This document shows, one piece after another, positions 1-64,000 of a DNA stretch of 64,000 bases. The notes beneath the pieces are model-generated. The model was not told the origin of the DNA and ran no database searches. It saw nothing but the letters and a program-made list of their open reading frames with translations. The stretch lies in NCBI RefSeq assembly GCF_003063645.1, contig NZ_NESJ01000001.1, positions 124,001 to 188,000 on the forward strand, in the 5' to 3' direction. This stretch comes from Limnohabitans sp. 2KL-51 (GTDB lineage: Bacteria; Pseudomonadota; Gammaproteobacteria; Burkholderiales; Burkholderiaceae_C). A program made the translations under genes and the position numbers. How positions within the stretch are numbered: position 1 is the stretch's first letter; every line of letters starts with the position of its first letter.

Positions 1-107
1 AGCATGAAGACCGATTGCAGTTCATGGTACCCATCGGGGCGACGGCCCGTGACGTGCAAAAATAAATTCAGTTTGGCCGGTGCAGGCACATCGTGCAGCG
101 ATTTCAT
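1..107 (-). CDS. ispE: IspE, 4-diphosphocytidyl-2-C-methyl-D-erythritol kinase (N-terminus only, runs off window)
   Basis: This is the first 35 codons of a gene reading off the left edge. The ATG is the complement of 105-107. The peptide begins [20 protein letters not shown] and continues with [14 protein letters not shown], which is the GHMP-kinase N-terminus typical of IspE ([16 protein letters not shown]). IspE phosphorylates CDP-methylerythritol in the MEP isoprenoid pathway in the cytosol. It starts 45 bp downstream of the lolB stop on the same strand, and lolB-ispE is a common betaproteobacterial arrangement. The motif is seen directly; the rest of the gene lies outside the window. Confidence 0.9.
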
Positions 108-152
108 AGGGGGATTATCGCCAGGCTTGGGGTGCCCGAAAAAAAGGCCGGC

Positions 153-674
153 TCAGCGGTCAAGTGCGATGCGCAGCACTGCACCGGGGCTGGGTTCGCG
201 CCGCTCTGCGCTGATGCGGCCTTGTGCGTGTGCCGACAAGTCGACTTGCCAGCCGGGTGCCTCGGCGGGGCGGCCCGCCAGCCATTCGAACAAAGCCGCT
301 ATGGGCAGTTCCGTGCCCGTCAGGCGAGCCCCCAGCCTTTGCAGACTCGGGCTGTCCACTTGTTGCTGGCCTTGCGTCAGGCGTGCGCCTTGGGGCGTCC
401 ATTCCAGGCGGGCCAGCGTGGTGCCGATGGGGCTGAGCAAGACCATCTCGCCGGCTAGGGCCGAGCCTTGCAGTTCGAAACCGGCACTCAGCGATTCTGG
501 TGGGTCCTTGAGCACCTGAATGGCCATGCGACCTGACCAATAGGCGTTGGCGTCCATGGGGGTCATGCGGGGTGTGGCGCAGCCTGCAGCCAGCAAAACG
601 CTGGCCAAGGCCAGCGCCAAAACCCGTCGCCGACCGTTGCCGGTGGGCTCTTTGGCGAGTGCGCAGGGCTTCAT
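153..674 (-). CDS. lolB: Outer-membrane lipoprotein LolB
   Basis: A 173-residue lipoprotein. A hydrophobic signal (residues 18-31) ends in a lipobox LAAG-C32, followed by a LolB-type beta domain (WSGRMAIQV..., GSALAGEMVLLSPIGTTLARL). LolB is the outer-membrane receptor that takes lipoproteins from LolA and inserts them in the outer membrane. A longer frame starts at 785, but the ATG at 674 puts the signal peptide at the N-terminus and overlaps the stop of the upstream TPR gene as ATGA, so I chose it. It is likely cotranscribed with the TPR gene and ispE. The product is short, as usual for beta-proteobacterial LolB. Confidence 0.88.
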   Translation of the reverse strand: MKPCALAKEPTGNGRRRVLALALASVLLAAGCATPRMTPMDANAYWSGRMAIQVLKDPPESLSAGFELQGSALAGEMVLLSPIGTTLARLEWTPQGARLTQGQQQVDSPSLQRLGARLTGTELPIAALFEWLAGRPAEAPGWQVDLSAHAQGRISAERREPSPGAVLRIALDR

Positions 675-2416
675 GGCTTGAATTCGAAGCGCTTCAGGGT
701 TTCGACCAAGGTGTCGTTGTCGGCTTTGAGCAGTAAACCTTCGCGCCAGATCGCCCCGGCTTCCTGACGCTGTCCCATGACCCACAACACTTCACCCAGA
801 TGGGCTGCAATTTCTGCGTCAGGGCGAGCTTTGTAGGCAGTCTGCAATATTTGGAGTGCCTCGGCATATTGGCCTTGGCGAAACGCGACCCAGCCCAAGC
901 TGTCCTGGATGTAGGCATCGTCGGGGGCCAGTTGCAGGGCCTGCGTGATCAGTTGGCGGGCTTCAACGAGACGGATATTGCGATCGGCCAAGGAGTAACC
1001 CAGGGCATTAAAGGCCTGGGGATCTTCGGGTTTGAGCTTGATCAGATCGCGCAGCAGGCTTTCCATTTCGTCAAAGCGTTTGAGCTTTTCGCTGACCAAG
1101 GCCATTTCTGACATCACATCGGTGTTTTGCGGTTGAGCATTGAGGGCTTGCTTGACCAAGGTATAGGCCTCGTCCAATTGCTTGTTATCCCGCAACCACA
1201 TGGACTGCACCAGGGTTTTGCGCGTCGCCTGCTCAGCATTGGTGGTTTTGATTTGCGCGAGCACCTGCCGTGCTTCTTCCTTGCGCCCTTGCTGTGTGAG
1301 CAAGTCGGCGCGGCGGCTGGCCAACTTGATGGGGTCTGCGTTGGCCGGCACCTGGGCCAGCCATTGCTCGGCTTGGGGCAGTTGACCTTGGCGCTGAGCC
1401 ATCTGGGCCAACGCCATCAAGGCTTCGGACAAACCGGTTGGCGTTTCCTTGTCTTGGCTTGCTTGGGCCAGTTCCACGTGTTTGCGCAGTTTTTCTTCAG
1501 CCTGGGCCAGTTGGCCAGTTTCCTGCAGCAGCAAACCATGCACCAGCCAGCCATCGGCGAAGGCGGGGTGTTCTGCGTTCAGGCGGGCAAGTTGACGCAA
1601 GGCTTCGGCCTGCTGGGATTGGGCGATGAGGTGCCGTGCATAGCCCATTCTCACTTCAGGCTGCACCGGGCCTAGCATGGCTTGGGCCAACAAGGGCTTC
1701 ATCTCGGCCGGTGCCGCACTGGCCAAGCTCAGTGCCAGGATCAGGGGCCCAGGGGCCGATGCATCGGACGCGCGTCCCTGGCGAGCGGCCTCAATGGCCA
1801 GTGCAAGTTGGCCGGCTTCACGTCGCATGCGCCCGACGGAGGTCCATGCGGTGGCTGCTGTGCTGCTTTGTTTCAAGGCCAAAGTCAGGGCTTTTTCGAC
1901 GGTGTCGGCGGCCATCTTCTTGTCTGGCACTCTGGCAAAAATGCGGGGCACTGAGGCAATGGCGTCATTTTGTTCAGCCGCAGGCAGCTCCCGGATCGAG
2001 ACGCTCAGGGCTTGCCCGGCTTCGTCCACCCTGTTCAAAGCCAGCAAAATTTGCAGTTTGTATCGGTTGGCTTCGGCGGCTTCTGGGATGGCGTTTTTCC
2101 ATGCCTGGACCGCTTGCAAAGCCGACTCGCCAGAGCGCGATTGCAAGGCCAGATCGACGGCGCGTTGGAACAGTGCCGGATCGCGGGTTTTGCGTGCGGC
2201 ATCCAGGATGAAGGAAAACCCACTGCCCGGCGAGCCGCTGCGCACGTTCAATTCGCCCAACAGCAATTGGTAAAACAAAGCGGCATCGAGCGCGGATTGT
2301 TGAAGGGTGCCTTTGTCCTTGAGCGGACTCGGCGTGCTTGGGAGCGGCTTGGCCGGTTGCGCCCAAGCGCTCCAGACGCAAGAGGAGATGAGGGCAAGTC
2401 GAAACCAGAATTTCAT
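671..2416 (-). CDS. Tetratricopeptide-repeat protein with signal peptide
   Basis: A 581-residue secreted TPR protein. The start MKFWFRLALISSC is followed by a cleavable signal ending AWA near residue 19. The rest is helical repeats such as PQAFNALGYSLADRN and AYIQDSLGWVAFRQGQYAEAL, typical TPR consensus. It is probably a periplasmic or envelope scaffold; the specific partner is unknown. The frame stays open upstream to 2761, but that part overlaps mutM, so the ATG at 2416 is preferred. It diverges from mutM with a 70-bp gap and overlaps lolB as ATGA. This TPR-lolB-ispE order recurs in Comamonadaceae (family knowledge). Confidence 0.85.
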   Translation of the reverse strand: MKFWFRLALISSCVWSAWAQPAKPLPSTPSPLKDKGTLQQSALDAALFYQLLLGELNVRSGSPGSGFSFILDAARKTRDPALFQRAVDLALQSRSGESALQAVQAWKNAIPEAAEANRYKLQILLALNRVDEAGQALSVSIRELPAAEQNDAIASVPRIFARVPDKKMAADTVEKALTLALKQSSTAATAWTSVGRMRREAGQLALAIEAARQGRASDASAPGPLILALSLASAAPAEMKPLLAQAMLGPVQPEVRMGYARHLIAQSQQAEALRQLARLNAEHPAFADGWLVHGLLLQETGQLAQAEEKLRKHVELAQASQDKETPTGLSEALMALAQMAQRQGQLPQAEQWLAQVPANADPIKLASRRADLLTQQGRKEEARQVLAQIKTTNAEQATRKTLVQSMWLRDNKQLDEAYTLVKQALNAQPQNTDVMSEMALVSEKLKRFDEMESLLRDLIKLKPEDPQAFNALGYSLADRNIRLVEARQLITQALQLAPDDAYIQDSLGWVAFRQGQYAEALQILQTAYKARPDAEIAAHLGEVLWVMGQRQEAGAIWREGLLLKADNDTLVETLKRFEFKP

Positions 2417-2486
2417 GGCTTCATCATAATCCAGCCACCCACTCGCGCGAACCGCGCGGCATAAGTCCCTTTTTGCCCCAGAGCCC

Positions 2487-3302
2487 ATGCCCGAACTCCC
2501 CGAAGTTGAAGTTACCCGCCGCAGTTTTGCCGACCGCATTGCCTCGGCCCACATTTTGGCGCTGCAGCTGGGCAAACCCCTTCGCTGGCCGTTGGGTGTG
2601 CCCGCAGCCAGCCTGGTGGGGCGGCAAATCTGGGGTGTGCGCAGGCGCGGCAAATACCTGCTGCTGGATCTGGACCAAGGCCTGCTGCTGGTGCATTTGG
2701 GCATGTCGGGCAGCCTGAACTTCGCCCCTGTACAGCCTGAAGCTGGCCCGCACGACCACATGGATCTGGTGACCGACCGGGGCGTGTTGCGCCTGCACGA
2801 CCCGCGCCGCTTCGGGGCGGTGGTCTGGGCGCCGGGTGAAGATTCACCGCAAGCGCAAAAGTTGCTGGGGCGGCTGGGTGTGGAGCCCTTGAGCGGCCAG
2901 TTCGATGTGACGGCCTTTGCTCAGGCCCTTAAAAAACGCCAGTCGGCCATCAAACAGGTTTTGCTGGCGGGGGATGAGGTGGTCGGTGTGGGCAATATTT
3001 ACGCCTCAGAGGCCTTGTTCATGGCGGGCATTCGTCCCACGACCAAAGCTTCGCGTCTGACCAAACCCCGGGTGGCTCGGCTGCATACGGCCATCATTCA
3101 GGTGCTGAACCGCGCGGTGGAGCAGGGTGGCAGCTCGCTCAAGGATTTTGTGAGCGCCGAAGGCCGCACCGGTTACTTTCAGTTGGAGGCCGCGGTGTAC
3201 GGTCGTGCGGGCGAGCCTTGCCGGGTGTGCACCACAAGCATCAAATCCATGTTGCAAGGCCAGCGCACCACTTTTTACTGCCCCACATGCCAGAAACCAT
3301 GA
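2487..3302 (+). CDS. mutM: Formamidopyrimidine-DNA glycosylase (Fpg)
   Basis: 271 residues, the normal length for the family. It opens with MPELPEVE, where P2 is the Schiff-base nucleophile and E3 is catalytic, and has the conserved Lys near residue 56 (RRGKYLLL). The C-terminal zinc finger ligands are C245, C248, C265 and C268. The enzyme removes 8-oxoguanine and FapyG opposite C and nicks the strand by beta/delta elimination. Its TGA overlaps the mutY ATG, so the two parts of the GO repair system are translationally coupled. Nothing is missing from the active site. Confidence 0.96.
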
Positions 3303-4327
3303 TGACTTTGCCCAAAGGGTTTGCCCGCTGCATGGTCGATTGGCAGCGCCTGCACGGCCGCCAAAGCCTGCCTTGGCAAAACACCCAAGACCCTTACCGC
3401 GTGTGGCTGTCCGAGATCATGTTGCAGCAAACGCAGGTGACAACAGTGCTGGATTACTTTCCCCGGTTTTTGACGCGCTTTCCCGATGTGGCTTGCCTCG
3501 CGGCTGCGCCGCAAGACGATGTGCTGGCGCTGTGGAGCGGCCTGGGTTATTACAGCCGCGCCCGCAACCTGCACAAATGCGCCCAGGAGGTGATGGGGCG
3601 TTTTGGCGGGGCTTTTCCGCGCCGCGCCGAAGACCTGCAAACCTTGCCTGGCATCGGTCGATCGACCGCAGCGGCCATTGCGGCGTTTTGCTTTCAGGAG
3701 CGAGCCGCCATCTTGGACGGGAATGTCAAGCGCGTGTTGACCCGTGTGCTGGGCTATGGTGCGGATCTGGCGGTGGCCAAAAACGAAAAGGCTTTGTGGG
3801 CCTTGGCGCAGGACCTTTTGCCCCAGCAGGCGGCTGACATGCCGCGTTACACCCAAGCCCTGATGGATTTGGGGGCCACGGTTTGTTTGTCGCGCAAGGC
3901 CCAGTGTGAGGCCTGTCCTGTGAGCACAGGGTGCCAGGCCCGAGCGCGTGGTGAGCCGCTGGCCTACCCCGTCAAAACCCGCAAACTCAAGCGCAGCAGC
4001 GCCACTTTGTGGTTGCTTTGGGCGGTCAATGCCAAGGGACAAGTGTGGTTACAAAAGCGGCCAGACACAGGCATTTGGGCGGGCTTGTTCAGCTTGCCCG
4101 TGTTTGATTCGGAAGCGGATTTGCTGGCTGCCTGGACACATGGCGGGGAGCTGCAATACATCGCGCCCTGGAAACATGTGCTCACGCACCGCGATCTGCA
4201 CCTGCACCCGATTCACATGCTTGGGTCTGAGGAGTTTCCTCCGGTTTGTGAAGGGCAGTGGGTGGATGCCCATGTCTGGCCAGATTTGGGTTTGCCCGCA
4301 CCCATTCGGGCCTTGTTGAGTTCTTGA
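3299..4327 (+). CDS. mutY: A/G-specific adenine DNA glycosylase
   Basis: 342 residues. The N-terminal HhH-GPD domain has [10 protein letters not shown] (catalytic E39), helix-hairpin-helix [11 protein letters not shown] near 116-126 and catalytic Asp in AILDGNVKR (D140). The [4Fe-4S] loop is C196-x6-C203-x2-C206-x5-C212. A C-terminal Nudix-like domain ([10 protein letters not shown]) recognises 8-oxoG. It excises A mispaired with 8-oxoG. The frame is open upstream to 3218 inside mutM, but the ATG at 3299 overlaps the mutM stop as ATGA and begins MMTLPKGF, so I place the start there. Confidence 0.95.
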
Positions 4328-4418
4328 AAGCGAACTCGGCGCCGGTTCTGGAATTCAACAATCCGTAATGCATTTCGTTTAGGTAAAATCACTTCCTTCA
4401 TTGACCGGAGAAATTCCC

Positions 4419-5432
4419 ATGTCCAAAGCACCCACCAAAGCCCCAACGAAGGCGTTTGCCAGCCAGGCCGACTTGACCGAAAAGAAGATCACTTTCGAGC
4501 AACTCAGCCCACACTGCTGGGCCTACACCGCCGAGGGTGACCCCAATTCAGGCGTGATCATCGGGGACCGTTTCATCATGGTCAGCGACGCAACCGCCAC
4601 GCCCGCCATGGCGCAAGACCTGATCAAAAAAATCCGCACCGTCAGCGACTTGCCCATCAAGTACGTGCTGCTGACCCACTACCACGCGGTGCGCGTGCTG
4701 GGTGCCTACGCCTACGCCGCCGAGGGCGCGACCGAGATCATCGCCAGCGAAGGCACTTTGGGCCTGATCAAGGAGCGCGGCGCGCAAGACATGAAAAGCG
4801 AGATGGAGCGCTTTCCGCGCCTGTTCCGTGGCGCCGACAGCGTGCCTGGCCTGACCTGGCCGACCATGGTGGTCGGCGGTGGTAATCCCACAAAAGGCGA
4901 AGTGCCCGGCAAACTCAGCATCAACCTGGGTGGCGTGGTGGTGCAAATCTGGCATCCGGGCCCTGGCCACACCCGTGGCGACACGATTGCCTGGGTGGAA
5001 GAAGAAAAAGTGCTGTTCTCGGGCGACTTGGTCGAGTACGAAGCCGGCGTTTACACGGGCGATGCGCAACTCGAAGAGTGGCCAGCCACCCTGGAAGCCC
5101 TGCGCGCCCTGAAGGCCGAGTTCATTGTGCCCGGCCGCGGCGAAGCCATGAAGGGCAACGCCAACGTCAACAAGGCGCTGGACTACACCCAGCGCTGGGT
5201 GACCACCTTGTTCCAAGCAGGCAAGGAAGCCGTGGCCGCCAAGATGGACCTCAAAGCCGCCATGGCCCACACCCGCAAGAGCATGGACCCGATCTTTGGC
5301 CATGTGTTCATTTACGAGCACTGCCTGCCTTTTGACGTGACCCGCGCCTACGACGAAGCCAGCGGCATCAAGAACCCTCGCATCTGGACAGCTGAGCGCG
5401 ACATGGAAATGTGGAAAGCGTTGCAAAGCTGA
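4419..5432 (+). CDS. MBL-fold protein with degenerate second metal site
   Basis: A 337-residue metallo-beta-lactamase-fold protein. The usual HxHxDH motif reads THYHAVR (H87, H89, then V91 and R92 where Asp and His belong). GPGHTRGD supplies H184 and SGDLVE supplies D203. The last ligand, normally in PGHG, is R240 (VPGRGE). The first metal site therefore looks intact and the second is lost. ATG 4419 has GGAG 8 bases upstream. A TTG start at 4401 is possible but less likely. The substrate is unknown. A strong terminator follows, so it is probably monocistronic, with a TAAAAT box near 4384-4389. Confidence 0.8.
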   Translation: MSKAPTKAPTKAFASQADLTEKKITFEQLSPHCWAYTAEGDPNSGVIIGDRFIMVSDATATPAMAQDLIKKIRTVSDLPIKYVLLTHYHAVRVLGAYAYAAEGATEIIASEGTLGLIKERGAQDMKSEMERFPRLFRGADSVPGLTWPTMVVGGGNPTKGEVPGKLSINLGGVVVQIWHPGPGHTRGDTIAWVEEEKVLFSGDLVEYEAGVYTGDAQLEEWPATLEALRALKAEFIVPGRGEAMKGNANVNKALDYTQRWVTTLFQAGKEAVAAKMDLKAAMAHTRKSMDPIFGHVFIYEHCLPFDVTRAYDEASGIKNPRIWTAERDMEMWKALQS

Positions 5433-5451
5433 GCCCTGCTGCAGTCCCATC

Positions 5452-5482
5452 AAAAAACCCGCCGAATCACGGCGGGTTTTTT
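5452..5482. terminator. Rho-independent terminator, bidirectional
   Basis: A 7-bp GC stem (CCCGCCG at 5458-5464, CGGCGGG at 5470-5476) has a 5-base loop, with six A before it and six T after it. It can therefore serve the MBL gene on the plus strand and the convergent lipoprotein operon on the minus strand. Confidence 0.9.
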
Positions 5483-5535
5483 GTGGGTGATGCCCGGCGA
5501 TTTGGGCTTTCAGGCTTGGTATTCGGTGTGTGTGG

Positions 5536-6387
5536 TCAGGGCCGGTTCAGGTCCAGCAGATCCCGCTCATAGGCGCGCAAGCGCCGCGACACACGCACGC
5601 GTTGCTCGGATGTGGCCGTGTTGTGCAACTGCGCCAGGTTTTCGCAAGCACGTTGCGACAGGCTTTGCACCACAGCGCGTTGAGCCGAATCGGGCGGCTG
5701 CAGCCAGCGCTGCCACACCCCCCACAGCTGCGCTTCGGCTTGGGCCTGCGTCAGGTTGTTTTGCGTGATGCGCTGAAGTGTCGAGAGCAAGTCCTGCTGG
5801 CGGCGCTGGCGATCGCGCCGACCCCATTCGGCCGTCCAAGGGGACTGCACTAATTGCGTTTTGACCAGGTTGATTTGCGCCGTGTTCAATTCGCCATAAA
5901 AAGAGTTGTAGCGGCTCAATGCCTTGTCCAAGCGGCGCTCCATGCGGGCTTCGCTATCCCCTTGCAGCCATTCCTTTTCCCACTCTTCGTTTTGACGCTC
6001 CCACTGCCGCGCCAAGTGGCTGAGCTGTCGTGGGCCCAGTGCCATGGCGACAGGCGCAGCTTGCACCACCGCTTGGCGCATCAGGGTGTCGAGCCGTGTT
6101 TGCACCTCCTCCACCACGCGGCAAAGTTGCCCAGGCTGAACCGGGCCTGCGCTCAGATCGGCCGTGCGTTGTAACAGCGCAGCGTAGCCGGGCAGCTCTT
6201 CTTGGCGGTGCCATTGGTAGAGCTTGTCAATCGACTCCTTGGCCGCAGTCGTTTGGTTGCCGCTGAACGAGACCGTGCTGTCGAGCCACCAATACGACAG
6301 GGTGGGCAACTGCTGGTAGCCAAGCTTGATGGCGCTGCAGGCGGGTAAGAGTAAAAGCGCCAAAACGGCGATGCCGTAGCGGATCAT
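5536..6387 (-). CDS. DUF6279 family lipoprotein
   Basis: 283 residues with a lipobox LLPA-C17 after a short hydrophobic segment, then a mainly helical domain beginning KLGYQQLPTLSYWW. This resembles the DUF6279 lipoproteins found in many gammaproteobacteria and betaproteobacteria, whose function is unknown. It is predicted to be lipid-anchored in the envelope. The ATG overlaps the stop of the upstream lipoprotein gene as ATGA, so the two are likely cotranscribed and may act together. The family assignment is from memory of the N-terminal motif. Confidence 0.75.
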   Translation of the reverse strand: MIRYGIAVLALLLLPACSAIKLGYQQLPTLSYWWLDSTVSFSGNQTTAAKESIDKLYQWHRQEELPGYAALLQRTADLSAGPVQPGQLCRVVEEVQTRLDTLMRQAVVQAAPVAMALGPRQLSHLARQWERQNEEWEKEWLQGDSEARMERRLDKALSRYNSFYGELNTAQINLVKTQLVQSPWTAEWGRRDRQRRQQDLLSTLQRITQNNLTQAQAEAQLWGVWQRWLQPPDSAQRAVVQSLSQRACENLAQLHNTATSEQRVRVSRRLRAYERDLLDLNRP

Positions 6388-6893
6388 TGCAGTCCTTCGG
6401 CTTGCATTGACCAGCCAATGAGGTAACCCATGGGGGTGTTGGACACCGAGTTGTTATCGCGCACCCGCACGGTCCAATCGCCTTTGAGACCACTGAAGGC
6501 CTGCAAACGGCTGATGGGCAGCGACTGGGTAAACAGTCGCCCGCTGATCAAGCAGGTGGCACCTTGGGTAGAGGTAGGGAGGTCTAGATCCAAGGTGGTT
6601 TGATTGGGCAAGACCAGAAGGGCACTCAATTCACCCATTTGACGGTGGTCTATGCACAGGCTCACGCTCGCCGCGAGAGGCTGTTGAATGGTGCAGGCGT
6701 TGAATGATCTGGGGACCGCCTGGGCGACCGTATTGATGCTGTAGCCGCCATTCAATCCATCTGCATATTTGAGTGGGAGATCACACAGGGTAGCCGAGCC
6801 TGCAGCTCGAGCCGGATCACCCCCGCCACAGCCCGAAAGCAAGAAGCAGCCAGCCAAAGCGGCGTAAAAAAGCCGAAATCGAATTTGACACAT
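6384..6893 (-). CDS. Small lipoprotein with a P-domain-like C-terminus
   Basis: 169 residues starting MCQIRFRLFYAALAG, lipobox LLSG-C22 followed by GGGD. The C-terminal half (LSALLVLPNQTTLDLDL, then DWTVRVRDNN and MGYLIGWSMQ) has the pattern of a proprotein-convertase P/Homo-B domain (L..L..P..T..L, G.W.L.V.D, G.L.GW.L). No catalytic domain is present. An ATG at 6893 is chosen because it gives a clean signal peptide; longer upstream frames overlap glmU. It is coupled to the DUF6279 gene and divergent from glmU. The P-domain call is a pattern inference. Confidence 0.65.
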   Translation of the reverse strand: MCQIRFRLFYAALAGCFLLSGCGGGDPARAAGSATLCDLPLKYADGLNGGYSINTVAQAVPRSFNACTIQQPLAASVSLCIDHRQMGELSALLVLPNQTTLDLDLPTSTQGATCLISGRLFTQSLPISRLQAFSGLKGDWTVRVRDNNSVSNTPMGYLIGWSMQAEGLQ

Positions 6894-7002
6894 GGTGGAT
6901 TGCCCTTTTTGACGAATCATAGGCCCGATGCGAGACAGCGATAATTTAACCACGAGCGATGTCCGCCTGAAACCTGTGGCCGAACCAGAAAGTGTGCACC
7001 CC

Positions 7003-8409
7003 ATGACAGCCCCCATCTTCCCCATCGACGTCGTCATCATGGCCGCCGGCAAAGGCACCCGCATGAAAAGCCGCTTGCCCAAAGTGCTGCAGCGCTTGGC
7101 GGGTGTGCCGCTGGTGCAGCATGTGCTCAATACTGCGGCGCAGCTGAACGCCCGTTCTGCCGTGGTCATCACCGGGCACGGCGCTGACCAGGTGGAGCCG
7201 CTCGCTCTGGCCCCTGGCCAGGCGCTGGCCGTGCAATGCGTGCGCCAAGAGCCGCAGTTGGGCACCGGCCATGCTGTGCAGCAGGCCGTGCCCGCGCTGG
7301 CCGACGATGGGGTGGTGGTGGTTTTATCGGGGGACGTGCCCTTGACCCAGGCTGAAACCCTGCAAGCGCTGATCGCCCAATGCGGCGGTCATCAACTGGC
7401 GCTGCTGACCATCGACTTTGCCGACCCCTCGGGCTATGGCCGCATCGTTCGAAAAGGTGAAGCAGTGCAAGCCATCGTCGAGCACAAAGACGCCAGCGAT
7501 GTGCAACGCCAGATTCAAGAGGTTTACAGCGGCATCATGGCCGTGCCCGCGCGCTTCCTCAAAGCCTGGCTGGCCCGTCTGGACAACCAAAATGCCCAGG
7601 GCGAGTACTACCTGACCGACGTGGTCAAGTTCGCCGTGGCCGATGGTGTGCCCGTGGTGGCCCACAAGATTGCCGATGCGCTGCAAGTGGCGGGCGTCAA
7701 CAGTCCGGTGCAACTGGCTGAGCTGGAGCGTGCCCACCAGCTGCGCCAGGCCGACCGCATGATGGAACAAGGCGTGCGCCTGAAAGACCCCGCTCGGTTT
7801 GACCTGCGCGGCCAACTCGACTGCGCGCAAGACGTCGAGATCGATGTGAACTGCATTTTTGAAGGCAAGGTTTCGCTTGGCGAAGGCGTGAAGATCGGCG
7901 CGAACTGTGTGATCGCCAACTGCCGCATCGAAGCCGGTGCGGTGATCCACCCCTTCACCCACATTGATGGCGAAAAACTCGGCGTGTCGGTGGGCGAGGG
8001 CGCTTTGATTGGCCCCTTTGCCCGCTTGCGACCCGGTGCGCAGCTGGGCGCTGAGGTGCACATCGGCAACTTTGTCGAGGTGAAAAATTCCACCCTGGCC
8101 AAAGGCGCCAAAGCCAACCACTTGGCTTACCTGGGTGACGCCACCGTGGGCGAGCGGGTGAACTACGGGGCAGGCAGCATCACAGCCAACTACGACGGGG
8201 CCAACAAGCACCGCACCGTGATCGAGGCCGATGTGCACATTGGCAGCAACTGCGTGCTGGTTGCCCCGGTGACCATTGGCGCGGGCGGCACGGTGGGCGG
8301 CGGCTCGACCATCACCAAAAGCACCGAGCCCGGCAGCCTGAGCGTGGCGCGGGGCAAGCAGGTGAGCATTGCCAATTGGAAGCGGCCGGAAAAAAAGCCG
8401 AAAGCCTAA
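7003..8409 (+). CDS. glmU: Bifunctional N-acetylglucosamine-1-phosphate uridyltransferase / glucosamine-1-phosphate acetyltransferase
   Basis: 468 residues. The N-terminal pyrophosphorylase has the signature MAAGKGTRMKSRLPKVL. The C-terminal left-handed beta-helix has many hexapeptide repeats (VSLGEGVKIGANCVI, VEVKNSTLAKGAKANHLAYL, NYGAGSITANYDG). It makes UDP-GlcNAc for peptidoglycan and LPS. ATG 7003 (MTAPIFPIDVV) gives the family length; the frame is open to 6928. It functions with glmS 1.3 kb downstream; glmM is not in the window. No clear Shine-Dalgarno sequence precedes the start. Confidence 0.95.
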   Translation: MTAPIFPIDVVIMAAGKGTRMKSRLPKVLQRLAGVPLVQHVLNTAAQLNARSAVVITGHGADQVEPLALAPGQALAVQCVRQEPQLGTGHAVQQAVPALADDGVVVVLSGDVPLTQAETLQALIAQCGGHQLALLTIDFADPSGYGRIVRKGEAVQAIVEHKDASDVQRQIQEVYSGIMAVPARFLKAWLARLDNQNAQGEYYLTDVVKFAVADGVPVVAHKIADALQVAGVNSPVQLAELERAHQLRQADRMMEQGVRLKDPARFDLRGQLDCAQDVEIDVNCIFEGKVSLGEGVKIGANCVIANCRIEAGAVIHPFTHIDGEKLGVSVGEGALIGPFARLRPGAQLGAEVHIGNFVEVKNSTLAKGAKANHLAYLGDATVGERVNYGAGSITANYDGANKHRTVIEADVHIGSNCVLVAPVTIGAGGTVGGGSTITKSTEPGSLSVARGKQVSIANWKRPEKKPKA

Positions 8410-8466
8410 TTGGATGAAGCCACAGATCCAATCGAACGATTTATTTGTTGGTTCTCAATTCAAGCC

Positions 8467-8718
8467 ATGAAAACCTTCACAGCCAGCGAAGCCAAAACCC
8501 AGTTCGGCCGTTTCATAGACGTCGCGCAGCGTGAACCTGTGCGAGTGATGCGCCGTGAACGTGTGGTCGGCTTCATGGTATCTGCCCAAGACTATGAGGC
8601 CATGCGGGCTTTTTATGCCAACCGCCTGCAGCACACGCTGGCCGAAACTGCCTCGCAGGCAGAGCAGGCTGGCATGACCCCTGAGTTGCTGGAAGCCCTT
8701 TCGCGTGACGAGTCTTAA
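8467..8718 (+). CDS. Phd/YefM-type antitoxin
   Basis: 83 residues: MKTFTASEAKTQFGRFIDVA, a Phd/YefM DNA-binding fold, then RERVVGFMVSAQDYEAM and a flexible C-terminal toxin-wrapping segment. It is expected to bind and neutralise the PIN toxin encoded next and to repress the operon. The upstream extension to 8410 lacks an ATG, so the ATG at 8467 is used. It overlaps the downstream toxin by 14 bp, a classic toxin-antitoxin layout. Confidence 0.82.
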   Translation: MKTFTASEAKTQFGRFIDVAQREPVRVMRRERVVGFMVSAQDYEAMRAFYANRLQHTLAETASQAEQAGMTPELLEALSRDES

Positions 8719-9121
8719 GCTGGTCATTGACACCAACATTTTGATCAACGATGCAATGTCTGCGCAAGGTGCGCCCGCCAAGCTGGTGCGGTTGGCTCTG
8801 GCGCAGCACAGGCTGGTGTTTTCACAAGCCACCTTGTCCGAGCTGCGTACCCGCATCTACCGACCCACATTTGACCGCTACATCAGCCTGGAAAGCCGTG
8901 AAAGCTTGTTGCACGACTTCAATGCCAGCGCGCTTTGGGTGGATGTGGGAGAACCTGCTGTTTATTGCCAGGACCGCGATGATGACCATTTCATCGAGCT
9001 TGCTTTGAAAGCCCAGGCGCATTACCTGGTCAGTGGTGACAAGGACTTGCCGGAGGCTCCCTTGCTTGCTGGGCTGCGTATCGTGTCGGTGCACCAAGCG
9101 CTGGACGCTTTGAGTCACTGA
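8705..9121 (+). CDS. PIN-domain toxin (putative RNase of a type II TA pair)
   Basis: 138 residues of PIN fold. Acidic residues are at D9 (LVIDTNILI), an Glu in LSELRTR, the DRDDDHFIELA cluster and SGDKDL, enough for the metal-binding RNase site. Homologues are annotated as the PIN component of toxin-antitoxin systems. Translation starts at GTG 8705 inside the antitoxin gene, giving a 14-bp overlap and probable coupling. The 3' end overlaps the convergent lrp gene by 7 bp. Its target RNA is unknown. Confidence 0.82.
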   Translation: MTSLKLVIDTNILINDAMSAQGAPAKLVRLALAQHRLVFSQATLSELRTRIYRPTFDRYISLESRESLLHDFNASALWVDVGEPAVYCQDRDDDHFIELALKAQAHYLVSGDKDLPEAPLLAGLRIVSVHQALDALSH

Positions 9122-9606
9122 CCGATCTGCAAAGGCCAAGTCGTCGTGAACTTGGCCCGCTTGGTCGCAAAAAACGCCTTCACATTGCGCACATTGGCGT
9201 CTTGCGTGAACAAGTTTTGGCTAATGGCCAGGTAATGCGGCATGTCACGCGCTTGCACCACCAGCATGAAGTCCGGCCCGGGGGACACACGCCAGCACTG
9301 CTGCACTGCGTCTTGCGCCACGGCCCGAGCTTCAAAGGCGTCCAGGTGTTCGACGCCTTGTTTGTCGAGTGACACTTCAACCAGTGCCGTGAGGCCGTGG
9401 CCCAGCGTGGCGGCGAGCCGGTCGGTGCTGAGCACGGCCACTTGCCGTTCTATCCAGCCGCCCTCGACCAAGCGCTTGACGCGGCGCAGGCAGGTGGGCG
9501 GCGAGACATTGACCTTTTCGGCCAGCGCCACATTGCTCAGGCTGGCGTCGCGCTGCAGGCTGTCAAGTAGTTGCAGGTCGATGGCGTCGAGTTCATTGAA
9601 TTCCAT
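9115..9606 (-). CDS. Lrp/AsnC family transcriptional regulator
   Basis: 163 residues: an N-terminal winged helix-turn-helix (LDAIDLQLLDSLQRDAS, then NVALAEKVNVSPPTCLRRVK) and a C-terminal RAM ligand-binding domain. It is probably a local or global amino-acid-responsive regulator; the ligand is not predictable. The ATG at 9606 is preferred over a GTG/ATG run to 9636 because MEFNELDAIDLQ matches the family N-terminus. It diverges from glmS across 139 AT-rich bases with inverted repeats that may be its own operator. Confidence 0.88.
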   Translation of the reverse strand: MEFNELDAIDLQLLDSLQRDASLSNVALAEKVNVSPPTCLRRVKRLVEGGWIERQVAVLSTDRLAATLGHGLTALVEVSLDKQGVEHLDAFEARAVAQDAVQQCWRVSPGPDFMLVVQARDMPHYLAISQNLFTQDANVRNVKAFFATKRAKFTTTWPLQIGQ

Positions 9607-9620
9607 ATTTTGTATTTTAA

Positions 9621-9653
9621 TGAAATAATAATTCACGTGGATTCATTCGTGAA
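9621..9653. promoter_or_regulatory. Candidate Lrp-type operator between lrp and glmS
   Basis: Two overlapping dyads lie just upstream of lrp. One is an imperfect 15-bp palindrome from 9621 to 9635 (TGAA...TTCA). The other pairs TTCACG (9632-9637) with CGTGAA (9648-9653). AT-rich degenerate dyads of this kind are typical of Lrp sites. Regulation of either gene by this element is inferred. Confidence 0.35.
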
Positions 9654-9745
9654 ATAAAGAACCGTACATAAACGAATAATGATCGGATATTTTGAGGCGA
9701 TGACCCTAAGATAGCGGCCATTCCCCCTGTTTTGGAGCATCCTTT

Positions 9746-11617
9746 ATGTGTGGCATCGTCGGCGCAGTCTCTTCCCGCAACATCGTTCCCATCTTGGTGC
9801 AAGGCCTGCAGCGGCTCGAATACCGAGGATATGACTCTTGTGGCGTGGCCGTGCACGCGGCCAGCCTGAGCGGCGCGAGCGGGCCAAAAGGCGGCTTGCA
9901 ACGCGCCCGCAGCACATCTCGCGTGGCCGAGTTGATGGACCAGGTGAGCGCTGACCACATCGAAGGCGGCACCGGCATTGCCCACACCCGTTGGGCCACG
10001 CACGGCGCGCCCGCTGTGCTCAACGCGCACCCGCACTTCAGCCACGGCACCGGCGCGGCCGACGGCAAACCCGGCCGTGTGGCCTTGGTGCACAACGGCA
10101 TCATCGAAAACCACGAAGAACTGCGTGCCGCACTGCAAGCCAAGGGCTATGTGTTTTTGAGCCAGACCGACACCGAGGTCATCTCGCACCTGGTGGACAG
10201 CGTGTACGACGGCGATATTTTTGAAGCCGTTAAAACCGCCATCCGCCAGCTGCACGGCGCGTACGCGATTGCCGTGTTCCACAAAGACGAGCCGCAACGC
10301 GTGATCGGTGCACGTGCAGGCTCGCCGCTGATCTTGGGTGTGGGCCAAGGCGAAACCTTCTTGGCCAGCGACGCGATGGCATTGGCCGGCGTAACCGACC
10401 AAATCGTGTACCTGGAAGAGGGTGACGTGGTCGACATCCAGCTGGGCAAATACTGGGTGGTGGACCGCGACCACAAGGCCGTGACCCGCGCCGTGAAAAC
10501 TGTGCACGCGCACAGCGGCGCGGCAGAACTCGGCTCCTATCGCCACTACATGCAAAAGGAAATCTTCGAGCAGCCGCGTGCCATTGCCGACACGCTCGAA
10601 GGCGTCGAGGGCATCACGCCCGAGCTGTTTGGCGACGGCGCATATTCCACCTTCAAGGCGATTGACAACGTGTTGATCCTGGCCTGCGGCACCAGCTACT
10701 ACAGCGGCTGCGTGTCCAAGTACTGGATCGAGTCGATCGCCAAAGTGCCTTGCCAGGTGGAGATTGCCAGTGAATACCGCTACCGCGAATCGGTCCCCAA
10801 CCCCAACACCCTTATCGTCACCATCACCCAAAGCGGCGAGACCGCCGACACCCTGGCTGCGCTGCGCCACGCACAGAGCCTGGGCATGACGCACACGCTC
10901 ACCATCTGCAACGTGTCCACCAGCGCCATGGTGCGCGAATGCAAACACGCCTATGTGACCCGCGCCGGGGCCGAGATCGGCGTGGCATCGACCAAGGCCT
11001 TCACCACGCAGCTGGCCGGTTTGTTTTTGCTGACGCTGGCCTTGGCGCAGACCAAAGGCCGCCTCAGCGACGAAGAAGAAGCCGCGCACATTAAAGCCAT
11101 GCGCCACCTGCCTGCCGCGCTGCAAGCCGTGCTGGCGCTGGAGCCACAAATCATCAGCTGGGCCGAAGAATTTGCCAGCAAAGAAAACGCCTTGTTCCTG
11201 GGCCGGGGCACGCACTACCCCATCGCGCTGGAAGGCGCACTCAAGCTCAAAGAAATCACCTACATCCATGCCGAGGCCTATGCCGCAGGCGAGCTGAAAC
11301 ACGGCCCGCTGGCACTGGTGACCAGCGCCATGCCCGTGGTGACCGTGGCCCCCAACGACCAGCTGCTCGAAAAGCTGAAAAGCAACATGCAAGAAGTCCG
11401 TGCCCGTGGTGGCGTGCTGTATGTGCTGGCCGACGGCGACACGAAGATCGAAAGCAGCGAAGGCGTCAACGTCATCCGCATGCCCGAACACTACGGCGTG
11501 CTGTCACCGATCTTGCATGTGGTGCCCTTGCAGTTGCTGAGCTATCACACGGCGTGTGCTCGGGGAACGGATGTGGACAAGCCGCGCAATTTGGCAAAGT
11601 CCGTCACAGTGGAGTGA
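9746..11617 (+). CDS. glmS: Glutamine--fructose-6-phosphate aminotransferase (isomerizing)
   Basis: 623 residues. [10 protein letters not shown] gives the N-terminal glutamine amidotransferase with nucleophile C2, plus RYRGYDS-like [10 protein letters not shown] and HNGIIEN. Two SIS sugar-isomerase domains follow ([33 protein letters not shown]). It makes glucosamine-6-phosphate, the first step to UDP-GlcNAc. There is no glmS ribozyme upstream, as expected for a proteobacterium. The last conserved segment is AKSVTVE. An alternative is unlikely. Confidence 0.97.
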
Positions 11618-11644
11618 TTGACTTTATGGCTTGAATGCCTTAAA

Positions 11645-11683
11645 TTCATGTAAAAATTAACTTTAAGTTAAAATTAACATGAA
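11645..11683. promoter_or_regulatory. AT-rich 19-bp inverted repeat overlapping the start of the DUF4143 ATPase gene
   Basis: The left arm is 11645-11663 and the right arm 11665-11683, around a single central T (11664); 16 of 19 positions pair. Both arms begin or end in TTCATG/CATGAA, and the right arm contains the ATG of the downstream gene. It is much more AT-rich than its surroundings. It could be an operator for autoregulation or an RNA hairpin hiding the start codon. Confidence 0.55.
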
Positions 11684-12872
11684 AAATATAGGGCGACAAG
11701 CATTGAATGTGCTGCTTCAGCGGGCCATGCTTTACCCTGTGGTGACGGTGTTGGGGCCTAGGCAGTCGGGCAAAACCACCTTGTGCCGTATGGCGTTTCC
11801 GGACAAGCCCTACGTCAACCTGGAGCAGCCCGATGTGCGGGAGTTTGCGCAGCAGGATCCCAAGGCGTTTTTGGCCCAGTTTCCTGATGGTGCCGTGCTG
11901 GATGAAATTCAAAACGTACCCTCACTGTTGTCGTGGATTCAGGTGCTGACCGATGCTGATCCGCGCAAAGGGCGCTTTGTTTTGACGGGCAGTCACCAGT
12001 TGCAAGTGAGTGCGCAGGTCACTCAATCGCTGGCAGGTCGAACGGCCGTGCTGGAGTTGTTGCCTCTGAGTTTGTCCGAATTGGCAAAAGCAAGCGACTT
12101 GCCAACAGTTGAACCCGCCGATGCGAATGTCTTGATGTTGCAAGGCGGTTATCCCCGCATCCATGCGCAAGGCATGCCACCCGAGGTGATGCTGTCGGAT
12201 TACTTTGCTACCTATGTCGAGCGCGATGTGCGACAACTCATCAACCTCAGGCATTTGCGCGAGTTCGGCCAATGCGTGCGTTTGCTGGCGGGTCGCACAG
12301 GGCAGTTGCTCAACCAGACCAGCTTGGGCAATGAGGTGGGCGTCAGCAGCAACACCATCACACAATGGCTGAGTATTCTTGAGGCGTCTTTCCTCGTGTT
12401 CAGCCTGGCACCCTGGAGCGTCAATATTGGCAAGCGTTTGGTGAAGAGTCCCAAAATTTATTTTTACGATGTGGGGCTCGCATGCTGGTTGCTCGGTATC
12501 AAGACGGTTGAGCAGCTGCAGCACCACCCTTTGCGCGGAGCACTGTTTGAAAACCTGGTGGTGCTGGAGGTGCTTAAGTCTTTGCGTAACCAGGGGTTGC
12601 GCGATCCCTTGTATTTCTTTCGCGACAGCAACGGTTTGGAAATTGACCTGTTGCTGGACCATGCCGATGGTCTTCAGTTGGTCGAGATCAAGGCCTCACA
12701 AACGGTGTCCGCAGCCCTGTTTAAAAATTTGCGCACAGTGAGCTCTTTGCTGGGCGATCGTGTGAAAACGCAGCATCTGATCTACGGTGGGGCTGAGCGA
12801 CAAGATCGAACCGGAGTGGAAGTGCTGCCGTATGGGCAAGCTGAAACGCTGGTCTTGGGGTCCGCCGCTTGA
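11679..12872 (+). CDS. AAA+ ATPase with DUF4143 domain
   Basis: 397 residues. The N-terminal AAA_14-type ATPase has Walker A GPRQSGKTT near 27-35 and Walker B VLDEIQ, then a sensor region (GRFVLTGSHQL). The C-terminal DUF4143 (winged helix VGVSSNTITQWLSILEA plus nuclease-like EIDLLLDHADGLQLVEIKAS) follows. The E-x-D...E-x-K pattern in the tail resembles a PD-(D/E)XK fold. This family is widespread, often strain-variable, and its role is unresolved. The AT-rich upstream repeat and lack of operon partners suggest it was acquired separately from its housekeeping neighbours; that is inference. Confidence 0.88.
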   Translation: MKNIGRQALNVLLQRAMLYPVVTVLGPRQSGKTTLCRMAFPDKPYVNLEQPDVREFAQQDPKAFLAQFPDGAVLDEIQNVPSLLSWIQVLTDADPRKGRFVLTGSHQLQVSAQVTQSLAGRTAVLELLPLSLSELAKASDLPTVEPADANVLMLQGGYPRIHAQGMPPEVMLSDYFATYVERDVRQLINLRHLREFGQCVRLLAGRTGQLLNQTSLGNEVGVSSNTITQWLSILEASFLVFSLAPWSVNIGKRLVKSPKIYFYDVGLACWLLGIKTVEQLQHHPLRGALFENLVVLEVLKSLRNQGLRDPLYFFRDSNGLEIDLLLDHADGLQLVEIKASQTVSAALFKNLRTVSSLLGDRVKTQHLIYGGAERQDRTGVEVLPYGQAETLVLGSAA

Positions 12873-12982
12873 ATCACCAACAGCCAAGGCTTCAACGATA
12901 TCCGTAAAACCTCGAGCGATGCATCGGCCGATGTTGGCGATGCTCTCTAAAAAACTCAGCGCTACATGGACTTTCTTCACCC

Positions 12983-13435
12983 GTGACTTCCTCTCTTGAT
13001 GCCCTGATTTGGGTGCACGCCTCAGCCGTGCACGGCAAAGGCGTGTTCGCTACGCGCCAGCTGGCCGCAGGCGAGCGGGTGATCGAGTACGTGGGCGAGG
13101 TCATCAGCATGGCCCAGGCCATTGCCCGTCATCCTCACGATCCGAGCAACCCCGACCACACCTTTTACTTTCATCTGGACGATGGCCGGGTCATTGACGC
13201 GCTGCACGGGGGCAACGATTCCAAGTGGATCAACCACTCGTGCCGCCCCAACTGTGTGCCTGACGAGGACCGGGGACGCATCTTCATCTTGACGCGCAGG
13301 CTCGTGTTCAAGGGCGAGGAGCTGACGTTTGATTACGGCCTGGTGAGCGACGAGCCCGTGAGCGAGGCCTTGAAGGCCCGTTATGCCTGCCGCTGCGGGG
13401 CCAAAAAGTGCCGGGGCACGATGCTGGCCACTTGA
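12983..13435 (+). CDS. SET-domain protein, putative lysine methyltransferase
   Basis: 150 residues, essentially a lone SET domain. It has GKGVFATRQLAAGERVIEY at the N-terminus, the signature WINHSCRPNC (the NHS motif that binds S-adenosylmethionine), GEELTFDYG, and a post-SET-like cysteine cluster ACRCGAKKCRG. It is predicted to transfer methyl groups to a protein lysine; the substrate is unknown. Translation starts at GTG 12983. It stands alone between a DUF4143 ATPase and convergent VF530. SET domains occur sporadically in bacteria. Confidence 0.85.
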   Translation: MTSSLDALIWVHASAVHGKGVFATRQLAAGERVIEYVGEVISMAQAIARHPHDPSNPDHTFYFHLDDGRVIDALHGGNDSKWINHSCRPNCVPDEDRGRIFILTRRLVFKGEELTFDYGLVSDEPVSEALKARYACRCGAKKCRGTMLAT

Positions 13436-13474
13436 GAACCCTGCCCGGGGTGTTAAATGCCTTGACGCGGGTTG

Positions 13475-13765
13475 TTAAAAGCCCTGGCGCTTTTGGTCAC
13501 GCAGCATGAAAAGGTACAGGCTTTCCACCTTCTCGCGGGCCCAAGGGGTTTTGCGCAAGAACTTCAGGCTGGAGCCCACGCTGGGCTCGTGGGTGAAGCA
13601 GCGAATCGGGATGCGCTGGCCCAGATCGTCCCAGCCGTAAAAGTCGGCCAGCCGGGTGACGATGGTCTCCAGCGTGAGGCCGTGCAGCGGGTTGCGCGGC
13701 TGGGCTGCCCGCGCTTCAGGTGCGGGTTCGGGCGGCGTTGGCACGGGGTTTAGGGCGTCTTGCAT
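13475..13765 (-). CDS. VF530 family (DUF2132) small protein
   Basis: 96 residues. After a Pro/Ala-rich leader the conserved block runs [21 protein letters not shown]..., then [21 protein letters not shown] and KVESLYLF, which is the VF530/DUF2132 family. The fold is a small helical bundle proposed to bind DNA; no function is established. It lies convergent to the SET gene, 43 bp downstream of the FAD oxidoreductase on the same strand. Confidence 0.85.
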
Positions 13766-13808
13766 GGCCTGATTGTCAGTGTAAAACAGGCATGTGAAAT
13801 CGGCTTGT

Positions 13809-15626
13809 TCAGTTGGGGGCCATCAGTGCCCGCGCCAAAGACTCGGCCACCTTGATGCCGTCCACCCCCGCCGACAAGATGCCGCCCGCATAACTGGCCC
13901 CTTCGCCCGCCGGGTACAGGCCTTGGGTGTTGGTGCTTTGATGGTCCTCGCCTCGCGGGATGCGCAGTGGCGAAGAGGTGCGCGTTTCCACTCCAGTCAT
14001 GACCGCATCCGCCATATCGTAGCCTTTGATCTTGCGGCCGAAAACGGGCAAAGCCTCGCGCATGGCGGCCAATGCGTAATCGGGCAAGACGTCGGCCAGG
14101 TCGACCAATTTGACGCCGGGTTTGTAAGACGGCTGCACGCTGCCCCAAGTGGTCGAGGGGCGCGCGGCCAGAAAGTCGCCCACCAGTTGGCCAGGGGCTT
14201 CGTAGTTGCTGCCGCCCACTTTAAAGGCAAGCGTTTCCAGCTGGCGCTGTAGCACGATGCCCGCCAGCGGGTGGGGCGCAGGCGGCTGTTGTGTGGCGAG
14301 TTGTTGGGCTTCTCGTGCGAGTTGTGCGCCGTCTTCGTCGCCAAACGCGGCTTGCCAAGCGGCGGTGTCCAGGTGGTAGTCGGGTGGGTCAATGGCCACC
14401 ACCATGCCGGCGTTGGCGTTGCGCTCGTTGCGCGAGTACTGGCTCATGCCGTTGGTGACCACGCGGCCCGGCTCGCTGGTGGCGGCCACCACGGTGCCGC
14501 CGGGGCACATGCAAAAGCTGTAAACGGCTCGGCCGTTTTGCGCGTGGTGCACCAGCTTGTAATCGGCCGCGCCCAGCAGCGGGTGGCCCGCGTGGCGGCC
14601 CCAACGGGCTTGGTCGATCACGCTTTGAGGGTGTTCGATGCGCACGCCAATCGAAAACGCTTTGGCTTGCATGGCCACGCCACGGTGGTGCAGCATGACA
14701 AAGGTGTCGCGGGCGCTGTGGCCCAGGGCCAGCACGGCGTGCCGGGTGTGCAGGGTTTGGCTTTGACCTGTGCGCAGGTCGGTCACCTGCAGCCCAGTGA
14801 GTTGGTGACCGTTGGCGGCTGGCGCGAGCAGCACATCGCTCACCCGTTGCTCAAATCGGATCTCACCACCCAAAGCGATGATCGTCTCGCGGATGTGCTC
14901 AACCACCTTGACCAATTTGAAGGTGCCGATGTGCGGGTGTGCGGCATACAAAATGTCGGCAGGCGCTCCTGCTTTCACAAACTCGTCCATGACCTTGCGG
15001 CCCAGGTGGCGCGGGTCTTTGATCTGGCTGTAGAGCTTGCCGTCGCTGAAGGTGCCTGCACCGCCTTCACCAAACTGCACATTGCTCTCGGGGTTGAGCA
15101 CCTTTTTACGCCACAAGCCCCAGGTGTCTTTGGTGCGCTCTCGCACAGGTTTACCCCTTTCGAGCACGATCGGTTTGAAACCCATTTGCGCCAAGGCCAG
15201 CGCCGCAAACATGCCGCAAGGCCCTAAGCCCACCACCACGGGGCGTTGGCCTTCTTGTTCGCCAAAATGGGCTGGCGCTTGGCAGGGCGCGTGCCAGGCC
15301 ATATCGGGCGTGGCTTGGATGTGGGGGTGGCTGGCGAACTGCTGCAGCAAGTTGGTTTCGGCCTGCGCATCGGTCAGCGCCAGGTCCACGATGTACACCG
15401 CCAGCAGGTCGGCTTTACGGGCATCGAAGCTGCGCTTGAACACCTGCAGCATGGTGATGTCGGTGGCGCTGATGCCCAAGGCCTGGACCGCCAGTTGGCG
15501 CAGGGCACCGATAGGATGCGGCGTGGGCAGGCGGTCTTCATCGGTCTCGGAAGCTGCATCGGCCGCGCGACGCACTTCAACCGGCAGGGCAGAAAGAGGG
15601 AGTTTGAGTTCGGAGATTCGGATCAT
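13809..15626 (-). CDS. FAD-dependent oxidoreductase (COG2509-like)
   Basis: 605 residues. The first ~100 residues form a distinct alpha/beta domain ([12 protein letters not shown]). A Rossmann FAD site follows ([20 protein letters not shown]), then the family-typical [17 protein letters not shown] and [15 protein letters not shown], and a C-terminal FAD-closing block [19 protein letters not shown]. These are uncharacterised FAD dehydrogenases present in many bacteria. I use ATG 15626; a GTG lies six bases earlier. It is 59 bp downstream of cysK on the same strand. Confidence 0.85.
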
Positions 15627-15685
15627 GGGCACCTCTGTGGCTTGTGGTTATCAAGCAAGAAGCGCTGATTATCGTCGTGCGGAGG

Positions 15686-16603
15686 TCAATTGGGCAGGAA
15701 CCCCTCGACGGAAAAATAACGCTCGCCCGTGTCGTAATTGAAACCCAGCACCTTAGCCCCTTCAGGCAATTCGGCCAATTTTTGGGCAATGGCCGCCAGG
15801 GTCGCGCCGGAGGAAATGCCGACCAGCATGCCTTCTTGGCGGGCCGAGCGGCGGGCGTATTCGCGAGCGTCTTCGGCGTCAACCTGGATCACGCCGTCGA
15901 GCAAAGTGGTGTCCAAATTCTTAGGGATAAAGCCTGCGCCAATGCCTTGGATGGGGTGGGGCGCAGGCGAGCCGCCAGAGATCACGGGCGATGCTGCAGG
16001 CTCGACCGCAAACACCTTGAGATTCGGAAACTTGGCCTTGAGCACTCGGGCCGCGCCGGTCAGGTGGCCGCCTGTGCCCACGCCGGTGATGAGGGCATCA
16101 ATGCCCTCGGGGAAATCGGCCAGAATTTCTTGCGCCGTGGTGCGCACATGCACGTCGATATTGGCGGGGTTTTCAAACTGCTGGGGCATCCAAGCACCGC
16201 TTGTGTTGGCCACCAGTTCTTCAGCACGGGCAATGGCGCCTTTCATGCCTTTTTCGCGGGGCGTCAGGTCAAAGCTCGCGCCATAGGCCAACATCAAGCG
16301 GCGGCGCTCGATGCTCATGCTGTCGGGCATGACAAGCACCAATTTGTAGCCTTTCACGGCGGCCACCATGGCCAGGCCGATGCCGGTGTTGCCCGAGGTG
16401 GGCTCAATGATGGTGCCGCCAGGCTTCAAGGTGCCGGATTTTTCGGCGTCTTCCACCATGGCCAGCGCGATACGGTCTTTGATCGAGCCGCCTGGGTTGC
16501 TGCGCTCGGACTTGATCCACACGTTGGCATTTGCACCAAACAAGCGTTGGATGCGCACATGCGGCGTGTTGCCGATGGTGTCGAGAATGGTGCGTGCTTT
16601 CAT
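15686..16603 (-). CDS. cysK: Cysteine synthase A (O-acetylserine sulfhydrylase)
   Basis: 305 residues, fold type II PLP enzyme. PLP lysine K42 sits in [12 protein letters not shown]; the phosphate loop is [11 protein letters not shown] and the substrate loop PTSGNTGIG. It makes L-cysteine from O-acetylserine and sulfide. The length and GFIPKNLDT favour CysK over CysM. The ATG at 16603 gives [14 protein letters not shown], the normal N-terminus. It diverges from rnpB. Confidence 0.93.
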
Positions 16604-16703
16604 GGCGTGTCTCCGTTGCGAAAAGGCGTTGCAAAAAATCATTGTGCGTGAAAACTCAGACCTCTTGCGGTATCAACTCACGCCCGCAAGCGATAATCAA
16701 GCT

Positions 16704-17058
16704 GTGAAGCACGCCAGACCGTCGCTGGTGCAATTTCCGAAAGGAAGCACTGGAGGAACGTCCGGACTGCACAGGACAGCGTAGGAGGTAATACCTCTCC
16801 ACCGCGAGGTGAGGATCAGAGCAACAGAGACGAGCCGATTGAGTTCGGGTGAAACGGGCAATCTCTACGCGCAGCAATACCAAGTAGGCCTTCCTGAGGG
16901 TGAGCGGTTCGCCGCATGCCTTCTCCCTGTGGTTCCGCGGGGTGAGTTGGCGGGTAGGTAGCACCGAGCCGGGTGGGCAACCCCCGGCCCAGAGTAATGG
17001 CGGTCACGCAGCGGGTAACCGCTGTGCACAGAATCCGGCTTATCGGCGAGCTTCACAC
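16704..17058 (+). ncRNA. rnpB: RNase P RNA, bacterial class A
   Basis: The catalytic RNA of RNase P, which trims tRNA 5' leaders. The 5' end GTGAAGC (16704-16710) pairs with GCTTCAC (17050-17056) as helix P1. The conserved CR-I region GAGGAACGTCCGGACTGCAC is at about 16752-16771, and CR-V ACAGAATCCGGCTTATCGG lies close to the 3' end, together making P4. The length of about 355 nt fits. The ends are placed from P1 pairing, so a few bases are uncertain. Open reading frames on the opposite strand are not genes. Confidence 0.95.
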
Positions 17059-17071
17059 TTTTTCAGACCAT

Positions 17072-17098
17072 AAAAAACCCGCCGAAGCGGGTTTTTTT
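17072..17098 (+). terminator. Rho-independent terminator of rnpB
   Basis: CCCGC (17078-17082), loop CGAA, GCGGG (17087-17091) and seven T follow. Six A precede the stem, so the convergent Rrf2 gene may also use it. Confidence 0.9.
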
Positions 17099-17132
17099 GC
17101 TTTAGCTGCAACGGATTAGCTGCGTGATGTGT

Positions 17133-17654
17133 TTAGCCGCGCGACGGCATCAAGCTGGCGCCCAGTGCAAACACCGAGTTGGGTGCAGTGATCTTCAACG
17201 AACTTTTAGGCTTGGCAAACACGCCGCGCTTGACGGCCGGTGCGGGCGCAGGCTCGACGGTCACGCCCTTGGTGCGCTGCTCGGCCACCAATTGGCGCAG
17301 GCTAATGGACTGCAGGTGGGTCAGCATTTTTTCATTCAGGCTGGCCCACAGCTCGCTGTTCATCCAGCCGCCTTCGGCAGCGGCCTCTTCTTCGGTGGGG
17401 GCGTCGACCGCGCCCACGATGTCTGCCATGGTGATTTTTTCAGCATTGCGCGACAACGAATAACCGCCGCCTGGACCGCGTGTGCTCTCGACCAAGCCAT
17501 GCTGGCGCAGTTTGCTGAACAGTTGCTCCAGGTAGGACAAAGAAATCTGGTGGCGCGTGCTGATCGCGGCCAGCGAAACGGGTCCACGGTCTTCGCGCAA
17601 CGCCACATCGATCATGGCGGTGACTGCAAATCGGCTTTTAGTGCTCAAACGCAT
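17133..17654 (-). CDS. Rrf2/IscR-like regulator without any cysteine
   Basis: 173 residues. The N-terminal winged helix matches IscR closely (MRLSTKSRFAVTAMIDVALR; ISLSYLEQLFSKLRQHGLV; GPGGGYSLSR). In IscR three cysteines ligate a [2Fe-2S] cluster between VDA and LW; here that stretch (residues 84-103) is an acidic loop ending in GGW, and there is no cysteine in the whole protein. It also has an ~40-residue Pro/Lys-rich tail. It cannot be a canonical Fe-S sensor. No isc genes adjoin it. ATG 17654 is chosen from the family N-terminus. Confidence 0.88.
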   Translation of the reverse strand: MRLSTKSRFAVTAMIDVALREDRGPVSLAAISTRHQISLSYLEQLFSKLRQHGLVESTRGPGGGYSLSRNAEKITMADIVGAVDAPTEEEAAAEGGWMNSELWASLNEKMLTHLQSISLRQLVAEQRTKGVTVEPAPAPAVKRGVFAKPKSSLKITAPNSVFALGASLMPSRG

Positions 17655-17837
17655 GGTGGGCTCCTTTCTGCGTGTTGCTGACCTGCCAATGCGGGCCAAC
17701 CTTAGGGTCAAGACTGCATTGTGCGCAGGTTTGACTGAATTGTCATTTTCTCAGACTGCATTTCCAATTGGAGATAACCCGGGATTATTCAAGGGTAAAT
17801 CCAGCTTTTTTAGCTTTTTTTTCAAATTAAAAACAGA

Positions 17838-18533
17838 TTAAAAGCGCTCATGGCTCTGCAGTTGCCGCCATTGCCCGAGCTCCAAGGGGGCCAAGCTCAT
17901 GCTGCCCACGCGCTGGCGGCGCAGGTCTTGCAAGGGGCATTGTTCGTCCAGCCAGCGGCCCAGTTCCAGCCCGTCGATGTCCTTGCCAGCGATGCGCAGC
18001 ACGGTCAGGGTGTCGGTTTGGCGGTTGATGCTGGTACGGATGCCGGGGCCATTCAAGGCCTTGATGGTGCCCTCTGGCACTTCGCCACCCACGGTGGCCA
18101 TCCACTCTTGCTCCATCGGGCTGCGGCGGTCTTCCAGATGGCGCAGCACGGCGACGTCGTCTGAAAAAATGCACAAACCGCTGGCGGGTTTGGCCAGCGG
18201 CAAGGGCATTTGCATTTTGGCCAAGCGCTCGGGGCCCCAAAGACCCGGCTGGGCGGCTTTGAGGCCCACGGTGTCTTGCAGCCAGGCCAAGTTGGCCACG
18301 CGGTGGGCGGGCTTGAACAGCGCCAAGGTCATAGGAGCGAGGGCGGCCATGGAGACCAAACGGTTCACCTGAACGGCTTGCTCGGGCCGCACACGCCGTG
18401 CCGGGTCGGTCACCACTTTGCCCGCGACTTGCACGCCGCCGGCCACGATCAGGGCTTCGGCTTCGCGGCGCGAACAGTGTTGCTCGGCGGCCACGCGTTT
18501 GGCCAAGCGTATGCCTTCTTCAGAGGAAATCAT
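17838..18533 (-). CDS. S4-domain RsuA/RluF-like pseudouridine synthase homologue lacking the catalytic Asp
   Basis: 231 residues. An N-terminal S4 RNA-binding domain (residues 7-50, GIRLAKRVAAEQHCSRREAEA) is followed by an RsuA-family core. In active members the motif is GRLD..(S/T).GL; here it reads P112-L-A114-K-P-A-S-G-L120, so the nucleophilic Asp is Ala. Later blocks (MEQEWMATVGG, GRWLDEQCPL) still align. It may bind rRNA without modifying it, or act by another residue. ATG 18533 gives the S4 domain directly. It lies 28 bp downstream of the Nudix-MBL gene, so they probably share a transcript. Confidence 0.8.
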   Translation of the reverse strand: MISSEEGIRLAKRVAAEQHCSRREAEALIVAGGVQVAGKVVTDPARRVRPEQAVQVNRLVSMAALAPMTLALFKPAHRVANLAWLQDTVGLKAAQPGLWGPERLAKMQMPLPLAKPASGLCIFSDDVAVLRHLEDRRSPMEQEWMATVGGEVPEGTIKALNGPGIRTSINRQTDTLTVLRIAGKDIDGLELGRWLDEQCPLQDLRRQRVGSMSLAPLELGQWRQLQSHERF

Positions 18534-18561
18534 CCATGCTTTCAAAAATGCTTGAGGCGAA

Positions 18562-20208
18562 TCAAGACAGGGCTTGTTCGCGGATGTGGTCCACATGCGC
18601 TTGCAGTGATCGCGCCGCCACAGGCCACAGGCGGGATGGCACATCGTCGTAGGCTTTTTCCACCCACTCTTGCAGGCTGCCCTGGGGCAGGGCTTGCATG
18701 GCGGCGGCTATTTTGGCCTCGCGCTTGAGGCGGTGCGCCTTCAGGTGCGTGATGGCCTGGCGGGCAAAGCCCAGCACATGGCCGTGCGCAGGCAGGATGA
18801 ACTCAATGCCCCCGGTATCGCACGCCGCAGCCAACTTGTCCAGCGAGTCCAAATAATCGCCCATGTGGCCGTCGGGCGGGTCGATCACGGTGGTGCTGCC
18901 ATTAAGAACATGGTCACCCGAAAAAAGCAGGCCATCTTCTTCCAGCACCAGGCACAGATGGTTGGCCGCATGGCCCGGGGTGTGCACCACGCGCAGGGTG
19001 TGGGTGATCTCGCCATCCAAGCTCAGGCCTTGCAGCACCAGTTTCTCGCCATCGATCAGCTCGCGATCCGGCGTGAAGCGGCTGTTGGCGCGAGAGGTGG
19101 GCTTGGAGGCCAGACCCAGGATGGGCGGCGTGTTCGTGCACAGCGCCTGCAAGGGTGCTGCGCCGGGTGAATGGTCCGGGTGAGAGTGGGTGCACACAAT
19201 AGCTTTGATCTGCCCGCCTGCCGCACGCCACATCCGCTGCAGATGGTCGATGTCCGCCGGGCCGGGGTCGATGGCGATGTAGCCGGTGTTCGGGTCTCCC
19301 ACCAAGTAGCTGTTGGTGCCGGGGCCGGTCATCGTGCCGGGGTTGGGGGCCGTGAGGCGCTGCACGTTCTTGAGCAGGGGCACCGGCTGGTCGGTTTGCC
19401 AGTCCAGGTGGTGGTGGATTTGCCCGTCGGGGGTGACCAGGGCCAACTCGCCGAACGGGGCTTCGTGCTCCATGTAGCGCGCTTCGTTGCCCGCCAGCCT
19501 GCCCGCGCGCGGGCAGCTGGTCCACAGCGGTTCGTCGTTCACCGCGCAGGCTTGCAACACCGCGTCGACTGTGGCAAAGGCTTTCAGGCGCTCCAGCGTG
19601 CGGATGGTCGGGAAGATGATGAAGAATTGCCCTGCTGCATGGCGCTCCAGCGCGTCTTGTGGACGCACCCAGACAGGTTCAAACTGCTCGGATTCGTCGG
19701 CCACCGGAATTTGGCCTTCAGGCATGCGCGCCACCAGAAAAGGCACGTCAAAGCGGCGAGGCAGGTCGCGGTCGGTGATCCAGTGGGCCAGCACGAACAC
19801 CTGATCGGCGGCCAGTGTCAGGCCGCGGGCCTGGCATTGGGCGGCAAAAGGGGCTTTTCGGTCGATCTGGGCAATGTCAGCGTTGTCAGCCCAGCGCCCT
19901 TGGGCATGGCGGGCGAACAAAATGCCCAGCTCCTCAAAGCTCTCGCGGATGGCGGCAATCGCTTGGGTCAGGTGCAAGTCGCTTTGTTTGGGGCGGCGCT
20001 GCGCCATGCCGTGGGCCTGAGCATCGGCGGCGTCAATGCCCCCGCCAGGGAACACGTAGGCGCCGGGTGCAAAGCTGGCCGTCATGGAGCGTCGGGTCAT
20101 CAGGACTTCGAGCCCGCCAGGGCCGTCGCGCAAAAGCAGCACGGTGGCTGCGGGGCGCAGGGGGGCGGGTTCGCGTTGTGGGTAAAGGAGTTGGGATGTG
20201 CGTGCCAT
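18562..20208 (-). CDS. Nudix hydrolase - MBL-fold hydrolase fusion
   Basis: 548 residues, two enzyme domains. Residues ~18-230 are a Nudix domain of the NUDT19 type: PGGGIDAAD, an insertion, then the box core [13 protein letters not shown]. Residues ~290-510 form an LACTB2-like MBL domain with the full ligand set: THSHPDH, HTPGHA, SGDH and AHGH. Nudix members of this type hydrolyse CoA or nucleotide diphosphates, while LACTB2-like proteins are endoribonucleases or glyoxalase-like hydrolases; the combined substrate is unknown. It diverges from dapF with a 50-bp gap. Confidence 0.88.
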
Positions 20209-20258
20209 GCCCCATTATCAGGCGGCTTGAACTTCATCCAAGGGTGATAATCCCGCTC

Positions 20259-21140
20259 ATGCACATTCGCTTTACCAAGATGCAAGGTGCGGGCAACGAT
20301 TTTGTCGTGCTCGACGAGACGCAAGCCCGCTTGGGCCTGAGCACGGCCCAGTACTGTTTTTTGGCCGACCGCCACTTCGGTGTTGGGGCCGATCAGATCC
20401 TCAGCGTGCGACCCTCGCCCGCACCCGGGCTGGACTTTGAATACGTGATCCACAACGCCGACGGGGGCGAGGTGGAGCACTGCGGCAACGGGGCACGTTG
20501 CTTTGTGCGCTATGTGCGAGACAAGGGCCTGACCGACAAAACCACCGTTCGTGTGAAGGTACAGCAAGGCGAGATCGAGCTGACCATGAACCCCGATGGC
20601 CGTGTGACGGTGAACATGGGCGCGCCCATTTTTGATTGGGAACGCGTGCCTTTTAATCCCGTGGGCCTCATCAGCGACCAGGTCAACGGTTGGCCGGTGT
20701 TTGACTTGGCGCTGGGCGATCTGGGCATTGCCCCTACCACTGCACGGGTGGGCGTTGTCTCGATGGGCAACCCGCACGCGGTGCAGCGCGTGGACGATGT
20801 GGACACTTTCCCGGTGCTGGCCCAGGGCCCTTTGATTGAAAACCACCCGGCTTTTCCAAAACGTGTGAATGCGGGTTTCATGCAAATCGTCTCGCGCAGT
20901 CAAATCAAATTGCGTGTGTTCGAGCGGGGCACAGGCGAAACCCTGGCTTGCGGCACGGGCGCATGTGCAGCCGTGGTGGTAGGCATCCGCCAAGGCTGGC
21001 TGGATCCCCGTGTGGATGTACAAACCCACGGCGGCCCACTGACGATTGAATGGGCAGGACAGCCCGAAAGTCCAGTCCTGATGACCGGGCCCGCCACTTC
21101 TGTGTTCGAGGGCAGCATCGACGTGCCTGACTCTCTTTGA
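20259..21140 (+). CDS. dapF: Diaminopimelate epimerase
   Basis: 293 residues. The two catalytic cysteines are C75 ([11 protein letters not shown]) and C231 ([10 protein letters not shown]), acting as the thiol/thiolate pair that interconverts LL- and meso-DAP. The N-terminus [20 protein letters not shown] is the family signature. It feeds lysine synthesis and the meso-DAP used by MurE in this same window. There is no Shine-Dalgarno; GATAAT at 20246-20251 sits 7 bases before the ATG, so the message may be leaderless. It heads the dapF-DUF484-xerC operon. Confidence 0.96.
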
Positions 21141-21164
21141 CCTTTTGAATTTCTGGAGCCTCCC

Positions 21165-21854
21165 ATGACGACGCCTGAACCCATGAGTCCGATCACCGAA
21201 GACGACATTGCCGATTATTTGGTGAATACGCCTGATTTTTTTGAGCGCCATGCCTCGCTGTTGGCCACGGTGCAGCTGACCCACCCGCAAAGCCACCGCA
21301 CCGTGGGCTTGCAGGAGCGCCAAGCCCAAATGCTGCGCGACAAAATCAAGGGCCTGGAGCACCGCATCATGGACATGATGCGGCACGGCAACGAAAACAT
21401 GGTGTTGACCGACAAGCTGCACCGTTGGTCGTGCGAGTTGCTTGTCACGCCCCACGACCAATTGGCCGACTCGGCGGTGGACAACATCCGTGATCTGTTT
21501 CAGGTGCCACAGGTCGCTTTGCGTTTGTGGTCGCTGCAGGGTGTACACGCCCAAGCGGCTTACGCGCAGGGTGTGACCGAAGCGGTGCAGGAGCTTGCCA
21601 CATCACTGGACAGACCTATCGTTGGGCCGAACTCAGGCTACGAAGCAGTGCAGTGGTTGGCAGAACCCACGCAGGCGGCTTCTTTGGCGCTGCTGGCTTT
21701 GCGTGCGGCACCGGGTCAACCCGCTTTTGGCCTGCTGGTGCTGGCCTCACCTGACGCCCAGCGCTTTAACAATCAGATGGGCACCGATTTGCTGGAGCGT
21801 CTGGCCGAGCTGGCGGGTGCAGCTTTGTCGGTTCTGCAAAAGTCGCAGGCTTAA
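21165..21854 (+). CDS. DUF484 family protein
   Basis: 229 residues with the DUF484 pattern: DDIADYLVNTPDFFERHASL, VGLQERQAQMLRDKIKGLE coiled segment, then a GAF-like domain. It belongs to a family almost always found between dapF and xerC, with no established function. It starts 24 bp after dapF with a TGGAG Shine-Dalgarno, and its stop abuts the xerC ATG, so the three are cotranscribed. Confidence 0.88.
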   Translation: MTTPEPMSPITEDDIADYLVNTPDFFERHASLLATVQLTHPQSHRTVGLQERQAQMLRDKIKGLEHRIMDMMRHGNENMVLTDKLHRWSCELLVTPHDQLADSAVDNIRDLFQVPQVALRLWSLQGVHAQAAYAQGVTEAVQELATSLDRPIVGPNSGYEAVQWLAEPTQAASLALLALRAAPGQPAFGLLVLASPDAQRFNNQMGTDLLERLAELAGAALSVLQKSQA

Positions 21855-22856
21855 ATGATGTCGGATGCGGCCATGACCGGTGCGCAGGCCACCGACCCGC
21901 TGGTCACCCGGTATCTGGAGCATGTGCGCTTTGAAAAGCGCTTGGCCGAACGTACTTGCACCCTGTACCAGCTGGATTTGATACGCCTGGCCGAGATGGC
22001 GGCGGCATCCCAAGTGCCCTTGCTGCAGGTGCAAAGCGCCCATGTGCGCCGCTGGGTAGCGCAAATGCACAGCGCCGGGCGCAGCGGACGCGGCATTGCA
22101 CTCATCTTGTCAGGTTGGCGCGGTTTCTACACTTGGCTGGGGCGCGAGGGACTGATCCCGCACAACCCAGTGGCCGATGTGCGGGCCCCGCGTGTGGCCA
22201 AACCCTTGCCCAAAGCGCTGGGCGTGGACGAAGCGGTGCAGCTGGCCGAGCACCAAGAAGACAACGACGATCCCTGGCTGGAAGCCCGCGACGCGGCCAT
22301 GGTCGAACTGCTGTACGGCTGCGGCCTGCGCATTGCCGAGTTGACCGGACTGGATGTGGTGGCCAGCACCGAGGCGGCGCGTGCCGGGCGCGGATGGATC
22401 GACATTCCCAACGCCGAAGTTCAGGTGCAAGGCAAAGGCAACAAGCGCCGCACGGTGCCTTTGGGGCGTGCGGCCATCGAGGCGCTGACGCACTGGCTGG
22501 CCGTGCGCCCACAATTGACGGGCATGCTGACACAGCCACCCAGAACGTCCACGGGTGCGTCCAGTCTGGCACTGGCGCTGTTTCCTGGACAGCACGGCAC
22601 GCGACTGACACCACGCGGAGTGGCCCAGCGACTCAAGCGCCGCAGTCTGCTGGCGGGCTTGGCCACTCCGGTGCACCCGCACATGCTGCGCCACTCCTTT
22701 GCCAGCCATGTGCTGCAGTCCAGCGGCGACTTGCGGGCGGTGCAAGAGCTGTTGGGACACGCCAACATCAGCACCACCCAGGTCTACACGCGGCTGGATT
22801 TTCAGCACCTCGCCAAAACCTACGATGCAGCCCATCCCCGTGCCAAGCGCAAATGA
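21855..22856 (+). CDS. xerC: Tyrosine recombinase XerC
   Basis: 333 residues. The N-terminal SAM-like core-binding domain (VTRYLEHVRFEKRLAERT) precedes the catalytic domain with Arg in GCGLRIAEL, Lys in QGKGNKRRTVPL, HMLRHSFASH (H-x-x-R), LLGHANISTT and nucleophile Y311. It resolves chromosome dimers at dif with XerD. The second M (21858) is an alternative start. The gene begins directly after the DUF484 stop. Slightly longer than usual, with an insertion around VVASTEAARAGRG. Confidence 0.93.
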   Translation: MMSDAAMTGAQATDPLVTRYLEHVRFEKRLAERTCTLYQLDLIRLAEMAAASQVPLLQVQSAHVRRWVAQMHSAGRSGRGIALILSGWRGFYTWLGREGLIPHNPVADVRAPRVAKPLPKALGVDEAVQLAEHQEDNDDPWLEARDAAMVELLYGCGLRIAELTGLDVVASTEAARAGRGWIDIPNAEVQVQGKGNKRRTVPLGRAAIEALTHWLAVRPQLTGMLTQPPRTSTGASSLALALFPGQHGTRLTPRGVAQRLKRRSLLAGLATPVHPHMLRHSFASHVLQSSGDLRAVQELLGHANISTTQVYTRLDFQHLAKTYDAAHPRAKRK

Positions 22857-22975
22857 ACCCTGTGGCCCGCGTTGCACTCGTGCCGTGAGGCCATGACCAC
22901 CGCGCACGCTTGGCGCTTGAATTCGTCGCTACACTCCCCAACTCTTGCTTTTTTGACCTGCAACGGAACCGCGCC

Positions 22976-24091
22976 ATGTCCCTGATCCCCACCACCATCC
23001 TGACCGGCTTTTTGGGCTCGGGCAAAACCACACTGCTCAAACGCGTGTTGACCGAGGCCCACGGCCAAAAGATCGCCGTGATCGAGAACGAGTTTGGTGA
23101 GGAAAACATCGACAGCGACATCCTGGTCTCGGACACTAACGAGCAGATCATCCAGATGAGCAACGGCTGCATTTGCTGCACCATCCGCGAAGACCTGCGC
23201 GTGACCTTGCAGCTGTTGGCCGCCAAGCGCCGCAAGGGTTTGCTGAACTTTGACCGCATCGTGATCGAGACCACGGGCCTGGCTGACCCCGGCCCGGTTG
23301 CGCAGACTTTTTTCATGGACGACGAGATCGCCGAGACTTATTTGCTCGACTCCATCCTGACCCTGGTGGACGCCAAGCACGCGGCTCAGCAATTGAACGA
23401 CCGCCAAGAAGCCCGTCGCCAGGTCGGCTTTGCCGACCAGATTTTCATCAGCAAGGCTGACCTGGTTTCGCTGGAAGAACTGGATGCATTGCAGCACCGT
23501 CTGAAGCACATGAACCCGCGGGCCCCACAAAAAGTGGTGCATTTCGGTGAGGTGGCGCTGTCCGAGGTGTTCGACCTCAAGGGCTTCAATCTGAACGCCA
23601 AGCTCGACATCGACCCGGATTTCCTCAAAGAGGATGACCACGACCACAACCACGATCATGAGCACGGTGAGCATTGCGACCACCCGTCACACCAACATGA
23701 ACATGCTGATGACCACGAACATGGTGAGCATTGCGACCACCCTTCGCACCAGCACGACGCGGCCCACGGTCAGGGGCACCACCATCACCACGATGACGAT
23801 GTGAAGAGCTTCGTTTTCCGTTCTGACAAAGCGTTTGATCCGGCCAAATTGGAGGATTTCCTGGGGGCCATCGTCAACATTTACGGCCCGCGCATGCTGC
23901 GCTACAAAGGCGTGTTGAACATGCGAGGCACCGAGCGCAAAGTGATTTTTCAGGGCGTGCACCAGCTCATGGGCAGCGATTTGGGACCGATGTGGGCCGA
24001 TGGCGAAGCCAAAATGAGCAAAATGGTGTTCATTGGCATCGATTTACCCAAGGACATCTTGTTGCAAGGACTGGAGCAATGTTTGGTCTGA
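22976..24091 (+). CDS. COG0523 (CobW/YciC/ZNG-like) GTPase with duplicated His-rich segment
   Basis: 371 residues. Walker A GFLGSGKTT (11-19), the metal-binding CxCC motif C65-I-C67-C68, Walker B/ETTG (VIETTGLADP), SKADLV guanine motif, and a C-terminal CobW_C domain. Between them is a His-rich linker with a 15-residue unit repeated twice plus HHHHH. Family members act as zinc or cobalt metallochaperones or insertases. The upstream frame to 22910 lacks an ATG, so 22976 is used. Its neighbour is the zinc-finger-degenerate dksA, a known pairing of ideas in zinc-limitation responses. No clear Zur palindrome was seen upstream. Confidence 0.9.
   Translation: MSLIPTTILTGFLGSGKTTLLKRVLTEAHGQKIAVIENEFGEENIDSDILVSDTNEQIIQMSNGCICCTIREDLRVTLQLLAAKRRKGLLNFDRIVIETTGLADPGPVAQTFFMDDEIAETYLLDSILTLVDAKHAAQQLNDRQEARRQVGFADQIFISKADLVSLEELDALQHRLKHMNPRAPQKVVHFGEVALSEVFDLKGFNLNAKLDIDPDFLKEDDHDHNHDHEHGEHCDHPSHQHEHADDHEHGEHCDHPSHQHDAAHGQGHHHHHDDDVKSFVFRSDKAFDPAKLEDFLGAIVNIYGPRMLRYKGVLNMRGTERKVIFQGVHQLMGSDLGPMWADGEAKMSKMVFIGIDLPKDILLQGLEQCLV
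23654..23755 (+). repeat. Two 45-bp tandem-like units encoding a His-rich metal-binding segment
   Basis: Unit 1 is 23654-23698 and unit 2 is 23711-23755, separated by 12 bp. Each encodes DHEHGEHCDHPSHQH exactly, while the DNA differs at several third positions, so the duplication is old or selected at protein level. Confidence 0.9.
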
Positions 24092-24182
24092 CGGGGCGCG
24101 CCATGGGAGGGTAGCTTGTCGTGCTTTTGTGGCGATCAGGTCTTTAATCCGTACCAAGACAAATTTTGACGCATCTAGTCGC

Positions 24183-24319
24183 TACAATCGCGCGCCGATG
24201 GCAACGCCTTTTGGCGAAGCTGGCGAACCCCAAAAGGTCTATAACAAGGGTTTGAAAAGCACATGAACAGGTTTCCGGTCGGCTGCGCAGGGACAGTCGG
24301 TCAGAACTCTGCCTTTTGA
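24183..24319 (+). promoter_or_regulatory. dksA leader: -10-like box and two overlapping short ORFs
   Basis: TACAAT at 24183-24188 is a good -10 but lacks a well-spaced -35. An ATG at 24198 opens 22 codons (MATPFGEAGEPQKVYNKGLK..) ending TGA at 24264-24266, and a second ATG at 24263 overlaps it as ATGA and runs 18 codons to 24319, 20 bp before the dksA GTG. CCTTTTGG (24207-24214) can pair with CCAAAAGG (24230-24237). A translated or structured leader is inferred. Confidence 0.35.
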
Positions 24320-24338
24320 CACGGCTAGGAGACAAGAC

Positions 24339-25406
24339 GTGAAGACCTCGAAAAAAGCAAAGCCCCTTGGCAAATCCGTCGTGGCCAAAAAAGCCGCTGC
24401 CCCAGTAGCCAAGGCCAAAGTATTGATGGTCAAAGCAGCAGTTAAAACAGCTGCAAAGGTCAAAATAACCCCTGCAAAGGCCAAGGCAGCGCCTGCCAAG
24501 GCCAAAGTCTTGATTGCCAAAGCGGCAGGCAAAACAACTGCAAAGCCAAAGGCAGCGCCTGCAAAGGCCAAGTCAACTCCAAAACCGGCCGTGCCAGCCA
24601 AGCCAGCGGTGGCCAAAACCGCAGCGGTGACATCTGCTGCAGCCAAGGCCACTGGAAAAGCCAGTCCTAACCAATCGTCTGCTGTCACCAAGGCTGTTGC
24701 GACAGCCCAGACCCCCAAAGCGAAAAAAATGAGCGTTACCAAAGTGGAAACTGTCACCCCCCCCGTCGAATCAAAACCTGCCAACACCCCACCTGCACCC
24801 GAGCAATTTGTTCGCGCCGCTCGGCCATCTGCCCGTTTGGCCCAAATTACCGTGCCCTCTTTGCCGCCAGCGGTGGCATCCACGGCGGCCAAGTCCAGTT
24901 TCTTGCCCAGTGCTGCGCCTGCGGTCGTCCCTGTTCCTTTTGCGCCCGTCAAGAAAGACCCCAAACTGGCCAACAACTGGAAGACCAAAAAAGTAGATGA
25001 ACTGACGGATGCTGAGATCCTCGCCATGTCAGACGATGAGTACATGAACGATAAACAGATGGCGTACTACCGCCTGAAGCTGACCCGACTCAAGCAAGAT
25101 ATTTTGACCAGTGCAGGTCAAACCACCGAGCACCTGCGAGAAGACACGGTGGTGGTGCCCGACCCGGCTGACCGAGCCACCATTGAGGAAGAGCACGCCT
25201 TGGAGCTGCGAACGCGCGACCGCGAGCGCAAGCTGCTCAAGAAAATTGAGCAATCCATACAACGCATCGATGCGGGCGATTACGGTTTTTGCGATGAAAC
25301 CGGTGAGGCCATCGGTGTCGGCCGCTTGTTAGCCCGCCCCACGGCCACTTTGTCGCTGGAAGCTCAACAGAGGCGCGAACTCAAGCAAAAAATGTTCGGC
25401 GATTGA
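24339..25406 (+). CDS. dksA: DksA with a ~210-residue Lys/Ala/Pro-rich N-terminal tail
   Basis: 355 residues; ordinary DksA is about 150. Residues ~1-210 are Ala/Lys/Pro-rich like histone H1 or AlgP tails and include two adjacent 29-residue repeats (24-52, 53-81). The DksA part starts near 215 (DELTDAEILAMSDDEYMND), has the coiled-coil tip DPADRA that reaches the RNA polymerase active site, and a C-terminal zinc-finger remnant with only C318 left (T321, S339 and A342 replace the other Cys). DksA with ppGpp controls rRNA and stress transcription. GTG 24339 has AGGAG 8 bases upstream. A terminator follows. Confidence 0.9.
   Translation: MKTSKKAKPLGKSVVAKKAAAPVAKAKVLMVKAAVKTAAKVKITPAKAKAAPAKAKVLIAKAAGKTTAKPKAAPAKAKSTPKPAVPAKPAVAKTAAVTSAAAKATGKASPNQSSAVTKAVATAQTPKAKKMSVTKVETVTPPVESKPANTPPAPEQFVRAARPSARLAQITVPSLPPAVASTAAKSSFLPSAAPAVVPVPFAPVKKDPKLANNWKTKKVDELTDAEILAMSDDEYMNDKQMAYYRLKLTRLKQDILTSAGQTTEHLREDTVVVPDPADRATIEEEHALELRTRDRERKLLKKIEQSIQRIDAGDYGFCDETGEAIGVGRLLARPTATLSLEAQQRRELKQKMFGD
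24408..24581 (+). repeat. Two 87-bp units in the dksA tail
   Basis: Units 24408-24494 and 24495-24581 encode 29-residue repeats beginning AKAKVL and ending in AKAKAAP or AKAKSTP. They differ at about a third of the residues but keep the Lys/Ala spacing. Confidence 0.75.
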
Positions 25407-25432
25407 GCTCGCCCTGGCCTGTATCAAGAAAG

Positions 25433-25457
25433 AAACCCCTCTCTAGGGGTTTTTTTT
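25433..25457 (+). terminator. Rho-independent terminator of dksA
   Basis: ACCCCT (25435-25440), loop CTCT, AGGGGT (25445-25450), then a run of T to 25457. Confidence 0.88.
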
Positions 25458-25522
25458 ATGGGTGCGCCGTCGAAGTTGGGTGGAATTTTGAATTTACTGT
25501 TTTTGAAATTTTTCGCTGTATT

Positions 25523-25555
25523 GTGACTTGAGGTATTACTTGCAATGTGACTTGT
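25523..25555. repeat. Direct repeat TGTGACTTG x2 in the mraZ upstream region
   Basis: TGTGACTTG occurs at 25523-25531 and 25547-25555, 24 bp apart, in an AT-rich 290-bp gap between the dksA terminator and mraZ. The copies share extra flanking bases (ACTTG). It may be a regulator site for the dcw promoter; the remaining gap shows no gene. Confidence 0.35.
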
Positions 25556-25673
25556 AAGTGTCTAATTATTAAAGAAAATACGCTTTTTACAAGATTTAAA
25601 GTGTGTGCTAAGCCTTTGATTTCATTGAAAAAAATCGATCTTGACCCATGGTCAGCACCTGATTTCCTGATAC

Positions 25674-25707
25674 AGTGCAAAAAAGTGCAATTAAGTGGGA
25701 AATAGTG
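25674..25707 (+). promoter_or_regulatory. MraZ operator: four AGTG repeats at 10-bp spacing
   Basis: AGTG begins at 25674, 25684, 25694 and 25704, exactly one helical turn apart, 38-71 bp before the mraZ GTG. MraZ in other bacteria binds three or four GTG-containing direct repeats with 10-bp periodicity upstream of its own gene. Autorepression of the dcw cluster is therefore expected. Confidence 0.8.
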
Positions 25708-25744
25708 CCGCTGATGTACTTTTCTACACCAAAGGGTTTTCGCC

Positions 25745-26173
25745 GTGTTTCAAGGGGCTTCATCGCTGAGTCTGGATGCCAAGGGGCGGCTGTCTGTGCC
25801 GACCCGGCACCGTGACGTCTTGAGCGCCACGGCACAGGGCCAGCTCACCATCACCAAGCACCCACATGGTTGCTTGATGGTGTTCCCTCGCCCCGAGTGG
25901 GAGAAGTTCCGCGAACGCATTGCCCAGTTGCCCATGTCGGCCCAATGGTGGAAGCGGATTTTCTTGGGCAACGCCATGGACGTCGAGATGGACGGCACGG
26001 GGCGCGTGCTGATCTCGCCCGAATTGCGCCAAGCGGCTGGTATTTCCAAAGACACCATGCTGCTGGGTATGGGCAACCATTTCGAGCTCTGGGACAAAAC
26101 CACTTACGACGCGCAAGAAGCGCAGGCCATGCAAGGCGAAATGCCTGACGTGTTCAAAGACTTTTCTTTCTGA
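25745..26173 (+). CDS. mraZ: Transcriptional regulator MraZ
   Basis: 142 residues with two SpoVT/AbrB-like half domains: [22 protein letters not shown] and [21 protein letters not shown], each with the DxxGR(L/V) signature. It forms a ring that binds the repeats upstream and represses the division and cell-wall operon. Translation starts at GTG 25745. It is followed by rsmH after 5 bp. Confidence 0.95.
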
Positions 26174-26178
26174 ACACC

Positions 26179-27108
26179 ATGACCGACAACGTTTTGACCC
26201 ACACCACCGTGCTTTTGAACGAAGCCGTGGACGAGTTGATCCAGGCCTCTGCTGGGGCCGATGGCGCGTATGTGGACGCCACTTTTGGCCGGGGAGGGCA
26301 TTCACGCCTGATTCTTTCCCGTCTGTCGGCGCGCGGTCGATTGCTGGCTTTTGACAAGGACCTCGAAGCCATAGCAGAAGCAGGTCACATCGAGGATGCG
26401 CGCTTTTCGATTCGGCACGAGGGCTTTTCCCACCTTGCTGAACTGCCCGAAGGCAGTGTCGACGGTGTGCTGATGGACCTGGGCATCAGCTCTCCCCAGA
26501 TCGACAGCCCCGAAAGGGGTTTTTCTTTTCGTTTTGACAGCCCGCTCGACATGCGCATGGACACCACGCGCGGACAGAGTGTGGCCGAATGGCTGGCCAC
26601 GGCAGAGGTGGAACAAATCACGGAGGTGGTACGTGACTATGGCGAAGAACGGTTTGCTTTTCAGATTGCAAAGGCGCTTGTTGCTCGCCGACAGGAACGG
26701 GGTCCAATTTCAAGCACCTCCGATCTTGCCCAACTCGTGGCTGACACGGTCAAAACCCGCGAGCCGGGTCAGAACCCTGCAACGCGGACATTTCAGGCTT
26801 TTCGGATTTTCATCAATGCCGAACTTGAAGAGCTCGAACAGGCGCTAGAGGGCTGCTTGCGGGTGCTGGCGCCCGGTGGCCGTTTGGTGGTCATCAGTTT
26901 TCACTCGCTGGAAGACCGTATCGTCAAGCAGTTCATGGCCAGGCATTCCAAAGAGGTGGTGGACCGGCGTGTGCCCTTTGCCGAACCCGTCAAGATGCGA
27001 CTCAAAACCCATGGCCGTGTGCGCCCCAGCGAGGGCGAAGTGCGTGGCAACCCGCGCTCGCGCAGCGCCATCATGCGCATGGCCGAGCGCACCGAGGTGC
27101 CCGCATGA
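26179..27108 (+). CDS. rsmH: 16S rRNA (cytosine1402-N4)-methyltransferase
   Basis: 309 residues. [14 protein letters not shown], the SAM site [26 protein letters not shown] and C-terminal [12 protein letters not shown] are RsmH (MraW) signatures. It methylates C1402 in the ribosomal P site. The stop overlaps ftsL as ATGA. Confidence 0.96.
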
Positions 27109-27416
27109 CCCGCGTGAGCCTGCTCTTGCTGGTGGCCACCGTGGTCAGCGCCCTGTGGTTGGTGCACAGCCACTACGAGTCTCGCCGCATTTTCATGGAC
27201 ATGGAGTCTGCACGCAAAGAGGCCAAGCGCATCGAAGTGGACTATGACCGGATGGAAATCGAGCGCCGCGCCCAGGCCACGCCTTTGCGGGTGGAACAAA
27301 TTGCCCGTCAGCAATTGAACATGCGCACGGCGTCTCCTGCCATCACCCAGTACGTCAATGCCCAGGACGCAGCTGCGGGTAATGCGTCTGTCCCAGCAGC
27401 GGGGGGCGCTAAGTGA
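27105..27416 (+). CDS. ftsL: Cell division protein FtsL
   Basis: 103 residues: a short cytoplasmic start, one membrane helix ([19 protein letters not shown]), then a periplasmic coiled coil ([20 protein letters not shown]) ending in a disordered Ala-rich tail. FtsL with FtsB and FtsQ activates FtsWI at the septum. Position between rsmH and ftsI, with overlaps on both sides, supports the call. Confidence 0.9.
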
Positions 27417-29152
27417 ACCGCAGCCGCAGCGTTCAATTGACTTCCAGTCCTTTGCTGGCCAGCAAGACCCCGGTCTGGCGCAGTAAACTGATTGTGGCTG
27501 CGATGGCCTTGGGTTTTTTGGGCCTGGTGGGCCGAGCGGCTCATGTTCAGGTCATCGACAACGACTTTTTCCTGCGCCAAGGTGAGGTGCGTTTTGCCCG
27601 CAACCTGGAATTGCCCGCCAATCGCGGGCGCGTGCTCGACCGCAATGGTGTTTTGCTGGCGTCGAGCGTGCCGGCACCCAGCATTTGGGCCAATCCGGAA
27701 GAGCTGGAGCGTGACCCGGTCAAGCTGCGCCAATTGGCCCGCTTGCTCGAGATGACGCCTGCCGAACTCGAGCACAAGCTCAAGAACGAAGAAAAAACTT
27801 TTGTTTGGCTGCGCCGCCAGATGGACGAACCTGTGGTCAAGGAAATTCGTGCGTTGGGCATCAAAGGTGTTTACGACATCAAGGAGTACAAGCGTCTTTA
27901 CCCCGAGGGTGAGGCGGCTGCGCACATCGTGGGTTTCACCAATGTGGAAGACCAAGGCCAAGAAGGCGTGGAACTTATTTTTCAGAAGCAGCTGGCCGGT
28001 CAGGCCGGTTCGCGCCGTGTGATCAAGGACCGGCTGGGTCGTGTGGTCGAAGCCGTGGGTGAAACTGTGCACCCGGTCGACGGCAAGGACTTGCAGCTGA
28101 GCATTGACAGCAAAGTCCAGTTTTACGCTTACCAGACCCTGCGCGACGCAGTCAAGGAGCACAAGGCCAAAGCAGGCAGCGTAGTGGTGCTGGATGCCCA
28201 GACTGGCGAAATTCTGGCACTGGCGAATTACCCCAGTTATTCCCCATCGCGGCGCGTCAACCTCAGCGGTGAGCAATTGCGCAACCGGGCCTTGACCGAC
28301 AGTTTCGAGCCGGGCTCGACCATGAAACCCTTCACTGTGGCCTTGGCCCTGGAGAAAGGTCTGGTCAAGCCCGAGACGATGATCCAGACTGCTCCGGGAC
28401 GCATCAACATCACAGGCTCGACCATCAGCGACGTGCACACCTACGGCATGCTCACCGTGAACGAGGTGATCCAGAAGTCAAGCAACGTGGGCACCGTGAA
28501 GATGGCCATGCAGCTGGAGCCCCGCGAGATGTGGGAGATGTTCACCGAGTTGGGTTTCGGGCAAAAACCCGCCTTGCCGTTTCCTGGCGTGGTCAGCGGT
28601 CGGTTGCGGCCTTACAAATCGTGGCGGCCTATAGAGCAAGCCACCATGAGCTATGGCTATGGCGTGTCGGGAAGTTTGTTTCAGATGGCACGGGCTTACA
28701 CCGTGTTTGCGCGTGACGGCGAGATCGTGCCTGCCACCATGATGAAAGCCGAGCAACAGGTGCAAGGCACGCGTGTGATCAGCGTTGCCAACGCCAAAGC
28801 CATGCGCAATATGCTGCAAATGGCAGCAGGGCCCGGCGGCACCGGACAAAAAGCCCAAACCATCGGTTACTCGGTGGGCGGCAAGTCGGGCACGGCCCGC
28901 AAGCAAGAAGGCAAGGGATACGCCAGCAAAAAATACCGGGGCTTTTTCGTCGGCATTGCCCCTGTCGAGCAGCCTCGCATCGTGGTGGCTGTGATGATCG
29001 ATGAACCCTCCAACGGGGTCTACTACGGTGGTGCCGTAGCTGCGCCCGTGTTCAGCCAGACGGTGCAGCAAACCTTGCGCCTGATGGGCGTTCAACCCGA
29101 CATGGCGGTCAAGCCCCAGATCGTGGCCAAAGCGGTCGAGGAGTCGTTCTGA
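27413..29152 (+). CDS. ftsI: Peptidoglycan transpeptidase FtsI (PBP3)
   Basis: 579 residues. N-terminal membrane anchor (KLIVAAMALGFLGLVGRA), pedestal domain with RGRVLDRNG-like NRGRVLDRNGVLLA, and the transpeptidase with S302-T-M-K305, KSSN (SxN) and K491-S-G-T. It cross-links septal peptidoglycan with FtsW. The GTG start overlaps the ftsL stop (GTGA). Confidence 0.96.
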   Translation: MNRSRSVQLTSSPLLASKTPVWRSKLIVAAMALGFLGLVGRAAHVQVIDNDFFLRQGEVRFARNLELPANRGRVLDRNGVLLASSVPAPSIWANPEELERDPVKLRQLARLLEMTPAELEHKLKNEEKTFVWLRRQMDEPVVKEIRALGIKGVYDIKEYKRLYPEGEAAAHIVGFTNVEDQGQEGVELIFQKQLAGQAGSRRVIKDRLGRVVEAVGETVHPVDGKDLQLSIDSKVQFYAYQTLRDAVKEHKAKAGSVVVLDAQTGEILALANYPSYSPSRRVNLSGEQLRNRALTDSFEPGSTMKPFTVALALEKGLVKPETMIQTAPGRINITGSTISDVHTYGMLTVNEVIQKSSNVGTVKMAMQLEPREMWEMFTELGFGQKPALPFPGVVSGRLRPYKSWRPIEQATMSYGYGVSGSLFQMARAYTVFARDGEIVPATMMKAEQQVQGTRVISVANAKAMRNMLQMAAGPGGTGQKAQTIGYSVGGKSGTARKQEGKGYASKKYRGFFVGIAPVEQPRIVVAVMIDEPSNGVYYGGAVAAPVFSQTVQQTLRLMGVQPDMAVKPQIVAKAVEESF

Positions 29153-30684
29153 TGCGCACCCTGCACAGCGCTCAGGAAGCGGCCCACTGGTTGCGCTCGC
29201 GCGTGACGGGCGAGTTGCGCACCGACAGCCGACTGGTGCAGGAGGGTGACGGTTTCATCGCCTGGCCGGGTGCAGCCACCGATGGGCGGCGTTACCTGGC
29301 ACAAGCCTTGGCGCAAGGCGCCAGTGCTTGCTTGGTGGAAGAGGCCGGACACGCACCTTGGCTGGACGTTCTGCAGGACCCCGACCAAGAGAGCCTGGCC
29401 TGCATGCCCGACCTGAAGGTGCAAACCGCTTGGGTGGCTGACGCCTACTATGAGCACCCCAGCCAAGCCTTGCAGGTGCTGGCGGTCACCGGTACCAATG
29501 GCAAAACATCGACGGCCTGGTGGCTGGCGCAGGCGCTGTCTTCGCCCGTGCTGCAACAAGCCTGTGGGCTGGTGGGAACCCTCGGCGCAGGTCGCTTGCC
29601 TGACTTGGTCAGCACCGGCATGACCACACCCGACCCGGTGCTGCTGCAGCGCCAGTTCCAGCAGTTCGCGGAGGGCGGCGTGACGCACTGCGCCATCGAA
29701 GCATCCTCGATAGGTCTGGCCGAGCACCGCCTGGATGGCACACACATTCGCGTGGCCGTGTTCACCAATTTCACCCAAGACCACCTGGATTACCACGGGG
29801 ATATGGCCCGCTACTGGTCAGCCAAAGCCGCCTTGTTTGCTTGGCCCGGTTTGCAAGCGGCCGTCATCAACATCGACGATGCCAAAGGTGCTTTGTTATC
29901 CAAGCAATTGCAAGACGGCCCGATCGAAGTCTGGACTTGCTCGCGTCGGGGTCCGGCCCGTCTGCAAGCCCGAGCTTTGCCCGGTGGCCAGGGTTTGGCC
30001 TTTGATGTGATCGAGGGCGGTACCGTTCAGACCCTTCATACCGGCTTGATTGGCGAGTACAACTTGGACAACCTGCTGGGCGTGATTGGCAGTTTGCGCG
30101 CCCTGGGTGTTGACTTGGTGCAAGCGGTGCAAGCCTGTGCCCAGCTGACGGCTGTACCCGGGCGCATGGAGCGCGTGACTTTTGACCTGCCTGATGCCAA
30201 GGCCAATCTGGCTTGCCCCTTGGTGATCGTGGACTACGCCCACACGCCCGACGCTATCACCCAGGCCTTGGTTGCGCTGCGTTCGCAGGCGACGCTGCGG
30301 GGTGGTCGCCTGTGGTGTGTGCTGGGCTGTGGTGGTGACCGCGATGCCAGCAAGCGCCCCTTGATGGCCGCAGCCGCTGAAGCTGGCGCAGACCAAGTGG
30401 TGCTGACCAGCGACAACCCTCGAAGCGAATCGCCTGAGGCCATTGTGGCCGCGATGGTCCAAGGTCTGAGCCGCCCGCAGTCAGTTCGCATTCAACTCGA
30501 CCGTGCTTTGGCGATTGCCGATGCGGTGGCGCAATCAGCGGCACAAGACGTGGTGCTGGTGACGGGCAAAGGCCACGAAAGCGAGCAGGAGATCCTGGGC
30601 GTTCGCCACCCATTTTCGGATGTGGCCCAAGCCCAAACGGCTTTGCAACAACGCGCTTTGCAGCGGATGGGGGTTCACGCATGA
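29152..30684 (+). CDS. murE: UDP-MurNAc-L-Ala-D-Glu:meso-diaminopimelate ligase
   Basis: 510 residues. ATP site VTGTNGKTSTAWW, carbamylated-Lys region (KAALFAWPG), and the DAP-recognition motif DNPRSE, which predicts meso-DAP rather than lysine in the stem peptide. C-terminal GKGHESEQEI closes the site. The ATG overlaps the ftsI stop by one base. Confidence 0.96.
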   Translation: MRTLHSAQEAAHWLRSRVTGELRTDSRLVQEGDGFIAWPGAATDGRRYLAQALAQGASACLVEEAGHAPWLDVLQDPDQESLACMPDLKVQTAWVADAYYEHPSQALQVLAVTGTNGKTSTAWWLAQALSSPVLQQACGLVGTLGAGRLPDLVSTGMTTPDPVLLQRQFQQFAEGGVTHCAIEASSIGLAEHRLDGTHIRVAVFTNFTQDHLDYHGDMARYWSAKAALFAWPGLQAAVINIDDAKGALLSKQLQDGPIEVWTCSRRGPARLQARALPGGQGLAFDVIEGGTVQTLHTGLIGEYNLDNLLGVIGSLRALGVDLVQAVQACAQLTAVPGRMERVTFDLPDAKANLACPLVIVDYAHTPDAITQALVALRSQATLRGGRLWCVLGCGGDRDASKRPLMAAAAEAGADQVVLTSDNPRSESPEAIVAAMVQGLSRPQSVRIQLDRALAIADAVAQSAAQDVVLVTGKGHESEQEILGVRHPFSDVAQAQTALQQRALQRMGVHA

Positions 30685-32141
30685 ACGTCCCTGAGTGCAT
30701 GAAACTTGATTTGAATCTCGCCTTAGGCTGGTTGAGCCAGGCCCGTGGCGTGGATGTTCAAGGCGTGGTGGCCGACCGGGTGCACACCGACAGCCGCAGT
30801 CTGCAAGCGGGTGACCTGTTTGTGGCCTTGCGCGGTGAGCGTTTTGATGGGAACGACTTCATCGCCCAGGCCAAGGCGCAGGGCGCCGTGGCCGTGGTGT
30901 GCGAGGCCTCGGGTGAAGAGCTGGCGCTGACGCAAGGCTTGCCCGCGCTGGTAGTGCCCGATGCACGCATCGCTTTGGGTGAGCTGGCTGCAGGCTGGCG
31001 TGCGCAGTTCAGTTTGCCGCTGATCGCCGTGACCGGCAGCAACGGCAAAACCACGGTGACGCAAATGATCGCGTCCATCTTGCGTACCCATGCAGGGGAT
31101 GACGCCTTGTCCACCCAGGGCAACCTGAACAACGACATTGGCGTGCCACTGACCCTGTTCAATTTGCGTGCCCATCACCGCATCGCCGTGGTCGAGTTGG
31201 GCATGAACCACTCGGGCGAGATCGCTTACCTGTCCCAGTTGGCGCGGCCCACAGTTGCCCTGGTCAACAACGCGCAGCGCGAGCACCAAGAATTCATGGG
31301 CACGGTCGAGGCAGTGGCGCACGAAAACGGCGCTGTGCTGCAGGCCTTGCCCCCTGAGGGTGTGGCGGTGTTTCCGGCCGACGAAGCATTTACGCCCGTG
31401 TGGCAAGGACTGTCAGGCCAGCGTGTGCAGCGGTGCTTTGCCATGACCTCGGCCCCCGACGCCCATGCCCTGGCCGAGGTGTTTGCGGCGGTCGTGGTCT
31501 GGCAGTCTGGCGCCTGGCAGTTCACCCTCAAAACGCCCGAGGGCACTGCACCCATTCGCCTGCACATTGCAGGGCGGCACAACGTTAAAAACGCCTTGGC
31601 CGCCACGGCCTGCGCACTGGCCGCTGGAGTGCCTTTAGCCGCTGTGGCACAGGGCTTGGTCGCCTTTGAGCCGGTCAACGGCCGCTCGCGTGCGATGGTG
31701 TTGCACACCGCCTCAGATGAGATCACCTTGGTCGACGACACCTACAACGCGAACCCCGATTCGGTCCGTGCCGTCATCGACGTGCTGGCCGAACTGCCTG
31801 CGCCGCGTTTGTTGGTGCTGGGCGACATGGGCGAGGTGGGCAACCAGGGCCCTGAATTTCATGCCGAGGTCGGCAGCTACGCGGCCGAGTGCGGCATCGA
31901 GGTGCTGTACACCCTGGGTGACCTGTGCGTGCACAGCGCGAAAGCATTCGGTTCGGCACGACATTTTGAAGACATGGACAGCCTGTTGGCCAGCGTCACA
32001 GCCCAAGTGGGCCAGTTCCGTAGCGTGGTTGTCAAAGGTTCGCGCTTCATGAAGATGGAGCGCGTGGTCCAGGCCTTGCAGTCAAACAGCACAGCCGACA
32101 CGAAAAATCACAATAAAAAAGAGGAGCCCCATGCTGCTTAG
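30681..32141 (+). CDS. murF: UDP-MurNAc-tripeptide:D-Ala-D-Ala ligase
   Basis: 486 residues with [34 protein letters not shown] and [10 protein letters not shown], the MurF set. It adds D-Ala-D-Ala to complete the pentapeptide. Starts at an ATGA overlap with murE (a second ATG, 30699, is possible). The 3' end overlaps mraY by 11 bp. Confidence 0.95.
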
Positions 32142-33309
32142 CCTGGCCCAATGGCTGCAAACCTTGTCTCCAGAGTGGGGCTTTTTGCGTGTTTTCCAAT
32201 ACATCACGTTCCGCGCCGTGATGGCAGCGATGACCGCTTTGCTGATTGGTCTGGCCGCAGGTCCCTGGGTCATCCGCCGCCTGACTTCGCTCAAAATTGG
32301 TCAGCCGATTCGGGGCTACGGCATGGAATCGCATCTGTCTAAAAGCGGTACACCCACCATGGGCGGTGTGCTGATTTTGTTGTCGATCGCTATCGCCACT
32401 TTGTTGTGGTTTGACCTGTCCAACCGCTTTGTCTGGATCGTGCTCATCGTGACGCTGGGTTTTGGCGCCATTGGTTGGGTGGACGACTGGCGCAAAGTGG
32501 TCAACAAAGATCCTGAAGGCATGCGTTCGCGCGAAAAGTATTTCTGGCAATCGGTCGTTGGTTTGCTGGCTGCGCTTTATTTGGTGTTCAGCATTTCTGA
32601 GAGCTCCAATGCACGTGTGCTGGATCTGTTTGGCCAGTGGGTCATGTCTGGTTTTGATGTGAATTTGCCACCCAAGGCGGGTTTGCAGGTGCCCTTCTTC
32701 AAAGAGGTCAACTACCCGCTGGGCGTGCTGGGTTTTGTGGTCCTGACCTATCTGGTCATTGTGGGTTCCAGCAACGCGGTCAACTTGACCGATGGTCTGG
32801 ACGGACTGGCCATCATGCCGGTGGTCATGGTGGGCTCGGCGTTGGGTGTGTTTGCCTACGTGACGGGCAGCGCGGTGTACTCCAAATACCTGTTTTTCCC
32901 GTACATCCCAGGCTCGGGCGAGTTGCTGATTTTTTGCGCGGCCATGGCCGGGTCTGGCTTGGCCTTTTTGTGGTTCAACACACACCCGGCACAAGTCTTC
33001 ATGGGTGACGTGGGTGCGCTGGCATTGGGTGCGGCGCTGGGCACCATTGCAGTCATTGTGCGCGCAGAGATCGTGCTGGCCATCATGGGCGGCATTTTCG
33101 TGGTCGAAGCCCTGTCGGTGATGGCGCAGGTCACGTACTTCAGGTACACCAAGAAAAAATATGGTGAAGGCCGCCGTATTTTGAAGATGGCCCCTTTGCA
33201 TCACCATTTTGAAAAAAGCGGCTGGAAAGAAACGCAGGTTGTGGTGCGTTTCTGGATCATCACCATGCTGCTTTGCCTGGTCGGCTTGTCGACCCTGAAG
33301 CTCAGGTAA
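32131..33309 (+). CDS. mraY: Phospho-MurNAc-pentapeptide transferase
   Basis: 392 residues, polytopic membrane enzyme of about ten helices. GTPTMGG-like [12 protein letters not shown], the Asp-rich [16 protein letters not shown] and the His-rich PLHHHFE loop are MraY active-site motifs. It makes lipid I on the inner membrane. GAGGAG precedes ATG 32131. Confidence 0.96.
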
Positions 33310-33312
33310 GAC

Positions 33313-35061
33313 ATGCAGCTACAAGGCCAACACGTTCTGATTCTCGGTTTGGGTGCATCGGGCTTGGCCATGGCCCGTTGGTGCGCGCAGGCCGGGGCCG
33401 ACGTGACCGTGGCCGACACGCGTGACACGCCGCCTCAGTTGGTCGCTTTGCAGGCAGAGTGGCCTAGCGTGCATTTTGTGGCAGGGCCTTTTGTGGCCAG
33501 ACTGGTGGAAGGCACGTCGGTGCGTGCCGTGTTCCGCAGCCCGGGCCTGGCCCCTGAAACGGTCGCGCCGGTGGTGGATGCGGCCCACGCCATGGGCTTG
33601 TGGCAAGGGGGCGAGCTGAGCCTGTTTGCAGCGGGTTTGCAAGAGTTGAAAACACACTTTGGCTACGCGCCACAGGTGCTGGCGATCACCGGAACCAACG
33701 GCAAGACCACGGTGACATCGCTCACTGGACAGTTGGTAGCGCGTGCAGGAAAAACCGTGAAAGTGGCTGGCAACATTGGTCCCACCTTGCTGGACACTCT
33801 GACCGAAGCGAAGGCGCAAGCGCAATTGCAGGTCGAACAAGAGGCTGCTGAACGTGCCGCCGCTGAGCTTGAAAACCAAAATCTGGTCAGTGAGCCGCCA
33901 TCGGTAACAACTTCCCAAGAAACGGTCGCCCCAGCGCAATCACAGGATGAACCCGCAAGCGAGACGGCCGATACAGACGAGACGCTGGACAGCCTGGAGG
34001 CCGATGCTGAACTGACGCTGCCCGTTCCTCCTGCCTTGCAACACCCCATGGCCCGAGCGCTGCCCCAAGTGTGGGTTCTGGAGCTGTCGAGCTTCCAGCT
34101 CGACAGCAGCGAGGGTTTTGAACCCACAGCGGCAACAGTGCTCAACATCTCGCAAGACCACCTGGACTGGCACGGCAGCATGGCCGCCTACGCCGCAGCC
34201 AAAGCCCGTATTTTTGGTGATCAGGCCCTGATGGTGCTTAACCGCGAAGACCCGAAGGTCATGGCCATGCGGCCCGAACCAGTGCGCGTGAAGTTGCAAA
34301 AACCTGTTGAGCGTGTTTGCGTGCAGTTTGGTGGTGACATGCCCCAACGCCCAGGGGACTTCGGCATTGAAGTGACGCACGGCATGACCTGGTTGGTGCG
34401 CGCCATGGAGGCCGATGAAACCCGCCGCCGCCGCAAGGACGCTGAAGAAGAGCTGCACATTCAGCGCTTGATGCCCGCCGATGCTTTGCGCATCCGGGGT
34501 CGGCACAACGCGGTCAATGCACTTGCCGCTTTGGCGCTGGCCAGCAGTGCAGGTTGCGCCTTGGGCCCCATGCTCTATGGCCTGCGCGAATACCGGGGTG
34601 AGCCGCACCGTGTCGAGCCGGTGGCCATCGTGCATGAAGTGGAATTTTTTGACGACAGCAAGGGCACCAACGTGGGCGCCACCGTGGCCGCCTTGCAAGG
34701 CTTGGGTGTGGACCGCCGCGTGGTGGTCATTTTGGGTGGCGAAGGCAAGGGCCAAGACTTCACGCCCTTGGCCGAACCCGTCAAGCGCTTTGCCCGGGGC
34801 GTGGTCTTGATTGGCCGCGACGCCCCCGTCATCCGAGAAGCACTGCAAGGCACGGATGTGGCCATGCACGACGCCACCGACATGCATGATGCCGTCGAAC
34901 AAGCTGCAGCCATGGCCCGCAGCGGAGATGCGGTCTTGATGTCGCCCGCTTGCGCGAGCTTCGACATGTTTGACAACTACGGCCACCGTGCAGAAGTTTT
35001 TTGCCAGGCTGTGGCCCGCGTGGCCGAAGCGGCGGGTGTGGCCATGGAGGGTGGGCAGTGA
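33313..35061 (+). CDS. murD: UDP-MurNAc-L-Ala:D-glutamate ligase with large acidic insertion
   Basis: 582 residues against about 440-500 in most species. ATP motif GTNGKTT is at 127-133 and ELSSFQL at 257-263; between them residues ~165-250 are an Ala/Glu/Gln-rich, then Asp/Glu/Thr-rich segment with no counterpart in E. coli MurD. A second charged stretch ([14 protein letters not shown]) precedes RGRHNAVNA. The remaining active site ([20 protein letters not shown]) is intact. Burkholderiales MurD often has a shorter insertion here (family knowledge). The reading frame continues cleanly, so this is not a frameshift. Confidence 0.92.
33805..34062 (+). other. Acidic low-complexity insertion inside murD
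   Basis: It encodes residues ~165-250 of MurD, starting [12 protein letters not shown] and ending near PPALQHP. It is rich in Glu, Ala, Gln, Ser and Thr and is predicted to be disordered after a short helix. Confidence 0.75.
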
Positions 35062-36359
35062 GCGAAGCCATCACATTCCCGCAACGACTGCAGCAGTCCG
35101 CAGCGGGCCTGCTCCACCGCATGACTGGCGGGCTCGTCGGTGGTCCATGGTCTGGTTCACAGGGCTTGCCGGTCAACTTGGGTGACTACGGCATGACCGG
35201 TCGTGTCAATGGTCGCCCGGCCCGCATACAAAGCGTGGACCAGGCTTTGGTTTGGGTGGCGGTGGCTTTGCTGCTGTGGGGCATGGTGATGGTGTATTCG
35301 GCCTCGATTGCGATGCCGGACAACCCGCGTTTTTCTCGCTATAGCCATACCCATTTTCTTTTGCGCCATGTGATTTCCATGGTGGTGGGCTGCATCATGG
35401 CCTTGCTGGCTTTTCAGGTCCGCATGGAGACTTGGGAAAAAGCGGCTCGCCCCTTGTTCGTGTTCTCACTGGTGTTGCTGGCAGTGGTGTTGATTCCATT
35501 CATCGGCAAAGGTGTGAATGGTGCACGCCGCTGGATTTCGTTGGGGGTCATGACTTTTCAGCCATCCGAGTTGGCCAAACTGGCCACCATCATCTATGCC
35601 GCAGATTACATGGTGCGCAAGATGGACGTAAAGGAAAAATTCTTCAAAGCCGTGCTGCCCATGGGCGCGGCCATTGGATTGGCGGGGGTGTTCTTGCTGG
35701 CCGAGCCGGACATGGGGGCGTTCATGGTGATCGCCACCATCGCCATGGGCATTTTGTTTTTGGGGGGGGTGAATGCCCGCATGTTCTTTCTGATCCTGGG
35801 GATTTTGATCCTGGCTTTCGTGGTCATGATCGCCGAGTCCCCTTGGCGCAGAGAGAGGATTTTTGCCTACCTTGACCCCTTCAGCGCCCAGCATGCTCTG
35901 GGCAAGGGCTACCAGTTGACGCACTCGCTGATTGCCATTGGCCGGGGCGAAGTCTGGGGGGTCGGCCTGGGCGGCAGTGTAGAAAAATTGCACTGGTTGC
36001 CCGAAGCGCACACCGACTTTTTGTTGGCCGTGATTGGTGAGGAATTTGGCCTGGTGGGCTTAACCCTGGTGATCTGCCTGTTCCTTTGGCTCAGCCGCCG
36101 CATCATGGTCATTGGGCGTCAAGCCATTGCGTTGGAAAAAGTCTTTTCCGGTTTGGTCGCCCAAGGCGTGGGCATCTGGATTGGTTTTCAGGCCTTCATC
36201 AATATGGGCGTGAACCTGGGGGCCTTGCCCACCAAGGGCCTGACCTTGCCGCTGATGAGTTACGGCGGCTCGGCCATCTTGATGAACCTGATCGCGATCG
36301 CGATCGTGCTGCGCATCGATGCAGAAAACAAACAAATGATGCGGGGAGGGCGGCCATGA
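35058..36359 (+). CDS. ftsW: Septal peptidoglycan polymerase FtsW
   Basis: 433 residues, SEDS family with about ten membrane helices. [43 protein letters not shown] and the catalytic-region [12 protein letters not shown] are present. A ~50-residue cytoplasmic leader precedes the first helix. Start GTG 35058 overlaps the murD stop (GTGA); a longer frame from 35001 lies in murD. Confidence 0.94.
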
Positions 36360-37426
36360 CGGACACGCGCAAAACCGCCTTGGTGATGGCGGGCGGCACA
36401 GGCGGGCACATTTTCCCGGGCTTGGCCGTGGCCGAAGCCTTGCGCGAAGCCGGTTGGCGCGTGCATTGGTTGGGCGCACCAGACAGCATGGAAAGCCAGT
36501 TGGTGCCGCCGCGCGGTTTCGCCTTCGAGCCAGTGGCTTTTGGCGGTGTGCGCGGCAAGGGCATTCAAACCCTGGCCTTGTTGCCGCTGCGCTTGCTGCG
36601 CGCTTTTTGGCAAAGTCTGCAAGTGGTGCGCCGCGTCAAGCCGGATGTGGTGCTGGGTCTGGGCGGCTACATCACTTTCCCGGGCGGCATGATGGCCAGC
36701 CTGTGGAGCAAACCTTTGGTGCTGCACGAGCAAAACTCGGTGGCGGGCCTGGCCAACAAGGTGCTGGCGCAATTGGCCGACCGTGTGTTCACCGCTTTCC
36801 CCGAGGTCTTCAAGACTGGGCAGTGGGTGGGCAATCCCTTGCGCCGCGCCTTCATCGAACAGGCAACGCCCGCTGAACGCTTTGCCGGACGCAGTGGTCC
36901 CTTGCGTGTGTTGGTGGTGGGTGGCAGCCTGGGTGCTAAGGCATTGAACGACATCGTGCCGCAAGCTTTGGCCTTGATGCCAGAGGCCACACGTCCGCAG
37001 GTCATTCACCAAAGCGGGGCCAAACAAATCGACGCACTGCGTGCCAATTACGCGAATGCTGGCGTACAGGCCGAATTGACACCGTTCATTGACGACACAG
37101 CCATCGCATTCGCACAGGCCGATCTGGTGATCTGCCGCGCAGGTGCCAGCACCGTGACCGAACTGGCGGCGGTGGGCGTGGCCGGCATGTTCGTGCCCTT
37201 CCCGTTTGCCGTGGACGACCACCAAACCACCAATGCGCAGTTCTTGGTGGCGTCCGGTGGCGGCTGGTTGGTGCCCCAAGCTGAGTTGACGGCGCAGAGC
37301 CTGGCCGAGCGCTTGACGGCCTTGAGCCGAGACACATTGCTGGACGTGGCACAAAAAGCCCACGCACAGAAAAAAATAAATGCTACCAGGGAGGTTGTGA
37401 TGGCCTGTGAGGAGTTGGCGGCATGA
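36356..37426 (+). CDS. murG: UDP-GlcNAc:undecaprenyl-PP-MurNAc-pentapeptide GlcNAc transferase
   Basis: 356 residues. GT28 motifs: [37 protein letters not shown] and [10 protein letters not shown], with UDP-GlcNAc site [13 protein letters not shown]. It converts lipid I to lipid II on the inner face of the membrane. The ATG overlaps the ftsW stop; a longer upstream frame lies inside ftsW and is rejected. Confidence 0.96.
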
Positions 37427-38859
37427 AACACGCCATCCGAAAAATTCATTTCATCGGCGTGGGCGGCTCGGGCATGAGCGGCATTGCCGAAGTCTTGCTT
37501 AATCTGGGTTACCAAATCTCTGGCTCCGACTTGTCCGACAGCGCCACGCTGCAGCGCTTGGCGGGTTTGGGCATCCAGACGCATGTGGGCCACAGCGCTG
37601 AAAACGTCAAAGACGCCGATGCCGTGGTCACATCGACAGCGGTGAAAGCCGATAACCCCGAGGTGCTGGCTGCGCGGGCGCGCCACATTCCCATCGTGCC
37701 ACGGGCTGTCATGCTGGCCGAACTGATGCGCATGAAGCAGGGCTTGGCCATTGCGGGCACTCACGGAAAAACCACCACCACCAGCCTGGTGGCCAGCGTA
37801 TTGGCCGAGGCTGGGCTGGACCCGACCTTCGTGATTGGTGGCCGCTTGAACAGTGCCGGCGCCAATGCCAAGCTGGGCACGGGCGACTACATCGTGGTTG
37901 AGGCCGATGAGTCTGATGCTTCTTTCTTGAACTTGCTGCCCGTGATGGCGGTGGTGACCAACATCGATGCCGACCACATGGAAACCTATGGCCACGACCT
38001 GGCCAAGCTCAAGGCAGCCTTTGTCGAGTTCTTGCACCGCATGCCTTTTTACGGCACGGCCATTGTGTGCTCGGACGATCCTGGCGTGCAGTCCATCGTG
38101 GACAACATCGCTCGCCCCGTGACCACTTATGGCCTGAACGAAGGGGCCCAAGTGCGTGCGGTGAATGTACAGGCCCAAAAAGGTCAGATGCACTTCACAG
38201 TGCAAAGGCGCAACGGCGTGACCTTGCCCGACCTGCCCATCGTGCTGAATTTGCCCGGCGTGCACAACGTACTCAATGCCCTGGCTGCCATTTCCGTGGC
38301 CGTCGAATTGGGTGTCGACGATGGCGCGGTACAACGTGCATTGGCTCAGTTCAAGGGCGTAGGCCGTCGTTTTCAGCGTTATGGCGATGTGGTCACATCC
38401 GACGGCCAAGGGTGCTTTACCGTCATCGACGATTACGGGCATCACCCGGTCGAAATGGCGGCCACGCTGGCGGCTGCCCGAGGGGCTTTTCCCGGTCGCC
38501 GTTTGGTGCTGGCTTTTCAGCCGCACCGTTACAGCCGCACGCGGGACTGTTTTGAAGATTTCGTCAAGGTCATTGGCCAAGGCTGCGACAGCGTGTTGTT
38601 GTCTGAGGTGTACGCCGCAGGCGAGGCGCCCATCGTTGCCGCCGACGGCCGTTCGCTGGCCCGGGCGCTGCGTGTCGCGGGCAAGGTCGAGCCCGTGTTT
38701 GTCGACCAGATTGCCGACATGCCCCAGGCCGTGATGAACAACGCCCGCGACGGCGATGTGCTCATTTGCATGGGGGCAGGCTCCATTGGTGCAACTCCGG
38801 CGCAGGTGGTGGCCTTGGGCGGCCACGTCAAAGATGCGGTCAAAGAGGTGCTCGCATGA
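37423..38859 (+). CDS. murC: UDP-N-acetylmuramate:L-alanine ligase
   Basis: 478 residues: N-terminal [17 protein letters not shown] loop [21 protein letters not shown], and DDYGHHPVE. It adds the first residue, L-Ala, to UDP-MurNAc. ATGA overlaps at both ends couple it to murG and ddl. Confidence 0.96.
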
Positions 38860-39830
38860 CACAGAACGTCAAGCGAATGAACATGGGCAAAGTGGCCGTT
38901 CTGATGGGCGGACGCTCGGCCGAGCGCGAAGTCTCCCTCATGTCGGGCCAGGGCGTGCTGAAGGCCTTGAAGGCTTCAGGGGTGGATGCCCACGCTTTTG
39001 ACCCGGCTGAGCGCGAGCTGAGCGAACTCAAAAAAGAGGGCTTCCAGCGCTGCTTCATCGCTTTGCATGGCCGCTTTGGCGAGGATGGCACGGTGCAAGG
39101 CGCATTAGAGTTGATGGGCATTCCCTACACCGGATCGGGTGTGATGGCGTCGAGCATCGCCATGGACAAGGTCATGACCAAGCGAGTCTGGCAGGCCGAA
39201 GGTTTGCCAGTGCCACGCCATGTGTTGGTGCACCCCGCGGAAATCGACAGCTTGTCGGCCAATGACCTCATCCAGACTTTGGGACTGCCGCTGATCGTCA
39301 AACCCGCACGCGAAGGCTCTTCCATTGGCGTGAGCAAGGTGCAGCGGGCCGAAGATCTGCACTCAGCTTTGCGCGCAGCGGCCGTATGCGACCACGACAT
39401 CCTGTGCGAGCAGTGCATCGTGGGTGACGAAGTCACCTGCCCCGTGCTGGGTGCAGGCGACGAGGCCCGCGCCTTGCCTGTGATTCTCATCGTGGCTCCT
39501 GAGGGCAATTACGACTACCAAAACAAGTACTTCACCGAAGACACGCAATACCTGGTGCCCTGCGGTTTGCCTGTCCAAGAAGAAGCCGCCATCCAGGCTT
39601 TGGTGCGCCGTGCTTACCAAGCCCTCGGCTGCAGGGGTTGGGGCCGCATCGACGTGATGATCGATGGTGCCACGCGTCAGCCCTATTTGCTGGAAATCAA
39701 CACCTCGCCCGGCATGACCGGGCATTCGTTGGTGCCCATGTCGGCAACGGCTGATGGTATGCCCTACGAGGCGCTGTGCTGCCATTTGCTGGCCTCTGCT
39801 GCATTGGACTATGAGGGAACTGTTGCATGA
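38856..39830 (+). CDS. ddl: D-alanine--D-alanine ligase
   Basis: 324 residues. [32 protein letters not shown]-grasp SSIGVSKV and the Mg-binding EINTSPGMT are present. It supplies D-Ala-D-Ala for MurF. The ATG at 38856 overlaps the murC stop as ATGA; the frame open to 38766 is inside murC. Internal Met 38883 (MGKVAVL) could also be used. Confidence 0.95.
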
Positions 39831-40615
39831 AAAACTCCATGCCCTTGCCTGCTGATGTCCGGCTCATGAACCTGGCCACAGCTTTGCTGGTGACTGCTTT
39901 TGTGCTGCTGACATTGGGCGGATGGGCATGGTGGCTCATTCGCCACCCGAGTTTTGCCTTGCAGGCCATCACCGTGCAAGGCGAGGTGAACCGCAACAAT
40001 GCGTTTGCCTTCCGCACGCAAGTTCTGCCCAAGCTGGAGGGTAATTTTTTCACCATCGATCTGGCCAAGGCGCGGTTGGCATTTGAGGCGGTGCCCTGGG
40101 TAAGGGTTGCGGTGGTGCACCGCGATTACCCCAACCGTTTGCGGGCGGTCTTGTTGGAGCACAGGCCCATGGCGCACTGGGGCAATGAGGATGCAGGCAC
40201 TTTGATCAACGAACAAGGCCAGGTGTTTGAAGCCACTTTGGACGATGCTGATGCTGAACGTCTGCCGCGAATGAAGGGACCTGCGTCCGAGTCACAGACC
40301 GTGGCCGGTATGTACATGGCTTTGAGCCCGCGCTTTCAGGCGAAGGACTTGGAGATCGACCTGCTGGAGCTGACGCCCCGTGGCAGCTGGCGGGTTCAAA
40401 CCAAGCAGGGTGCTCAGATTGAGCTGGGCCGTGGGAGCCGCACTGAAATATTGCAAAGGCTGGACGTGTTTTTGACAACGTTGAAGCAGGTGACCGCTCG
40501 CTATGGGCGAGGTGCTTCAGCTGTGGCCAGTGCCGATCTACGGCACAAGGATGCTTATGCATTGCGCTTGCACGGTGTGAGTACGGTGGATGCGGACAGC
40601 AACAAAAAGCCTTGA
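39827..40615 (+). CDS. ftsQ: Cell division protein FtsQ
   Basis: 262 residues: short cytoplasmic tail, one membrane helix ([20 protein letters not shown]), POTRA domain ([16 protein letters not shown]) and a beta domain ([21 protein letters not shown]). It recruits FtsLB/FtsWI to the divisome. Starts in the ddl stop as ATGA; 40 bp before ftsA. Confidence 0.93.
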
Positions 40616-40655
40616 GCGATCAAGGCGCAGGAATCAAACGGAAACGGTGGTAAAC

Positions 40656-41885
40656 ATGGCAAAAGAGTACAAAGATTTGGTTGTTGGCCTGGACATAGGA
40701 ACGTCCAAAGTCATGGCCGTAGTGGCCGAGGTGATGGCCGACGGTCAGCTCAAGATTGCCGGGCTGGGCATCGCGCCAGGCAATGGGCTCAAGCGTGGCG
40801 TGGTGGTCAACATCGACGCCACAGTGCAAAGCATCCAGCAAGCACTCAAAGAGGCTGAACTGATGGCCGACTGCAAGATCACCCGTGTGAACGTGGGCAT
40901 CACGGGCAGTCACATTCGGGGCATCAACTCCAGTGGCATGGTGGCCATCAAGGACAAAGAAGTCACCCAAGCCGATCTGGCCCGCGTGATGGAGACGGCG
41001 CGTGCCATCAACATCTCTAGTGACCAGCGGCTGCTGCTGGTGGCCCCTCAGGAATTCGTGATCGACAGCCAGGAAGTCAAGGAGCCCATCGGCATGAGCG
41101 GCATGCGCCTAGAGGCCAAAGTGCACATCGTCACGGGTGCACAAAGTGCGGCAGAAAACATCATCAAATGCGTGCGCCGCTGCGGGCTTGAAGTTGACCA
41201 ACTGCTGCTCAACCCCCAGTCATCGAGCCTGGCCGTGTTATCAGAAGACGAACGAGAACTGGGGGTGGTGTGTGTGGACATCGGTGCGGGTACGACGGAT
41301 GTGGCCATATTTTCCAACGGTTCGATTCGCCACACCGCCGTCATCCCAATTGCGGGTGACCTGATCACCAGCGACATTGCCATGGCCTTGCGCACGCCCA
41401 CCAAGGATGCTGAAGACATCAAGGTTGAAAGCGGCAACGCCAAACAGCTGCTGGCCGACCCGGACGCGCAGGTGGAAGTGCCGGGTCTGGGCGACCGGGG
41501 ACCGCGACTGCTCAGTCGCCAGGCACTGGCTGGCGTTATCGAGCCGCGCATCGAAGAAATTTTCTCACTGGTGCACCAGGTCATCCGCGAGTCTGGTTAT
41601 GAAGAAGTGTTGTCCTCTGGCATCGTGCTCACAGGCGGCAGCGCGGTGATGCCAGGCATGATCGAATTGGGCGAGGACATCTTCCTCAAACCGGTGCGCC
41701 GGGGCTTGCCCAAGTATTCCGGCGGGCTGGCCGACATGGTCAGCCAGCCACGTGCAGCGACCGTGATGGGTCTGCTGGAAGAGGCCCGCTTGGCACGTTT
41801 GCGCGGCTACAAGGTGACCCAAAAGAAGAGTTCGGTGAACAACGCTTTTGGCCGATTCAAAGACTTCATTGTGGGGAACTTCTGA
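40656..41885 (+). CDS. ftsA: Cell division protein FtsA
   Basis: 409 residues of actin-like fold: GLDIGTSKVMAVVAE, VCVDIGAGTTDVAIF and GIVLTGGSAVMPG are the nucleotide-binding motifs. The C-terminal NNAFGRFKDFIVGNF is the membrane-targeting amphipathic helix. FtsA tethers FtsZ. ATG 40656 is preferred over in-frame codons back to 40590, which overlap ftsQ. Confidence 0.96.
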   Translation: MAKEYKDLVVGLDIGTSKVMAVVAEVMADGQLKIAGLGIAPGNGLKRGVVVNIDATVQSIQQALKEAELMADCKITRVNVGITGSHIRGINSSGMVAIKDKEVTQADLARVMETARAINISSDQRLLLVAPQEFVIDSQEVKEPIGMSGMRLEAKVHIVTGAQSAAENIIKCVRRCGLEVDQLLLNPQSSSLAVLSEDERELGVVCVDIGAGTTDVAIFSNGSIRHTAVIPIAGDLITSDIAMALRTPTKDAEDIKVESGNAKQLLADPDAQVEVPGLGDRGPRLLSRQALAGVIEPRIEEIFSLVHQVIRESGYEEVLSSGIVLTGGSAVMPGMIELGEDIFLKPVRRGLPKYSGGLADMVSQPRAATVMGLLEEARLARLRGYKVTQKKSSVNNAFGRFKDFIVGNF

Positions 41886-42020
41886 TGAACTGGACCCAAA
41901 TTTATCAGGCCAGAAGCAGTCCTCCCTTGTCAAGGCCGCTGCGATGTTGACAACACTTTGAAACGAAACAAGAAATTCAGAAAACTTTCAGGCAACTGCA
42001 AACCCTTTAGGAGAAGTACC

Positions 42021-43232
42021 ATGACCATCGAAATGATCCAGACAGAAGAATTCAACCAAGGCACACAGATCAAAGTGATCGGGGTGGGCGGCGGCGGCGG
42101 CAATGCCGTCGAGCACATGATCGAGCGCCAAGTGCAAGGCGTGGAGTTCATCTGTGCCAACACCGACGCACAAGCCCTGGCCCGCAGCGCGGCGCACCGA
42201 TTTGTACAACTGGGCCAAACGGGTTTGGGCGCTGGCAGCAGGCCCGACAAGGGCCGTGAAGCCGCTGAAAATGCCGAGGCCGAGATCCGTTCGGCCATTG
42301 AAGGGGCACACATGTTGTTCATCACCGCCGGCATGGGTGGTGGCACTGGCACAGGTGCTGCGCCTGTGATTGCCCGCATTGCCAAAGACATGGGCATTCT
42401 TACCGTGGGCGTGGTCACCAAGCCTTTCGATTTTGAAGGCAAGCGCCGCATGGACAACGCTGACGAAGGCATGAAGGAACTCGAAGCCAGTGTGGACTCG
42501 CTGATCGTGGTCCTCAACGAAAAGCTGTTGGAATTGCCTGGTGGTGAAGACATGACGCAAGACGAGGCTTTCTCGCACGCCAATGATGTGCTGAAAAACG
42601 CCGTGGGCGGCATTGCCGAAATCATCAACGTGCCCGGCCATGTGAACGTCGACTTTGAGGACGTGCGCACTGTGATGGGCGAGCCTGGCAAAGCCATGAT
42701 GGGCACAGCCGCTGCCAGCGGCCCGGACCGGGCACGCATTGCGGCCGAACAAGCCGTGGCATGCCCTCTGCTCGAAGGCGTGGACCTCAAGGGCGCTCGC
42801 GGCGTGTTGGTGTTGATCAGTGCCGCCAAGGGTTCATTGAAACTGTCCGAATCCAAGCAAGCCATGAACACCATTCGCGACTGTGCTTCAGAGGATGCGC
42901 ACGTCATTTATGGCACCGCTTACGACGAGAGCCTGGGCGACCAGATCCGTGTGACTGTGGTGGCCACAGGCTTGGCCAAGGCCGGTTCTCGCCGCTTGTC
43001 GCCTCCTTTGCAAGTGTTGCGCACCGGGACCGACAACGCCTTCATCATGAACGGTCAAGATGCCGTCGCACCGTCGCTCAACACAGCATCACCAGCGGCG
43101 GCCAATGGCGTGAACATTCCGGCTTACTGGCGCAACAACCGCACCCATGCTGCTACGCGTGTGGACGGCATGTCGGCCGCAGGCATGGACGACATCGAGA
43201 TCCCGGCCTTCCTGCGCAAGCAAGCAGACTGA
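42021..43232 (+). CDS. ftsZ: Cell division GTPase FtsZ
   Basis: 403 residues. IKVIGVGGGGGNAVEHM, tubulin signature GGGTGTGAAP and T7-loop NVDFEDVR lead to a linker and the conserved C-terminal peptide DDIEIPAFLRKQ that binds FtsA. It polymerises into the Z ring. TAGGAG upstream gives a strong Shine-Dalgarno; an in-frame start at 41958 is unsupported. The 135-bp ftsA-ftsZ gap is a likely site for an extra ftsZ promoter. Confidence 0.98.
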   Translation: MTIEMIQTEEFNQGTQIKVIGVGGGGGNAVEHMIERQVQGVEFICANTDAQALARSAAHRFVQLGQTGLGAGSRPDKGREAAENAEAEIRSAIEGAHMLFITAGMGGGTGTGAAPVIARIAKDMGILTVGVVTKPFDFEGKRRMDNADEGMKELEASVDSLIVVLNEKLLELPGGEDMTQDEAFSHANDVLKNAVGGIAEIINVPGHVNVDFEDVRTVMGEPGKAMMGTAAASGPDRARIAAEQAVACPLLEGVDLKGARGVLVLISAAKGSLKLSESKQAMNTIRDCASEDAHVIYGTAYDESLGDQIRVTVVATGLAKAGSRRLSPPLQVLRTGTDNAFIMNGQDAVAPSLNTASPAAANGVNIPAYWRNNRTHAATRVDGMSAAGMDDIEIPAFLRKQAD

Positions 43233-43262
43233 TCCATTCGCTTTGCGGACGATGTGGACAAG

Positions 43263-43290
43263 GGCCAGACCGGCACCAGGCGGTCTGGCC
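43263..43290 (+). terminator. Hairpin between ftsZ and lpxC (possible attenuator)
   Basis: Perfect 10-bp inverted repeat GGCCAGACCG (43263-43272) and CGGTCTGGCC (43281-43290) with 8-base loop, 30 bp after ftsZ. There is no T tract directly after it, so it may be a partial or Rho-assisted terminator or an mRNA-stability element. Confidence 0.55.
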
Positions 43291-43307
43291 TACTTTAAAA
43301 TACTTTA

Positions 43308-44231
43308 ATGCTCGCTCAACGCACGCTCAAAACCTTGACCCGGGCCGTTGGCGTGGGTTTGCACAGCGGCCAGCGGGTCGAGTTGACGCTGCGTCCAGCC
43401 GCACCCGACACCGGCATTGTGTTTCGTCGGGTGGATCTGCCCGAGCCCGTGGACATTCCTGTACGCGCCGAATCGGTGACCGACACCCGACTGGCCTCGA
43501 CCATTTCGGTCGGCCAGGCCAAGGTCTTCACCGTGGAGCACCTCATGTCGGCCTGCGCCGGTCTGGGCATAGACAACCTGTATGTGGACATCACCGCCGA
43601 AGAAGTGCCCATTCTGGATGGCTCAGCATCGTCGTTTGTGTTTTTGTTGCAAAGTGCGGGCATCGTTGAGCAAAACGCGGCCAAGCAGTTTTTGCGAGTG
43701 CTCAAAACCGTGCAGGTCAGTGAAGGCGAGGGCAACAACATCAAGTGGGCCAAATTGGAGCCTTACCACGGCTACAAACTCAGCTTTGAGATCGATTTCC
43801 GCCACCCCGCCGTTGACTCAACGGGTCAGCAGGTGGTGTTTGACATGTCCGAGGGCGTGTACTCGCGTGACATCGCCCGCGCCCGCACCTTTGGGTTCAC
43901 CAAAGACGTGGAAATGATGCGCGCCAATGGTCTGGCCCTAGGCGGCGGTCTGGACAACGCCATCGTCATGGACGACTACAAAGTGCTCAATGCCGATGGG
44001 CTGCGCTACGACGACGAGTTCGTCAAGCACAAAATCCTGGACGCCATGGGCGACCTGTATATCGTGGGCAAACCCTTGCTGGCCGCCTACAGCGCCTTCC
44101 GCTCGGGCCACGCCATGAACAACCAGCTGTTGCGCGCCTTTCTGGCCCAGCCTGACGCCTATGAACTTGTGACTTTTGACTTGGCCAGCAATGCGCCTAA
44201 AGGGTTTGCTGCCTTGCAGCCGGCTTGGTGA
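43308..44231 (+). CDS. lpxC: UDP-3-O-acyl-N-acetylglucosamine deacetylase
   Basis: 307 residues. Zinc ligands H78 (TVEHLMSA) and the HKILDAMGD pair, plus SGHAMNNQ, are present. It catalyses the committed step of lipid A synthesis. TAAAAT at 43296-43301 lies 7 bases before the ATG and there is no Shine-Dalgarno, so an own leaderless transcript is possible. It ends the dcw cluster. Confidence 0.96.
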
Positions 44232-44372
44232 AAGCAGACGCTGCGCGCCTCGTTCGCCTGAGCCCTGTGCCGCGCCAAACCGCCGCTGAATTTGAAGTCA
44301 GGTCTGGCCATAAACAGTTGCTATCGTCTGTGTCGCGGCCCCCCCGTATTAGCCTGAGCTACCATAGGTCAT

Positions 44373-45290
44373 ATGACCATCAGCCGACAACAAATCACCT
44401 TGCTGATCATTTTGACTTTGGTCTGGGGTTTCAACTGGCCCATGCTCAAGCTGGGCGTCAGTGAATTTCCCCCCTTGTCATTTCGCAGTTTGAGCATGTG
44501 GCTGGGCTTGCCCTTTTTGGGCTTGGTGCTGTACTTTAAAAAAGTGTCTTTCAAAATTCCGATGGCTGATTGGCGAGAGCTTTTCATTTTGGCCATCACA
44601 AACATGCTGGTTTGGCATGTGTTGATCATCCTGGCCGTGCAGAATTTGTCCAGCGGTCGTTCTGCGATTTTGGGTTACACCATGCCGATTTTTTCGGCCT
44701 TGATTGGGGTGCTCTGGTTCGGCGCGGCCATGCGCTGGCGGGCTTGGGCAGGCGTAGGCTGTGCGGCCCTCGGTGTGGTGCTCTTGCTTTGGCATGAATT
44801 GAGTGCCATCGCAGGAAAACCGCTGGGCATTGTGCTGGGTCTGATCGCAGCAGCTTTTTGGGGCTTGGGCACGCAGCAAATTCGCCACACCCGCATGCAA
44901 TTACCTACTTTGGCGATCGTGTTCTGGATGACCTGCATGAGCACATGGCTGATGAGCGTCCTGGCGTTTTTCTTTGAGCGAAGAGACTGGGGGCCGATTC
45001 CGGACATCACCTGGGTATCGATTGTTTACAACGCTTTTGGTGTGTTTGTGTTTGCCCAGGCAGCGTGGTTGTCACTGGCGCGCAATTTGCCCCCGCTGGC
45101 CTCCACACTGAGTGTGATGTTCATTCCGGTGCTGGGTGTTTTCAGCGGTGCCTACTTCCTCAACGAAGCTTTGCATTGGCAAGACTGGGCCGCCATCGTG
45201 CTGATCGTGCTGGCCATTGCCTCTGTGCTGTGGCCCGCCAGTACCCCCCAGCCCCAGCCCGACAAGCGACCGACACCTGACAGACCATGA
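44373..45290 (+). CDS. EamA/DMT-family transporter
   Basis: 305 residues with about ten hydrophobic helices in two EamA repeats; first helix ITLLIILTLVWGFNWPMLK is typical of the drug/metabolite transporter superfamily. The substrate is not predictable. The C-terminus is Pro-rich. It overlaps the downstream amidase by 4 bp (ATGA), so export or uptake may be linked to the amidase substrate. The 141-bp upstream gap has no other gene. Confidence 0.88.
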   Translation: MTISRQQITLLIILTLVWGFNWPMLKLGVSEFPPLSFRSLSMWLGLPFLGLVLYFKKVSFKIPMADWRELFILAITNMLVWHVLIILAVQNLSSGRSAILGYTMPIFSALIGVLWFGAAMRWRAWAGVGCAALGVVLLLWHELSAIAGKPLGIVLGLIAAAFWGLGTQQIRHTRMQLPTLAIVFWMTCMSTWLMSVLAFFFERRDWGPIPDITWVSIVYNAFGVFVFAQAAWLSLARNLPPLASTLSVMFIPVLGVFSGAYFLNEALHWQDWAAIVLIVLAIASVLWPASTPQPQPDKRPTPDRP

Positions 45291-46606
45291 ACCAGGATCT
45301 GACCCTTTTGAACTTGGCTGCCTTGCAGCAGGCCTATGCGCAAGGCCTCACCAACCCTGTGGCCGTGACCCGCGCGCATTTGGCACGCATCGCGCAGCGC
45401 AACCCGGCACTGCAGGCCTTTGTGCATGTGTGCGAAAACCTGGCCTTGCAACAGGCCCAGGCCAGTGCCGAGCGCTGGGCCAGCGGGCAGCCGCTGGGGC
45501 CACTCGATGGGGGGGTGATGGCCCTCAAAGACAACATCAATGTGCTGTGCATGCCGTGCACGGCAGGCACAGCGGCATACGAACAGCGCATGCCTGCGCA
45601 CGATGCGCCCGTTTATCAGCGCCTGCGCGATGCCGGCATGGTGTTGTTGGGCAAGCTCAACATGCACGAAGCCGCCTTGGGGGCCACGACCGACAACCCG
45701 GTGTACGGCCGCTGCATCAACCCCTTGCGCGAGGGCTTCACGCCGGGCGGCTCCAGTGGTGGCTCTGCCGCTGCTGTGGCCGACCACCTGTGTACCATCG
45801 CCATGGGCACCGACACCATGGGCTCGGTCCGCATTCCGGCAGCTTATTGCGGCGTGATGGGCATGATCCCCACGCGCAAGCGCATCCCCACGGACGGCAT
45901 CGTGCCCCTGAGCCCCACGCTGGATGTGGCCGGACCGCTGGCGCGCAGTGGTCACGACCTCGCCCAAACGATGGCTTGCCTCTTGGGCATCAGCCTGCCA
46001 CCCGCTGCGCAGGAAAGTGTTTGGCGCGGTTTGCGCGTGGGCATCCTGCCTCAAACGGCTGAGGTGGAAATGACCCCGGCTGTGCACCAAGCCTGGCAGG
46101 CCACTCAGCAGCGCCTTCAGGCGCAGGGCGCGCAGGTGCAAACCGTGCTTTTGCCCGATTGGTCGCCTGCCCGCAACCGTTTGCATGCCTTGCTCATGAG
46201 CGAATGGGAAGGTGCGGATTACTGGCAGAACGCGTTGGGTTCTGAGCTGCCTGGTTTGAGTGCGGGCTTGCAAAAAATGCTGCATTACGGTGCCCGGTTG
46301 AGCGCGGAAAAACGGCAAGCGAGCCAAGCCGCCATCGATGGCTTGCGTGCGCAGGCTGGGGCTTTGTTTGCAGGCATCGATGTCCTGCTCTTGCCCACCA
46401 CGCCGCACACGAGTTTTGCCCACACCGAAGCCGCACCCGCCAGCCAGGCAGACTGGGCATGCTTGGCCAATATGCTGGGGGCACCCGCTTTGTCCTTTCC
46501 TTGCCCGACCGAGGGGTTGCCAGTATCTTGCCAGTTGCTGGCCGCGCCCGGTCAGGACGAGCGCTTGCTTTCGCTGGCCTGTGCGCTTGACACCTTCTGG
46601 GGCTGA
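45287..46606 (+). CDS. Amidase-signature family hydrolase
   Basis: 439 residues. The Ser-cisSer-Lys triad is visible: K81 (MALKDNIN), GGSSGGS around 154-160 and nucleophile S180 (GTDTMGSVRIPA). It hydrolyses an amide; the family includes GatA, allophanate hydrolase and arylamidases. It stands alone without gatB/gatC, so a catabolic amidase is likely. Its last 55 bp overlap the convergent MmgE/PrpD gene. Confidence 0.9.
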   Translation: MNQDLTLLNLAALQQAYAQGLTNPVAVTRAHLARIAQRNPALQAFVHVCENLALQQAQASAERWASGQPLGPLDGGVMALKDNINVLCMPCTAGTAAYEQRMPAHDAPVYQRLRDAGMVLLGKLNMHEAALGATTDNPVYGRCINPLREGFTPGGSSGGSAAAVADHLCTIAMGTDTMGSVRIPAAYCGVMGMIPTRKRIPTDGIVPLSPTLDVAGPLARSGHDLAQTMACLLGISLPPAAQESVWRGLRVGILPQTAEVEMTPAVHQAWQATQQRLQAQGAQVQTVLLPDWSPARNRLHALLMSEWEGADYWQNALGSELPGLSAGLQKMLHYGARLSAEKRQASQAAIDGLRAQAGALFAGIDVLLLPTTPHTSFAHTEAAPASQADWACLANMLGAPALSFPCPTEGLPVSCQLLAAPGQDERLLSLACALDTFWG

Positions 46607-47973
46607 CGCCCGGCTTGGAGGCTGTCCCACAAAGGCCCCAAGGTGTGGGCCTGAGGAAGCGCCCCAACCAAGCCAATGAGCTGCTCGGCCTGCGCCATGC
46701 CCCAGTCACTGGCTTGCAGCAACTGATTGGCTTTGGCCCGCACTTGCTCAGGGCTCAAGGGGTTTTCAGGGTCGCCCAACACGTTGACCACCTCGCTGCT
46801 GTGGTGGCTGCCGTTGGCCATTTGCAGGTGCAGCCGTGCACCAAAGCTTTGCGGGTAAGCCCGGTCTTGGACCTGCCCACAGACCAAGGTCACGCGATCA
46901 CGCAGCGCGGCGCACGTCGGGTCTGCCAAGGCCGCTGGCCCTGTGGCCTCCAGCCCGAACCCGCCATGGCGCAGGCTCCAAGCCACACCATGCTGCAAAC
47001 TGAACTTGCCTTGCAAAGCCGTTTGCGGTTGAGGCTGATCTGCAAACGACAGCGCCACGCTGTAGGTTTCCAGTCGAATGCTGGCGATCTGATCGGGGTC
47101 AACCCCTTGGGTGTGCATCTGCAGCGCACACTCGATGGCAGGGTGCACATGCCTGCAGGCAGGCCAAGGCTTGAAGCTGACATCGTGCACACGCCAGGCG
47201 CGCTTGGGTGGGGTTTGCAAAAGGGCTTGCGCCCGCACTGCGTCCAGATTGCCGCCAGTGGCCTTGAGCCAACCCAGTGGGCCTTCCAGGATGGACAAAG
47301 GACCGGTCATGCCCGCTGCCGCCATGTCGGCGGCCACCAGGCCTGCTTGCGCACTGTGCCCTGCTGCCATCTGCTTGGCCAGGCCCGGCTCCAAGCGGCA
47401 TTGCCAGACACCCGCTGCTTGCATGCCCGCCAGGGCCAGAGCGTGTTGAGTCTGTGTGGTGTCGAGCTTCAGCAAGCGGGCGCAAGCCATGGCACTGGCA
47501 AAGACTCCAGTTGTCGCGGTGCTGTACCACTGGGCGTAGTGGTTTGGCCCGCTCAGCAGACCGAGCACGATGCCGGTTTCATAGCCAACCACCATCGCAT
47601 CGAGCAAGGCTTCGGCACTGGCGTTTTCGCGTTCGGCCATGGCCAGCGCGGCAGGAATGACCGTGTCGCCCGCATGCACAACGGCTTCGCGGTGCACATC
47701 GTCCATTTCATGGCAGCTGCCCAAGCTGCCGTTCCACCGGGCAGCTTCTGCCGCCTGCAAGCCGCTGTGCCCACAGACCCAAATGGGACCGGGAGCCTGC
47801 TGGGCTGCCCATCGCCGCAGAACTGCACCCAGTTCGGTCGTTTGTCCCAAATGCGCGCAACCCATCCAGTCGATCAGCTGCAGAGCAGCGCGTTGTCGGT
47901 CATGCAGGCTGATGGGTCGGCGCAAAGCCTCTACCAGCCATTCACTCCAGGGCGTCGCGGCGGCGAGGGTCAT
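46552..47973 (-). CDS. MmgE/PrpD family protein (copy 1)
   Basis: 473 residues of the MmgE/PrpD fold: GSCHEMDDVHREAVVHAGD (family HExDD..H region), HPAIECALQ and a C-terminal small domain (VVNVLGDPENPLSPEQV, as in PrpD VxxPxGxPxNP). The best known members are 2-methylcitrate dehydratase and related dehydratases or isomerases; this one sits with a crotonase and an SDR, not with prpBC, so the substrate is different. Last gene of the nine-gene operon. The ATG overlaps the stop of the upstream crotonase (TGATG). Confidence 0.85.
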   Translation of the reverse strand: MTLAAATPWSEWLVEALRRPISLHDRQRAALQLIDWMGCAHLGQTTELGAVLRRWAAQQAPGPIWVCGHSGLQAAEAARWNGSLGSCHEMDDVHREAVVHAGDTVIPAALAMAERENASAEALLDAMVVGYETGIVLGLLSGPNHYAQWYSTATTGVFASAMACARLLKLDTTQTQHALALAGMQAAGVWQCRLEPGLAKQMAAGHSAQAGLVAADMAAAGMTGPLSILEGPLGWLKATGGNLDAVRAQALLQTPPKRAWRVHDVSFKPWPACRHVHPAIECALQMHTQGVDPDQIASIRLETYSVALSFADQPQPQTALQGKFSLQHGVAWSLRHGGFGLEATGPAALADPTCAALRDRVTLVCGQVQDRAYPQSFGARLHLQMANGSHHSSEVVNVLGDPENPLSPEQVRAKANQLLQASDWGMAQAEQLIGLVGALPQAHTLGPLWDSLQAGRQPQKVSSAQASESKRSS

Positions 47974-48773
47974 CACAGCCCCTTGAATTGAGGGAGCCTT
48001 TTCTCATTGAAGGCGAGCACGCCCTCGCGCCGATCTGCGGTGTCCACCAACTGGTTGTAGGCCTCCACTTCAAACCGATAAGCGGTACGCAATTCCATTT
48101 GGCCGCCGTATCGGATGGACTTTTTGACTTGTCGCACCGACAGCGGTGCATTGCGCGCCAGGGTTTGGGCTGTGCGCAGGGTTTGGCTCAACAACTGGTC
48201 AGGTTCGATCGCTTGATTGAGCAAGCCCCAGTCCAGCGCCTGCTGGGCGGTGAAGGCTTGCCCCGTCATGATGAGTTCTTTGGCGCGGCGCTCGCCAATC
48301 GCGCGGGGCAGGTTTTGTGTGCCGCCCATGCCGGGCATGATGCCCAAGGTGGCCTCAGGCAAGGCAAAGCGCGCGCCGCTGCTGGCGTAGATGAAGTCGC
48401 AGCACAATGCCAACTCCAGACCACCGCCATAGGCATGGCCGTTGATGGCAGCGATCACGGGCAGCGGCAAATCCACCAAGGCCCAGGACATGCGTTCAAA
48501 GATTTCATGTTGATGCATCCATTGCGCACGCGTCATGCCCTGGCGCTCTTTCAGGTCGCCCCCTGCACAGAAAATTTTCGAGCCTGCGCCGGTCAAGACC
48601 ACGCAGCGCAAGCCTTGCGCATCGTTGCTCAGGCGCAGCCACAGTTCCAGCAGTTCCTGTCCCATGCGCGTGTTGATGGCGTTGCCCACATTGGGGCGGT
48701 TCAGGGTGACTTGCAGGACGCCATCTGCGTGGTGTTCCAGCAAGAGAGTTTCAGGGGATTGGAGCGGGTCCAT
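47973..48773 (-). CDS. Enoyl-CoA hydratase (crotonase), both catalytic Glu present
   Basis: 266 residues. FCAGGDLKE and GGGLE120LAL form the oxyanion hole and first Glu; LPE140ATLGIMP carries the second. Both match the Glu pair of mitochondrial enoyl-CoA hydratase, so hydratase activity is plausible. The ATG at 48773 (MDPLQSPETLLL) is 22 bp after the SDR stop; a GTG at 48785 is an alternative. Confidence 0.9.
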   Translation of the reverse strand: MDPLQSPETLLLEHHADGVLQVTLNRPNVGNAINTRMGQELLELWLRLSNDAQGLRCVVLTGAGSKIFCAGGDLKERQGMTRAQWMHQHEIFERMSWALVDLPLPVIAAINGHAYGGGLELALCCDFIYASSGARFALPEATLGIMPGMGGTQNLPRAIGERRAKELIMTGQAFTAQQALDWGLLNQAIEPDQLLSQTLRTAQTLARNAPLSVRQVKKSIRYGGQMELRTAYRFEVEAYNQLVDTADRREGVLAFNEKRLPQFKGL

Positions 48774-48795
48774 GGGTGTTGACACCAAGCAAGAC

Positions 48796-49572
48796 TCAAT
48801 TCGGAGCGTACTGCTGGCCACCATCGACGTGCAGGACTGTGCCGCTCAGGTAGCCACAAATGGGCGATGAGCAATGCACCGCAAGGCGTGCAATTTCGTC
48901 GGGTTCGGCCAAGCGGCCAAAGGGCAATTTTTGAGTCATCTCCAGCCAGCGCGAGGCATCGCCCAATTTGCTGGCCGCTTGCTGCCTGAGCACGCCTTCG
49001 ATGCGGTCGCTGCGCGTGGGCGAGGGGTTGATGCCGAACACGCGCACGCCCTTGCGCACGCTGCCTGCGCCAATGCCCTGGGTGAATGAGATCAGCGCAC
49101 CGTTGGCCGCAGAGCCGCAGATGTACTCGTACCGGGGTGCTGCCCCGGCCATGCCGATGATGTTGCAAATCACGCCAGAGCCACGCGACTCCATAGCCCC
49201 CAGATACAGCCGGGTGAGGTTGATGTAACTGAACAGTTTGAGCTCCCACGCCCCGCGCCACGCGTCTTCGGCGATGTCGTGGAGGCTGCCACCGGGAATG
49301 GCACCGGCGTTGTTGACCAGGATGTCTGCAGTTGGAAACAAGTTGAACAAAGCGCGGTCCGAGCTGGGTTGCGACAAATCAATCTCCGCGATGGCGGGAG
49401 CGTCAAAGCCCTCTTTGGCAAAAGCAGCCAGAGCGGTGTCCAGGTTGCTGCGCTGACGAGATACCAAAACGGGCTTGGCACCTTCTCGGGCAAAGTTCAA
49501 GGCAATGGCCAAGCCAATGCCTTTAGAGCCACCCGTGACGATGACTTGTTTGTGTTCGAGTTCGAGGTTCAT
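48796..49572 (-). CDS. SDR-fold protein lacking the catalytic tetrad (copy 1)
   Basis: 258 residues. The cofactor site TGGSKGIG (13-20) and LVNNAG (85-90) are intact. At the catalytic positions the usual Ser, Tyr and Lys are G140, G153 and N157 (ICGSAANGAL), so it is not a standard dehydrogenase. The C-terminus HVDGGQ is normal. It resembles SDR subgroups reported to lack the tetrad. There is a 90-bp gap to the deacetylase upstream. Copy 2 at 59380 has the same changes. Confidence 0.85.
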   Translation of the reverse strand: MNLELEHKQVIVTGGSKGIGLAIALNFAREGAKPVLVSRQRSNLDTALAAFAKEGFDAPAIAEIDLSQPSSDRALFNLFPTADILVNNAGAIPGGSLHDIAEDAWRGAWELKLFSYINLTRLYLGAMESRGSGVICNIIGMAGAAPRYEYICGSAANGALISFTQGIGAGSVRKGVRVFGINPSPTRSDRIEGVLRQQAASKLGDASRWLEMTQKLPFGRLAEPDEIARLAVHCSSPICGYLSGTVLHVDGGQQYAPN

Positions 49573-49662
49573 GCGAAAGCTCTGCGTAGGGGCCAGTCGC
49601 TGGACCGGCCCGGGGTTTCTGGATTTGAGGTGATGCTTGCGAGGGGCGCAGAGCGGCCCAGT

Positions 49663-50547
49663 TCAAGGACCAGGTGCGGGCACTTGCGCGGTGTACCAGT
49701 CGGCGATTTGCGCGCCGTTCATGAAGCACACTTGAGGTGACTTCATCAGCAAGTCCAGCATGCGCTCAAAGCTGGCAAAGCGGTGGGGCACGCCAATCAG
49801 GTGCGGGTGCAGGCCGATGGCCAGCACGCGGGGGTGCGTGGCCGCCTCACGTTCAAACAAGGCCAGCGTCCGCGCCAGGCGTTCGTACATGTCGTCGCTG
49901 GTGTGTTTCTCGATGGCGTAGACGATTGAGTCGTTGATTTCAAGGTTGTAGGGCAAGGCCAGCAAGGGGCCGTTGCGCGTTTGCATCCAACTGGGCACAT
50001 CGTCCACCACCCAGTCAAAAACGTAGTCCACGCCCTGCTTTTTCAGCAACTCGGGCGTGTCGTGCGTTTCGCGCAGACCGGGGCTGAGCCAGCCTCGGGG
50101 GCGTTTGCCCGTGAAGCGCTCAATCATGTCCAGGCTCATGGCGATCAGCGACTCTTCGGACTCGCCCTGGTTGTGGTTCAGGCTTTTTTGGTGCACCCCA
50201 TGGCCAATGAACTCCCAGCCAGCATCGTGCATGGCTTGCGCCGCTTGCGGGTAAGCGTTGATAACCCCGGCGTTGAAACTGGTGGAGGCGGGCAGGCCAC
50301 GGTCTTGGATGGCCCGCAAGATGCGCGGCAAGCCCGCCCGCATGCCGTAATCGGCCCAGCTGAAGTTGGGCACATCGGGCACTGTTTCTTTGCCGTGGGG
50401 CGGCGTGATGATGGTGCGCGGCATGCTCGACTCAAACTGCCAATGCTCCACGTTTACCACCAAGTGCACCATGATGGCGCCCTCAGGCGCAGCCTTGAGG
50501 GCCGGGCCATCGTTGGAGAAGCGGTAAGGAATGCGGGGGTTGGCCAT
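49663..50547 (-). CDS. Polysaccharide-deacetylase-fold hydrolase, PuuE-like
   Basis: 294 residues of the NodB/carbohydrate esterase 4 fold. N-terminal MVHLVVNVEHWQFE, GHGVHQKSLNH, SPGLRETHDTP and FDWVVDDVPSW match the PuuE (cofactor-independent allantoinase) branch rather than chitin deacetylases. There is no signal peptide, so it acts in the cytosol, possibly on a cyclic or acyl amide taken up by the adjacent ABC transporter. The start is 1 bp after the ATPase stop. Substrate unknown. Confidence 0.8.
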   Translation of the reverse strand: MANPRIPYRFSNDGPALKAAPEGAIMVHLVVNVEHWQFESSMPRTIITPPHGKETVPDVPNFSWADYGMRAGLPRILRAIQDRGLPASTSFNAGVINAYPQAAQAMHDAGWEFIGHGVHQKSLNHNQGESEESLIAMSLDMIERFTGKRPRGWLSPGLRETHDTPELLKKQGVDYVFDWVVDDVPSWMQTRNGPLLALPYNLEINDSIVYAIEKHTSDDMYERLARTLALFEREAATHPRVLAIGLHPHLIGVPHRFASFERMLDLLMKSPQVCFMNGAQIADWYTAQVPAPGP

Positions 50548-50548
50548 G

Positions 50549-51298
50549 TCAGTGTCGAATGAGGTTGAGGATCTCGAGCTTGAGCGATGCAAAGGTTTCG
50601 CTGGCCGTGTCGGCCACGGTGCGCGGACGCGCCAGCGGCACGGTGATCTTGGTTTGGATGCGGCCTGGGCGGGCCGACATCACGTAAATGGCGCTGGCCA
50701 AAAAGATCGCCTCGTCGATGTCGTGCGTGACAAAGATGATGGTGGGCTTGAGCTTTTGCCACACGGTGAGCAGCAGCTCTTGCATGGTCAGGCGGGTTTG
50801 TGCATCCAGCGCGCCAAAGGGCTCGTCCATCAGCAACACGCGTGAGCCCAGCGTGAGGATGCGGGCAATGCCCACACGTTGGCGCATGCCACCCGACAGT
50901 TGCACCGGCAAATGGTTCTTGAAATCGCTCAGACCCACGATCTTGATCATTTCATGGGCGCGGTCTTCGTATTCGCTGCGTGCCATGCCCTGCACCTTGG
51001 GGCCAAAAATCACGTTGTCCCAGACACTCAGCCAGGGAAACAATGCGGCTTCTTGAAAAACCACGCCACGGTCAGGTCCAGGTGCGCTGACAACACCACC
51101 ATTGACCAACAGCTGGCCCGCTGTGGGCTGCTCAAACCCAGCAATCAGGTTGAGCAAGGTGGATTTGCCGCAGCCAGAAGGCCCAAGCAAGGCCACCAAT
51201 TCACCTGGAGCGACCTGCAATTGGATGTCTTCTAGGGCCTTGACGGGCGTGACGCCCGGGTAGGTCTTGTAAAGGTTTTGAATGGAAATATCGGACAT
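50549..51298 (-). CDS. ABC transporter ATP-binding protein, NitT/TauT (SsuB-like)
   Basis: 249 residues. Walker A GPSGCGKST, Q-loop FQEAALFPW, signature LSGGMRQRVG, Walker B VLLMDEPFGALD and H-loop FVTHDIDEA. It powers import with the permease and binding protein encoded just upstream (8 bp and beyond). Confidence 0.95.
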   Translation of the reverse strand: MSDISIQNLYKTYPGVTPVKALEDIQLQVAPGELVALLGPSGCGKSTLLNLIAGFEQPTAGQLLVNGGVVSAPGPDRGVVFQEAALFPWLSVWDNVIFGPKVQGMARSEYEDRAHEMIKIVGLSDFKNHLPVQLSGGMRQRVGIARILTLGSRVLLMDEPFGALDAQTRLTMQELLLTVWQKLKPTIIFVTHDIDEAIFLASAIYVMSARPGRIQTKITVPLARPRTVADTASETFASLKLEILNLIRH

Positions 51299-51306
51299 GT
51301 TGTTTC

Positions 51307-52113
51307 TTAATGGCTTTGCAGCATGCGCCAGACCAAAACCTTGCTTTCAATGAAAACGATCAGGCGATCACTCAAAAACCCCATGATGCCGATCGACACC
51401 ATGTCGGCCAGCACAATGTCCATTCGCCCCACGTAATAGGCGTCCCACAGCACATAGCCCAGACCGGACTTGACGGCTACCATTTCAGAGACAATCACCG
51501 CCGTCCAGGAAATGCCCAGACCAATGCGCAAACCGGTGAAGATGGAGGGCATGGCCGCGGGCAAAACCACCCGGTACAGCAATTGCCTGCGACTGGCACC
51601 CATCATCAGGGCCGCGCGCACCAGGTTGCGCTCGACATCGCGCGCACCCTGCGTGGTGTTGACCACGATGGCATAAAAGCCACCCAGAAAAATCAGAAAA
51701 ATGGCACCCATGTCCCGAATGCCAAAGAGCGCGATCGAAAATGGCAACCAAGCCGTGATCGGGATGGGCCTCAAGCTCTGGATGAGCGGGTCAAACAGTT
51801 GCTGAACCAAACGGCTCCACCCGATCAGCAAACCCAGAGGGACACCGATCAGAGCCGCCAGGAAAAAGCCCTGAGCCACCCGCATCGAGGAGTACTGGAC
51901 GTTGGACATCCAGGAGCCCAAGTAAGGGTTCAGGCCCATGCCGGGCGAGCCGAAAATCCAGCCGTGCCAGCCTTCCAAAACCAGCATGGGCGTGGGCAGG
52001 ATGCCGGCCATGCCTGGCCTGCTGCCTGCCACCTGCCAAATGACCAGAACCACCGCTGGCACAAACAGGCCAAGCACTGTCCGACGAAGGGTATCGAGAG
52101 AAGCGTTAGCCAT
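51307..52113 (-). CDS. ABC transporter permease, NitT/TauT (SsuC-like)
   Basis: 268 residues, about six membrane helices. The EAA loop (AALMMGASRRQLLYRVVLPAA) that docks the ATPase is clear. Located between the binding protein and ATPase, 15 bp after the first. Confidence 0.93.
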   Translation of the reverse strand: MANASLDTLRRTVLGLFVPAVVLVIWQVAGSRPGMAGILPTPMLVLEGWHGWIFGSPGMGLNPYLGSWMSNVQYSSMRVAQGFFLAALIGVPLGLLIGWSRLVQQLFDPLIQSLRPIPITAWLPFSIALFGIRDMGAIFLIFLGGFYAIVVNTTQGARDVERNLVRAALMMGASRRQLLYRVVLPAAMPSIFTGLRIGLGISWTAVIVSEMVAVKSGLGYVLWDAYYVGRMDIVLADMVSIGIMGFLSDRLIVFIESKVLVWRMLQSH

Positions 52114-52128
52114 GTGGGTGCTGCCTGC

Positions 52129-53106
52129 TTACTTTTTGAGTTCAACGACCATGGAGTCGTCGTACAGAGCGGCGGCTTCCTTGGTCACGTCTTTCTGCAC
52201 AATGCCTTGCTTGAAGGCGGCTTCAGCCAAGCGCGAAACTTGTTCTTTGGTCAAGACGCCACCGAGTTTGATGATCTTGGCCGACTCTTTCGTCACGTTC
52301 ATGGGCAAGCCGGTGTATTTGGAATAGGCATCGGCAAAGACATCCTTGTTCTTGCTCAGGGTTTCTTCGGCCTTGAGGTAAGCCCACAGGAAGCGGCGCA
52401 CCAATTCTTTCTTTTGGGTCATGGCTTCGCCAGAGGCGGCCAGCATACCCAGTTCGGCACCGACTGCGCGAGACTGGCTGTACTCCAGTTTTTGCGAAAA
52501 GTAAGCATCGCCTTCGGCCACAGCCTGCGACTCAAAGGGCTCCCACAGCACCATGGCATCGATGTCGCCACGCTTCATCGCCTGCACAAAAGCGGTGCCG
52601 CCACCTTGCACGTTCACGGGGGTGAACGAGTTGTAGGGGATGTTTCTCTCGATCAAAGTCATGGCCCACTGGAACCAGACGGCCGAGCCCGGAGCAATGG
52701 CAATCTTTTTGCCTGCAATGTCGCCCCAGTCATCGATCTTCACGCCTTTGCGCACCACCAGGTATTTGGGCGAGCTGCCCACACCGGTCAGGCCAATCAG
52801 GTTTTTGCTGCCTTGGCCGGCCACGATGGCCAGGTCACCCGCGCCCACGGCCGACACGTCGACCGAATTGGACAACAGTGCGGTGCGGGCATCGGCGTAA
52901 CGCACAAATTCTGCGCGCTTGACTTCGATGTTCATTTTCTTGAGTTCTTCTTCGACCAAGAGCATGGGCGAGAGGTGACCCACTTTGACGTAGCCCACGG
53001 TGAGGGTGGCTTTGTCTTTGAGGGGGGCGGGCGCTGGGCCCAAAGCCAAAGCCATGCCGGTGGAGACCGACAGCGCAAAGCCGATGAGGGAAGTCCAAAG
53101 TTTCAT
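52129..53106 (-). CDS. Periplasmic binding protein, SsuA/TauA/NMT1-like
   Basis: 325 residues with signal peptide MKLWTSLIGFALSVSTGMA. The type II fold carries LTVGYVKVGHLSPM, DVSAVGAGDLAIVAG and WEPFESQAV, as in the sulfonate, taurine and aromatic-acid binding families. The ligand is unpredicted. The ATG at 53106 is chosen because it starts the signal peptide. Confidence 0.9.
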   Translation of the reverse strand: MKLWTSLIGFALSVSTGMALALGPAPAPLKDKATLTVGYVKVGHLSPMLLVEEELKKMNIEVKRAEFVRYADARTALLSNSVDVSAVGAGDLAIVAGQGSKNLIGLTGVGSSPKYLVVRKGVKIDDWGDIAGKKIAIAPGSAVWFQWAMTLIERNIPYNSFTPVNVQGGGTAFVQAMKRGDIDAMVLWEPFESQAVAEGDAYFSQKLEYSQSRAVGAELGMLAASGEAMTQKKELVRRFLWAYLKAEETLSKNKDVFADAYSKYTGLPMNVTKESAKIIKLGGVLTKEQVSRLAEAAFKQGIVQKDVTKEAAALYDDSMVVELKK

Positions 53107-53128
53107 CTGAATACTCCTGGGTTGGTGG

Positions 53129-53905
53129 TTACTGGCCGGTGAACAAAGGGGACCGCTTTTGTGCGAAAGCCAGCCGGCCTTCCGCATAATCTGTGCTTTT
53201 GAAACAGGCGTCGATGGTGGTTTTCACTGACATCATGTCTTTTTCATCATCTGCCAAGGCCACCAGGGTTTTCTTGGCGGCCTGAATGGTCAAGGGCGCA
53301 TTGGTGGCGATCTCTTGGGCCAATGCGGTGCAGTGCGCAAAAACATCCTCAACTACAGCAAGGACCATGCCCATGGCCTGTGCGCTTTGCGCGTCGTAGA
53401 CCCGGGCGGTATAAAAAGCCTCGGCCGTGGCCTGAGGCCCCAGGTTGTTCAGGAAGCTTTTCATGTTGTCGATGTCGTAGCCCAGTCCCAAGCGGGCCGC
53501 AGGCATGCGAAAACGCGAATGCGGGGCGGCGTAACGCATGTCGCAACTCAAGGCCAGCCCAAGACCGCCGCCATAACAAATGCCACTGATAGCCGCAATC
53601 ACCGGCACGCGGCAGCGAAAAATCGCCTGCTGGGTCCGTTTGACCATGTCGTTGTAATGCGCCACAGAGGCTTCAGAATTGCGCTGGGTTTCGAACTCGC
53701 TGATATTGGCGCCCGACACAAACGACTTTTCGCCCGCACCGCGCAGGACGCACACGCGAATTTCGGGGCTACGGTCGATCTCGTCAAAAGCCGCCAGCAA
53801 GGATGTCCACATGGACAGGCTCATCGCGTTGTGCCGGGAGACGTCGTCGATCGTCACTTGCGCCACATGGCCTTGCACCACCAGATCGATACGGCCTTCG
53901 CTCAT
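53129..53905 (-). CDS. Crotonase-fold protein lacking both hydratase Glu residues
   Basis: 258 residues. SGANISEF and YGGGLGLALS make the oxyanion hole, but the first Glu position is G116 and the second is A136 (MPAARLGLGYD). A typical hydration reaction is thus unlikely; isomerase, thioesterase or hydrolase chemistry fits better. It overlaps the CoA-transferase stop as ATGA, so the two are probably steps in one pathway. Confidence 0.87.
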   Translation of the reverse strand: MSEGRIDLVVQGHVAQVTIDDVSRHNAMSLSMWTSLLAAFDEIDRSPEIRVCVLRGAGEKSFVSGANISEFETQRNSEASVAHYNDMVKRTQQAIFRCRVPVIAAISGICYGGGLGLALSCDMRYAAPHSRFRMPAARLGLGYDIDNMKSFLNNLGPQATAEAFYTARVYDAQSAQAMGMVLAVVEDVFAHCTALAQEIATNAPLTIQAAKKTLVALADDEKDMMSVKTTIDACFKSTDYAEGRLAFAQKRSPLFTGQ

Positions 53906-55098
53906 ACAACACCCCGAGCGTGAAAGTCTTCAATGTCAGTGACCGAAAAACCCAGATCACCCAGCACCTCGTCGGTGTGCTCACCCCAGCCGGGTGCCGG
54001 GGCCACCACCTTGGACGGCGTGCGGCTCAGCACCACAGGTTGGGTGATGAAGTGCATGTCCTTGCCAAATTGCGTGGGCAGTGTGGCAGTCACATTCAGG
54101 TGCTTGACTTGCTCGTCCTCAAACACCTGTGGGACGGTGTAGACCGGCCCGGCAGGCACGCCCGCTTGGTTGAGCAGCGAGACCCACTGGTGCACGGTTT
54201 TCTTCGGAAACTCTTGCGCGATCAGTTGATTCAAGCGGGCCCTGTTTTTGACACGCAGGGGCTCGGTCACAAACTCCGGGTCCTGGAACCACTCGGGTTT
54301 TTGCAGCACTTCGCAAAAGCGCTTCCAGTTGCCCTCGCCCGATGCGCCCAGGTTGAAGCAGCCATCGCTGGCCTCGAACAAGCCCATCGGCGAGCTGGTG
54401 GGGTGGTTGTTGCCCACCTGCACCGGGACATCGTTGTCGTTCAGGTAGCGGGCCATCTGGAAATCCATCATGGCAATTTGCGAATGCAGCAAAGAGCTTT
54501 GCACCCACTGGCCCTGGCCCGAAGTCTCACGCTCAATCAAGGCCACCAGAATACCAATGGCGCAGTACAGCCCGGCGCTCAAATCGGCCACCGCCAGACC
54601 CGCCCGAATGGGGCCGTGTTCGGGCTCGCCCGTCACGCTCATCAGCCCGCCCATGCCTTGGATGATCTGGTCAAACCCGGGCCGCCACGCATAGGGGCCA
54701 TCCTGCCCAAAGCCGGAAATGCTGGCCAGAATGATGCGCGGGTTGAGGGCCTTGAGCGATTCGTAATCCAGACCCAGGCGGTCCTTGACGTCGGGACGCC
54801 AGTTTTCCACCACCACATCGGCCTCGGCGATCATCCGCTTGAGGATGTCCATCGCCCCCTCTTTCTTGAGGTTCAGCGTCATCGAGCGTTTGTTGCGGTT
54901 GATGTTCTGAAAGTCGCCCCCCTTGCGGTTGGCGGCAAACATGGCTTCGTTCGGGTCGACCCCTTCGGGCGGCTCCACGCGCACCACATCTGCACCAAAA
55001 TCGGTCAATATGCGCACGCAGTTGGGGCCGGCGCGAACGCGAGACAGGTCGATGACCTTGAAACGTGAAAGCGCAAGGGAAGCTTGGATTTTGGCCAT
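53902..55098 (-). CDS. Family III CoA-transferase (CaiB/BaiF)
   Basis: 398 residues. KVIDLSRVRAGPNC, VENWRPDV, SISGFGQDGPYA and the catalytic Asp D172 (GLAVADLSAGLY) define the family. It moves CoA from a donor such as succinyl-CoA to a carboxylic acid. As the first gene of the operon it probably activates the imported substrate. The ATG is at 55098; an upstream frame to 55137 lies in the promoter region. Confidence 0.92.
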   Translation of the reverse strand: MAKIQASLALSRFKVIDLSRVRAGPNCVRILTDFGADVVRVEPPEGVDPNEAMFAANRKGGDFQNINRNKRSMTLNLKKEGAMDILKRMIAEADVVVENWRPDVKDRLGLDYESLKALNPRIILASISGFGQDGPYAWRPGFDQIIQGMGGLMSVTGEPEHGPIRAGLAVADLSAGLYCAIGILVALIERETSGQGQWVQSSLLHSQIAMMDFQMARYLNDNDVPVQVGNNHPTSSPMGLFEASDGCFNLGASGEGNWKRFCEVLQKPEWFQDPEFVTEPLRVKNRARLNQLIAQEFPKKTVHQWVSLLNQAGVPAGPVYTVPQVFEDEQVKHLNVTATLPTQFGKDMHFITQPVVLSRTPSKVVAPAPGWGEHTDEVLGDLGFSVTDIEDFHARGVV

Positions 55099-55139
55099 AA
55101 ATTGTGTGTTGGAGGACTTTAAAAACAAAGTCATCATCC

Positions 55140-55153
55140 ATAAATATATTTAT
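55140..55153. promoter_or_regulatory. Perfect 14-bp palindrome, candidate GntR operator
   Basis: ATAAATATATTTAT is a perfect dyad that overlaps the -10 box and the expected start of the CoA-transferase operon. The FCD-type GntR gene begins 63 bp away, so this is a likely binding site. Confidence 0.5.
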
Positions 55154-55177
55154 AGCCCATATCCGCATGCATTGCAA
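55149..55177 (-). promoter_or_regulatory. Sigma-70 promoter of the CoA-transferase operon
   Basis: On the minus strand TTGCAA (55177-55172) and TATAAA (55154-55149) are separated by exactly 17 bp. Transcription would start near 55142, leaving a ~44-nt leader before the ATG at 55098. Confidence 0.6.
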
Positions 55178-55215
55178 TATGACAAAATATCAGTGTTTGC
55201 CCTAAGAAACCCCCC

Positions 55216-55881
55216 ATGAAAGTCAGCGACCAAATCCGTTTGTACTTGGAAGAAGCCATCTCCAAGGGCGATTTGTTGCCCGGGGATGCCATCGACGAAA
55301 GTGCTTTGGCCGAACAATTTGGGGTGTCAAAAACGCCGATTCGGGAAGCCCTCATTCAATTGCAGGCCCAAGGCTGGGTCAGCAACATGCCCCGGGGCGG
55401 CAGCACCGTGGCCAAGATGAACTTGCAGCAACTGCTCAGCCTGTGGGAGTTGCTGGCCGAGCTGGAGGCCGTGGCTGTGCGCCTGGCTTGCGATCGCATG
55501 GCCGAAGAGGACATGCAAAAGCTGTTTGTGTTGCACGAAGAAAGCCGCCTGGTGGCCGCGGCCGAAGACTTGCAGGGCTGGCAAAAGCTCAACCTGGCGT
55601 TCCACGAACTCATTTACCAAGGCACACGCAATCCATTTTTAAGGCAAGAGGTTCTGCGTATCCGTTTTCGGACAGGCGTTTATCGACGCCACGCTTTCGG
55701 TGCCTTGGGCCGTTTGCAAACCTCCTTTGACCAGCATGAATTGATCGTGCAGGCCCTCAGGCAGCGCAATGCGGAGGGAGCCGTCGAATCCATGCGCGAC
55801 CACATGCGACCCGGGCGCGATGCCAAAAGCCTCAATGATTTCATCTTGAACCTGCCCACAGACCTGTTGGCCTCTCAGTAA
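55216..55881 (+). CDS. GntR family regulator, FCD (FadR-C) subfamily
   Basis: 221 residues. The N-terminal winged HTH ([24 protein letters not shown]) is followed by an all-helical FCD domain with metal/ligand histidines ([28 protein letters not shown]). Such proteins usually repress divergent catabolic operons and respond to a carboxylic-acid or acyl-CoA ligand. It is divergent from the nine-gene operon, with the promoter and palindrome between. Confidence 0.9.
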
Positions 55882-55915
55882 AGTCGCTTGCGGGGCGCCC
55901 CTTAAAATCCTCCGC

Positions 55916-56758
55916 ATGACCTTTCTTGACATGCTGCGCGCCGCTGAGCGCCAAAACGGCTCCATGCTCTGCGTGGGCCTGGACCCCGAACCCACCAAAT
56001 TTCCGGACCGCTACAAAGGCGATGCCAACAAGATCTACGACTTTTGCGCCGCCATCGTGGACGCTACGGCCGACCTGGTCAGCAGCTTCAAGCCGCAAAT
56101 CGCTTACTTTGCCGCGCACCGCGCCGAAGGCCAGCTCGAGCGCCTGATGGAACATATTCGCCGCGTGGCCCCGCATGTGCCCATCATTCTGGACGCCAAG
56201 CGCGGTGACATTGGCAGCACGGCCGAGCAATATGCCAAAGAAGCTTTTGAACGCTACGGCGCCGACGCCGTGACCCTGTCGCCCTTCATGGGCTGGGACT
56301 CGGTAGCGCCCTATTTGCAGTACCACGGCAAAGGTGCTTTCTTGCTTTGCCGCACCTCCAACCCCGGCGGTGACGATCTGCAAAACCAGCGCCTGGCCTC
56401 TGTTGAAGGCCAGCCTTTGTTGTACGAACACGTTGCCAAACTGGCCCAAGGCCCATGGAATCTGAATGGCCAGTTGGGCCTGGTGGTGGGTGCGACCTAT
56501 CCCGCTGAGATTGAACGTGTGCGGCAACTGGCTCCCACGCTCCCGCTGTTGATCCCCGGTGTGGGTGCACAAGGCGGTGACGCCGTGGCCACCGTCAAGG
56601 CCGGTTGGCGCGCCAACGCCGACGGCTCCAGCGCCGGATCGGTCATCGTCAACTCCTCGCGCGCCGTGCTCTATGCCTCTAGCGGGGAAGAATTTGCCAC
56701 AGCGGCCCGCAAGGTGGCCATGCAGACAAGGGACACGCTGGAAGCGGCGAAGCTGTAA
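55916..56758 (+). CDS. pyrF: Orotidine-5'-phosphate decarboxylase
   Basis: 280 residues, the long bacterial type. [16 protein letters not shown] carries the catalytic D93-K95-D98 set; [13 protein letters not shown] and [11 protein letters not shown] complete the barrel. It makes UMP. No Shine-Dalgarno; TAAAAT at 55903-55908 lies 8 bases from the ATG, so the message may be nearly leaderless. It is unrelated in function to the flanking catabolic sets. Confidence 0.95.
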
Positions 56759-56974
56759 AGCGCGTTTTCAGGCAACTGGAGAGCCTACAAGCGGGTGGAT
56801 GGGCGTTCGCGTTCCTTGAAAGCCTGTCACAACCGTTCGCCTTTTTTTACCCATCTCGTTTAGGATCAAAAAAGGTTAAAGCCCACAAAACAGCATCCCG
56901 CCAGGGCCGCAGAAGGTTGCTGTGACCGCTTTCCACGCGTTTTTCCGTTCTGATCTTCATTCGAAAGGTTTTTG

Positions 56975-57955
56975 ATGGCATCCAAACTGACCCGATATGT
57001 TTGCGCAGTGGTGTGCGCTTTGGCAGGCACATGGGCCCAGGCGCAAAGCGTTGGCGCCTACCCCAACCGCCCGATCAAACTCATCGTGACGGTGCCGCCT
57101 GGGGGCGCTGCAGACTTCATCGCCAGATTGCTGGCAGCCAAGTTGTCCACCTCGATGGGGCAACCCGTTGTTGTGGAAAACAAGGCGGGCGCCAGTGGGT
57201 CTGTCGCCAGCGATTTCGTCGCCAAATCGGCGCCTGATGGTTATACATTGTTGCAAAACTCCATCACGACGCACGGCATTGGCCCCCATTTGATGGCCAA
57301 GTTGCCCTACGACCCCATCACATCGTTTGCACCCATCACCATGCTGGCCAGCTTGCCGTTGATCATGACCATCAACGCTGAATTGAAAGCACAAACGCTG
57401 CCTGAGTTTGTTTCGCTGGCCAAGCAAAGGCCCGGTAAGTTGGCCTTCGCCTCGTCGGGTAACGGTGGTGCACCGCACATGGCGGGCGAGTTGTTCACCG
57501 CTGCGACAGCGATCGATATGATTCATGCGCCTTACCGTGGCAGCGGCCCCGCTGTGGCCGACCTCGTCGGTGGACAAGTCCAAGTCATGTTTGATGGAGC
57601 CCCGTCTTTGCTGCCCCACATCACGAGCGGCAAGATCCGGGCTTTGGCCGCTGCCAGCCCTCGACGAAACCCCCTGTTGCCCAACACGCCCACCTTTGCT
57701 GAGTTGGGTTTTCCTTCGGTCAATGTCGCACTTTGGTACGGCTTGATGGCGCCAGCGGGCACACCGCCTGACATCATTGCCCGCTTGAACCGCGAAGTGA
57801 ACCAGGCACTCAAATCAAGTGACGTTCTCGAGCGTTTTGCGTCCCAAGGAACAGAGGCTTTAGGTGGTACGCCAGAGCAAGCGGCCAGCTACGTGCGGCA
57901 AGAACTTGACCGCTGGGGCCCGGTGGTGAAAAAAGCAGGCATCGTTGCCAATTGA
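56975..57955 (+). CDS. Bug-family (TTT) tripartite tricarboxylate solute-binding protein
   Basis: 326 residues. Signal peptide MASKLTRYVCAVVCALAG...AQA, then YPNRPIKLIVTVPPGGAADF, VENKAGASG and APYRGSGPAVADLVGGQVQ, the Bug signatures. These periplasmic proteins bind small carboxylates or aromatics and are strongly expanded in Burkholderiales. No tctAB membrane genes are nearby, so it may serve a distant transporter or sense the substrate. ATG 56975 is used; a TTG precedes it. Confidence 0.92.
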   Translation: MASKLTRYVCAVVCALAGTWAQAQSVGAYPNRPIKLIVTVPPGGAADFIARLLAAKLSTSMGQPVVVENKAGASGSVASDFVAKSAPDGYTLLQNSITTHGIGPHLMAKLPYDPITSFAPITMLASLPLIMTINAELKAQTLPEFVSLAKQRPGKLAFASSGNGGAPHMAGELFTAATAIDMIHAPYRGSGPAVADLVGGQVQVMFDGAPSLLPHITSGKIRALAAASPRRNPLLPNTPTFAELGFPSVNVALWYGLMAPAGTPPDIIARLNREVNQALKSSDVLERFASQGTEALGGTPEQAASYVRQELDRWGPVVKKAGIVAN

Positions 57956-57998
57956 GCCTGGACGCAGGCATGGTTTCAAGGGTGTTGCGGCCTCTTTC

Positions 57999-59342
57999 AT
58001 GAAGCTCTTGGATGGCTCATCTCCTACGCATGTTCTTGCGCAGTGGGCAGTTGATTCGAAGTGGGCTGATGTGGATGCGGCCACCCAATCCTCGGCGGCT
58101 TCATCATGGATGAATTGGTTCGCTTGTGCCTTAGGTGGCGCAGGTGATCCCGCCTTGGACAGGCTGCTCTTGGCGCTAGCGCCCTTCGGCCGCGGCGATG
58201 CGCCACTGATCGGCCGCGCTGAAAAGTTTGACCCTGCAAACATAGCATTGCTTCATGCTTTTTCTTCGAACATCCTTGACTACGACGACACGCATTGGCC
58301 GACAGGAATTCATCCTGCGGGCACGGTGGCATCGGCCCTGGTGGCCTGGGCCAGTCAGACGGTCGTGAGCGGTCAGGATTTCTTGCATGCGTTCTTGTTG
58401 GGTATGGAGGTGGAGTGCCGAATCGGTCTGGCCGTCTCGCCTGGCCACTACGAACGGGGTTGGCACATCACGGCCACTTGCGGCGTCTTCGGCGCTGCAG
58501 TAGCTGTGGGACACCTGATGCGACTGAGCCCCCTGCAAATGGCTTGGGCGATGGGTCATGCGGCCACACAGTCGAGCGGCTTGGTGGCCAGTCTGGGCAG
58601 CATGGCCAAAAGCTTGAACATTGCCCATGCGGCACGCAACGGCTTGGTGTCAGCGCAGCTTGCAAGGCATGGCATCACGGCCAACGACCGGGTGCTGGAG
58701 GCGCGTTTCGGATTCTCCGAGGTCATGGGGTCACGACCGATGGATGCGGGCCTGTGCGAAGGCTTGGGACAACATTGGGTAGCGACACACAATACGTTCA
58801 AGCCCTACCCGTGCGGCTTTTTGTTGCACCCCACACTGGACGCCTGCCTGAGCTTGGCCGACGACCCGATCCATGCTGGGGATGAAATTGAACACATCCT
58901 GGTCACGGTTCATCCCTTGTCGCAAATACGCGCAGATCGACCCCGCCCGGCGGATGGACTTGAATCCAAGCTCAGCCTTCAGCATGCTGTGGCCGTGGCC
59001 ATGACCTGGGGGCAAGCCGGTGTGCGCGCCTTTACAGACGCCGCTGTGAATGATCTGGCTGTGCACGACTGCCGTCAAAAGGTCAAGATCGTGGCAGACG
59101 AACGCCTGCGCACGGAAGAAGCGCGGGTGGTCATTCACCTGCACAGCGGGCGTGTGATCACCCGTGAGATGCTGGGGACACCTGCACCCATAACCCCTGA
59201 GGCACTGGAGCGCAAGTTTCGCGAGCTCGCCGCTTGGGGGGCGCCGCATTGCAACGCCGACGAACTGTTGGAGGCCCTGGGCCGATTTCCTCAAATGGCC
59301 AATGCCGCTGACCTGATCGCCGTGACCACGCCGCAATCCTGA
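57999..59342 (+). CDS. MmgE/PrpD family protein (copy 2)
   Basis: 447 residues, same fold as copy 1 at 46552: ILDYDDTHWPTGIHPAGT matches the family DD..H active-site region, FKPYPCGFLLHPTLDACL aligns with the FKPWPACRHVHPAIECAL of copy 1. It begins 43 bp after the Bug gene if the ATG 57999 is used; an in-frame TTG at 57945 would overlap it. Dehydratase or epimerase function is inferred from the family; the substrate is unknown. Confidence 0.83.
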   Translation: MKLLDGSSPTHVLAQWAVDSKWADVDAATQSSAASSWMNWFACALGGAGDPALDRLLLALAPFGRGDAPLIGRAEKFDPANIALLHAFSSNILDYDDTHWPTGIHPAGTVASALVAWASQTVVSGQDFLHAFLLGMEVECRIGLAVSPGHYERGWHITATCGVFGAAVAVGHLMRLSPLQMAWAMGHAATQSSGLVASLGSMAKSLNIAHAARNGLVSAQLARHGITANDRVLEARFGFSEVMGSRPMDAGLCEGLGQHWVATHNTFKPYPCGFLLHPTLDACLSLADDPIHAGDEIEHILVTVHPLSQIRADRPRPADGLESKLSLQHAVAVAMTWGQAGVRAFTDAAVNDLAVHDCRQKVKIVADERLRTEEARVVIHLHSGRVITREMLGTPAPITPEALERKFRELAAWGAPHCNADELLEALGRFPQMANAADLIAVTTPQS

Positions 59343-59379
59343 TGGCGTCCCTTTTTAATCACTCGAACCCCGCAAAAAA

Positions 59380-60174
59380 ATGAACCTCCATCTTCAAAAC
59401 AAGCACATCCTCATCACGGGCGGGAGCAAGGGCATTGGGTTGGCATGCGCCGGCGCATTTTTACAAGAGGGCGCGCATGTGACCTTGGTGGCGCGAAATT
59501 CCGACACCTTGGTAGCGGCGCAACAAGAGCTGAGTCTGACAGCACCCGCAGGCTGCAAAATTCATGTGGTGTCAGCAGATCTGACACAAGCTGACGCTGC
59601 CCTGGCCGCACTTGCTGAGGCAGAAGGCTTTGGGGGTCCGATCGATGTGCTGGTCAATTCGGCCGGCGCTGCCAAAAAGACGTCAGCCGCAGACCTGAAA
59701 CCGCAGGACTGGCAAAACGCGATGCAGTCTAAGTTTTTCAGTTACATCAATATGATGGACCCCGTTATCAAAAAAATGGCGGCGCGTGGGCAGGGCGCCA
59801 TCGTGAATGTTGTTGGCAACGGCGGCAAGGTGGCCAGCCCTGTGCACCTGCCGGGCGGTGCAGCCAACGCCGCCTTGATGTTGGCAACCGCTGGTCTGGC
59901 GAACGCGTATGCCTGGCAAGGCGTTCGGGTCAATGCGGTCAATCCCGGTAGCACTTTCACTCAGCGGTTGGAAACCGCCATAGCGGCAGACGCCAAGAGT
60001 CGGCTTATATCGCCCGAGACGGCACTGTCGCAACTCACCGAAAAGCTGCCCATGGGGCGGATTGCCCAACCAGCGGAGGTTGCGGCTGCGGTCGTATTTT
60101 TGGCGTCCAGCCAAGCGAGTTACATCACCGGTGCCAATTTGTCGATGGATGGCGCGTTGGTGCCTTTGATCTGA
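59380..60174 (+). CDS. SDR-fold protein lacking the catalytic tetrad (copy 2)
   Basis: 264 residues. TGGSKGIG (13-20) and VLVNSAGA are intact, but the catalytic Ser, Tyr and Lys are G146, G159 and N163 (LPGGAANAAL). The first 30 residues are nearly identical to copy 1 at 48796 (MNLHLQNKH vs MNLELEHKQ). It starts 37 bp after the MmgE/PrpD stop. Role unknown; a non-redox use of the NAD(P) fold is possible. Confidence 0.85.
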   Translation: MNLHLQNKHILITGGSKGIGLACAGAFLQEGAHVTLVARNSDTLVAAQQELSLTAPAGCKIHVVSADLTQADAALAALAEAEGFGGPIDVLVNSAGAAKKTSAADLKPQDWQNAMQSKFFSYINMMDPVIKKMAARGQGAIVNVVGNGGKVASPVHLPGGAANAALMLATAGLANAYAWQGVRVNAVNPGSTFTQRLETAIAADAKSRLISPETALSQLTEKLPMGRIAQPAEVAAAVVFLASSQASYITGANLSMDGALVPLI

Positions 60175-60282
60175 GCGCACCTGTTTTGGCGGCGCCATTT
60201 CTTGCCATCGACTTGCCCGGTTGGTTATACCAGCGCGCTGGCCTTCAGCGGGTTCAGCCAAGCCCCCATAAAGGAGATCCGT

Positions 60283-61047
60283 ATGTACGAACATTTGATT
60301 GTCAAAGAACAAGACCGCTGGGTTGAAGTTCATTTGAACCGGCCCCAAGTTCGGCATGCCCTGTCTCGCGCCCTGATGCGCGAGATCACTACCGTGGCGC
60401 GGGCCCTGAGCGATCGCACGGACATCGACGTGGTTATCCTCACGGGCGATACGCGGTGTTTTTCTGCGGGTGCCGATTTGAACGATGCGCAAGCCTGGGC
60501 CGACGATAGCTTGTCTACTGTTCAGCGGCGCGACATTGCGGGCACGGGTTTTCGAATGTGCAAGGCTTGGGAAGAAATGCCACAGATCACCATCGCCGCC
60601 ATCGAAGGCTATGCCGTGGGCGGCGGGCTGGCGCTGTCATTGGCCTGCGACTGGCGTGTGCTGGCGCAAGACGCCTTTGTGTCCTTGCCCGAAATCGCCT
60701 TGGGCATTCCGCTCACCTGGGGCACCATCCCTCGTTTGGTCAACCTGCTGGGCCCAGCCAAAGCCAAACGCTTGACCATCTTGTGCGAACGCGTGCCTGC
60801 GCCTGAAGCCCTGAGCCTTGGGCTGGTCGACTACACCTGTGACAAAGGCCAAGCCTTGTTCCGCGCACAAGCCCTGGCCGCGCAAACCCTGGCCCAACCC
60901 GCAGCCACCGTGCGCATGAGCAAAGAGTCGGTCAACGCCGCCGCCACAGCCCTGAACCACGCATCGTCCTACATGGCACACGACCAGATTGCGCTGGCAG
61001 CATCCAGCCCCGAGTCACGCGCAGCGCGGGGTCAGGCTTTGCGTTGA
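60283..61047 (+). CDS. Crotonase-fold protein with one catalytic Glu
   Basis: 254 residues. FSAGADLND and VGGGLALSL form the oxyanion hole; the first Glu position is A117 while E137 (SLPEIALGIP) is kept. Enzymes with only the second Glu are often isomerases. An AAGGAG Shine-Dalgarno 7 bases upstream supports ATG 60283 over the frame open to 60202. It completes the second PrpD-SDR-crotonase triad. Confidence 0.87.
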   Translation: MYEHLIVKEQDRWVEVHLNRPQVRHALSRALMREITTVARALSDRTDIDVVILTGDTRCFSAGADLNDAQAWADDSLSTVQRRDIAGTGFRMCKAWEEMPQITIAAIEGYAVGGGLALSLACDWRVLAQDAFVSLPEIALGIPLTWGTIPRLVNLLGPAKAKRLTILCERVPAPEALSLGLVDYTCDKGQALFRAQALAAQTLAQPAATVRMSKESVNAAATALNHASSYMAHDQIALAASSPESRAARGQALR

Positions 61048-61250
61048 AGCTTGCAAGTCATCCTCTCACAGGCTGAGATGGGGCTGTGCCTTTGTAGGGC
61101 CAATCAGCCGACCATTCGGTGTGTACATTCCACTCCGAGCGGTCAAAGCGCTGGCGTCGAGTCCCATGGCACCTGCTGTCACTTATATGCACGTATGCCG
61201 ATGGGTGTTTGGTGCAAAATTGGCTTTTTTGATTCCAGGCAAACAACACC

Positions 61251-61664
61251 ATGCAACCATTCCACTTGGCTTTTCCCGTCACCTCTTTGGCAAAGGCCAG
61301 AGCGTTTTATGGTGATCTTTTGGGGTGCTCAGAAGGCCGCTCCAGTGAGGACTGGATCGACTTCAATTTTTATGGCCACCAAATCGTGGCGCACCTGAGC
61401 CCCTCAGAGGCGGGTCACCACAACACCAGCGCGGTGGATGGCGACAACGTGCCTGTGCGGCACTTTGGTCTGGTGATGGAGATGGGTCAGTGGGAGGCCA
61501 TGGCCGAGAGGCTCAAAAAAGCGGAGACTCAATTTGTCATTGAGCCCCACATTCGGTTCAAGGGTCAAGTGGGCGAACAGGCCACCATGTTCTTTTTGGA
61601 CCCTTGCGGCAATGCGGTTGAATTCAAGGCGTTTGCCAACCCCGAGAGCCTTTTCGCCAAGTAA
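61251..61664 (+). CDS. VOC (glyoxalase/bleomycin-resistance) family protein
   Basis: 137 residues with two beta-alpha-beta-beta-beta units: FHLAFPVTSLAKARAFYGDLLG and HFGLVMEMGQWEAM. His near residue 5, His in RHFGL and Glu in CGNAVEFKAF suit a metal site. Members include glyoxalases, dioxygenases and methylmalonyl-CoA epimerase. The 203-bp gap upstream contains no gene I can support. Confidence 0.82.
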   Translation: MQPFHLAFPVTSLAKARAFYGDLLGCSEGRSSEDWIDFNFYGHQIVAHLSPSEAGHHNTSAVDGDNVPVRHFGLVMEMGQWEAMAERLKKAETQFVIEPHIRFKGQVGEQATMFFLDPCGNAVEFKAFANPESLFAK

Positions 61665-61679
61665 ACCTCAGCGCCTTTT

Positions 61680-62729
61680 TCAGGGTTTCAACGACTGCAT
61701 CACCCGTGCGATGCAGTCGTTTGTTTTGGCGGCGTCAATCCACCGTATGATGCACACCAATTGCAGCTCGGGATCGACCCAGGTGATGGACGAGCCCGCG
61801 CCGATGGCAAACCAGGACGTGCGCGGTGCATCTTTGAACAGCGCGCCATCTTTGTTGAGCCAAATCAGGTAGCCGTAGTAGGGTGCGATGTCGCAGGGCT
61901 GCTGCATCCTATGCAGCCATTGCTTTGACAAAATTTGTTGGCCCTTGAATTGGCCTTGACCCATGAGCATCAGGCCAATGAGCGCTTGGTCCATGGCCGA
62001 GATGGACACGCCGCCACCCCAGTGGCTGCCGCCCGGCACCGACATCATGCGTTGGCCATTGACCTCGGTCCAGCCTTGCTCGTAGCCCACCCATTGAAAC
62101 GGGTCCGAACACCCCAGAGGTTGTCGGAAAAATTCTTCAAACACTTCCGGCAGTGGACGCTTGAACAAGTGCAACAAGGCCAATGACAGTTGGTTGATGC
62201 GAACGTCGTTGTACTCAAATCGGGAACCCGGCTCGCCCAGCGGTCTGGCATCGCCTTTGATGCCGTCGGCTTGCCCGGTTTGGTAGGGCAGCCAGCGGTA
62301 GCGGTCGACCTGTTCAGGAATGCCCAAGCAGGTGCCTTCCCATTCGCTGGTTTGCTGCAGCAAATGGTGCCAAGTGATGCGCGACAAGCGATCGCCCTCA
62401 AAGCCAATGCCAGGGCATTGTTGAACCACGGGGGAGTGGACGTCTTTCAACAACCCTTGGTCAAACGCCAGACCGGCCAGTAAGGCCAGGTAGGTTTTGG
62501 CCACACTGAAAGTCAGGTCGGCCTTGTGGGGTTCGCCCCATTGGGCCAGCAACTGGTGCTGATGAAACAAAACACCCGACACAGGCCCACGCCCATGGAC
62601 CGGGCCATACAAGCGGTTGTAGGGTAGTGGGTCCACATCGTGGATGCCCCATGGCGGTGAGGTGTCACGCGACCAAGGTGTTTCGCACGATTGGATGAAT
62701 TCCAGGGTTGATTCAAGTGAGGGGGTCAT
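61680..62729 (-). CDS. Serine hydrolase of the beta-lactamase/PBP4-like class
   Basis: 349 residues. S75-V-A-K78 is the SxxK nucleophile and F-E-Y173-N-D the second motif; a long central domain contains GGSHWGGGVSISAMD and the last block GAGSSITWVDP may stand for the KTG element. There is no signal peptide, so a cytosolic esterase or amidase is more likely than a lactamase. ATG 62729 is preferred to a TTG six bases earlier. It is convergent to the VOC gene and 39 bp downstream of the acyl-CoA dehydrogenase. Confidence 0.82.
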   Translation of the reverse strand: MTPSLESTLEFIQSCETPWSRDTSPPWGIHDVDPLPYNRLYGPVHGRGPVSGVLFHQHQLLAQWGEPHKADLTFSVAKTYLALLAGLAFDQGLLKDVHSPVVQQCPGIGFEGDRLSRITWHHLLQQTSEWEGTCLGIPEQVDRYRWLPYQTGQADGIKGDARPLGEPGSRFEYNDVRINQLSLALLHLFKRPLPEVFEEFFRQPLGCSDPFQWVGYEQGWTEVNGQRMMSVPGGSHWGGGVSISAMDQALIGLMLMGQGQFKGQQILSKQWLHRMQQPCDIAPYYGYLIWLNKDGALFKDAPRTSWFAIGAGSSITWVDPELQLVCIIRWIDAAKTNDCIARVMQSLKP

Positions 62730-62768
62730 GTGCAAGCTCGCATCAATGAAGGGAGAAGTTTGGGGCTG

Positions 62769-63956
62769 TTAAGCCAGCGCTGCTTTGGCAGCCTGCTGTG
62801 ATTTGTAAACCAGTTTGCGGGCCATGCTCCAGCGGTGCACTTCGCTCGGGCCATCGTAAATCCGGAAGGCGCGCATGTCCATGAAGATGCGCATCACGGG
62901 CGTCTCGGCTGTCACGCCCTGACCGCCAAGAATTTGCACACACCGGTCCACCACGCGCCACTCGGCTTCGGAGCAGGCCACTTTGGCACGGCTCGATTCA
63001 AAGCCACCTTTTTGGCCTTGGTCGAGCAGCCAGGCGGTGTGCCAGATGTGCAGGCGGGCGGTGTGCAGGTCGATGTCGTTGTCGGCCAGCATGAAGCCCA
63101 CACCTTCGTGCTCGGCCAGCGGTTTGCCAAAAGCATGGCGGCGGCTGGCGTAGTCGAGCGCGATGTCGTGCGCGCGCCGCGCCTGCCCCAGCCAGCGCAT
63201 GCAGTGCGTCAGGCGTGCTGGTGCCAGCCTAATTTGTGCGTAGCGAAAGCCCTGGCCCACTTCGCCCAACACATCAGTGGAAGGCACGCGCACATTGTCG
63301 AAGCGCAGTACACCATGGCCGCCGGTGAAGCAGTTGTCCATGGCGTCCATGCTGCGCTCCAGCGTGATGCCCGCTTTGTCCATGTCGGTCAAAAACATGG
63401 TGGCCGTGCCGTCTTCCATGCGCGCCATGACGATGACGTAATCCGCGCCGTTGGCCCCGGTGATGAACCATTTGCGGCCATTGATCAGGTAGTCGTCGCC
63501 GTCGCGCACAGCGGTGGTTTTGAGCATGGACGGGTCAGCGCCCGCGCCGGGGTCGGGCTCGGTCATGGCAAAGCACGAGCGCGTGAGGCCCGCCACTTGC
63601 GGGCGCAGCCATCGCTCTTTTTGCTCGGGGGTGGCCACTTCTTCCATCAGGTGGATGTTGCCTTCGTCGGGGGCATGGATGTTGAGTGCCGTGGGCCCCA
63701 GGTTGGAGTAACCGGCTTCTTCAAAGACCAGCGCTTTGGCCATGTGGCTCAGGCCCAAGCCGCCCATCTCAATCGAGGCGTGTGGGGTCAGCAAGCCGGC
63801 AGCCCGTGCACGGGCCACCAGCTCGTGGCGCAGGTCTTCGGATGGGCCGTGCAGGCCGTGGCGCGGGTCGCCCTCCAGCGGGATGACTTGCTCTGCAATG
63901 AACTGCCGCGTGCGCTCACGCAAGGCCGCAATGTCCGGTGGGATGTCGAAGTTCAT
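62769..63956 (-). CDS. Acyl-CoA dehydrogenase, ACAD10/11-like
   Basis: 395 residues. FAD-binding CFAMTEPDPGAGADP and KWFITGANGADYV, central beta domain, and C-terminal helices with ILGGQGVTAETPV. The catalytic base position reads YDGPSEVHR, Asp instead of the usual Glu, as in the ACAD10/11 branch. It introduces the 2,3 double bond in an acyl-CoA. The ATG overlaps the end of an upstream frame as ATGA. Confidence 0.93.
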   Translation of the reverse strand: MNFDIPPDIAALRERTRQFIAEQVIPLEGDPRHGLHGPSEDLRHELVARARAAGLLTPHASIEMGGLGLSHMAKALVFEEAGYSNLGPTALNIHAPDEGNIHLMEEVATPEQKERWLRPQVAGLTRSCFAMTEPDPGAGADPSMLKTTAVRDGDDYLINGRKWFITGANGADYVIVMARMEDGTATMFLTDMDKAGITLERSMDAMDNCFTGGHGVLRFDNVRVPSTDVLGEVGQGFRYAQIRLAPARLTHCMRWLGQARRAHDIALDYASRRHAFGKPLAEHEGVGFMLADNDIDLHTARLHIWHTAWLLDQGQKGGFESSRAKVACSEAEWRVVDRCVQILGGQGVTAETPVMRIFMDMRAFRIYDGPSEVHRWSMARKLVYKSQQAAKAALA

Positions 63957-64000
63957 GGTCGAGTTTTCTCAAATCGTTGAACAGGGTTTCTTTGGTTCAT
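63953..64000 (-). CDS. C-terminal end of an upstream coupled gene (partial)
   Basis: The 15 codons before a TGA at 63955-63953 are open to the window edge (MNQRNPVQRFEKTRP) and overlap the dehydrogenase start as ATGA. That layout suggests a cotranscribed gene beginning outside the window. ACAD10/11-like genes often follow a phosphotransferase gene, but 15 residues cannot show this. Confidence 0.45.
   Translation of the reverse strand: MNQRNPVQRFEKTRP

Follow-up and report, generated by a model that had tools for sequence, protein, structure and literature searches.

The 64,000-nucleotide stretch of Limnohabitans sp. 2KL-51 analysed here (the window) carries, at positions 46552–55098, a conserved operon which, in our tentative reading, is under GntR control and serves to break down a small cyclic imide or a similar cyclic amide or lactam; the chances of this reading fall slightly short of even. 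The ring carbons of the imide would probably form a substituted C4-dicarboxylate, and the back end of the route is best read as resembling methylsuccinate/itaconate degradation. We infer every reaction, and the class of substrate, from gene content, synteny, residue patterns and a candidate operator.

Organization of the operon

The operon comprises nine open frames, all read from the minus strand, with the expected Pfam domains and spaced (5' to 3' along the operon, with likely ATG starts) by -4, 22, 15, 8, 1, 90, 22 and -4 bp; the starts of the PuuE-like gene (50547) and of ECH2 (48773) were taken from the translations. Frames, domains and spacings all agree with the nine co-directional genes and the gaps described in the initial annotation. 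The first gene encodes CaiB (53902–55098), a class III CoA-transferase of the CaiB/Frc family (PF02515, CoA_transf_3, 5.9e-119), followed by ECH1 (53129–53905; PF00378, ECH_1), a crotonase-fold protein, and by an importer made of an SsuA-like (NMT1-type) periplasmic binding protein (52129–53106; PF13379/PF09084), an SsuC-like permease (51307–52113; PF00528, BPD_transp_1) and an SsuB-like ATPase (50549–51298; PF00005, ABC_tran). Next are a PuuE-like hydrolase of polysaccharide-deacetylase fold (49663–50547; Polysacc_deac_1), proposed to be a cyclic imide/amide hydrolase; an SDR of the PRK06125 subfamily (48796–49572; adh_short; 323 of 261 bits for NF004779); the enoyl-CoA hydratase ECH2 (47973–48773; PF00378, ECH_1, 8.3e-70); and a protein of the MmgE/PrpD family (46552–47976; PF03972/PF19305). 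The operon itself contains neither an amidase nor an acyl-CoA dehydrogenase (ACAD). An amidase-signature amidase with a Lys-Ser-Ser triad (45287–46606, plus strand; PF01425, 6.4e-91) converges on it, the amidase and MmgE genes overlapping by 55 bp.

A GntR/FCD regulator (55216–55881, plus strand; PF00392, PF07729) is divergent from the operon. Between it and CaiB lies the A/T palindrome CTATAAATATATTTATGG (55138–55155, minus strand), a candidate GntR operator that, with up to two mismatches allowed, occurs at a single place in the 4,585,454-base genome and in none of 100 shuffles of the window. A degenerate form is found in 26 of the 41 divergent regions of relatives and nowhere outside them in 732,035 bases; the palindrome with up to two mismatches is absent from the other 15, several of which keep a half site by eye. 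A promoter scan of 46400–55300 gave no sigma-70-type site, and terminator-like sites in the same interval were near the shuffled mean (12 vs 9.8).

Conservation of the gene neighborhood

Neighborhoods were compared for the best 80 of 186 relatives of the PuuE-like gene; many of these loci come from related Burkholderiales assemblies and the counts are therefore not independent events. Because a home-made gene caller produced some antisense frames (three of its clusters look spurious), counts are based on tblastn matches with E no higher than 1e-15, identity of 45% or more and coverage of 35% or more of the query (distant members are missed), with denominators being the loci that have enough flank for the gene in question.

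Co-occurrence of the families elsewhere, which the initial annotation had put forward as a check, was found: CaiB, ECH1, SsuA, SsuC, SsuB and SDR are all present in 29 of the 39 loci with enough flank. Taken singly, the genes near the PuuE-like gene are SsuB (65/74), SDR (61/70), SsuC (59/68), SsuA (54/62), ECH1 (47/56) and CaiB (44/51), with GntR in 33 of the 48 loci with enough left flank. ACAD is near in 39 of 65 loci, in many relatives sitting after SDR, and ECH2 (19/57) and MmgE (17/53) are found in a minority. Thus one regulated, CoA-dependent catabolic unit with its own importer and GntR regulator, as initially proposed, is supported by conserved synteny and the unique palindrome of the divergent promoter. 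The nine genes as the full natural unit are rejected: ECH2 and MmgE are minority members, and the commonest neighbors of the PuuE-like gene are CaiB, ECH1, the importer, SDR, GntR, an amidase and ACAD.

The operon is also seen in records of Limnohabitans, Polaromonas, Alcaligenaceae and Azospirillum. An Azospirillum plasmid keeps the stretch from amidase to SDR, and a Variovorax plasmid carries GntR, amidase, CoA transferase, crotonase, PuuE-like gene and MmgE together without the importer. In a family search, orthologues of the PuuE-like protein are rare: among 200 genomes (our own included) just one other has a match above 50% identity (79%; the next is 46%). The co-occurrence counts, together with a palindrome unique in the genome, indicate that the operon is more than a chance assembly.

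The proposed route

The substrate would be taken up by the SsuABC-like importer, the PuuE-like enzyme would hydrolyse the ring to a half-amide, and the neighboring amidase would release ammonia. The MmgE/PrpD protein, where present, would epimerise the free diacid and CaiB would transfer CoA; oxidation would fall to an ACAD, which is operon-borne in many relatives and has candidates on contigs C13 and C23 in our genome. Hydration may then be performed by ECH2, or in some relatives by an itaconyl-CoA-hydratase-like enzyme, and cleavage by a citramalyl-CoA-lyase-like (Ccl-like) enzyme, whose gene lies on C13 in this genome and within the operon in a few relatives. It is plausible, as the initial annotation suggested, that import is followed by hydrolysis of the ring by the PuuE-like enzyme, then by activation with CoA and by hydration.

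The convergent amidase is the proposed half-amide partner of the PuuE-like enzyme, on the strength of genomic association. With E no higher than 1e-15, at least one of 46 amidase queries finds a match within approximately 10 kb of the PuuE-like gene in 34 of the 39 full-flank loci; for scale, one amidase query gives 11 matches in our whole genome at E up to 1e-10, and four stretches of this genome away from PuuE-like genes gave no amidase match. The window-type convergent amidase occurs in 12 of 80 loci and an operon-borne type in 30 of 80, the two never together. At the two other PuuE-like loci of our genome with around 40% identity the amidase is adjacent (C5) or about 5 kb away (C75). The imide reading is weakened by the lack of both amidase and ACAD in the window operon itself, and by the finding of no amidase match in 5 of the 39 full-flank loci or in any of five loci around more distant PuuE-like genes in other genomes.

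The ECH1 and SDR proteins belong to the conserved core. ECH1, initially described as a Glu-less crotonase, lacks both catalytic Glu in 46 of 47 aligned sequences, that of the window included; the exception carries Glu at the first of the two positions. The tetrad-less character of the SDR is likewise borne out: in a gapless stretch of alignment with the solved SDR 8g9m the positions of the Asn-Ser-Tyr-Lys tetrad are Lys112, Gly140, Gly153 and Asn157, and none of these four residues varies among the 60 sequences. The conserved Tyr150 was rejected as catalytic Tyr, since the alignment puts that position at Gly153.

Enzymes of the proposed CoA steps

All 41 aligned CaiB sequences (two paralogues from our genome included) have a catalytic-type Asp172, and ECH2 keeps both catalytic Glu in 21 of 21, as expected of the bona fide enoyl-CoA hydratase of the initial annotation. 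CaiB reaches the cut-off of none of the NCBIfam models listed, the best being succinate–glutarate CoA-transferase (326 of 750 bits), with succinyl-CoA:mesaconate CoA-transferase at 262 of 700; the ACADs of relatives also fall under all cut-offs listed, with acryloyl-CoA reductase best (240 bits) and glutaryl-CoA dehydrogenase Acd second (220 bits, cut-off 470). These scores, and the ordinary-hydratase residues of ECH2, would suit a route from glutarimide through glutaramate to glutarate, with CaiB as glutarate CoA-transferase, a glutaryl-CoA-dehydrogenase-like ACAD (oxidation and decarboxylation) and ECH2 leading to acetyl-CoA. We consider this route unlikely: both model scores are below cut-off, MmgE/PrpD enzymes with known substrates have a four-carbon 1,4-dicarboxylate in common (PMC12290011), and the itaconyl-CoA-hydratase-like and Ccl-like genes of some operons are left without a role. 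The first of these matches 8khg (1.6e-57) and the second, RipC/Ccl-like, scores 174.9 of 375 bits. Both are infrequent (12/53 and 6/53 loci), and this counts against the imide reading itself, as do the scores of CaiB and of the relatives' ACADs below every cut-off listed.

A FAD monooxygenase (17 of 47 loci) and an Amdase-like gene (19 of 47) would be superfluous in a plain alkylsuccinimide route and also count against the imide reading. They would instead suit an N-heteroaromatic substrate such as a hydroxypyridine, in which the monooxygenase of relatives would make a dihydroxy or dioxo ring for the PuuE-like enzyme to open, the window organism taking up a later intermediate or using enzymes encoded elsewhere. 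Consistent with this, the monooxygenase of one locus is closest to PnpA (6ain) and HspB (7da9; a hydroxypyridine monooxygenase), in many loci it is accompanied by the Amdase/maleate-isomerase-like gene, PuuE-like paralogues on C75 and in one locus of another genome neighbor molybdenum hydroxylase subunits and FAA hydrolases, and HxnM, a PuuE-related cyclic imide hydrolase, belongs to nicotinate breakdown (PMC9304392). The small share of loci with the monooxygenase, and a best relative in our genome just 40% identical (on C5), make this substrate class rather improbable.

The PuuE-like hydrolase and the importer

In PuuE, Glu-His-Trp stands in place of a metal triad. The window protein has the polysaccharide-deacetylase fold of the PuuE type and shares the Glu and His at its motif positions, but has no Trp near the His motif, is 27% identical to PuuE allantoinase (3cl6) over the structural alignment and scores 127.6 bits against the 424.6 of the PuuE family cut-off (TIGR03212). 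Plain allantoinase was set aside on the score and the missing Trp. The same two features tell against an operon that draws nitrogen from a ureide or hydantoin, the PuuE-like protein acting as allantoinase or hydantoinase; ureides moreover need no CoA steps, and a more distant homologue on C8 may be the allantoinase of this genome, so that such a substrate appears very unlikely. Gln121 is constant in 81 of 81 sequences (positions mapped by motif spacing). HMMER aligns His120, through a gap, with the second of the metal-binding His residues in HP0310 (PMC3084791), a pairing that makes a metal site possible.

An operon for sulfonate or taurine import, with loosely associated CoA enzymes, is extremely improbable and was set aside: importer subunits resemble SsuABC/TauABC in architecture and in the NMT1-type binding protein but reach the cut-off of no model listed (97 of 163.5 bits for the binding protein with the SsuA model TIGR01728, so that the SsuABC-like architecture initially noted stands while its hint of sulfonate is weak), Pfam gave no desulfonation gene among the nine, and the enzyme core survives without the importer in four loci and on the Variovorax plasmid.

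Implications

If the imide reading is true, one regulated operon joins two modules already known: the opening and deamidation of imides, and the CoA-linked degradation of branched dicarboxylates. Freshwater bacteria would be credited with a defined source of carbon and nitrogen, and a function would be at hand for many proteins at present annotated as 'polysaccharide deacetylase' or 'allantoinase'. Two conserved proteins, the crotonase lacking Glu and the SDR lacking the tetrad, would then offer open chemistry. With its own binding protein and a candidate operator unique in the genome, the operon gives direct experimental access to the question of the substrate. A bolder version, which we regard as a long shot, is a new bacterioplankton pathway for alkyl-substituted five-membered imides of the maleimide/succinimide type: the ring would yield a 2,3-dialkyl C4-dicarboxylate, which a new isomerase of the MmgE/PrpD family would epimerise before CoA chemistry, with the Glu-less crotonase and tetrad-less SDR performing new reactions. 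That such imides come from oxidised tetrapyrroles (chlorophyll, bilins) is speculation.

Comparison with known systems

The initial annotation knew of no described pathway with this combination of genes, and no gene-for-gene match appeared among the papers listed in searches of the open-licence PMC literature; among the matches listed there for succinimide or maleimide degradation, papers were by title chemistry or pharmacology. For the imide reading, two systems bear comparison. The first, described in PMC12290011, is the Ict-Mcd-Msi-Ich-Ccl cluster for itaconate and methylsuccinate in Cupriavidus necator and Pseudomonas aeruginosa. Class III CoA-transferase, ACAD and MmgE/PrpD recur in our loci, with hydratase and lyase classes too in some relatives, but of the five classes the window operon has just CaiB and MmgE, a crotonase standing in for Ich, and 'imide' and 'amidase' are absent from the main text of that paper. 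All five classes occur together on C13 of our own genome, where the ACAD is 55–76% identical to 36 ACADs of relatives' loci and the MmgE protein shows every one of the seven residues named for Msi (His88, Glu91, His102, Tyr148, His152, Lys202, Lys266), spaced as published. At these positions the window protein has Ser, Glu, His, Tyr, Tyr, Lys and Lys: five of seven are Msi-like, and the Ser and Tyr at His88 and His152, which led us to set aside a plain methylsuccinate isomerase, count against the imide reading.

The second system is HxnM, followed by the amidase HxnN, in nicotinate degradation by Aspergillus nidulans, as described in PMC9304392, where HxnM is compared with HP0310. That system is fungal, operates without CoA chemistry and yields alpha-hydroxyglutarate, and the likeness is drawn from its published description. 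What it has in common with the route proposed here is a PuuE-related opener of the imide ring followed by an amidase: an equal two-step logic for the release of ammonia.

Organization and conservation of the operon

Within a genome of 4.59 Mb, nine genes occupy 46552-55098 on the minus strand, in the order CaiB (class III CoA-transferase), ECH1 (a Glu-less crotonase), SsuA, SsuC and SsuB (binding protein, permease and ATPase of an SsuABC-like importer), PuuE-like, SDR (tetrad-less, PRK06125 subfamily), ECH2 (an enoyl-CoA hydratase with both Glu) and MmgE (MmgE/PrpD). Assuming the likely ATG starts, successive spacings are -4, 22, 15, 8, 1, 90, 22 and -4 bp, which bears out the initial annotation of a one-direction set with mostly short gaps and one of 90 bp. 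A GntR/FCD regulator (55216-55881) is divergent from the operon; an amidase (45287-46606) is convergent and overlaps the MmgE gene by 55 bp.

Genome contigs were scanned for the PuuE-like family, keeping the best 80 of 186 relatives. The closest (94-98% identity) belong to Limnohabitans, Comamonadaceae and uncultured Burkholderiales records; genera represented among the records include Limnohabitans, Polaromonas, Pigmentiphaga, Caballeronia, Achromobacter, Parapusillimonas and Azospirillum. Neighbors were counted by tblastn over loci with enough flank, and since these loci are related to one another the counts are non-independent: CaiB (44/51), ECH1 (47/56), SDR (61/70), SsuA (54/62), SsuC (59/68), SsuB (65/74), GntR (33/48), an acyl-CoA dehydrogenase (ACAD, 39/65), an operon-borne amidase (27/48), ECH2 (19/57), MmgE (17/53), genes resembling itaconyl-CoA hydratase (12/53) and citramalyl-CoA lyase (6/53), an FAD monooxygenase (17/47) and an Amdase-like gene (19/47). 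A core of the grouping put forward in the initial annotation recurs elsewhere: CaiB, ECH1, the three importer genes and SDR all stand beside the PuuE-like anchor in 29 of 39 full-flank loci, and 34 of the 39 carry an amidase of whatever type. No locus has both amidase types: among the 80, 30 carry the operon-borne one and 12 the convergent one seen in the window.

On an Azospirillum plasmid, whose gene table is incomplete and lacks the permease, a LysR gene is followed consecutively by amidase, CoA transferase, enoyl-CoA hydratase, binding protein, ATPase, PuuE-like and SDR genes. The group of genes on a Variovorax plasmid comprises GntR, amidase, CoA transferase, crotonase, PuuE-like and MmgE, with no importer. 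Nine loci (L056, L061, L063, L069, L072, L074, L077, L080, L081) carry an inserted cupin and second SDR, with SsuA inverted between SsuB and the PuuE-like gene. The genes also occur in L096, L100 and L105, from assemblies titled Bordetella parapertussis, apparently mislabelled environmental bins. The Amdase/maleate-isomerase-like protein (L093, 16918-17691, and orthologues) seems, by eye, to lack the family's catalytic Cys positions.

A candidate operator

The divergent GntR/CaiB promoter contains CTATAAATATATTTATGG (55138-55155), on sequence grounds a strong operator candidate. Allowing up to two mismatches, this is its sole occurrence in the whole genome, and 100 shuffles of the window gave 0. 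Among 41 divergent regions from relatives, 26 contain a degenerate form, and it occurs 0 times elsewhere in the 732,035 bases of those loci; the 8-mer ATAAATAT is present in 37 of 42 such regions, window counted.

A second gene set

Beside the operon lie TctC receptor, MmgE/PrpD, SDR and crotonase genes (56972-61047, plus strand), with further glyoxalase, beta-lactamase-family and acyl-CoA dehydrogenase genes at 61251-63956. This SDR shares the PRK06125 subfamily of the operon SDR (225 of 261 bits) and is likewise tetrad-poor; the crotonase has one of two catalytic Glu. Among relatives' loci, many of which end before reaching the set, all four genes are found in L049 only, and the crotonase without the rest in L037, L042 and L045.

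Proposed pathway and comparison with known systems

The components are of known kinds; their combination had no match among the open-licence PMC papers searched. Our best explanation, held tentatively at a little under an even chance, joins an imide-opening half to a methylsuccinate/itaconate-like CoA half. Judging from gene association, the PuuE-like enzyme would open an imide, the amidase would deamidate, CaiB would transfer CoA and ACAD would oxidize.

Two rivals share the imide-opening core. Hydroxypyridine (N-heteroaromatic) degradation, toward which point an FAD monooxygenase close to PnpA and HspB and molybdenum hydroxylase genes neighboring PuuE-like paralogues, is unlikely. Opening of a glutarimide-type ring, with CaiB activating the product as glutarate, is likewise unlikely; it matches high-scoring NCBIfam models for CaiB and ACAD, though all scores fall below the cut-offs.

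To return to the imide-plus-diacid explanation, ACAD is missing from the window operon and has homologues on own-genome contigs C13 (69%) and C23 (61%). Neighbors on C13 are a FAS1_DH-type hydratase, a class III CoA-transferase, an MmgE/PrpD protein, a citrate-lyase-type lyase and a LysR gene. The C13 set has the same five classes as the five-class methylsuccinate/itaconate cluster described in PMC12290011. Of the seven residues named there for methylsuccinate isomerase (Msi), the C13 MmgE has all, at the published spacing; the window MmgE has five, with Ser and Tyr replacing His88 and His152, and is thus akin to Msi in kind without being a plain Msi.

PuuE-like/amidase pairing recurs at two paralogous own-genome loci, on C5 and C75, and was not seen at five other-genome loci around more distant PuuE-like genes (L119-L122, L124). 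On C5 (L118, L133) the amidase adjoins the PuuE-like gene, and Amdase-like and FAD monooxygenase genes lie adjacent to each other ~33 kb away. C75 (L117) looks like an N-heterocycle cluster: two PuuE-like genes lie near each other there, accompanied by genes for molybdenum hydroxylase subunits, an amidase, an FAA hydrolase and an isochorismatase; L094 has a similar PuuE-like pair beside the operon. In Aspergillus nidulans, according to PMC9304392, the PuuE-related HxnM can open an imide and the amidase HxnN can complete ammonia release: the gene pairing here matches that two-step logic.
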